A DNA stretch of 34,720 nt from Candidatus Thalassarchaeaceae archaeon (lineage in GTDB: Archaea; Thermoplasmatota; Poseidoniia; Poseidoniales; Thalassarchaeaceae), in contig JASLKT010000011.1 in the NCBI GenBank assembly GCA_030747395.1, forward strand, positions 1-34,720. The letters are read 5' to 3'. Positions 1-34,720 of the stretch are shown piece after piece. The position numbers and the translations under genes are program-made. Every line of letters begins with the position of its first letter. The stretch's first letter is position 1. A model generated the notes under the pieces. That model did no database searches and was not told the origin of the DNA. It was given only the letters and a program-made list of their open reading frames with translations.

Positions 1-432
1 AGAATCGGCAATACCTGAGATGAGGCCCAAACCAATCATGACGATTGGAAGGGATATGAGAATGGCCGGATTTGGTTTCTCTCCGAATAGTTTCCAAGAG
101 GCGAGTGTCACGATGATGACCTGCGAATTGCCAATCAGTGTAGCGATACCGATGCCAATAAAAATCATCGCACTGTGATATACGAGCATGTCGGGTGCCA
201 GTAGAAGACCGGCTCCAAATGCCATCCATCTTGTACGGGATGAACGAGTATCTGCATTGCGAACGAGGAATGCAAGCAGGGCCAGAGCTGGTAGAGCGTA
301 GAGCATTCGAAAGAAAGCCCCTGTAGATGGATTTGTATCGGAGTAAACGTATAGCACCGGAGAAAATGAGATGGCGGCTGCACCCGCAAGTGCAATCAGC
401 ATAGAACGACGGTCAGTTTCGACCGTCATCAT
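1..432 (-). CDS. EamA/DMT-family transporter-like membrane protein (partial, runs off the window start)
   Basis: Own translation of the minus strand from ATG at 432/429: M(T)VETDRRSMLIALAGAAAISFSPVLYVYSDTNPSTGAFFRMLYALPALALLAFLV... then ...MIFIGIGIATLIGNSQVIIVTLASWKLFGEKPNPAILISLPIVMIGLGLISGIADS. Hydrophobic helices and the EamA-like 'GEKP' pattern. Confidence 0.75.
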   Translation of the reverse strand, partial: MMTVETDRRSMLIALAGAAAISFSPVLYVYSDTNPSTGAFFRMLYALPALALLAFLVRNADTRSSRTRWMAFGAGLLLAPDMLVYHSAMIFIGIGIATLIGNSQVIIVTLASWKLFGEKPNPAILISLPIVMIGLGLISGIADS

Positions 433-439
433 CGGCCAC

Positions 440-769
440 CTACTCGGAGTCGCCTTCAGCAAGCATCTCTTGCAGCTCGCCAGATTCATACATTTCTAGG
501 GCAATATCGGAACCGCCAATGAGTTCACCATGGACATAGACCTGAGGCATTGTTGGAAAATCAGCCCATTCACAAACATTCGGGATGGCGCGTGGATCGG
601 TCAAGATATTGACGCTTACAAACGGTTCATTCAGGGATCTGAGAACCTGGGCTGCCCGATTAGAGAATCCACATTGTGGCATTTCCGGTGTCCCTTTCAT
701 GAAGAGCACGAGGCGGTTGGTGTTCACAAGTTCTGCAAGTTCGTCGGGTGTCCAATTGAATTCACTCAT
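440..769 (-). CDS. grxD: Monothiol glutaredoxin (Grx4/GrxD type)
   Basis: 109-aa ORF with the CGFS active site (FMKGTPEMPQCGFSNRAAQVL), FPTMPQVYVHGELIGGSDI. Confidence 0.93.
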   Translation of the reverse strand: MSEFNWTPDELAELVNTNRLVLFMKGTPEMPQCGFSNRAAQVLRSLNEPFVSVNILTDPRAIPNVCEWADFPTMPQVYVHGELIGGSDIALEMYESGELQEMLAEGDSE

Positions 770-771
770 AT

Positions 772-1107
772 TTATTCCTCCTTGGGTCGGATGTTGATGC
801 CTACAAATTCCGCACCAGTACGGCGATTCGGGTGTGGATGGAAAACTTCGCCATCATCCTTAGTTGCCTGTTCAGGTGTCAGGCATTTGAGATCTAGTGC
901 ATGTACTTCTGATGGGATGTATGGTTTGAAATGACCCAGCAATATTCGTTGACGAGGCAAGGGGCGCATGCCTTCAAAGGTAGGACTGACGATGCGAACG
1001 TGGAAGTGATCCTGCCCGCCTGTTAGGTCCACGACTGTAATCTCAATGGCATCGGGGACGGCCTTTCGAACCTCGTCCTCCATCCATTCTACGGTTGGCA
1101 TGTTCAT
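772..1107 (-). CDS. bolA: BolA family protein
   Basis: MNMPTVEWMEDEVRKAVPDAIEITVVDLTGGQDHFHVRIVSPTFEGMRPLPRQRILLGHFKPYIPSEVHALDLKCLTPEQA; GGQDHFHV.IVS.F and H-A-L-D-L-K are BolA-like. Start chosen at the internal ATG at 1107; the ORF-track start at 1275 would overlap rpe deeply. Confidence 0.88.
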   Translation of the reverse strand: MNMPTVEWMEDEVRKAVPDAIEITVVDLTGGQDHFHVRIVSPTFEGMRPLPRQRILLGHFKPYIPSEVHALDLKCLTPEQATKDDGEVFHPHPNRRTGAEFVGINIRPKEE

Positions 1108-1135
1108 CCCTTCTTCCCGTTCTTCTTGAATCCTT

Positions 1136-1885
1136 TCAGGCATCAAGTGCCCGTTGAATCTCTGCAAGGTTCTCTGCGATGGTGCCCTTGTCATTGAGTA
1201 ATCCTGAACCCACAACTGCGACTTCCACGCCCCAATCAGCGACCTGTGCCACATTGTGCGCCTTGATTCCACCATCTATCATCAACTTCGTAAAGCGACC
1301 CCCCGATGCAATTTGAGCATCGATTGCCGCACGGAATTCTCTCGTTTTTTCTTCCATCTCGGACATGAAGGATTGGCCGCCTTTTCCTGGAACAACACTC
1401 ATGACAAGAACGAGATCCAAATCTGCAAGATGCGGGAGGATTGCCGATGCCGGTGTGGCCGGATTGAGGACGGCACCCGCTTGACATCCGCGTGCATGCA
1501 GCTTTTCGATGAGTGAAGGTACGTCTTGGACTGCTTCGACATGGAAGATGACCAGGTCAACCCCTGCATCGACATATTGCTCCCAATTTTCTTCGGCATT
1601 GGTAACCATCAAATGACAATCAACGAAGATGTCAGGGCCGACACGGTCCCGGATGTTTTTGATTAGAGCGGGGCCAAAAGTGATGGTTCGATTGATCACC
1701 CAATTGCCATCCATGACATCGAGGTGGATCCATTCGATTCCCGCATCAAGCGCCTCATCCATCGTCTTTCCGAGTTCGCAGAAATCCGCAGTGAGAATGC
1801 TTGGTGTGATAATCACGAGAGTGGCCCCTAGGTGCAGGGAGGGGGACTCGGTTCTCAAGTCTTGACCTGTGGAATTGAGGTGCAT
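1136..1885 (-). CDS. rpe: Ribulose-phosphate 3-epimerase
   Basis: IITPSILTADFCELG, WIHLDVMDGNWVINRTITFGP, DCHLMV, VMSVVPGKGGQSFM, MIDGGIKAHNV, VVGSGL. True start may be downstream of 1885 (e.g. GTG near 1816). Confidence 0.93.
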   Translation of the reverse strand: MHLNSTGQDLRTESPSLHLGATLVIITPSILTADFCELGKTMDEALDAGIEWIHLDVMDGNWVINRTITFGPALIKNIRDRVGPDIFVDCHLMVTNAEENWEQYVDAGVDLVIFHVEAVQDVPSLIEKLHARGCQAGAVLNPATPASAILPHLADLDLVLVMSVVPGKGGQSFMSEMEEKTREFRAAIDAQIASGGRFTKLMIDGGIKAHNVAQVADWGVEVAVVGSGLLNDKGTIAENLAEIQRALDA

Positions 1886-1913
1886 CAGGTTGATAGGACG
1901 TCAATAAAACGCG

Positions 1914-2252
1914 ATGGATGGTGACTATATGACAGGCAATCTCATTGAGGCAACAGATGCTGATTTTGAAGCGGTAACGACAGGAAATGAATGGGTTCTC
2001 GTTGATTTCTGGGCGCCTTGGTGTGGCCCTTGCAAGATGATTGCGCCAGTTCTGAGTCAAATCGCTGCCGAAAGAGAAAATCTCACGATTGCAAAGGTCA
2101 ACACCGATGTGAATCCGCTCACACCTGGTCGTTTTGGAGTCAGGGGTATTCCCTATCTGGTTCTCTTCCACAATGGACAACCTGTTGATCAAAAGACTGG
2201 AGCCATGCCAAAGGCAGGGTTCGATCAGTGGCTAAACTCGCACATGGCATAA
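1914..2252 (+). CDS. trxA: Thioredoxin
   Basis: VLVDFWAPWCGPCKMIAPVLSQIA...KVNTDVNP...FGVRGIPYLVLF; WCGPC active site and cis-Pro. Confidence 0.95.
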   Translation: MDGDYMTGNLIEATDADFEAVTTGNEWVLVDFWAPWCGPCKMIAPVLSQIAAERENLTIAKVNTDVNPLTPGRFGVRGIPYLVLFHNGQPVDQKTGAMPKAGFDQWLNSHMA

Positions 2253-2263
2253 TCTGTGATGCA

Positions 2264-2273
2264 GAGGGTACCC
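2264..2273. repeat. Short palindrome AGGGTACCCT between convergent trxA and pyrE
   Basis: agggtaccct read directly; lies between the trxA stop (2252) and the pyrE stop (2273). Confidence 0.4.
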
Positions 2274-2860
2274 TATGCGTAATCAGATAATGATGAAAGT
2301 GGAATAAGTGGAATGCCTGCTCCTTCAAATGCCTCTTTCCCGCCCTCTTCTCGATCAACGATACTGATGCAAGCCACAACTTCACATCCGATTGCGCGCA
2401 AACGCCCAGCCGCTTTCAGAGCTGAACCGCCAGTCGTCGTGACGTCCTCTAGAATGACAACGCGATCGCCTGACTGGATTGTGCTTCCCTCAATTCCTGG
2501 AGGGTTGCCTGTCTTGCGCCCCCCTCGACCCTTCGGTTCCTTGCGCATGATGAATCCGCGGAGGTGACTGCCTATGCCCGCCTTGGCGATGGCAATTCCT
2601 GTGAGTGGGACCGCGCCCAATTCAAGGCCACCAACAACATCCACGCCACCTTCAATCTCGGCGATTGTGTGGTGAATGAGAACTCCAAGCAAATGGGCAG
2701 ACTCTGGGTCACACATCACTGGTTTAGTATCAAAGAAATGTCGACTGGTGCGGCCCGATGCGAGTGTGAACTCTTCGGTGTCGGCGCATAGATAAGCAAG
2801 ATTTCGAATTTTCTCAATCAATCGTGCTCGGGCATCATCAATCCCAGTGCTCTCTGCCAT
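2273..2860 (-). CDS. pyrE: Orotate phosphoribosyltransferase
   Basis: MAESTGIDDARARLIEKIRNLAYL...FTLASGRTSRHFFDTKPV...VVGGLELGAVPLTGIAIA...RKEPKGRGGRKTG...GDRVVILEDVTTTGGSALKAA (PRPP-binding motif). The ORF track starts at 2896; internal ATG at 2860 preferred. Confidence 0.93.
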   Translation of the reverse strand: MAESTGIDDARARLIEKIRNLAYLCADTEEFTLASGRTSRHFFDTKPVMCDPESAHLLGVLIHHTIAEIEGGVDVVGGLELGAVPLTGIAIAKAGIGSHLRGFIMRKEPKGRGGRKTGNPPGIEGSTIQSGDRVVILEDVTTTGGSALKAAGRLRAIGCEVVACISIVDREEGGKEAFEGAGIPLIPLSSLSDYA

Positions 2861-2937
2861 CCTTCTCCCCGCTGTGCGTCGTTGCCGACCTTCCATGAAC
2901 CTTCGCCGAGTGTGAATACACTTCCTATGGAAGTGGA

Positions 2938-5900
2938 TTGTATTCCACCCAATGCTTTAGAGCGGTCGTGAACCCTTGGGCGATGTTCGCACGGAGGGAT
3001 GAGATGTCAGAGGGGGGAGTGAGCCGTTCTGTAGCCCCTCTCGATGTTTCGCGACTTGAAAGTGAAATGGCAAACTACCAAGCATATCTTGATGAAAAAT
3101 GCGAGGAAATTTACCAACTTGCAGGTGAAGCTCGTTCAAAGGGTTTTGATCTCAAAGGTGAGGTTGAAATTCCCCGGGCAATCGACCTTGCCGATCGAGC
3201 AGAAAAATTGCTGGAAGATTACCTCAGACCTTTTCCCAATGAGAAGCCAATCCCGATTCAAGATGATATTCGAAAAATGCTGGCCGAAAAGGAATCCCGA
3301 GAAGATGCTGCCATTGACATGGCGGTACATGTTGCATTACAGATGCATGATGCGACTGCTGATGTCAAGAAGAGTGTTGACACCGGTTTGCGAGTGGGTC
3401 TTGCGGTTTTGACCGAAGCCGTTCTCGTTGCACCACTCGAAGGGATCGGGCAGGTTCGAATCCTGAATAATTTGGATGGGACTCGATTTGTTTCCATCGA
3501 CTTTTGTGGCCCTATTCGGGCTGCTGGAGGTACCGCACAAGCACTTGCAGTCTTGATTGCCGATATGATTCGTCGTGCTCTAAAACTCGACAAATACGAA
3601 CCAACTGTTCCTGAAATCGAGCGAGTGAAGGAAGAGTTTGGCCTCTACAGGGGTGGATTGCAATACAAACCCCCTCCTGAAGAAATTGAGATGATTGTCA
3701 AAGCGTGCCCCATCATGATTAATGGTGAGGAAACTGAAAGTATCGAATGTGCAGGTTACCGTGAAGTTCGAAATATCGACGGTGGTCGTATTCGTGGCGG
3801 TGTAATGCTCGTTATCGGAGAAGGTTTGTGTCTGAAAGCAGCCAAGATTCAGAAACATACCGAGCGATTGGAAATACCGGGATGGGGGTTCATCTCTACC
3901 TTTGCTTCACGACAAAAAAAGGACACCGAATCAACCACTGCAAAGCGACGAAAGATCAAAACAGACAATCGGTTCATGGGCGATATTATCGCTGGTCGGC
4001 CGGTGTTTGGAGAACCCAATACGCCCGGAGGTTTCCGGTTGAGGTATGGACGTCCGCGAACTTCCGGCCTCGCAGCTGCTGGTGTTCACCCTGCATCGAT
4101 GCATGCGATGGGCGATTTTCTAGCAGTTGGAACTCAGATGAAAATAGAACGTCCAGGGAAAGCCTGTGCAGTGGTTCCTTGTGACGATTTGGACGGGCCG
4201 ACTGTCTTACTGAATAGTGGGCGGTACGGTCGCATCCAGTCAGCGGAAATGTGGCATCGAATCGAAAATGATGTGCTTTCAATATGGGACAACGGGGAAT
4301 TGATGATTGGTTATGGAGAGTTTGCCGAGAATAACAAACCACTTGTGCCATCTGGATATGTTTCAGATTGGTTTGCCAGTGATTTATTGGAAAAATTAAA
4401 CTCTGCTGAAAATGTGGAAAAATTTGCATCCGTTCTCGGTGTTTCGCGACGGCGTTTACCTGAAGGTTTGCCATCTACAGGTTCTATCGATGACTCGAAT
4501 GATGAACTTGAGAATCATCGACGTCAACGCACATGGCATCGCGAATTGCGGAAAATGATTCTAGATTGGGATACCATTGTTGAACTTTCTCGAACATTTT
4601 TGACGGCTATACCACCACCTTGGAATCTCTGGTGGAATGACTTACCTCTGGAATTTACTACCCCGCTCATCGATACTCTACTCGATGGGGAAATCGAACC
4701 TGCCAGCCATCCTCAAGATGGAATATCCACTCACCCTCATCCTGACCGGAATTGGATGCGATTATCAGGTGCTGTAGCACATTGGGAACCGATTGATCAC
4801 ACCCCTGAAAAACTACCAATGAGGGGGGGGAATCAAGCAACTCAAGCCGCAACTCGCAATACAATTCCTAAACAAATGCCGGGTCAAATCAAATCCATTG
4901 CAACATCAGTTCTTGGCGATTGGCCAAATGGTACACACCATCAAGAGCATGGCATTGTCAAATCGGCACTTATGATTCTAGGGGTGCCGCATATGCATGA
5001 TGGTTCCGACATTCTCATCATGCACGGATGGCAACCTCTGATTGAGGGCATGGGTCTCCAGATTTCTGCAAATGGAACAGGGGTAGAGATTCGTGTTGAT
5101 GCAAAAGCGCATTTGGAATCGCGCCTCAGTCGTTTGGTGGATGCCAATCAGACTTGCAACGCAGAGAAAGAAAGGGTTTCAGCCCTTGAAATGCGGCGTT
5201 CCACCCTTCGTATCGCAGCCGAAACCGCGGCTCGTCAACGTGGAGATACGATTGCTGAAACCGAAATTGAAGGACAAAAGGCCGCTGAGGAAATCATCGA
5301 TGATGGACCGAATGAACCAGACACTCTAGAATCTGCTGAATCTCTGCTCGATGAACATGGAGTCGATGGGGCGTTATGGTTGGTTCGAAAGTGCAGTGAT
5401 CTTCGTTGGGTGGCAGCCGCTCCGTGTCGAATTGGTTGCCGGATGGGGCGTCCCGAAAAGGCAGCACCTAGAGAGATGAAGGGGAAACCGCATTGCATTT
5501 TCCCAATCGGAAATGAGGGAGGACCACAGCGTTTGATTACCGAAGCAGCCAACAAAGGCACCATTCTCGTTACAATGGGAACTAGAGAGTGCACTAAGTG
5601 TGGTCAGCGATCACCTTACACAATTTGTCATCACCGAATGATACCTACCAATCCTACTGAATGTGGGGGCCAAACTAGACCGATTGATGATGGTAGGCCC
5701 AGTAATGGACGGCGAAAAGGAATCAATCAATCTGTGAACCTCCCGGCACTTCTTGAAACAAAACGAATCAAGATGGGTTTGGATAGGATCCCAAAGAAAT
5801 TCAAAGGGGTCAAGGGTTTAACTTCTGCAGAAAGATACCCGGAGCCACTGGAGAAAGGGATTCTACGAGCAATACATCAACTCCCAGCATTTAAGGCTGG

Positions 5901-7137
5901 AACCATTCGCTTCGATATGATTGATGTCCCTGTAACTCATTTCAAACCCAAGGACATTGGTACGGATGTTGACCGTTTGATTGAATTGGGATACACACAT
6001 GACATCGATGGTAGAGCCTTAACAAAGGCTGACCAAATCTTGGAATTGTATCCTCAGGACTTCATTCCGAGTCGCAAAGCTGAGGACTACCTCCTTCGCG
6101 CCTCGGCTTTTGTCGATGAATTACTTGTACGATTTTATGACATGGAACCATTCTACAAGGCTGAAACTGCAAATGATCTCGTCGGCCATCTTTGTGTCGG
6201 CCTTGCTCCTCACACGTCTGGAGGGGTGTTGACAAGACTCATTGGCTGGTCGAATGCGAGTGCTGGCTATGGCCATACATTGTATCATGCAGCCAAACGG
6301 CGCAACTGTGACGGTGATGAAGATGCGTTGATTCTGTTGTTGGATTGTCTTCTCAACTTCAGTCGAGAATTACTTCCCAGCAATCGAGGAGGGAGGATGG
6401 ATGCGCCACTCACCCTATCCACACGTCTCAATCCAGAAGAACTTGACAAGGAAGCGCTCAATGTCGACACGTCTTGGTGGTATCACCGAGGCTTCTACGA
6501 AGCCACACAAAATCAACCGAACCCTGCGGAAATTGCCAACCAAATGGACATTGTCGATCGACGAAAAGGTTCGGTGGGCGCTGTGCGAGGATATGGCTTC
6601 ACACATGATGCGCAATCCATTGATTCGGGACCTGAGAATTCATCCTACAAAACGTTGGACACCATGATTGACAAAATGAATGCACAACTCCTCTTGTGTC
6701 AACAATTGCGAGGCGTGGATGTTCGAAAAGTCGCTAGTCAGGTTGTCGAATCGCATTTCCTACCTGATCTTCGAGGCAATCTTCTCGCTTTCACTCGCCA
6801 AAAATTTCGATGTGTACGCTGTGGAGAATCATATCGGAGATTCCCATTGGCGGGAAATTGCATCAAAGACATCGAACAAAAACGAGGGAGGCAAGGTATG
6901 CGTTCCGGAATAGATTTCGCAAGAGGAGAAGCTCACCTTTGTGGTGGAAACCTCGCCCTTACAGTCAGTGAAGGCGCAGTTCGAAAATACATTCGAGTGA
7001 TGCAGCACGTCATCGAACACTACGAGGTTAACCTCTATACTCGACAACGTGTAGAGGGTTTGGTCAGCAGTGCAGATTCATTGTTCAAGAATGATCGTGT
7101 AACAGTGTTCACACTGGATGATTTCATCAGTGGATGA
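2938..7137 (+). CDS. polC: Archaeal family D DNA polymerase, large catalytic subunit DP2
   Basis: 1399-aa ORF: CGPIRAAGGTAQALAVLIADMIRR, IRGGVMLVIGEGLCLKAAKIQK, PLVPSGYVSDWF, RIGCRMGRPEKA, APHTSGGVLTRLIGW, NCDGDEDALILLLDCLLNFSRELLPSNRGGRMDAPLTLS, VESHFLPDLRGNLLAFTRQKFRC. True start may be an internal ATG (2983 or 3004). Confidence 0.97.
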   Translation: MYSTQCFRAVVNPWAMFARRDEMSEGGVSRSVAPLDVSRLESEMANYQAYLDEKCEEIYQLAGEARSKGFDLKGEVEIPRAIDLADRAEKLLEDYLRPFPNEKPIPIQDDIRKMLAEKESREDAAIDMAVHVALQMHDATADVKKSVDTGLRVGLAVLTEAVLVAPLEGIGQVRILNNLDGTRFVSIDFCGPIRAAGGTAQALAVLIADMIRRALKLDKYEPTVPEIERVKEEFGLYRGGLQYKPPPEEIEMIVKACPIMINGEETESIECAGYREVRNIDGGRIRGGVMLVIGEGLCLKAAKIQKHTERLEIPGWGFISTFASRQKKDTESTTAKRRKIKTDNRFMGDIIAGRPVFGEPNTPGGFRLRYGRPRTSGLAAAGVHPASMHAMGDFLAVGTQMKIERPGKACAVVPCDDLDGPTVLLNSGRYGRIQSAEMWHRIENDVLSIWDNGELMIGYGEFAENNKPLVPSGYVSDWFASDLLEKLNSAENVEKFASVLGVSRRRLPEGLPSTGSIDDSNDELENHRRQRTWHRELRKMILDWDTIVELSRTFLTAIPPPWNLWWNDLPLEFTTPLIDTLLDGEIEPASHPQDGISTHPHPDRNWMRLSGAVAHWEPIDHTPEKLPMRGGNQATQAATRNTIPKQMPGQIKSIATSVLGDWPNGTHHQEHGIVKSALMILGVPHMHDGSDILIMHGWQPLIEGMGLQISANGTGVEIRVDAKAHLESRLSRLVDANQTCNAEKERVSALEMRRSTLRIAAETAARQRGDTIAETEIEGQKAAEEIIDDGPNEPDTLESAESLLDEHGVDGALWLVRKCSDLRWVAAAPCRIGCRMGRPEKAAPREMKGKPHCIFPIGNEGGPQRLITEAANKGTILVTMGTRECTKCGQRSPYTICHHRMIPTNPTECGGQTRPIDDGRPSNGRRKGINQSVNLPALLETKRIKMGLDRIPKKFKGVKGLTSAERYPEPLEKGILRAIHQLPAFKAGTIRFDMIDVPVTHFKPKDIGTDVDRLIELGYTHDIDGRALTKADQILELYPQDFIPSRKAEDYLLRASAFVDELLVRFYDMEPFYKAETANDLVGHLCVGLAPHTSGGVLTRLIGWSNASAGYGHTLYHAAKRRNCDGDEDALILLLDCLLNFSRELLPSNRGGRMDAPLTLSTRLNPEELDKEALNVDTSWWYHRGFYEATQNQPNPAEIANQMDIVDRRKGSVGAVRGYGFTHDAQSIDSGPENSSYKTLDTMIDKMNAQLLLCQQLRGVDVRKVASQVVESHFLPDLRGNLLAFTRQKFRCVRCGESYRRFPLAGNCIKDIEQKRGRQGMRSGIDFARGEAHLCGGNLALTVSEGAVRKYIRVMQHVIEHYEVNLYTRQRVEGLVSSADSLFKNDRVTVFTLDDFISG

Positions 7138-8154
7138 TTAGCGTTTTTTCTTCTTCTCTTTTTCACTGCCACTGAGTCTTCGCCATAAATCGCCAACAGT
7201 TCTAATATTGCGATCTTCCTCAACCTTTCCAGTCAATCCTTCGGTTGTTCCTGGGCCCAATTCGTCATCTTGATCAATGGCATCATCATCAACAAAGGCA
7301 TCCGTATCACCATCGGCTTCGGTAGTTTGTGCGGCAAACTGTTCCCTCATTCTTCGCCTTTGCATTTCCATGCTTTCATCCTCATCTTGTGGTTGGAAAC
7401 CCACTAAATCCTCAACATCAACCGCATCTCCTCCAGACATCGATTGAGCAATCTGCTCCCAGTCTTCCTTCTGCCGGCGTTTGTGTAATGGCATATTTCG
7501 GATCAATGCTTCCTGTCGTCTTCTAAGATATCGCCGTATGGCTCGATCTGCAATGCCCAAAAACAAGCCCAAGGCATTGGCGACAACAAATCCCTCGATT
7601 CGGAATGGTTCCCAAAGATGCATTCCAAGATCCATTTCGGCACTAAGATTTCTTGAAGGGTAAAGATCGGCACTTTCACCTTGAATTACCGTCGTGTAGA
7701 ATATGTGTTTACCAGCGATTAAAGACATTGAATAATCGGGACATTCGTCTGTGGAATTGCCCTCCCATATAGTCGATAATTCGCCGGACGGGGTTTCGTG
7801 TTGAATGCGAACCAATACAACCGGAACTGTGGAATTTTTGGGTTCGAAATCGCATGTCAAATCGACTGGAATCTCTCGATCTAATCTCATCATGTTGGGT
7901 ACGTCAAGGGTATATTTTCCATTGACATCGCGCCCATGTTTGTTGACTTCATTGACTGCGATGGCCTGAGATGCTTGCAGCCAAATGAGATTTAGAAGAA
8001 TCCAAGTGACAAGTGTGACCAAAAATCTTGTTCGCGCGTTTTTCTTTGCATCCTTCTTGGGCTTCTTGCCATTCGTAGTTGATTCGCGAGCCATTGCCTC
8101 ATGGACCAAATTCACATTTCCACCCCCGCGATTTGAAGGATGCGACTCATCCAC
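7138..8154 (-). CDS. Membrane protein of unknown function with charged C-terminal tail
   Basis: Hydrophobic segments ARTRFLVTLVTWILLNLIWLQAS and GFVVANALGLFLGIADRAIRRYLRR flank an extracytoplasmic-looking domain; the tail is acidic and then ends EKEKKKKR. A start at the internal ATG near 8094 would avoid most of the overlap with the upstream gene. Confidence 0.7.
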   Translation of the reverse strand: MDESHPSNRGGGNVNLVHEAMARESTTNGKKPKKDAKKNARTRFLVTLVTWILLNLIWLQASQAIAVNEVNKHGRDVNGKYTLDVPNMMRLDREIPVDLTCDFEPKNSTVPVVLVRIQHETPSGELSTIWEGNSTDECPDYSMSLIAGKHIFYTTVIQGESADLYPSRNLSAEMDLGMHLWEPFRIEGFVVANALGLFLGIADRAIRRYLRRRQEALIRNMPLHKRRQKEDWEQIAQSMSGGDAVDVEDLVGFQPQDEDESMEMQRRRMREQFAAQTTEADGDTDAFVDDDAIDQDDELGPGTTEGLTGKVEEDRNIRTVGDLWRRLSGSEKEKKKKR

Positions 8155-8849
8155 TCTAATTTACGCATCTTTCGTTCTGGAACTGTGGCACCCGTCCATC
8201 GACCAATGATGTCGGTCCGGAATCCCCTCAATGTGATTTGATTGCAAGAGACATTCAAGGCCAAGGCAAAGCAAACTGCCCGATCCCCATCAGTGAATCC
8301 TCCTGGATTAATCATACCAGCCAATTGGCTTGGTGTTTGGTGTGTTAGAATTAGAGGAGTGTTGTACAAATGTAGAACATCGAGTAATTCCAACCATTCC
8401 GCTTGATTATCACCATGCGCGTGGAGTATGAATGGGATTTTTCGTTCTGCGGCCATTGCTAGGTGCGCCATATCTCCATCTGCATCTCCAACTACACAGA
8501 GCAATGAGTTCCAAGCTATTTCCGGATATTCTGCTTCAATGAGAACGCCCACTGAGCCATCAGCTACAATCAATCGGTGCCCTGCCAAGATTGCATCTCG
8601 CACATCTTCAGGTTCAGCTGCTGCTCCTAAAATTGAAATTGGGCCCGAAATTAATTGTTCTTGCAAATGTAGTTGAGTGTTCAAACGACCTTGATCATTC
8701 CATGTTTCCAATGACCAAGATTTTTCATTGCAGACCCAACGTAAGTTCTTTGCAGAATCTAAATCAGCAGCTAATTTCCATCCAAAATCATCTCTAATCT
8801 CATCCTGAATTTCAATCAGGTTGGAGTTTGGGGGTGCAGCCACAATCAC
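8112..8849 (-). CDS. mptE: MptE-like 6-hydroxymethyl-7,8-dihydropterin pyrophosphokinase
   Basis: ISILGAAAEP, VVGDADGDMAHLAMAAERKIPFILHAHGDN, TPLILTHQT, GFTDGDRAVCFALAL, ITLRGFRTDIIGRWTG; the D-D-G-D / HAHGDN / GFTDGDRA pattern matches archaeal MptE (DUF115 superfamily). Confidence 0.83.
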   Translation of the reverse strand: MIVAAPPNSNLIEIQDEIRDDFGWKLAADLDSAKNLRWVCNEKSWSLETWNDQGRLNTQLHLQEQLISGPISILGAAAEPEDVRDAILAGHRLIVADGSVGVLIEAEYPEIAWNSLLCVVGDADGDMAHLAMAAERKIPFILHAHGDNQAEWLELLDVLHLYNTPLILTHQTPSQLAGMINPGGFTDGDRAVCFALALNVSCNQITLRGFRTDIIGRWTGATVPERKMRKLEWMSRILQIAGVEM

Positions 8850-8867
8850 CCGGAGGTATAGAGAGCC

Positions 8868-10043
8868 TTGAAGAACCCTCGTTCACCGGGTAGACACTCC
8901 ATGCCGATGCCATTGCAGCCTCCAGCCATCGAGGATTCCGTTGTTACAGCCCGGTATCCATTCCTCCCTCAGGCGAATCCTGCGATTATAGCGCATATGG
9001 AAGCCAATCAGGTAGATTTGGAGGCATTGGTGGACACTGAATGGCTTGAAGCCGTTCGCGTGCGGGCGCGCGTAAGGCTACTGGAATCGGTGAACTTCAA
9101 GGAAATCGATGCTACAACCTCTGTCGATATTCATACACCATACGGACAGATGGTTGAATGTCTATCATTCCTTTACGCAATGGTCACTGTGTGTGCATCC
9201 TTTGATGAACGATTGTTGGGGCGTTGGGCAGAAGGTGAAGCGAGTCGGGCTGATCATTTGTGGGGCAGTATCGAAACACCTGATTCATTTCAACGACTCG
9301 CAGAGACCTATCTAAGCGGCGTACGCAAAGGTGAAGATGGGAACTGGGAAGTGTCCATGATTGATTTTATCGAGATTTGCCCAAAAATTAGTGGCGCTTA
9401 CTGGCGCTTACCAAATCGTCCGGTTCTGAATGGTTGGGTGACTCTTTCTCCAGACTCTCGAGAGAACAGTCAACAACGTCTTTCTCGACTTCTAAAAGAG
9501 CGTATACGAACGCAACTGATTGATGAATGTCGAGAAAGAATGGAGCGAATGGATGAGGCCTTTGTCGGTCGAATGGCAGAGGAAGTGGGGCGAATTGTGG
9601 GCTTGTTGCAACATCGAGCGAGTACTGAGGTTTCATTCACTTCTGCTGATGAAGAAGATTGGCCACCTTGTATGCGAGAAATTACCACTCAACTAGCCCA
9701 ATCTGTCAACATCAACCATGTGGGGCGTGTATTCCTTGCCAGTATGTCACGTGTCATTGGCCTCACAGTCGATGAGGCGCAAGCGCTTTTCATGAATGCA
9801 CCTGATTATTCCGCTGATACAACGCGCTACCAATTAAATCATGTCTACGAACATGAATACACACCAGCAGGATGTCCGAAATTGCAAATTAACGCTTGTT
9901 GTCCAATCAGTCGTGGGGATGCAAAGTCGAATTTGTGTAGCAGGGAATGGATGGATCACCCCTTGAAATATCTCCGTGCGCGTCAACGTGCCAAACATCG
10001 TGAAGAACAAACGGCGGCGTCTGCATCTTCAGCAGACAAATAG
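8868..10043 (+). CDS. priL: DNA primase large subunit PriL (Fe-S domain)
   Basis: N-terminal ARYPFLPQANPAI; C-terminal DWPPCMREITTQL...NHVGRVFLASMSRVIGLTVDEAQALF...YQLNHVYEHEYTPAGCPKLQINACCP...NLCSREWMDHPLKYL, with conserved cysteines as in PriL 4Fe-4S domains. True start may be the internal ATG at 8901 or 8907. Confidence 0.92.
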   Translation: MKNPRSPGRHSMPMPLQPPAIEDSVVTARYPFLPQANPAIIAHMEANQVDLEALVDTEWLEAVRVRARVRLLESVNFKEIDATTSVDIHTPYGQMVECLSFLYAMVTVCASFDERLLGRWAEGEASRADHLWGSIETPDSFQRLAETYLSGVRKGEDGNWEVSMIDFIEICPKISGAYWRLPNRPVLNGWVTLSPDSRENSQQRLSRLLKERIRTQLIDECRERMERMDEAFVGRMAEEVGRIVGLLQHRASTEVSFTSADEEDWPPCMREITTQLAQSVNINHVGRVFLASMSRVIGLTVDEAQALFMNAPDYSADTTRYQLNHVYEHEYTPAGCPKLQINACCPISRGDAKSNLCSREWMDHPLKYLRARQRAKHREEQTAASASSADK

Positions 10044-10046
10044 AAT

Positions 10047-11162
10047 TCAAACGCCCCAATAGCGGCCAGTGTCTTGCTTTGATTCCCAAGAACGCACGCC
10101 CGTTCGAACTGCCCAGAAGATAAACAAAGCAAGGAGAGTTTGCCCCCAATCGTTCATGATGGTGGTTACGTCATACTCGTATCCACCTCCGTCTGTAATT
10201 CGAATCGCTACTTCTAGAGCAGCCGTTGCCATCGTCCACAATACAGCACCAAATGCGATAATCAATACCGAACGGCTGCTGAAATGGCCTTTCTTCCAAC
10301 GCAAAACCATGAGTGATAAAGCGAAAGAAAGGGCTCCAAGAACAATCCAAGTTAGGGATTTCTGTAGCACTGTTAATCCCATCAAAATATTACCACCGCC
10401 ACCATCCACTTGGAATTCAGCATACGTGTCGTACCCCTCTACAACAGCGAGTAAAATCGCGACACCGGTCACAGCCCACAACAATGAGGACAGGATGGCT
10501 GCATCTGCGGATTCGCGCATATCGCGCATCAATCGGTCCAAGCGATCTTCAGCACCAAGGCCCTTGAATAAGAGATATACACCAACCAAAAGAGGCATTG
10601 AGCCAATGAGGGCGCTACCATTTGGTAGAATCATTCCAAGGCCCAGAATTATCATGAAGACTGCGATTGGCACGAGGAGTCTTGCTCGCCAGCGCGGGTC
10701 TTCGATCGCTTTTGCGATGTAGTAGTATGTCCCTTCGATACCTTTCGATTGACGCACAATAATTTTCTCAACATGATCGATTGAAAGTCGGCTAGAGAGG
10801 ATTGGCAACACCGATTCATCTTCCATTCCGTCGGTGACCAAAACACCACGATCGGGCTGGAATTCTGAAATGACATCCTCAAGTTGCTGTGCGATGTTTC
10901 GGTCGGACTTGATGCCAACTCGCTCATCTCCAGTTAGAATGGCAATCTCAACAGCATCATTGGGTTCAGCGCTCTCTGCCAAGAGGTCGTGCTGATGCAA
11001 TGCACCCAGAATGGCATTTGTATCACTCTCTTCTGGATCCGCAATGCCCAGGCGAAGGGCCGCAGTGAGTACTTGACGACGACCAACAACGCTTCCGCGT
11101 ATGCCTGCTTTGACCCCCAAATCGTTGTCACGATCAACGGTGATAACCAAAGTTCGAACCAT
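10047..11162 (-). CDS. DUF373 family membrane protein
   Basis: MVRTLVITVDRDNDLGVKAGIRGSVVGRRQVLTAALRLGIADPEESDTNAILGALHQHD...VLVTDGMEDESVLPILSSR...IIVRQSKGIEGTYYYIAKAIEDP followed by several TM helices; typical archaeal DUF373 pattern. Confidence 0.87.
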   Translation of the reverse strand: MVRTLVITVDRDNDLGVKAGIRGSVVGRRQVLTAALRLGIADPEESDTNAILGALHQHDLLAESAEPNDAVEIAILTGDERVGIKSDRNIAQQLEDVISEFQPDRGVLVTDGMEDESVLPILSSRLSIDHVEKIIVRQSKGIEGTYYYIAKAIEDPRWRARLLVPIAVFMIILGLGMILPNGSALIGSMPLLVGVYLLFKGLGAEDRLDRLMRDMRESADAAILSSLLWAVTGVAILLAVVEGYDTYAEFQVDGGGGNILMGLTVLQKSLTWIVLGALSFALSLMVLRWKKGHFSSRSVLIIAFGAVLWTMATAALEVAIRITDGGGYEYDVTTIMNDWGQTLLALFIFWAVRTGVRSWESKQDTGRYWGV

Positions 11163-11175
11163 CTAGTGTGCCTCC

Positions 11176-11196
11176 CGCACCCCTAAGGGGGGTGCG
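11176..11196. other. Intergenic hairpin CGCACCCC-TAAGG-GGGGTGCG
   Basis: 8-bp perfect stem read directly, between the stop of the Zn-ribbon gene (11231) and the start of the DUF373 gene (11162). Confidence 0.6.
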
Positions 11197-11230
11197 AGTG
11201 TGTTTTCAATTGTTGGATAAATTGCCACAA

Positions 11231-11662
11231 TTAAGACGTAAATGTGGATTCAGCCAAACAACTGGGGCATGTGACTTTGATTGGGCGGGTTGATGGGATG
11301 CCCAATGCGGAGTTGCACAAAGGGCACATGACAGCCTGTTCAATCTGTGATTGACGGGCTCTTCCTTCCCTACTTGGATCATATGTCGGGCGATATTTTG
11401 ATGCATCTTGAATGTAGTTTGCTGTTTGACCAGATGGGGCACTGGGGGCCGATTCTGGTGCTGAAAATGTAGAGGGGAGTGCCCCCCCACTCTTCCAAGC
11501 ATTAAATTGAGATTCAACTTCTGCGGCACTCATTCTGTGATCCCTTCCGATTCGATCGTATGCAAGCATTCGATCATAATCATCCATGGCGTCGAGTTTC
11601 GCCAATACGTCCGCTGGTAGCATGTCTCTCAGATGACTTCGATTGGTAATTCGTATTAGCAA
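11231..11662 (-). CDS. Small protein with C-terminal zinc ribbon, function unknown
   Basis: 143-aa ORF ending VMCPLCNSALGIPSTRPIKVTCPSCLAESTFTS (CPLC...CPSC). Start may be the internal ATG near 11623. Confidence 0.75.
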   Translation of the reverse strand: MLIRITNRSHLRDMLPADVLAKLDAMDDYDRMLAYDRIGRDHRMSAAEVESQFNAWKSGGALPSTFSAPESAPSAPSGQTANYIQDASKYRPTYDPSREGRARQSQIEQAVMCPLCNSALGIPSTRPIKVTCPSCLAESTFTS

Positions 11663-11701
11663 TTTTCACTGATTGCTCTCTGAATATCACTCAAAATGGA
11701 G

Positions 11702-13372
11702 TTATGGGATAAGGTGAGGAGTTAGAATATCGAGTAATTGACCCATCAACTGCTCTCCATCGACATCAATTCCTCTTGCAAATCGAATTGAGATTGATGT
11801 TTTGGCTTCAGTTCCCGAATTTCGGACCGCAATTGAGATTGGCAATTCATCAATTACTCCTTCCAGCAATAACAACGCTGGTTCTCCCGCGACGTTGATG
11901 CGAGAAAGTGAGGAATTACACCAATCCTCTGCTGTTGATTGAACCAATTGAGAAAGCTCATTCTCGCCGGTCCAACGCTCTCTGACGCTCGGACGAATTG
12001 AACTGCGCTTTTTCCAGCCACATTGGAAGGCGGGAGGGGTCCCTTCTTTGCAAAGTGCTGCTCTTGCGAGAAGGGCTGCGAGAAGGGTGGCGGCACCATC
12101 ACCAACCAGTGCCCATCTATCGTTGGCATTGGGTACGGGTGCCGGCATCACCAAATGGCCTGAATCTTCAGTTCCAATGACTTTGGGAACATCAGATGAT
12201 CCGAACCATCTCAACTCTGACTCTGGCCACAATGCAGCAGACAACCAGCGGTCACCGACTGCGGTAGTTATCGATTCATGTTCACCCAACCGCGATAAGT
12301 CTGCAGTTAACCCAAGATCGCTTTCTATACTGGCTGCCATTTTCCATGTCTCTGAATGTGTACGTATTGCTGCACGCATTATCTCATCACACATTCGATC
12401 GCCATCGACAATTTGCAATCCGTCTGAGGTTGATTCAATCAACAAACAACGATCACCGTCTCCATCCAGTGCGGCCCCAACAATTTGTCCAGGTGCCCAA
12501 GGAGGTGTGCCATCATTATCTTCCAACCGCTGTGTAATACTCCACAATAGACGGTGGGATGGTGGGTCCATGAGGAGTTGTTCAATCGACCATTGAGCTG
12601 TAGGTGAAAAATCGCCAGCCCCGCAATCTTGGTTAATTGGATCTAATCGACTGCTGACCTCAATCGTCTCTAATCCGCGACGTGTTAGGCCGTCTGCCAA
12701 CCATTCAGTTCCAGCACCACCTGAGCAATCTAGTAGCAAACCTTGCATTGGAACAACATCATTCCAATTCACGGTTGCAAATTCCACACCCATCAGTGTC
12801 TCTAATGATTGTAAACGATTTTTCAGGGCGCCACGATAAAGACTCAAGCCATCAATTTCATCCAGTGATACCACTGTTTCTTGTGGGGCGGCCAATCCAC
12901 CATCTGCCAATTGCCAAGCGAGTTCCGATATTCGATCTTCGACTTCTGGCATCGACTTGTAACCTTCCGAATCAAAGAGTTTCACTCCTGAATCGGTTGC
13001 AGGATTGTGACTAGCTGTCACCATCATTCCCGCATCTGCAGCACTTGAAAGAACTGCGTTGTGTAGTCCAGGGGTGGGTAGTTCCCCGACCCTGAGTGTG
13101 CGACATCCCGCTGCACCCAATCCGGATTCCAACGCATCGACGAGGGTCGCATTTCCATCACGCCGATCCCAGCCGAGAATGACCAAGGGGGATTCGCCAA
13201 CATCGTCCACCAGAAACAAACCGGTTGCTTCTCCGATAATCCGCATCGAACGATTGCTGAGAAGTCGTTGCCCAATCAACGCGTTGAGTACCGCTTCATC
13301 ATCTCCATCAATATTCAGATTATCTATTCGCCCGCGAATGCCGTCCGTACCGTGCAGTCGAGGTCGTGTCAT
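11702..13372 (-). CDS. glmM: Phosphohexomutase (phosphoglucosamine/phosphomannomutase family)
   Basis: RLHGTDGIRG, VTASHNPATDSGVKLF, ALDGDGDRCLLIE, GTEDSGHLVMP, AVRNSGTEAKTSISIR; all four alpha-D-phosphohexomutase motifs. Substrate not assignable from sequence alone. Confidence 0.9.
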   Translation of the reverse strand: MTRPRLHGTDGIRGRIDNLNIDGDDEAVLNALIGQRLLSNRSMRIIGEATGLFLVDDVGESPLVILGWDRRDGNATLVDALESGLGAAGCRTLRVGELPTPGLHNAVLSSAADAGMMVTASHNPATDSGVKLFDSEGYKSMPEVEDRISELAWQLADGGLAAPQETVVSLDEIDGLSLYRGALKNRLQSLETLMGVEFATVNWNDVVPMQGLLLDCSGGAGTEWLADGLTRRGLETIEVSSRLDPINQDCGAGDFSPTAQWSIEQLLMDPPSHRLLWSITQRLEDNDGTPPWAPGQIVGAALDGDGDRCLLIESTSDGLQIVDGDRMCDEIMRAAIRTHSETWKMAASIESDLGLTADLSRLGEHESITTAVGDRWLSAALWPESELRWFGSSDVPKVIGTEDSGHLVMPAPVPNANDRWALVGDGAATLLAALLARAALCKEGTPPAFQCGWKKRSSIRPSVRERWTGENELSQLVQSTAEDWCNSSLSRINVAGEPALLLLEGVIDELPISIAVRNSGTEAKTSISIRFARGIDVDGEQLMGQLLDILTPHLIP

Positions 13373-13376
13373 TGAA

Positions 13377-14054
13377 TCACTCTCGAATTACACTGCCAGT
13401 TGGGTGGCCACCACTCACCGTCACATTCGGCCATACATTGCTTTCGGGACCCAATACGGTCCCTGGATTACAGACCGCATTGCAACCGATTTGGACACCT
13501 TCTCCAAGAATTGCACCAAATTTTCGCAACCCGGTATCGATGCCAAGATTGTGAATTCGAATTTGCCTCCCATCATTTCGTAAATTGGATAATTTACAAC
13601 CAGCACCCAGATTGACGCCTCGACCTAAAATCGAATCCCCAACATAATTGAAATGAGGTGCTTTCGCCCCTGGAAGCAACAAACTGTGTTTGATTTCAGT
13701 AGCATGGCCAACCACCGCACCGCGGCAAATCCAAGAGTGGCTTCGAACATAGGCACCATGCCGAACTTCACCGGCAATGTAGGATGGCCCTTCGATGTGT
13801 GAACTCGGACCAATGAGCGAACCATTGATGATATGAACAGGACCTTTGGATTCATCAATGGTCACAGAAGGGTGCAATCCTCTACGGTTGGAACCCAACC
13901 CTTGGAGAAGAAATTCAAGTTGATTTGCCAACCCATTTGGATTTGATTTGTCAAGTAAAATCCAAACCGGTTCTTTCTCAGGCATCCTCAAGCCCGTCAC
14001 CTTTCCACCTGATTCGCTGAGGGATGGGAACAGCGCAGCCGCAGTGACGTCCAT
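13377..14054 (-). CDS. Hexapeptide-repeat (left-handed beta-helix) acyltransferase, GlmU C-terminal-domain-like
   Basis: IINGSLIGPSSHIEGPSYIAGEVRHGAYVRSHSWICRGAVVGHATEIKHSLLLPGAKAPHFNYVGDSILGRGVNLGAGCKLSNLRNDG...GAILGEGVQIGCNAVCNPGTVLGPESNVWPNVTVSG. Track start at 14066 is GTG; ATG at 14054. Confidence 0.85.
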   Translation of the reverse strand: MDVTAAALFPSLSESGGKVTGLRMPEKEPVWILLDKSNPNGLANQLEFLLQGLGSNRRGLHPSVTIDESKGPVHIINGSLIGPSSHIEGPSYIAGEVRHGAYVRSHSWICRGAVVGHATEIKHSLLLPGAKAPHFNYVGDSILGRGVNLGAGCKLSNLRNDGRQIRIHNLGIDTGLRKFGAILGEGVQIGCNAVCNPGTVLGPESNVWPNVTVSGGHPTGSVIRE

Positions 14055-14056
14055 CA

Positions 14057-14076
14057 GAGGTCCCACTAGGGGCCTC
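14057..14076. other. Imperfect hairpin GAGGTCCC-ACTA-GGGGCCTC
   Basis: 7 Watson-Crick pairs plus one wobble/mismatch, between the pckA stop (14103) and the acyltransferase start. Confidence 0.45.
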
Positions 14077-14102
14077 GTCTAAGGTTTTCCAGCCATTGGG
14101 GC

Positions 14103-15731
14103 TCAAGAGAGCGGCTTCGGGGCCGCATCGAGGACTTCCTGACTGGTTCCTCTCTCAAATTGAACGAAATTTTCGCCAAACATTTCCGCAAGATGATCAG
14201 CGGCTGAATCGTAGTCTGCACCAACACCCCATGTATCACGTGGATTGAGTATTTCTTCTGGGACGTCTTCACAGGCTTGAGGGATTTCGAACCCAAAGCG
14301 GGGGTCGACAACAAATTCGGCATTATTCAAACTTCCATTTAAGGCTGCATTGAGTAAGGCCCTAGTCCACTTGATCCGAATCCTCTTACTCTTGCCATAT
14401 CCACCACTGACCCACCCTGTATTGAGAAGCCAGCAACGCGCACCATGTTTTGCCATTTTAGCAGCGAGCAAATCTGCGTAAACACTGGGGTGACGTGGCA
14501 TGAAAGGCGCTCCAAAACATGCTGAGAAGGTTGCCTGTGGCTCTTTGATACCCACTTCCGTCCCTGCGACCTTCGCCGTATATCCAGATATGAAGTGATA
14601 AGCGGCCTGAGCAGGATTCAATCGGCTGATTGGGGGTAACACACCGAATGCATCACATGTCAGGAACACCACATTTTGGGGGTGTCCGGCCATTGAATCC
14701 TCTGTTCGATTTTCAATGAATTCGATTGGGTAGGAACCCCGGGTGTTTGCGGTCAATGAATCATCTGCAAAATCGGGCACACCTTCACTATCGATCACGA
14801 TGTTTTCCAAGATGGAGCCAGGCATACGTGTCGTCGCGAAGATTGCTGGTTCTTCCTCTTCTGAAAGATCAATTAATTTGGCATAACAGCCGCCTTCAAA
14901 ATTGAAGATGCCTTTTGCAGACCACCCATGTTCGTCGTCACCAACCAGCGCTCGTTTTGGGTCCGCTGAAAGGGTTGTTTTTCCTGTTCCGGACAATCCA
15001 AAGAAAACAGCGGTATTGTCACCAGTGGTATTGGATGAACAATGCATAGGTAAGTGTCCTCTGCCCGGGAGAAGGTGGTTCATGATTGAGAAAATGGATT
15101 TCTTGATTTCACCGGCATAACGAGTCCCGCCGATGATGACTGTTTTTTCTTCAAAAGAAATCATCACGAAAACATGAGAATTGGTTCCATCAATTTCGGG
15201 GTCTGCATGGAAATGTGGAGCATGGAGAATTGTGAATTCAGGAACATGCGAATCAATTTCGTCAATGGAGGGGCGCAGGAACATATTGCGAGCGAAGGCT
15301 GAGTGCCATGCATTTTCGGTTACAACTCGTATTGCCAATCGCTCATCAGCATCAGCACCACAATGCAAATCTTGCACGAAAAGTTCAGTTCTAGACGAAA
15401 GATAATCTCGAACTTTAGCACTTAATTTCTGAAAAATTTCAGGCGTGGTTGGGACGTTTACATCGCCCCACCAAATATCGCCTGTCAGAGGATTGTTTTC
15501 ATCTCCAGCCTTTACCACGAATTTATCATTGGGTGAACGTCCAGTTCTCTCTCCAGTTTCGGCCATTAATACCCCATGTGCCGTAAGAGTCCCTTCCCCC
15601 CTTCGTAGAGCTGCATCGTACAATGCCTGCCACTCTAAATTCCAATGAACTTGACCGTTTGGGTTGAGTCCATGATAATCGATAGCATGGTCCCCTTGGC
15701 GGCCAGCGGTACCGATGACCGATAGGGCCAT
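14103..15731 (-). CDS. pckA: Phosphoenolpyruvate carboxykinase (ATP)
   Basis: GRSPNDKFVV, GGTRYAGEIKKSIFSIMNHLLP, MHCSSNTTGDNTAVFFGLSGTGKTTLSADP (kinase-1a P-loop), LVGDDEHGWSAKGIFNFEGGCYAKLIDLS, WLLNTGWVSGGYG. Start placed at the internal ATG at 15731 (MALSVIGTAG). Confidence 0.96.
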   Translation of the reverse strand: MALSVIGTAGRQGDHAIDYHGLNPNGQVHWNLEWQALYDAALRRGEGTLTAHGVLMAETGERTGRSPNDKFVVKAGDENNPLTGDIWWGDVNVPTTPEIFQKLSAKVRDYLSSRTELFVQDLHCGADADERLAIRVVTENAWHSAFARNMFLRPSIDEIDSHVPEFTILHAPHFHADPEIDGTNSHVFVMISFEEKTVIIGGTRYAGEIKKSIFSIMNHLLPGRGHLPMHCSSNTTGDNTAVFFGLSGTGKTTLSADPKRALVGDDEHGWSAKGIFNFEGGCYAKLIDLSEEEEPAIFATTRMPGSILENIVIDSEGVPDFADDSLTANTRGSYPIEFIENRTEDSMAGHPQNVVFLTCDAFGVLPPISRLNPAQAAYHFISGYTAKVAGTEVGIKEPQATFSACFGAPFMPRHPSVYADLLAAKMAKHGARCWLLNTGWVSGGYGKSKRIRIKWTRALLNAALNGSLNNAEFVVDPRFGFEIPQACEDVPEEILNPRDTWGVGADYDSAADHLAEMFGENFVQFERGTSQEVLDAAPKPLS

Positions 15732-15753
15732 GCCGAGCGCGCCTCGCTGGACC

Positions 15754-15759
15754 CTTATA
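15754..15759 (-). promoter_or_regulatory. Candidate TATA box for pckA (TATAAG on the minus strand)
   Basis: TATAAG about 22 nt upstream of the chosen ATG, a spacing compatible with a leaderless archaeal transcript. Motif inspection only. Confidence 0.4.
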
Positions 15760-15787
15760 GTGCATTTCGGCGAGCAACAACACCATT

Positions 15788-15804
15788 CGGCCCCCTTGGG
15801 GCCG
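15788..15804. other. Hairpin CGGCCCC-CTT-GGGGCCG between divergent pckA and the 1352-aa membrane protein gene
   Basis: 7-bp perfect stem with a 3-nt loop read directly. Confidence 0.6.
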
Positions 15805-15873
15805 TATTCAAACACAATAAATTCCGTTCCATAGCGGGGCGACGCTTATGCGACGAATGGGCTGCTTCGTTGT

Positions 15874-18800
15874 ATGGCGGAGGATGAGGAGGAGGAAACT
15901 GAGGCTTCCTCCGAAGACCGAATTCTCGATTCGAGGGCTTTCCAAATGGGGGGCGGAATCGACCTTGATGCATTCATGACGCCTGATGATTTGACTACTG
16001 CGAAACGCCCAGCATTGCCAGGGGGTTCGCCAACAGATGCCACTGCGGGAGAGGGGCCTGATGCCGGGCAGAGTAATGCAATTGAAATCGATGATGCTGT
16101 TGGCGAAATCTTTGAGGTGTTTGATCAAGATTCTGGCCCAAGACCAGGCGACATTCTCTCAGATGGGACTGTCTATGAAACACCCGAATTGGATACGATT
16201 ACAGAGATTGCTGTAGAGGGTGAACGACGATTGCATTGGGCCCTGATGGTCACAATGATCCTTGTTTACAGCCTGATTGGTTGGCTTGTAGCTACTGCTT
16301 TAGATCCTATGATGGCGACTGCCGGATTGATTGGATTGGCTACTTTGGGATTCATCCTTGGAGAACGCTGGGTTCCAGACAAGGGCATGCATATTCTTGG
16401 AGTCACATGGGTCATCATCTCAATGAAACTCCTCTATGGCCTTGCAATCGATGCTCATCACTGGGGTTGGATTGACACGCAGCAACTCGGTGGTTCTTTG
16501 ATTGCGCTTGTCGGAGTCAACATACTGGTCGGTTATCGTCACAAGCACGATGCGATTATGGCTCAAGCGACTTTGGTATCTCTCGCATTAGCATCAGCAG
16601 CAGGTTCCGTGGGTGGAGAACTTGGTGTCGCTGTGATGATTTTGTTCGCAACCATGCTCCTACACGGTTTGGCTTATCATCGTCAAAGCGGTAATTTGGC
16701 CTCACTAGGGATTGCCGCTAGTCATCTCTGGATTGGCCTTCATGCCATCCAATCAGAACCACTCTCGCTTGGGGCGTTGGAAATATTGCCACTGGCTGAT
16801 CCAATGCCTCTGTTCCTTCTCGCACTAGCTGTCACCTGCATCAACGGCTCAATGGCAGCTCGCTTCTCGCGAGCGGATAACTGGTTCAGCAAAGGAATTG
16901 CAATCAGTGGCCTGGGTAAACCCGGATTGTGGGGGGTCTCTGTTGGCCTCGGTATGATTGGAGGATTGCTTCTACTGGCCAGTGGCCGAGATGCGACGGG
17001 ATACTCACTAGGAATTCTGCTCTCTCTACTCGCTGTGTATGGTGGTTCCTATCTCGTTGTTCGAGGTGTCGATGCAATGGAGGTCCTGAAACCATTGCTC
17101 ACCTCATTGCCAATTCTGTTGATTGTTCTCATCGGTCTTGAATTGGATCTCGCCGGGAACTTGCCTGTATCTGGATATGAGGCCTTTGCGGTACTCTCTG
17201 CAATCGTCACAATTACAATGCTACTACAGCACCAATCCAATGTCACTGATCGTGTCCTTTGGCTCGGTAGTTTAGTCCTCATCCTATTACTGACAATTCT
17301 CATCCCTGCAGAATCTGCGACCGAAGGTGGCGACGAAGGATTGTATCTCCTCATCGGATTAACCGTGGTTCATTTGGCCACCGGTGCGTTGGCATTGAAG
17401 CGTGTATCCCCTAGCATCGCAGGTGCTACAGTGTTGGCTCCGTGGTTGTGGATGTTTGTTCACGCTTTGTGGACTTCTTCATTGGAGTCATTTTCCGAAG
17501 CCAGAGATATCGATGTCGATTTACTGATTGTTCTTGAGCCGAAATTTGTCGCCTTGTATCTTACAATCGCTGCGTTGATTCAATATCCCATCAATCTCAA
17601 ATTAGGAGATACTGGAGTTAATCTTGCAGGCAAGTTGATTGGAGCAACAGAATTGAGTTCGCGTTTGCGAGATTCTGGTTTGATGCGATTATGGAATCTT
17701 GGACTGCTCTCTGGCTTGGCTGTCTGGTTGATGTTCGTCGAAGGAAGGGACGATATTGGTTGGTATTCACTGCTTGGAATTACAGCGTTGGCTACCGTAC
17801 ATATTGTTGCTGAAGCACAAGGTAGACACCAAGGAAACCCACGAACTATTCTGCTCTGTCTCGCATTGACTTTCGCAGTATTGCAATGGAATTTCGGTGG
17901 GGATGCCTTCTGGATGATATTGCTGACGGGTGCTTCCGTTGCCATTTTATTGACAAGAGGAGAGGGTGGGCCGACCTCTCAAATGTTGAGTTTAACGATG
18001 GGGTTACTCACACTACAAATTGTGTTATTTGGATTGGATCATAGTCGTCCATTCCCACTACTTGATCCCGAACCATTGGACCGAATGCAAACCGGTTTCG
18101 TGATGCTCATTGCCGCAGGTAGTATCCTTGCAATCTATCTTCCAAGGGCTCGTAAATTGGAGAAATTATTGCCGCCAGCAATTGCTGTTGTTTGTTTGTT
18201 GAGTATCCAAATTTGGGCTGCCTCTGCAGAAGGTATGCACATTTCCCAGTCATTCCTAGCAATCGCTACATTCGTCGGGTCTGCACTCTATTTGGCAGCC
18301 ACTGGTGAACTGAGGATGGAACTCAAACAAGTTGGGAAGCGTGATGCGCGATTGGCCGAAATGCAACACAGACAAGCGTTGGCCGCTGCTCTCGAAAAAG
18401 GGCAACTATCGGGAATTACAGATTCCGAGCCTAAGCTACTGACTGATGGGGTTTCAGCAACATCTGCCATGACTGTTCTTGGAGATGAAGAGAAACCTCT
18501 CGATCTATCCCATGGAGGGAATTTGTTTCACTTTGCGGATGAAGATACTGCAGCTAAAGCAGCATCTGATAATACTGGTGTTCTCGCAAAATCACTTTCG
18601 CAAGCCATCTCACGAGGTGGTATGAAAATGGCTGATGCGGAATTGTATACTCTGATTGACAAGCAGCGCAAACGCCGCCGCAAATCAGGTTCACAATACA
18701 ATTCAGACGAGTTAGATCTCTTGATTGGTGATATTCACCATCGCCCAATCATTGTACTCTCATTCATCGCTGTGACAACCTTTGCAGCATGTTGGATTGC

Positions 18801-19932
18801 TTGGATGAATGGGCAACTGAATTCAGGATTGATGCTGATGGTTAGCCTATTCGCTTTGGCACTAACATGGGTCTCGCGCCAACGCGCCAAGGTTCACAAC
18901 CTCCGTTTACCCGATATCAATGGCATCGAAATGCCGTTTTTCGTCACCATGGGATCGTTATCATTGATCTATCTCGTTGGTCACTTCGGCCCTCTTGGAA
19001 GTCTGTACAACCAACTGGATTTACTGGTACTCACCTTCGGTCTTCTCGGTCTATCACTCATCTCGTTGTACGGGCGTGAAGATCTTCCTTGGAGGATTCC
19101 CAGTGCTGTCGAAGGCATCGTCATGATGCTGTTACTTTCTCGCCTTTGCGGTGCCTTGCTGTTCAATGCTGTTCCGTTCCCATTTACGGTCAATCTGCTC
19201 GATGGAACTCACGGTCTCATCGATTGGCAATTGCCATGGTTATTCCATGAATTCACACTGTTGGGTTTGGTGCTTGTTTGGGAGTGGATTGAAGCCTTCC
19301 GTCGTACCAATGGTATGCCTGACCATAGAGGGGCCGCTGGCCGAGGAAGTTTTGCACTCATGATTGTCATGGTGTCTGCTGGACCAGCGGGTGTATTGGC
19401 TGGGATTCTCTGCATGAAGCGCTCTTTCAATTGGAAACAACCCGCTGGAGTCGCCCTTTCTGTTTACGCAATCTTGGGTGGCTTGTTTGCATTCCTCGCT
19501 TGGACCGAGGGTGACGACTATCGAATCGCTCTACAATGGACAATCTTTGCCACTGGGGTTGTGATGTTAATGGCGCATGTTTACACGGTCTTTGCCGAAT
19601 TACCAAAATGGACAACTGCCTGGCTTTGGAATGCTCACATTATACTCCCAGTTGGTGTCTTTGCAATTGCCGGTTGGTCACCATGGTTGGTCGTCAGTGT
19701 GTTGGCATTGTCATTGGCGACATGGGTCGGTGGAATCTTACAACTTCGTCGAGGAATGCGTGTGATGGGGGCCTTGGATCTTGTCTTGGCATTATGTCTT
19801 GCGTTGTTGATTCTACAAGGCCAGATCCTTGAACCAAATATGTTGTTACTCATGCTCGTTGCACTTGGTATTGAGTTGGGAATTGTCGCTTGGCTTGGAA
19901 CCCGTCACGACATGCAATTGGCCCGAGATTGA
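15874..19932 (+). CDS. Very large polytopic membrane protein, function unknown
   Basis: 1352-aa ORF: acidic N-terminus (MAEDEEEETEASSEDR), many consecutive hydrophobic segments, one soluble internal region (GELRMELKQVGKRDARLAEMQHRQALAAALEKGQLSG...KQRKRRRKSGSQYNSDELDLLIGDIHHRP), then more TM segments. Confidence 0.88.
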   Translation: MAEDEEEETEASSEDRILDSRAFQMGGGIDLDAFMTPDDLTTAKRPALPGGSPTDATAGEGPDAGQSNAIEIDDAVGEIFEVFDQDSGPRPGDILSDGTVYETPELDTITEIAVEGERRLHWALMVTMILVYSLIGWLVATALDPMMATAGLIGLATLGFILGERWVPDKGMHILGVTWVIISMKLLYGLAIDAHHWGWIDTQQLGGSLIALVGVNILVGYRHKHDAIMAQATLVSLALASAAGSVGGELGVAVMILFATMLLHGLAYHRQSGNLASLGIAASHLWIGLHAIQSEPLSLGALEILPLADPMPLFLLALAVTCINGSMAARFSRADNWFSKGIAISGLGKPGLWGVSVGLGMIGGLLLLASGRDATGYSLGILLSLLAVYGGSYLVVRGVDAMEVLKPLLTSLPILLIVLIGLELDLAGNLPVSGYEAFAVLSAIVTITMLLQHQSNVTDRVLWLGSLVLILLLTILIPAESATEGGDEGLYLLIGLTVVHLATGALALKRVSPSIAGATVLAPWLWMFVHALWTSSLESFSEARDIDVDLLIVLEPKFVALYLTIAALIQYPINLKLGDTGVNLAGKLIGATELSSRLRDSGLMRLWNLGLLSGLAVWLMFVEGRDDIGWYSLLGITALATVHIVAEAQGRHQGNPRTILLCLALTFAVLQWNFGGDAFWMILLTGASVAILLTRGEGGPTSQMLSLTMGLLTLQIVLFGLDHSRPFPLLDPEPLDRMQTGFVMLIAAGSILAIYLPRARKLEKLLPPAIAVVCLLSIQIWAASAEGMHISQSFLAIATFVGSALYLAATGELRMELKQVGKRDARLAEMQHRQALAAALEKGQLSGITDSEPKLLTDGVSATSAMTVLGDEEKPLDLSHGGNLFHFADEDTAAKAASDNTGVLAKSLSQAISRGGMKMADAELYTLIDKQRKRRRKSGSQYNSDELDLLIGDIHHRPIIVLSFIAVTTFAACWIAWMNGQLNSGLMLMVSLFALALTWVSRQRAKVHNLRLPDINGIEMPFFVTMGSLSLIYLVGHFGPLGSLYNQLDLLVLTFGLLGLSLISLYGREDLPWRIPSAVEGIVMMLLLSRLCGALLFNAVPFPFTVNLLDGTHGLIDWQLPWLFHEFTLLGLVLVWEWIEAFRRTNGMPDHRGAAGRGSFALMIVMVSAGPAGVLAGILCMKRSFNWKQPAGVALSVYAILGGLFAFLAWTEGDDYRIALQWTIFATGVVMLMAHVYTVFAELPKWTTAWLWNAHIILPVGVFAIAGWSPWLVVSVLALSLATWVGGILQLRRGMRVMGALDLVLALCLALLILQGQILEPNMLLLMLVALGIELGIVAWLGTRHDMQLARD

Positions 19933-19937
19933 GAATT

Positions 19938-19956
19938 CGTCCCTCATAGAGGGACG
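19938..19956. terminator. Hairpin CGTCCCTC-ATA-GAGGGACG immediately downstream of the 1352-aa ORF
   Basis: 8-bp perfect stem, 3-nt loop, starting 5 nt after the stop codon. No clear T-run follows, so terminator function is not established. Confidence 0.45.
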
Positions 19957-19994
19957 GGAGAATGTTCAAGCAGGTCGACTGAATAGACAGGTTC

Positions 19995-20966
19995 GTGAGC
20001 GGTACTTGGATATCGGATCGGCCTGAGGCGGAAGAACACCCTGTGGTGCCAATTGGCCTCAACGAGATGGCTGTTCCTCGAATTTCCATTCTAGCAAGTT
20101 TTGGCACCATCGCGATGTTACTATTATCTGCCATTTGGCTTGGTTTTGCCACCAGTTCGTTCCTCAACCAATTCGAAGATGCCTTTGCTGCCGTTGCCGA
20201 AGAAGACATTCAAGTCGATGGTCGATGGACGTGGGAGGCCACTCTCCTTTTCGATGGCTGTGATGCTCGAAATGGAGAATGGAATTGGCCCTCAAATTTA
20301 GCAGAACAAGATGATGTGTTCTGGTTCCCTGGTGAATTGGAGTGTTTCTGGGAACACCAAGGTGTGGGTGATTATGCGCATTTGGCCATTCACAATGTAG
20401 ATGAAGAACGTGAACTGCCGCTTTCAATTGAAATCAATCATGCCGCTATCTCGATTGATGGTGATGGTCAAAGTGCCGTGACTTCAATCGCTGCTGGTGA
20501 TGCGGTCATCATTCCTCTTCGGCTTGAAACTCTTGTTGAAGAGGCTCAATTCACGATTGAATTGGTTCATGTGTCCTTGCCTTCAGCCAAAGTCAATTTA
20601 GATGTCGACATGTTCTCTGATGGTTCTGATCGAGACCGACATGTTAGAAGTGAAAGAATGAATGTTGCCTATACCGTATGGAATGCAGATTCAAACGAAC
20701 AATTGGACTCCGGTACCCTTCCTGCAACGGCTGGTGAAGATCCGATGTGCAATACCGAACCACCAGTCCCATGGGTTTGCTACATCGAAGGATTTGGATG
20801 GGGTCTTGTTGGGTTGGATGCTGATCTTCAGGAATCGCTCACATTATCCGGAACAAATCATAGAATCCTTCTTCCTCCAGATTTAGCATATGGTAACAAT
20901 GATGGGCATGAGTTACAAGATGCTTGGCTTCTATTCGATTTGGAATTAGAGCAATTGTTCATCTGA
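19995..20966 (+). CDS. Membrane-anchored extracytoplasmic protein with C-terminal FKBP-type peptidyl-prolyl isomerase-like region
   Basis: Single hydrophobic segment (ISILASFGTIAMLLLSAIWLGFA), acidic exodomain, then MNVAYTVWNADSNEQLDSGTLPA...GFGWGLVGLDADLQESLTLSGTNHRILLPPDLAYGNNDGHELQDAWLLFDLELEQL, resembling the FKBP 'G.G.V.G.D..L......IPP.LAYG......L.FD.EL' pattern. Confidence 0.75.
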   Translation: MSGTWISDRPEAEEHPVVPIGLNEMAVPRISILASFGTIAMLLLSAIWLGFATSSFLNQFEDAFAAVAEEDIQVDGRWTWEATLLFDGCDARNGEWNWPSNLAEQDDVFWFPGELECFWEHQGVGDYAHLAIHNVDEERELPLSIEINHAAISIDGDGQSAVTSIAAGDAVIIPLRLETLVEEAQFTIELVHVSLPSAKVNLDVDMFSDGSDRDRHVRSERMNVAYTVWNADSNEQLDSGTLPATAGEDPMCNTEPPVPWVCYIEGFGWGLVGLDADLQESLTLSGTNHRILLPPDLAYGNNDGHELQDAWLLFDLELEQLFI

Positions 20967-21011
20967 AGCCACTGGCGAAAGGAACTTGCCTACCGACCGC
21001 ATGCTCGCATC

Positions 21012-22265
21012 ATGGCGGACATCAAACCGGTAGTGATGGTACCGGACGACAATGCACGGGCTTATGCCGAATCTAGCGCGCCCGCGCGCGAGGAAGAGGG
21101 AGGGCCCGCTCTACACGCGACCGATGAAATGCGACGATTGGCCACACCATGGACTGTTGCAATTGCGCGGGCACATCTCCTTGAGTCGTGTGATATATCA
21201 CAAGGAGTAATCCTTGATCCTGCCTGCGGTAGTGCAACCCAACTTGCAGCTCTTTGTTCAACTCTAAATCGGCCAGGTTTAGGAGTTGAATTGTCTGGTG
21301 CTGCTGCTCCTCTAGCGGCAATAAATCTCGAACAATGCTCAGTTTGGTCCGGAGGTGATTGGGGGCATTCTAGTCGAATATTGTGGGGTGACGGGACAGT
21401 TGCAGAATCAATTTTGCAAACCTATCATCACAATATCGGGGTCACATCAGCAATTGCGTTACTACACATTGATCCAGCTAGACCACAAGATGCTCAAAAA
21501 CACACACTTGAGGAAATGCAACCAAGACTCGATCACCTTCTATCATCATGGGCTCCGTTTCTTCCGAGAGAGCCCGCACTGATTCTTGATTTATCGCCTC
21601 GATTATCTGATGAACAGAGATTGCAGGTTGAGAGCATCATTTCGTCAATATGGGGTGATGTGAAAACAACGTGGCAATGGATGACTCAAGGTAGAGGACG
21701 AATCGATCGGTTGTCTCTTTGGGTCGGGCCAGTTGCTGATCCACAATCCTATCGATTGGTGCGACTCACCAAATCAGGAAACATGAATATTCTGACTGGG
21801 CTACAAAAAGTGCCTGTAAATGAGGGGCGTTCTGTTGGAGTAGGACAGCACCTAACCATTGTAGACCCAAGTTTGGTAGCGAGTCAATTAACCGAATCTT
21901 GGAGAGAAAGGGCTGTGGCAGATGGAGATGGAAATTGGCTTAATCTCACTGGAAGACGACCGACTTTCATCAGCAGTGAGGCCATAATGGATAACGAAGC
22001 AGTGAAAGGATTTGTGCAGATTACTGGACAGATTGTTGGAACGGCATCAGAGGTGTCATTTGAATCGCTGAGTGAACTGGCAACGACTGCAAATCAATTG
22101 GGTCTTTCGAGTTTGAAATTACGTTGCCAAATCGAACCGGATATTCAGCCCAAATTACAATCGGCAATCGATCGTGAGATGAAGCAGTTTGGTTCTGAGG
22201 TGAATACATCTCAAGGCTTCATCACAGAAGCCGGAGAAGGTTACGCAATCTGTAATCAAGCGTAA
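21012..22265 (+). CDS. Class I SAM-dependent methyltransferase (possibly RNA-directed)
   Basis: VILDPACGSATQLAALCSTLNRPGLGVELSGAAAPLAAINLE (SAM-binding motif I and acidic motif II); IALLHIDPARPQDA (DPAR-type motif as in PG_1098/Trm5-like enzymes). Confidence 0.75.
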   Translation: MADIKPVVMVPDDNARAYAESSAPAREEEGGPALHATDEMRRLATPWTVAIARAHLLESCDISQGVILDPACGSATQLAALCSTLNRPGLGVELSGAAAPLAAINLEQCSVWSGGDWGHSSRILWGDGTVAESILQTYHHNIGVTSAIALLHIDPARPQDAQKHTLEEMQPRLDHLLSSWAPFLPREPALILDLSPRLSDEQRLQVESIISSIWGDVKTTWQWMTQGRGRIDRLSLWVGPVADPQSYRLVRLTKSGNMNILTGLQKVPVNEGRSVGVGQHLTIVDPSLVASQLTESWRERAVADGDGNWLNLTGRRPTFISSEAIMDNEAVKGFVQITGQIVGTASEVSFESLSELATTANQLGLSSLKLRCQIEPDIQPKLQSAIDREMKQFGSEVNTSQGFITEAGEGYAICNQA

Positions 22266-22269
22266 ATCC

Positions 22270-22284
22270 TGCCCCGTAGGGGCA
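22270..22284. terminator. Hairpin TGCCCC-GTA-GGGGCA followed by TTT, downstream of the methyltransferase gene
   Basis: 6-bp perfect stem, 3-nt loop, starting 5 nt after the stop codon; followed by tttggt. Confidence 0.5.
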
Positions 22285-22381
22285 TTTGGTGTCCTGCGAG
22301 TCGTTCATATAGGGGGGGAGAGTCGCGAGGATGCCTCACATGAGGCCACTGGGCAACTGGTGAACAGGGGAGGACCCAAAA

Positions 22382-22849
22382 ATGGCAAAAATTGACGAAG
22401 CAGAACTCGGAGCAGATTTCAACTACATCATCCGACTTGCTGACAGTGACGTAGACGGACTATCTCGAATCGGGATGGGTTTGACAAGTGTGAAGGGAGT
22501 CGGTGCTCGTACCGCTCTCCAAATCTGCAAAATTGCAGGTATTGACAAGGATAAGTTGGGTGGTCACTTAACTGACGATGAACAAAATCAGATTCGCGAA
22601 GCCATTGATCAATATGCAGACAAAGTTCCTCTTTGGATGTTAAATCGCCAGCGAGATATCGAATCTGGTGAAGAGTTTCACTTATTCTCACAGGATGTCG
22701 GAATGACACAAGACGATGATATCGCACGTCTACGCTCCACCAAAGCATACCGTGGCCTTCGCCACGCAGCAAGAAAGCGTGTTCGCGGACAGCGAACTCG
22801 TTCAAATGGACGTACAGGCCTCACACTCGGTGTGCAGCGCAAGCAGTGA
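22382..22849 (+). CDS. rps13: Ribosomal protein uS13 (30S S13p/S18e)
   Basis: YIIRLADSDVDGLSRIGMGLTSVKGVGARTALQICKIAGID...YRGLRHAARKRVRGQRTRSNGRTGLTLGV; SD-like ggggagg upstream. Confidence 0.97.
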   Translation: MAKIDEAELGADFNYIIRLADSDVDGLSRIGMGLTSVKGVGARTALQICKIAGIDKDKLGGHLTDDEQNQIREAIDQYADKVPLWMLNRQRDIESGEEFHLFSQDVGMTQDDDIARLRSTKAYRGLRHAARKRVRGQRTRSNGRTGLTLGVQRKQ

Positions 22850-22866
22850 GATTGGAGGTGAAATGA

Positions 22867-23538
22867 ATGGGACATCCAAAATTTGCACGACCCAAGTATG
22901 ACACTCCGACCCACCCTTGGAAAAAAGGGCGGATCGAAGAAGAACATGCCCTCAAAGAACAATTCGGCCTCAAGAAAATCGGTGGCATGAAGGAAATCTG
23001 GAAGGCCAAGTCTAAACTGCGACGATGGCGACAGAATGCCATGAAGCTCATCGGGCGAGTCGATACATCAGAAGGTCATTTTTCGCGAGAAAAGAACGAC
23101 CTTGTTGAGTCAATGTATCGTCGTGGCCTATTGGGTGATGGTGCATCACTCGACGACATTCTGCAGATCAGTGTCGAACACGTTCTAAGTCGACGATTGC
23201 AGAGTCAGGTATACTACCGCGGACTTGCTTCATCCATGCGGCAAGCACGGCAGTTGGTTATTCACGGCCATATCGGCTTGGGCGAACAAAAAATGACGGT
23301 CCCCAGTTACATCATCACCCGTGATGATGAGAATACTTTGGCCTACCACCACACATCGCCACTGACAGATTCATCACATCCGATTCGGGTTGAGATTGAA
23401 GAAACTCGGGCCGCTGCTGAATATGGTGAAGGAGAAAATAGCGATGCACCTTCAGAAGAATTTGTGGCAGGCGTTGCTGAAGGAGCTGAAACCGCTCCAA
23501 CAGCAGAAGATACTGTGGTAGAAGGAGGCGATGAGTGA
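22867..23538 (+). CDS. rps4: Ribosomal protein uS4 (archaeal 30S S4)
   Basis: [55 protein letters not shown]...[49 protein letters not shown]. Confidence 0.97.
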
Positions 23539-23921
23539 TGTCACACAAAGCAGTTCTTCACATCTACAGTTCGTACAACAATGTACTCTTGACTGCTACC
23601 GACTTGACTGGCGCTGAAACTGTTGCAAAGGTCAGCGGTGGACAGGTGACCAAGAAGGGAAGCGATGCTGGTGGACAGTTCGCAGCAACAAGAGCTGCTG
23701 AACGAATTGCTGACATGCTTCGAGAGAAAGAATTCACACAGGTCATCGTCAAGTATCGGGGTGTTGGAGGTAACAAGTCACCAAACACCGGACCTGGTGC
23801 ACAAGCTGCAATCCGGGCTCTTACCCGAGCCGGTATGACAATCACAAGAATCGAGGATGTTACACCAATTCCTCATGATGGAACGAAGAAGAAGGGTGGC
23901 CGTCGTGGTCGCCGTGTATGA
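23535..23921 (+). CDS. rps11: Ribosomal protein uS11
   Basis: [55 protein letters not shown]...[53 protein letters not shown]. Confidence 0.97.
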
Positions 23922-23938
23922 TACGGGAGGATGGAAAT

Positions 23939-24829
23939 ATGGTTAAAATCGAAATTGTTGATGAGCGCGATAATCACGTAACAGTTCTTCTCAAGGAGAC
24001 TGATCGAGCATTCGCGAATGCATTGCGTCGTACACTGATGAGTAATGTTCCCAAAATGGCAATTCACCGAGTTCGTTTTGAATTGGGGACGATTGAAGAT
24101 AGTGCAACAGGTGAGACCTACGAATCTATGGGTGCACTTCCAGATGAAGTCATTGCACATCGTTTGGCTATGATTCCCATCCCGACGTTCCACGATGAAT
24201 TTTGCTTCTTGGAAGATGATCCTGGCAATGAGGGCCTACCTCGTGAGGAGTGGGGGACACCCGCAAGTCAAATCATCTACCACTGTAGTGCAAGAGGAAC
24301 GCGAGAAGGGCACCTCGTGACAGCTGGTGACCTCAATGTTCTTGGAGAAGAGAAATTGCAGATTTCGGAATTGTATCGCGATATTCCAATCACAAAACTT
24401 TTCACGGGCCAATACATTGAATTCTATGCATACGCTGTTCTCGGTGTAGGCTCGGATCATTCCAAGTGGAATCCCGTCTCTGGAGTTTCTTTCAGTACAA
24501 GAAAAGTTGCAACAATTGCAAAACCCACTAAAGCAAAGGCACTTTGGGATTTGGATTTGTCCGTTGGAAAATCCGATTTCAAAAATAAGAAGCTTGAGGA
24601 CGTACAAAAAGTAGAAACTCTCATCCGAGATATGCATCATGTTGGAGATGGCACTGCTCGAATCGAAGATTTTGCTGATGCTATTTCTATTGAAGATGTT
24701 CCCGGAGAATATATCTTTAGCTTTGATACAGATGGTTCAATGACTGCTCGCAAAGCATTTGAAATGGGATGTAAGGCCCTTGCTTCGCGATTTTCAGGTC
24801 TTTCTGACCAATTAGCAGAGGAACTTTGA
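23939..24829 (+). CDS. rpoD: DNA-directed RNA polymerase subunit D (Rpo3)
   Basis: MVKIEIVDERDNHVTVLLKETDRAFANALRRTLMSNVPKMAIHRVRFE...DEVIAHRLAMIPIP; alpha/Rpb3-like; SD-like gggagg upstream of the ATG at 23939; follows S11 as in archaea. Confidence 0.95.
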   Translation: MVKIEIVDERDNHVTVLLKETDRAFANALRRTLMSNVPKMAIHRVRFELGTIEDSATGETYESMGALPDEVIAHRLAMIPIPTFHDEFCFLEDDPGNEGLPREEWGTPASQIIYHCSARGTREGHLVTAGDLNVLGEEKLQISELYRDIPITKLFTGQYIEFYAYAVLGVGSDHSKWNPVSGVSFSTRKVATIAKPTKAKALWDLDLSVGKSDFKNKKLEDVQKVETLIRDMHHVGDGTARIEDFADAISIEDVPGEYIFSFDTDGSMTARKAFEMGCKALASRFSGLSDQLAEEL

Positions 24830-24842
24830 GTCGTTCGACTCA
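24827..24842. terminator. Palindrome TGAGTCG-TT-CGACTCA spanning the rpoD stop codon
   Basis: 7-nt perfect inverted repeat that begins with the rpoD stop TGA; followed by AACCCCCCCTTAGAGGGTT. Terminator role inferred. Confidence 0.4.
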
Positions 24843-24867
24843 AGTGTAACCCCCCCTTAGAGGGTTT

Positions 24868-25845
24868 GTGATGCGAGGTCAGGCCCGAGTAGGTGGACAT
24901 GTTACACTGATTTTCAGTATTCAAGATGAATCCACAAATTTACTTGAACAAGGAAGTCGAGGTGCAGGATTATCGTTAGATCGGGGAGTCATTATCGAAG
25001 CCCATGGTCAACCTGGTAATGGAATATTAACACTACAAGGGGATGCGCCGAGTTCAGAATTACATCATTTAGTGCTTGAAGAATTGACAAACTTGGAACC
25101 ATCATTCGGAGATTATGATTGGAACCTGACTCATGAAGGTGAACTGCCGGCATCACAGGGATTCGGACTTTCTGCAGCGGGAGCCGTCAGTTGTGCTCTA
25201 GCCATTCAACGCGCTCTGAATGTTGATGAAGAGTTGGCACGTTCTCGCTCCATACATATCGCGCATCGTGTCGAGCGACGACTGTCTGGTGGGCTTGGTG
25301 ATGTTGCTGCTTTGCACGCAGGTGGTGTTGAACTGCGATTGGAACCTGGTTGCCCCCAGTTACCCAACGGCCTTGGTGGCCCTGGCGCTGTCCTTTCATG
25401 GCATGCTGAAATTCCTCTCGTCGTTGTCTGGAGAACAACCTCAAGTCAACATACCTCCAACTACATTGATGATGCAGATTGGAAACTCTCTATTCGCGCT
25501 GCAGGTGAACATTGCTTGTTTGGACTACGTGAAGGGCAATGGAATGCCGATAGATGGTCTGAATTGCTATCAAAAAGTGCTGAATTTGCTGAACGATCGG
25601 GCTTGTTAGGTGACTCAAATCGGGTCGAACTTCTACACTTGATTGGTAGTGCACTTGCGGGCTCCGGTTTTGCGGATGGAACTCTCGTCGCACGACTTTG
25701 TATGTTGGGGGAAAGCGCAGTGATTGTTCCCAGTAAATTTCCAGTTGCAACCGAATGGCAGGATGTGGTTATCGAAAATTTGCAATTGCGAGGACTTGGG
25801 GCAACTTCGGCCTCTGTGGCAGCAGATGCACTCAATCTTCATTGA
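24868..25845 (+). CDS. GHMP-superfamily kinase, archaeal pantoate kinase-like
   Basis: ARVGGHVTLIFSI...GAGLSLDRGV...LPASQGFGLSAAGAVSCALAIQRAL...HRVERRLSGGLGDVAALHAGGVELRLEPG; the QGFGLSAAGA phosphate-binding motif resembles archaeal pantoate kinase. Confidence 0.8.
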   Translation: MMRGQARVGGHVTLIFSIQDESTNLLEQGSRGAGLSLDRGVIIEAHGQPGNGILTLQGDAPSSELHHLVLEELTNLEPSFGDYDWNLTHEGELPASQGFGLSAAGAVSCALAIQRALNVDEELARSRSIHIAHRVERRLSGGLGDVAALHAGGVELRLEPGCPQLPNGLGGPGAVLSWHAEIPLVVVWRTTSSQHTSNYIDDADWKLSIRAAGEHCLFGLREGQWNADRWSELLSKSAEFAERSGLLGDSNRVELLHLIGSALAGSGFADGTLVARLCMLGESAVIVPSKFPVATEWQDVVIENLQLRGLGATSASVAADALNLH

Positions 25846-26974
25846 GGCGTTCATCGTTCAATCGCTTATTGTGTTCAATGAGTTCGGTCAAATCTATTGG
25901 ACTTGCATCCAACAAGATGGCGCCTTTCAACTTCAACCCATCACAAAATCCATGGCGATAAATGATGGCTCCATGCCCCCATTCTTCGACGTAACGATTA
26001 ACCTGTTTTTGCGTCTTCTTTCGTTGAAAAGAAAGACCTGCGCCATAGAAGTGTTTAGCATCAATCCATGCGATTGGAACACCATTAATTTCGACATGAT
26101 CGAGCATCAATAAATCTGGGGTTCGGATGGGGCGGCCTTCGGATTCAACTTGTTCTTTCAATAATTCAGTTTGTGTTCGATAACGAACTCCGTTTGCTGT
26201 AAAGTGATCACATAGAACCTTTTCAAACAAATCTGCAGCATGATGAGTTTCAGCTTGATTGACATGTGTCACCCGATCTTCAGCTTCAGCTTTTCTAAAT
26301 TCAACCAAATCGCGTTCTTTCAGTTTCTTTTCGGGTTCACGCAGAGTTTCTTTGATACGATTTTTTGACCAATTTCTAGCCGTAAGAATAGCCCGAAATA
26401 GATTTACTGGGGGGAAATCGTAACGTTTCGAAAGAGAAAGTACACTTTCTCCACCCTCATACTTTCGAAGCATTTCGCCCGCTCTGCGTTGCAGTCTTCC
26501 ATGACTGAAAACAGCCTTTTCTTGGTTGAGGGCTGCGCGAAGACTCAGCGCCTGCTCAAGTGAAATGGGTCTGTCACCGATGAGATCGGCAATCTCATCC
26601 ACTCGCTTATCATCGAGGAAGCCAAATTCACCTGGTCGACATACGATATCGTGTACTTCCCTCTCAACATTTCTCGGAACAGGCGACAATTTCCAAGTTA
26701 TCTTGACTTCTTTTGGGGGGGGGTCTTGACTTGCGGGTAAACCCATGGCGCGAGGGGTTCGATCAAATCTCTCTTTAGCTCGGAGAATTGTTTCATCATC
26801 AATTAAATCTGATTTCCCACCTCTATTCGCATTTTTCTTGGAGCCGCTTCGGCGTCTTTTCCGCTTTCGTGGCCCCGACGCACCTTTGTTTGACGCGTTG
26901 GAATGGGAGGTAGAGGAATCCTTCTTGGGATTCGAATTTGAACTCACATTCTCCTCCAACGAAAGGGGGTTCAT
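25832..26974 (-). CDS. TPD-motif protein resembling eukaryotic CDIN1/C15orf41; predicted PD-(D/E)XK-type nuclease with basic N-terminal tail
   Basis: 380-aa ORF: low-complexity basic N-terminus (GPRKRKRRRSGSKKNANRGGK), helical HTH-like middle (YEGGESVLSLSKRYDFPPVNLFRAILTARNWSKNRIKETL), C-terminal RPIRTPDLLMLDHVEINGVPIAWIDAKHFYGAG...QVNRYVEEWGHGAIIYRHGFCDGL; TPD...WIDAK resembles a PD-(D/E)XK core. Confidence 0.78.
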   Translation of the reverse strand: MNPLSLEENVSSNSNPKKDSSTSHSNASNKGASGPRKRKRRRSGSKKNANRGGKSDLIDDETILRAKERFDRTPRAMGLPASQDPPPKEVKITWKLSPVPRNVEREVHDIVCRPGEFGFLDDKRVDEIADLIGDRPISLEQALSLRAALNQEKAVFSHGRLQRRAGEMLRKYEGGESVLSLSKRYDFPPVNLFRAILTARNWSKNRIKETLREPEKKLKERDLVEFRKAEAEDRVTHVNQAETHHAADLFEKVLCDHFTANGVRYRTQTELLKEQVESEGRPIRTPDLLMLDHVEINGVPIAWIDAKHFYGAGLSFQRKKTQKQVNRYVEEWGHGAIIYRHGFCDGLKLKGAILLDASPIDLTELIEHNKRLNDERLNED

Positions 26975-27336
26975 GAATCCGAGGGAAGCAATCCATGCCG
27001 TCGCTTGGCGAATTGATTGTATCCATAGTCACGCAGAGGTAGGGGAATCAGCCATAACAAAGTCCCAGCGATTTTCCAATGAAGTCTAAGTTCCCATAGC
27101 ATTCGGCAAATTGCACTTGAGCGAGCATACCATTGATGATTTTTGACAATGTACACAGAGTCTACATCTTTGAGTAATTCTGGACAAGATTCCATAACAG
27201 CATTACCTTCGGGTGAATCTTGAGGTAATAATTCAAACACTTTTTTTGGGTCTCTCTTGGAAATCCATTTCGCCCAACGATTGCAAGTCAAACAGAATCC
27301 ATCGAACAAAACAATGGGCAATGAAATCATCTCCAA
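26971..27336 (-). CDS. DCC family (DUF393) thiol-disulfide oxidoreductase-like protein
   Basis: LPIVLFDGFCLTCNRWAKWISKRDPKKVFELLPQDSPEG...DSVYIVKNHQWYARSSAICRMLWEL...LIPLPLRDYGYNQFAKRRHGLL; DG.C..C motif. Confidence 0.85.
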   Translation of the reverse strand: MEMISLPIVLFDGFCLTCNRWAKWISKRDPKKVFELLPQDSPEGNAVMESCPELLKDVDSVYIVKNHQWYARSSAICRMLWELRLHWKIAGTLLWLIPLPLRDYGYNQFAKRRHGLLPSDS

Positions 27337-30191
27337 GCGATACCTGGTTCCAATGGGATGCTTGATCGTGCTTTACCCGCAACATCTTCACCTGTTCCCG
27401 CCCGATACACTTCTACATCTTCTATTTCCAATGCAGCTACGATGAATTCAGCATTATCTAAGAGGAAATCAACTTCATTATATTCGCTTGAAACGAGAGC
27501 CCTTTCTTGTTCACCCCATGTGTGAATTCGACCCCTTCGTTTCTTCTGACCGACGACAATCGCACGCCAAAATTGCATCACGTCACCTTTTGTTTCTTCA
27601 TCTTGGAAGCATTGTTGAGTCTGCAAGAATTTATTTCCTCCTTCTTTGAAATCAAAGTTTTCATCGTGCATTTGAATCGCTTGTGATGCAAGTTTCACCT
27701 TCCAATGTTGTGCAGTTTGAATGATGACTGCTGAAAGATCTCCTTCGGTGTGACGCTCTGCCAATTCCCGGACACTTCGTGCCCGATCGATTACTCTCCG
27801 TAGATATTCTTCCTGACCTAGAACAATTACGTCGCGAGAAGATACTCCCTTTGAATTTTCTAAATCAAGAACTGTGAGGGCAAGCATGGTATCCATTCCC
27901 AAACCCTTCCACATCTCTTCTGCAAGATGTGGTGTAGCTGGATATAGCATGGGAATCCAACTGGTCAAATATTCACGACTGGCGCTGGCACTTACACCCC
28001 CTCGACGTTGGGCCCATTGCCAATCTGCAACCATTTCAAAATGGCTAATCATCACTCCATCTCTAAGGCCCACATTTGACATGCTGTCGATCCAACTACT
28101 GCGAGATTGGCGTGCGCGAGCAAGAAGCCATTCATCCATTGTCCCTAATTTTGAATCATTTTCAATACCTTGAACCAATGCAGAATGAATGGCCCTCATT
28201 TGGCGATAATTTGAATCGATGGCTGAATCTGACCAATCCATTCCAGCCTCTGGATTTGCACCAAAGAGGATGAACAAGCGGACTGTGTCAGCTCCGTATT
28301 TCTCAATCATTATTTCAGGACTGACTGTATTTCCTAGACTCTTACTCATTTTCGCGGATCTTGAACCCAATAGTCCGCCACAAGTCGGGCACTTTTGACC
28401 TTCTAAATCGACATGGTGTTCTACATTACAATCAGCACAGAAAGGAGTGGGGGCATTCACCATTCCTTGACAAACCAACTGAGAGAATGGCTCCGATACG
28501 TCATTGAGGCCAGCGTCTCGAAGGGCCTTGGTAAAGAATCGGGCATAGAGAAGATGCATGACAGCATGCTCGATTCCTCCAATGTAGAGATCTACGCCAT
28601 TCTCCAACCAATAATCAGCACTTTTCTTATCGAACGGAGCGGAGTCGTTGAGGGCATCTGCAAATCTCAAGAAATACCAAGATGAGTCATAAAATGTGTC
28701 CATTGTATCCGTTTCTCGTTTCGCTGCGGCGCCACAAGAGGGGCAATTTGTATTGACGAACCCGTCATGATTGGCCAAGGGATTCCCCGACTCGCCTTCT
28801 GTGAATACTACATCCAATGGTAATTCAACGGGCAAATTCGCCTCTGGAACTGGTATGACTCCGCAACTTCTGCAATGAATGAAAGGAATTGGTGTACCCC
28901 AAAAACGCTGACGACTCAACAACCAATCCTTCAGACGATATTGAACCGTACCTGTACCCATTCCTTCTCCTTCTAAGGCGTTGATGACTGCTGCTTTGGC
29001 GTCGTCACCATACAACCCATCAAAGCCGGGTTGACCTGAGTTTACCATCCACCCCAATCCCTCAAAGGCACGTCCCGTCACTTTCGGGTCCTTGCCTTCA
29101 TCTTCGGAAAGAACCTGAAGAATGGGTATTTCGTATTTCTTTGCAAATTCATGATCGCGTTGATCGTGGCCAGGTACTGCCATTACTGCACCGGTTCCAT
29201 ATGATGCAACAACGAAATTCCCAGCATAGATTGGAACCTTTTCTCCAGTCAATGGATTCGTTGCATAGCGCCCTAAGAATACTCCTTTCTTATCACGAAG
29301 CATATTGATGCGATCAAACTCTGATATTCTTGCGCATTCATCAGCAAGTTCACGGAAATCTGATTCGAATTCAGTGCCTGAAACAAGTGCGTTGCACAGG
29401 GGGTGTTCGGGTGCGAGAGTAACGAATGTTACACCAAAAATGGTATCTGGGCGTGTTGTGAATGCCTTGATGACATCATCACTATCAACGATTGGAAAGT
29501 GAATTTCGGCACCATGTGAGCGACCAATCCAGTTGCGTTGCATGGCCTTTACATTCTCAGGAAAGCTGATGTGTTCCAATTCGTCAAGTAATTCATCAGC
29601 ATATTCTGTCATTTTCAGAAACCACTGTGCCATGTCCTTCTGTCGGACTTCTCCGGCACATCTCCAGCAACGATTGTTCTTGACTTGCTCATTTGCCAGA
29701 ACAGTGTCACAGGGATCACACCAATTCACTGGGGCCGTTCGACGTTCTACCAAACCCATCTCATGGAATTTGAGGAAAATCCACTGGTTCCAACGGTAGT
29801 AGGTAGAATCACTTGTAGCCAATTCCCTGCGCCAATCATATGAGAATCCCATGCGATTCAAATCAGCACGAATACTCTCGATATTTGACCAAGTTACGTC
29901 ATGAGGGTGTCCGCCAATTTTCTTAGCAGCGTTTTCTGCTGGCATTCCAAAAGAATCGTAACCCATCGGATAGAGAACATTGTAACCTGCTAATCTGCGG
30001 AATCGGGCCATGCTGTCGCCAATACTGTAATTTCGAACGTGGCCCATGTGCATTTGACCACTTGGATATGGAAACATCTCCAAGCAGTAGAATTTCGGTC
30101 GGCTCGAATCCACTTCACTTTCGAACGCTTTGGCGTCGTTCCATGCGGATTGCCACTTGGCTTCAATTGTGGTAGGGTCGTAGTCCGTCAT
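27327..30191 (-). CDS. leuS: Leucyl-tRNA synthetase, bacterial type
   Basis: CLEMFPYPSGQMHMGHVRNYSIGDSMARFRRLAGYNVLYPMGYDSFGMPAENAA (HMGH), FTTRPDTIFGVTFVTLAPEHPL editing domain, FYDSSWYFLRFADAL, KMSKSLGNTVSPEIMIEKYGADTVRLF. Confidence 0.97.
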   Translation of the reverse strand: MTDYDPTTIEAKWQSAWNDAKAFESEVDSSRPKFYCLEMFPYPSGQMHMGHVRNYSIGDSMARFRRLAGYNVLYPMGYDSFGMPAENAAKKIGGHPHDVTWSNIESIRADLNRMGFSYDWRRELATSDSTYYRWNQWIFLKFHEMGLVERRTAPVNWCDPCDTVLANEQVKNNRCWRCAGEVRQKDMAQWFLKMTEYADELLDELEHISFPENVKAMQRNWIGRSHGAEIHFPIVDSDDVIKAFTTRPDTIFGVTFVTLAPEHPLCNALVSGTEFESDFRELADECARISEFDRINMLRDKKGVFLGRYATNPLTGEKVPIYAGNFVVASYGTGAVMAVPGHDQRDHEFAKKYEIPILQVLSEDEGKDPKVTGRAFEGLGWMVNSGQPGFDGLYGDDAKAAVINALEGEGMGTGTVQYRLKDWLLSRQRFWGTPIPFIHCRSCGVIPVPEANLPVELPLDVVFTEGESGNPLANHDGFVNTNCPSCGAAAKRETDTMDTFYDSSWYFLRFADALNDSAPFDKKSADYWLENGVDLYIGGIEHAVMHLLYARFFTKALRDAGLNDVSEPFSQLVCQGMVNAPTPFCADCNVEHHVDLEGQKCPTCGGLLGSRSAKMSKSLGNTVSPEIMIEKYGADTVRLFILFGANPEAGMDWSDSAIDSNYRQMRAIHSALVQGIENDSKLGTMDEWLLARARQSRSSWIDSMSNVGLRDGVMISHFEMVADWQWAQRRGGVSASASREYLTSWIPMLYPATPHLAEEMWKGLGMDTMLALTVLDLENSKGVSSRDVIVLGQEEYLRRVIDRARSVRELAERHTEGDLSAVIIQTAQHWKVKLASQAIQMHDENFDFKEGGNKFLQTQQCFQDEETKGDVMQFWRAIVVGQKKRRGRIHTWGEQERALVSSEYNEVDFLLDNAEFIVAALEIEDVEVYRAGTGEDVAGKARSSIPLEPGIAWR

Positions 30192-30209
30192 GACCGTTCC
30201 TCACGTGTG

Positions 30210-30228
30210 CGTGCACCGAAGGTGCACG
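30210..30228. other. Hairpin CGTGCACC-GAA-GGTGCACG between leuS and the membrane regulator gene
   Basis: 8-bp perfect stem, 3-nt loop, in the gap between 30191 and 30275. Confidence 0.6.
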
Positions 30229-30274
30229 TTCGGCCAATTGAGGCATCCTATTGAAGGAACCGCTAATCACGACC

Positions 30275-32953
30275 TCATTCAGTGGAAACGTCGTAGTCAT
30301 TGCTGTTGACCAAGAAGATGGCTTCCCGAGTCAATTGATACCGATAACGCATGCCTACCTTTTCTCGCTCTACAAGGCCAAACTTCTCCAGTGTACGGAG
30401 GTGGTGACTGACCAATTGTTGACTAGCCTCAAGTCGCACCGACAATTCTTTCTGACTCAGATTCACGATGTCGTTTTCCGTGGCATCCAGAAGTCGCAGA
30501 ATCTTACCCTGCAAACTGTTAGGGTCGGGTGTAAGCAATGGAACTGGCAATTCATCCTCACCCAATGTCGATTGGATACTAGCTGGATAGAAGCGTACCA
30601 ATCGACCATCCTTACGCCTCCAAATTCTTTCGCCAGTCTGAAGGTGTTTGAGATGGTGTGTGAGTTGTCCGTTGCTCATCTCAAGGGCTCCCAGTAAGGC
30701 ACGGAAATGAACTCCGGGGTTTGCTGTTAGATAGCCCATAATGCGTCCGCGTTGATATTCACCATCGTGTTCACCTGATCGGCGGACCATTCCAACGAGG
30801 CCGAGGCCCACTTGCAATGCTGGAATCCGAATCCATTCTGTGTTGCCTAGGTAGAGCAATGTCATGAGGGAAAGTGATGTTGTTGCTACCACAGCAGCAG
30901 AGGTTGGGGCATAATTGATGATTTGGTCGACTGGGCTTGGAGGTGGAGATGAGGGGGTAACTGGAGCAACAATTTCAGGTGCGGTCTCGGTTTCATCCAA
31001 TGTCTGTAGAATTACGATGCCCGACCATGCAGCACAGTCATCTGGTGCTTGACCAGACTGTACCATGTAAGTGCCGCTTAGGCCAGGGGTGGGGGCCCAC
31101 TCATCATCTTGCACGTGTTCGATGAAACTGTATTCGACACCGACTGAATCGGTGAGGAGCCAACATCCCCGACTAGGTGTTGTGACATAATTCCACATTC
31201 CTGACAACCATACTTCTTCGATTGAATTGTCAGGGCTTTCTACAATATCTTCCTCGATTGTGTCGCTGCCAGAATTGTCTTCGACGACATCAGAAATGTG
31301 CGCCCCATCGTATGTGTGTGCAATTTGAGTAGTGAATGTCGGTAACGAAGTTGTTTGAATTGAGATATGCCAAGTACCCTGCGCCAATTCAATTCCATTT
31401 TCAACAAATGGCACTTCAATCGTAGGCCAAGTGTATCCCGATTGAGGTTCGATCAAACTCTCATGTCCTGCGAATTCGCCACAATCTTCGGCCCAAATTT
31501 GCGATGGGTTTTCTCCAACCATTGCTAGTTGTAATTCTAGAGTGCAATCAGTTGGCCAATAGAGATTGAATGCCTCGAATCCGATATTCTGAATCGTCAA
31601 ATCGAATGATACTCGTTCTTCAAGACTATCAGGTGAAAGAACTGCCAAATTATCTACTGTGAATCGAATGCTAGTCATATCTTGTTGTTCGGTTCCACAA
31701 CCTGGATTATCCCCACTATTGACGTGTAAAAACGACTGGGTTGCGACGATTCCGTGATCGGGTTGACTCAACACAAGTAGGTGGACGCCATCATCGATTT
31801 CGCAGCCGTTGGAACCCATGTAATCCCAACTGTCCGAAGCTAGAGTGTGGATGGTTTGCGGCGCAATTTTTTGCTCTATTCCCGAAGGGGGGCAAGGGCG
31901 GGTGTCGCGGGTGTCGTAGACGATTTCCCCACTAGGAGATATGATGTGCAATTCAACAATGCACGTGTTTTCATACAGTAACTTTGCAGGCACATCTGCG
32001 GGGTTCTGGAGCATGAAATACCAATTCAATTGATCTCCTGCATCAATGACTGCTTCTGGAATTATGTTAGCAACGGGGTTGGTTGGAATTCTTGTGTATG
32101 CTGTATCGACACTGCTCTCTGCCCCATTGACAGCTGTGAGTGCAAACGGAATTGTGTAATCGCCATCGGGAGCGTTGCCAAATGCCCACTCGGTCCAGCC
32201 GAGGTGCATCTTCTCTCCTGCAGCAATTGAACCACTGCCACATGGGATTGATGTGAGTATGTTTGTTTGCACCCGGCAATTCTCATCGAATGGGATATCG
32301 ATGGTGTTCTTTCCTGAATTGACCAAGGAGAGATGAATCATTGCAGGCATTGCAGAGGTATGGCCATATTGATCGCCGATGGTTTCTGAAAGGGTTGCTT
32401 CAAGGTGAAGATTTTCTGGCATCTCAACGGTACGGTGAAGAATCACTGATTCAGTTGCCGAAAGTTCGTGATACTGGACGGCCGCTTCCGTCCCCCCGTC
32501 CTGCGTGAATGCGAGTTCGATGTCACCACTAGGAGTATCACTCCAATCCCAAGTCCAAGTGGAGAGAATGCGTTCTTGACCCGCTTGAATTGTCATTGCT
32601 CGACTTTGAGTCGGACAAATTCGCTCGTCATCAATATCGAGTTTCCACTCATCATTTGTGATGATTAAATCAAATGGGCAAGCGGGATTGTAGGTCAACT
32701 CCTTTGCATCATCACCATGATTCTTGACCCGCAGGGTGACTTCTAGGTCAGATGCATCTGAAAAATACAAGCCATTCTCTGGTGTATCGATTTCGATTCG
32801 CAACTCAAGGCCGTTTTCAGCAGGTTCAGCGACAGCGAGTGGGGCCAAGACCATCAAAATCAGCAATGCCGCCAATGACGCCGGCCTGAAATTGACATCC
32901 CGTAGCATGCGCTCGCCCCATATCGTCAGCATTGTCCTCCCGTTTGAAACCAT
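30275..32953 (-). CDS. Membrane protein with repeated extracytoplasmic beta-sandwich-like domains and two C-terminal winged-helix DNA-binding domains
   Basis: Signal-like N-terminus (MLRDVNFRPASLAALLILMVLAPLAVA), long secreted region with four Cys-paired repeats, TM segment (TSAAVVATTSLSLMTLLYLG), then RGRIMGYLTANPGVHFRALLGALEMSNGQLTHHLKHLQTGERIWRRKDGRLVRFYP and QGKILRLLDATENDIVNLSQKELSVRLEASQQLVSHHLRTLEKFGLVEREKVGMRYRYQL. Start uncertain: 32977, 32953 or 32908. Confidence 0.85.
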   Translation of the reverse strand: MVSNGRTMLTIWGERMLRDVNFRPASLAALLILMVLAPLAVAEPAENGLELRIEIDTPENGLYFSDASDLEVTLRVKNHGDDAKELTYNPACPFDLIITNDEWKLDIDDERICPTQSRAMTIQAGQERILSTWTWDWSDTPSGDIELAFTQDGGTEAAVQYHELSATESVILHRTVEMPENLHLEATLSETIGDQYGHTSAMPAMIHLSLVNSGKNTIDIPFDENCRVQTNILTSIPCGSGSIAAGEKMHLGWTEWAFGNAPDGDYTIPFALTAVNGAESSVDTAYTRIPTNPVANIIPEAVIDAGDQLNWYFMLQNPADVPAKLLYENTCIVELHIISPSGEIVYDTRDTRPCPPSGIEQKIAPQTIHTLASDSWDYMGSNGCEIDDGVHLLVLSQPDHGIVATQSFLHVNSGDNPGCGTEQQDMTSIRFTVDNLAVLSPDSLEERVSFDLTIQNIGFEAFNLYWPTDCTLELQLAMVGENPSQIWAEDCGEFAGHESLIEPQSGYTWPTIEVPFVENGIELAQGTWHISIQTTSLPTFTTQIAHTYDGAHISDVVEDNSGSDTIEEDIVESPDNSIEEVWLSGMWNYVTTPSRGCWLLTDSVGVEYSFIEHVQDDEWAPTPGLSGTYMVQSGQAPDDCAAWSGIVILQTLDETETAPEIVAPVTPSSPPPSPVDQIINYAPTSAAVVATTSLSLMTLLYLGNTEWIRIPALQVGLGLVGMVRRSGEHDGEYQRGRIMGYLTANPGVHFRALLGALEMSNGQLTHHLKHLQTGERIWRRKDGRLVRFYPASIQSTLGEDELPVPLLTPDPNSLQGKILRLLDATENDIVNLSQKELSVRLEASQQLVSHHLRTLEKFGLVEREKVGMRYRYQLTREAIFLVNSNDYDVSTE

Positions 32954-32977
32954 TGGCGCCCCCTTAGGGGGGGCCAA
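32953..32977. other. Hairpin TTGGCGCCCCC-TTAG-GGGGGGCCAA at the start of the membrane regulator gene
   Basis: Stem TTGGC/GCCAA plus CCCCC/GGGGG with one bulge, in the divergent region toward 33021. Confidence 0.55.
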
Positions 32978-33020
32978 TGAGCCGCCGAACCATTGATTGC
33001 CTATCCCCTAATGGAGAATC

Positions 33021-33776
33021 ATGGCCCTAGCAAGCGGAGAATTCGACGTCTCCATAGGAGACGATGGAATTGAGGTATGGGTTACGCAAATGGGCACTAT
33101 GGCGAATATGAATACGGCATTTATCGACAGAGAAAACCGTATTGTGGCTGTCGTAGATCCATTTGATGGAAAAGGATGGCTCAAAGCCCTAAATGCTGAG
33201 AACTTAGAGCCGACTCACATTCTATTGACGCATACCCACAGAGATCATACTGCTGGAGTCAAAGCAATCCGTAAAGCACATCCCGAGATTGAAGTTTGGG
33301 GGCACGAAGAATCGGTTTCACCAAGCCTCTTTGGACGTATCATTTTCACGAAAACTGATTTTACACACATTTGGAAGCATGTTCCAAATGAAATAATCAC
33401 ATGGGAGTGTGGCAATATTCAACTTTCAGTTACTCATTCCCCGGGTCATTCTCCTGGTCACGTGACCTTCCATGGACACGACGTGTATGTTGCAGGGGAT
33501 TTGCTGTTTACCATGCGTTCAGGGCGAGTCGATTTACCGGGTTCGGATCCTGCTGCGCAATGGCGTAGTTTGGCCAAGGCAAAATCAATCTTACAAAACC
33601 TTCCAAGTGATTGGCGCCTCATCCCTGGCCACAGATATGATTGGATTGATGGAACCACTCCTGATTGGGTCACGATTGAACAAGCATTGAAGCACAATCT
33701 TTCACTGAATGCATTGGATATCGAAACATTCGACGCATTGCCATTCAATCGATTTGACGATGAATTATCAAATTAA
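33021..33776 (+). CDS. MBL-fold metallohydrolase (glyoxalase II-like)
   Basis: HILLTHTHRDHTAGVKAIRKAHP, VTHSPGHSPGHVTFHGHDVYVAGDLLF, LIPGHRYD; HxHxDH and downstream metal ligands. Confidence 0.92.
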   Translation: MALASGEFDVSIGDDGIEVWVTQMGTMANMNTAFIDRENRIVAVVDPFDGKGWLKALNAENLEPTHILLTHTHRDHTAGVKAIRKAHPEIEVWGHEESVSPSLFGRIIFTKTDFTHIWKHVPNEIITWECGNIQLSVTHSPGHSPGHVTFHGHDVYVAGDLLFTMRSGRVDLPGSDPAAQWRSLAKAKSILQNLPSDWRLIPGHRYDWIDGTTPDWVTIEQALKHNLSLNALDIETFDALPFNRFDDELSN

Positions 33777-34720
33777 TCTAGAAGATCACCTAGACTGGGC
33801 AGAGATGCTTTTTCAGCTTCTTCTTGTTCCATGTGAACCTGCCATTCAGCCTTCTCAATATAACCGAGTTCCTTCGCTTTCTCAATATCACCGGTCGAAA
33901 GATAGTGGTCAATCCACTTCTGGCGTCGCTCTTGTTCTTCATCGTTGAAGGCCATTTCTTGTTGCTGCATTTCTCGGATTTCAGAGAGCCGCTTTCGAGC
34001 GCCCATCTGTTTGGCAACCAATGCAACGAAAATGAGTGAAAGAAGTAGTGTGATGAAACCACCCATGATGTACATCATTGCAGATGAGTCATCTTCTTCT
34101 CCTTGTGAATCTCCTATATCTGCCGATGTGATTTGGCATTTCTGACCGATCAAGTGGATGTCAGGATCATATGGACAGGCGTCCGCGGTATCCGACCAGC
34201 CGTCTTCGTCACTATCGGGGCAACCAAATTTGTCTTCCCAAGAGAATCCCATCACACTCTTGCAAAGGTCGGGTTGATAGTCCCCAATTGCGCTATTGTC
34301 TCCGAATCCATCACGGTCGGCATCTTTCGATTGTGTAAATCGCAATGGGAACGCGTCAGAGTTTCTAGCGTCCGCAACCAATTCTCCTGGCCAACATTCG
34401 AGTCTAACTGTGGAGTTGTCCTTGTAATTGTCACCAAATCCATCGCCATCAGTATCACTCCATTGTGTGGCTTCATCTGGGAAGGCATCTCCATTCTGCA
34501 CTCGAGAAAGAATCAATCCTGAATCGATATCACAATCCCACCGATAGGAATCATCACTCAGTTTCTCACCGGTTACATTGGTGTATGTGTAATTGTCACC
34601 GTAGCCATCGCCATCTGAATCAGCCCACTGCGTGGGGTCTTCGGGGAATGTGTCAATGGTATCTGCCCATCCATCACCATCTGAATCGGTGCAACCGTAG
34701 ACATTGCCTTCGGTAGATGA
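33773..34720 (-). CDS. Surface protein with thrombospondin-type-3-like Asp-rich repeats and a C-terminal TM anchor (partial, N-terminus outside the window)
   Basis: The frame is open to the window end; own translation gives SSTEGNVYGCTDSDGDGWADTIDTFPEDPTQWADSDGDGYGDNYTYTNV... then NGDAFPDEATQWSDTDGDGFGDNYKDN...GCPDSDEDGWSDTADACPYDP...AMMYIMGGFITLLLSLIFVALVAKQMGARKRL. TTG, not ATG, underlies the track's M at 34516. Confidence 0.9.
   Translation of the reverse strand, partial: SSTEGNVYGCTDSDGDGWADTIDTFPEDPTQWADSDGDGYGDNYTYTNVTGEKLSDDSYRWDCDIDSGLILSRVQNGDAFPDEATQWSDTDGDGFGDNYKDNSTVRLECWPGELVADARNSDAFPLRFTQSKDADRDGFGDNSAIGDYQPDLCKSVMGFSWEDKFGCPDSDEDGWSDTADACPYDPDIHLIGQKCQITSADIGDSQGEEDDSSAMMYIMGGFITLLLSLIFVALVAKQMGARKRLSEIREMQQQEMAFNDEEQERRQKWIDHYLSTGDIEKAKELGYIEKAEWQVHMEQEEAEKASLPSLGDLLD
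34140..34720 (-). repeat. Imperfect tandem repeats encoding D-x-D-G-D-G units (Ca-binding type)
   Basis: Repeated units DSDGDGWADTIDTFPEDPTQW / DSDGDGYGDN / DTDGDGFGDN / DADRDGFGDN / DSDEDGWSDTADACP; also visible in DNA as recurring 'ccatcgccatctgaatc(a/g)'-like segments. Confidence 0.8.

Follow-up and report, generated by a model that had tools for sequence, protein, structure and literature searches.

Among membrane-spanning transcriptional regulators, proteins of the ToxR/CadC type have an N-terminal, OmpR-type winged helix-turn-helix (wHTH) domain and are inserted in type II orientation. CadC is a studied membrane-bound regulator (PMC6320335), while in archaea the experimentally studied membrane-bound one-component transcription factors are ArnR and ArnR1 of Sulfolobus acidocaldarius, composed of an N-terminal HTH, a HAMP domain, a sensory domain and two C-terminal transmembrane (TM) segments (PMC6396743). 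One-component regulators combining a predicted TM region with a DNA-binding domain were defined as TTRs by Demey et al. 2023 (PMC10269533); single-pass proteins are the commonest form (56%), and 1,384 archaeal cases were listed, with words starting with "thermoplasm" or "euryarch" absent from the main text of that paper. The BsuPI domain is named after IPI, a protein with an Ig-like fold; doubts have been raised about IPI as a protease inhibitor, and it may serve as a module for protein contacts (PMC3901451). In the same work, BsuPI domains were associated with subtilisin-type proteases, all archaeal homologs came from Halobacteriaceae, and the domain key of the architecture figure was devoid of a wHTH.

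In the protein analyzed in this work, both a TM region and a DNA-binding domain are predicted, and as TTRs have been defined and listed for archaea (PMC10269533), this kind of protein is already known. It differs from the described TTRs in having a signal peptide, a very long N-terminal ectodomain and a DNA-binding part that is C-terminal and doubled. Compared with ArnR, the order of parts is reversed and a single TM helix is present, and the protein is not a member of that group. Like CadC and ToxR, it is a membrane regulator that has one TM pass and senses on the outside, but its two ArsR/MarR-like DNA-binding units lie at the C-terminus, which places it outside the ToxR/CadC group as well. 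With Bacillus IPI (PDB 3isy) it has the Ig-like fold in common (weak profile match, E 0.034), whereas here four tandem copies with paired cysteines are mounted on a membrane regulator. The likeness to HVO_0163-type proteins (PF24266) concerns the N-terminal wHTH of the tail, which is followed by a second wHTH; many members of that type were found to be small and to lack a TM segment, whereas here the tail lies beneath a large ectodomain. A literature search on COG3398 and COG2512 returned nothing relevant.

The gene is located in a window of 34,720 nucleotides (the whole stretch of DNA analyzed), which is contig 21 of the 1.6-Mb genome of a Marine Group II archaeon (Thalassarchaeaceae, Poseidoniales). 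The minus-strand ORF, counted from its first start codon, spans positions 30275-32977, and an earlier note, made on this DNA alone, had placed the start at 32953. However, two relatives (loci L003 and L006) have in-frame stops directly 5' of the conserved start codon, which is kept as ATG or GTG among relatives. Since the upstream frame is thus non-coding in relatives, ATG 32908 is the best start, and the regulator most likely begins there and is 877 aa long, the previously proposed start being 15 codons too early. From this ATG, the N-terminus reads MLRDVNFRPASLAALLILMVLAPLAVA, where the signal peptide ends, and continues with EP. The signal-like N-terminus pointed out in the earlier note recurs as a hydrophobic export signal in homologs of all sampled genera, many of them with AxA at its end. 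Full-length homologs in most genera of one family and in four genera of the other argue against a chance ORF. The features of the locus are summarized in Table 1.

Table 1. Features of the regulator locus (positions within the window; residues, res, counted from ATG 32908)
Feature	Position	Strand	Basis
leuS, leucyl-tRNA synthetase, downstream neighbour	27327..30191	-	Identified from translation
Regulator gene, most likely 877 aa + stop	30275..32908	-	Conserved ATG/GTG; in-frame stops upstream of the start in relatives
Signal peptide, res 1-27, ending AVA	32828..32908	-	Hydrophobic N-terminus in every genus sampled; model helix 9-24
Ectodomain D1, BsuPI domain, res 28-160, Cys77/Cys98	32429..32827	-	Pfam BsuPI; Cys invariant
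Ectodomain D2, BsuPI-like, res 161-280, Cys211/Cys223	32069..32428	-	hhalign D1-D2 E 7e-12
Ectodomain D3, BsuPI-like, res 281-411, Cys316/Cys339 and Cys369/Cys404	31676..32068	-	hhalign D1-D3 E 3.5e-18
Ectodomain D4, BsuPI-like, res 412-540, Cys455/Cys476	31289..31675	-	hhalign D1-D4 E 1.3e-08
Ectodomain D5, separate beta domain, res 560-645, Cys582/Cys625	30974..31231	-	pLDDT mostly 76-91; Cys invariant
Transmembrane helix, res 667-689	30842..30910	-	Hydropathy; helix in full-length and tail models
Juxtamembrane helix, res 691-712, probably interfacial, E691 and R694 conserved	30773..30838	-	Conservation; both models
Winged helix 1, res 715-775, HVO_0163 N-terminal type	30584..30766	-	PF24266; PDB 5duk E 6.5e-15; model
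Winged helix 2, res 799-859, ArsR/MarR-like, C-terminal helix to about res 873	30332..30514	-	Pfam, profile, model
Divergent promoter region, common to regulator and MBL-fold gene	32909..33020		About 45 nt almost unchanged among 10 congeneric genomes
27-bp inverted repeat ATTGGCGCCCCCTTAGGGGGGGCCAAT, candidate operator or 5' hairpin	32952..32978		Conserved in genus
MBL-fold hydrolase, glyoxalase II-like, divergent neighbour	33021..33776	+	PF00753 70.8 bits; synteny

Judging from profile comparisons, the sensor is composed of four tandem BsuPI-like Ig domains (D1-D4) and a fifth domain. D1 scored 39.5 bits against Pfam BsuPI (PF12690; gathering cut-off 22.9), and a match to this family at E <= 0.01 was obtained for 28 of the 33 scanned family members. 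The Pfam scan recovers one BsuPI domain, D2-D4 being joined to BsuPI only through their profile similarity to D1. The four domains are mutually homologous, with E-values from 4e-07 (D2-D4, the weakest pair) to 4e-18, so that the secreted repeats recognized earlier are real; the sensor (about 640 aa) had also been correctly described as extracellular, although its BsuPI-like nature was missed. In the profile comparison, D5 gave no significant match to D1-D4. The AlphaFold model showed beta-rich (beta-sandwich) domains with pLDDT mostly 80-92. A fold search of the ectodomain retrieved only generic multi-Ig proteins with TM-scores <0.2 and was uninformative as to the ligand. The cysteine pair of D1 aligns at, or adjacent to, those of D2, D3, and D4, and the ectodomain pairs are retained in all 58 homologs, save for one column (57). 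As these invariant pairs are confined to the ectodomain and the tail is poor in cysteine (<1 on average), the ectodomain is probably stitched by disulfides.

Sequence rules characterize the regulator as a type I membrane protein, with a signal peptide, an ectodomain, one TM helix and a cytosolic tail. Hydropathy and both structure models agree on the single TM helix noticed before. The ectodomain is acidic (22 K+R versus 101 D+E), and K+R amounts to 0.4 in the 15 aa preceding the TM helix and to 5.3 in the 36 aa following it, a pattern which fits a tail located inside (positive-inside rule). The winged helices are thus predicted to lie in the cytosol; a location outside the cell, or a failure of the HTH units to model as winged helices, had been named in the earlier note as fatal to its proposal, and neither of these outcomes was obtained. 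The juxtamembrane helix is fairly hydrophobic and was modelled (residues 691-707) beside the TM helix, so it might be taken for a second TM segment, which would put the tail outside the cell and make the protein no regulator at all. We regard this as highly improbable: E691 and R694 at the start of the helix are conserved and K/R residues occupy its end, distant relatives sharing the tail type have a shorter hydrophobic segment at this place, the tail is Cys-poor and non-acidic, and extracellular winged helices would make no sense.

Both HTH units proposed for the tail exceeded Pfam cut-offs and were modelled as winged helices. HTH_HVO_0163_N (PF24266) scored 53.3-53.4 bits (cut-off 31) and matched at E <= 0.01 in 33/33 family members, whereas MarR_2 and ArsR HTH_5 scored 30.7 and 27 bits (cut-offs 27 and 22, respectively). 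The full-length model was poor in this region, and a good one was obtained only for the tail alone with a wider alignment (42 sequences; pLDDT 87.7), showing two complete winged helices, each with the order helix-helix-helix-strand-strand. The structure search with the tail retrieved SmtB, CzrA, and MepR folds (TMt about 0.5-0.73), and the profile search, a check suggested in the earlier note, linked the second winged helix to ArsR/SmtB proteins and the first one to PDB 5duk. As the ArsR/SmtB metalloregulator model NF033788 (NCBIfam) narrowly missed its cut-off (53.0 versus 55 bits) while the fold is similar, we use the term ArsR-like winged helix and not ArsR metalloregulator. The Pfam scan of the protein found neither a histidine kinase nor a receiver domain, which bears out the earlier remark on the lack of a kinase and places the protein outside the two-component systems. 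Conservation per 40-aa block was 0.70-0.79 in the tail versus 0.25-0.44 in the ectodomain, as expected for a regulator with a drifting sensor.

Taken together, the protein is probably a single-pass TTR, in which an external BsuPI-like sensor controls a cytosolic double-wHTH tail acting on promoters from the membrane. The exported N-terminal part, with its four BsuPI-like Ig domains and the fifth domain, would bind something outside the cell, and the TM helix with the short juxtamembrane helix would link it to the double winged helix. Binding outside would, probably by altering the geometry of a dimer or oligomer across the single TM helix, change the binding of promoter DNA by the tail, with the protein still embedded in the membrane. 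Whereas the architecture, conservation, predicted tail fold and topology by sequence rules are documented here, the disulfides, DNA binding, dimerization and signal transfer are inferred. The linker between D5 and the TM helix is poorly conserved and of low model confidence, and could expose a cleavage site; together with the association of BsuPI domains with subtilisin-type proteases (PMC3901451), it makes conceivable a regulator that is cleaved in or near the membrane upon an external signal, the freed double-wHTH tail then reaching DNA. Such a release is unlikely, as no protease gene adjoins the regulator (its neighbours are leuS and the MBL-fold gene), and it is not required either: ArnR (PMC6396743) and CadC (PMC6320335) are studied membrane-bound regulators.

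Among 395 Thermoplasmatota genomes sampled, 289 have the tail domain PF24266, which also occurs on proteins of 500-1,826 aa with other ectodomains; these large-ORF relatives were hand-picked for size and show the existence, not the frequency, of such proteins. In them the tail is C-terminal, and most have an N-terminal signal and a hydrophobic segment preceding the tail. Their ectodomains contain NosD/beta-helix (up to 1,826 aa), CARDB, PKD, or Big domains, whereas in paralogs from Poseidoniales the ectodomain consists of one small domain or of D-rich repeats containing Cys. One tail combined with swapped ectodomains is typical of proteins built from a sensor and an output part, in line with the reading as a regulator. 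The doubled wHTH, described previously as unusual, occurs in all 33 scanned family members and in distant relatives, and the sensor size, described likewise, is surpassed in related proteins, so that neither is odd in this known class of membrane-spanning regulators. The ectodomain could also be structural or adhesive, making protein-protein contacts at the surface, with the tail anchoring the protein to DNA or reporting the state of the envelope instead of a soluble ligand; BsuPI/Ig folds may serve such contacts (PMC3901451), and the fold matches were generic multi-Ig proteins. We consider this improbable, since the two winged helices are well formed and conserved in their core, which favours sequence-specific regulation, and relatives with the same tail vary freely in the ectodomain.

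Further members of the class were also encountered. The host genome encodes a second double-wHTH ORF of 234 aa. Locus L202 carries two adjacent genes for giant regulators on the minus strand (2263-7740 and 7837-13080; 1,826 and 1,748 aa), each combining a NosD/beta-helix ectodomain with a TM segment and a double-wHTH tail. Genomes of the third family of the class, probably Marine Group III, encode a conserved regulator (about 895 aa; L279-L285, one locus truncated) in which a double-wHTH tail of the same kind is joined to an unrelated-looking ectodomain. In short Poseidoniales paralogs (L274, L275, and L277), the double-wHTH tail is preceded by D-rich repeats with Cys that are similar to thrombospondin type 3/calcium-binding repeats. 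In the window itself, beyond the MBL-fold gene, positions 33773-34720 (minus strand) encode D-rich repeats (weak TSP_3 match, E 0.0088), a TM segment and a charged tail without HTH, and this protein may extend past the window.

In a sample of the order, 180 of 194 genomes gave a match to the regulator, some of these being short paralogs. Nearly all genera of family f2 have the full-length form (the four genomes of g20 lack it), and in family f1 it is present in g1, g6, g8, and g11. Two contigs labelled Deltaproteobacteria AH-558-G13 (L114) and Blastopirellula NAT61 (L123) carry the Marine Group II locus and are probably mis-assigned. In each of the 40 full-length loci leuS follows the regulator in the same orientation, and the divergent MBL-fold gene, whose match to the GloB model is under the cut-off, was detected upstream in most of them. 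In 12 genomes of seven f1 genera, leuS and the MBL-fold gene are adjacent without the full-length regulator. As the regulator-less f1 genomes form one clade in the LeuRS tree (support 0.99), the simplest reading is a single loss of the regulator within this family. The persistence of the adjacency without the regulator indicates a conserved gene order and is no proof of co-function; either gene was therefore rejected as an obligatory target, and they need not be targets at all. This fixed place between leuS and the divergent MBL-fold gene across the order and the BsuPI-repeat sensor, deeply conserved in an uncultured marine lineage, look new.

The palindrome at 32952-32978 lies within the near-invariant promoter block of the ten congeneric genomes, and other genera have different, often imperfect palindromes in the divergent promoter. 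It was considered as a private operator, but similar hairpins precede unrelated genes, and in genome G001, which has no regulator at the locus, a hairpin is still present between leuS and the MBL-fold gene. In the host genome 34 hairpins were found in 84 intergenic regions versus 3.25 expected from shuffles (about ten-fold), and because they are so common, the palindrome, kept as a candidate, is not assignable as the operator of the regulator. Perfect hairpins occur in the window at 2919-2935, 11176-11196, 15788-15804, 19938-19956, 24826-24843, and 30210-30228, and others in further stretches of the same genome (L217-L225 and L234-L236). They have arms of 7-10 and often a 3-nt loop closed by C-G, differ in sequence, occur also in divergent gaps and often near start codons, and are shorter than the 27-bp palindrome. 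The excess is weaker in family f2 loci (10 versus 2.6), and a loop motif derived from the hairpins was not enriched within the window.

HisKA kinases exceeded the cut-off in 1 of 29 genomes of the order and receivers in 28/29. The sole genome with HisKA above the cut-off, G067 (genus g11), has one such kinase about 1.4 kb from the regulator (contig C237). Given this near-absence of HisKA kinases, a main route from the outside to promoters in Poseidoniales may run through TTRs; the count covered HisKA and Response_reg only, and hence the replacement of kinases is put forward just as a hypothesis. More tentatively, it is possible that in Thermoplasmatota modular membrane regulators, with a conserved double-wHTH tail and freely exchanged ectodomains (ranging from next to nothing to about 1,600 aa), are a major replacement of sensor kinases, and that the BsuPI-repeat protein belongs to the core of Poseidoniales, with a protein or peptide outside the cell as its signal.

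Little is known of environmental sensing in Marine Group II archaea, which are abundant and have not been cultured. The regulator provides a clearly delimited candidate receptor with deep conservation, and DNA targets of its soluble tail can be sought without growing the organism. The ectodomain swaps on one tail across the phylum constitute a natural set for studying how, in archaea, signals pass across a lone TM helix to DNA.
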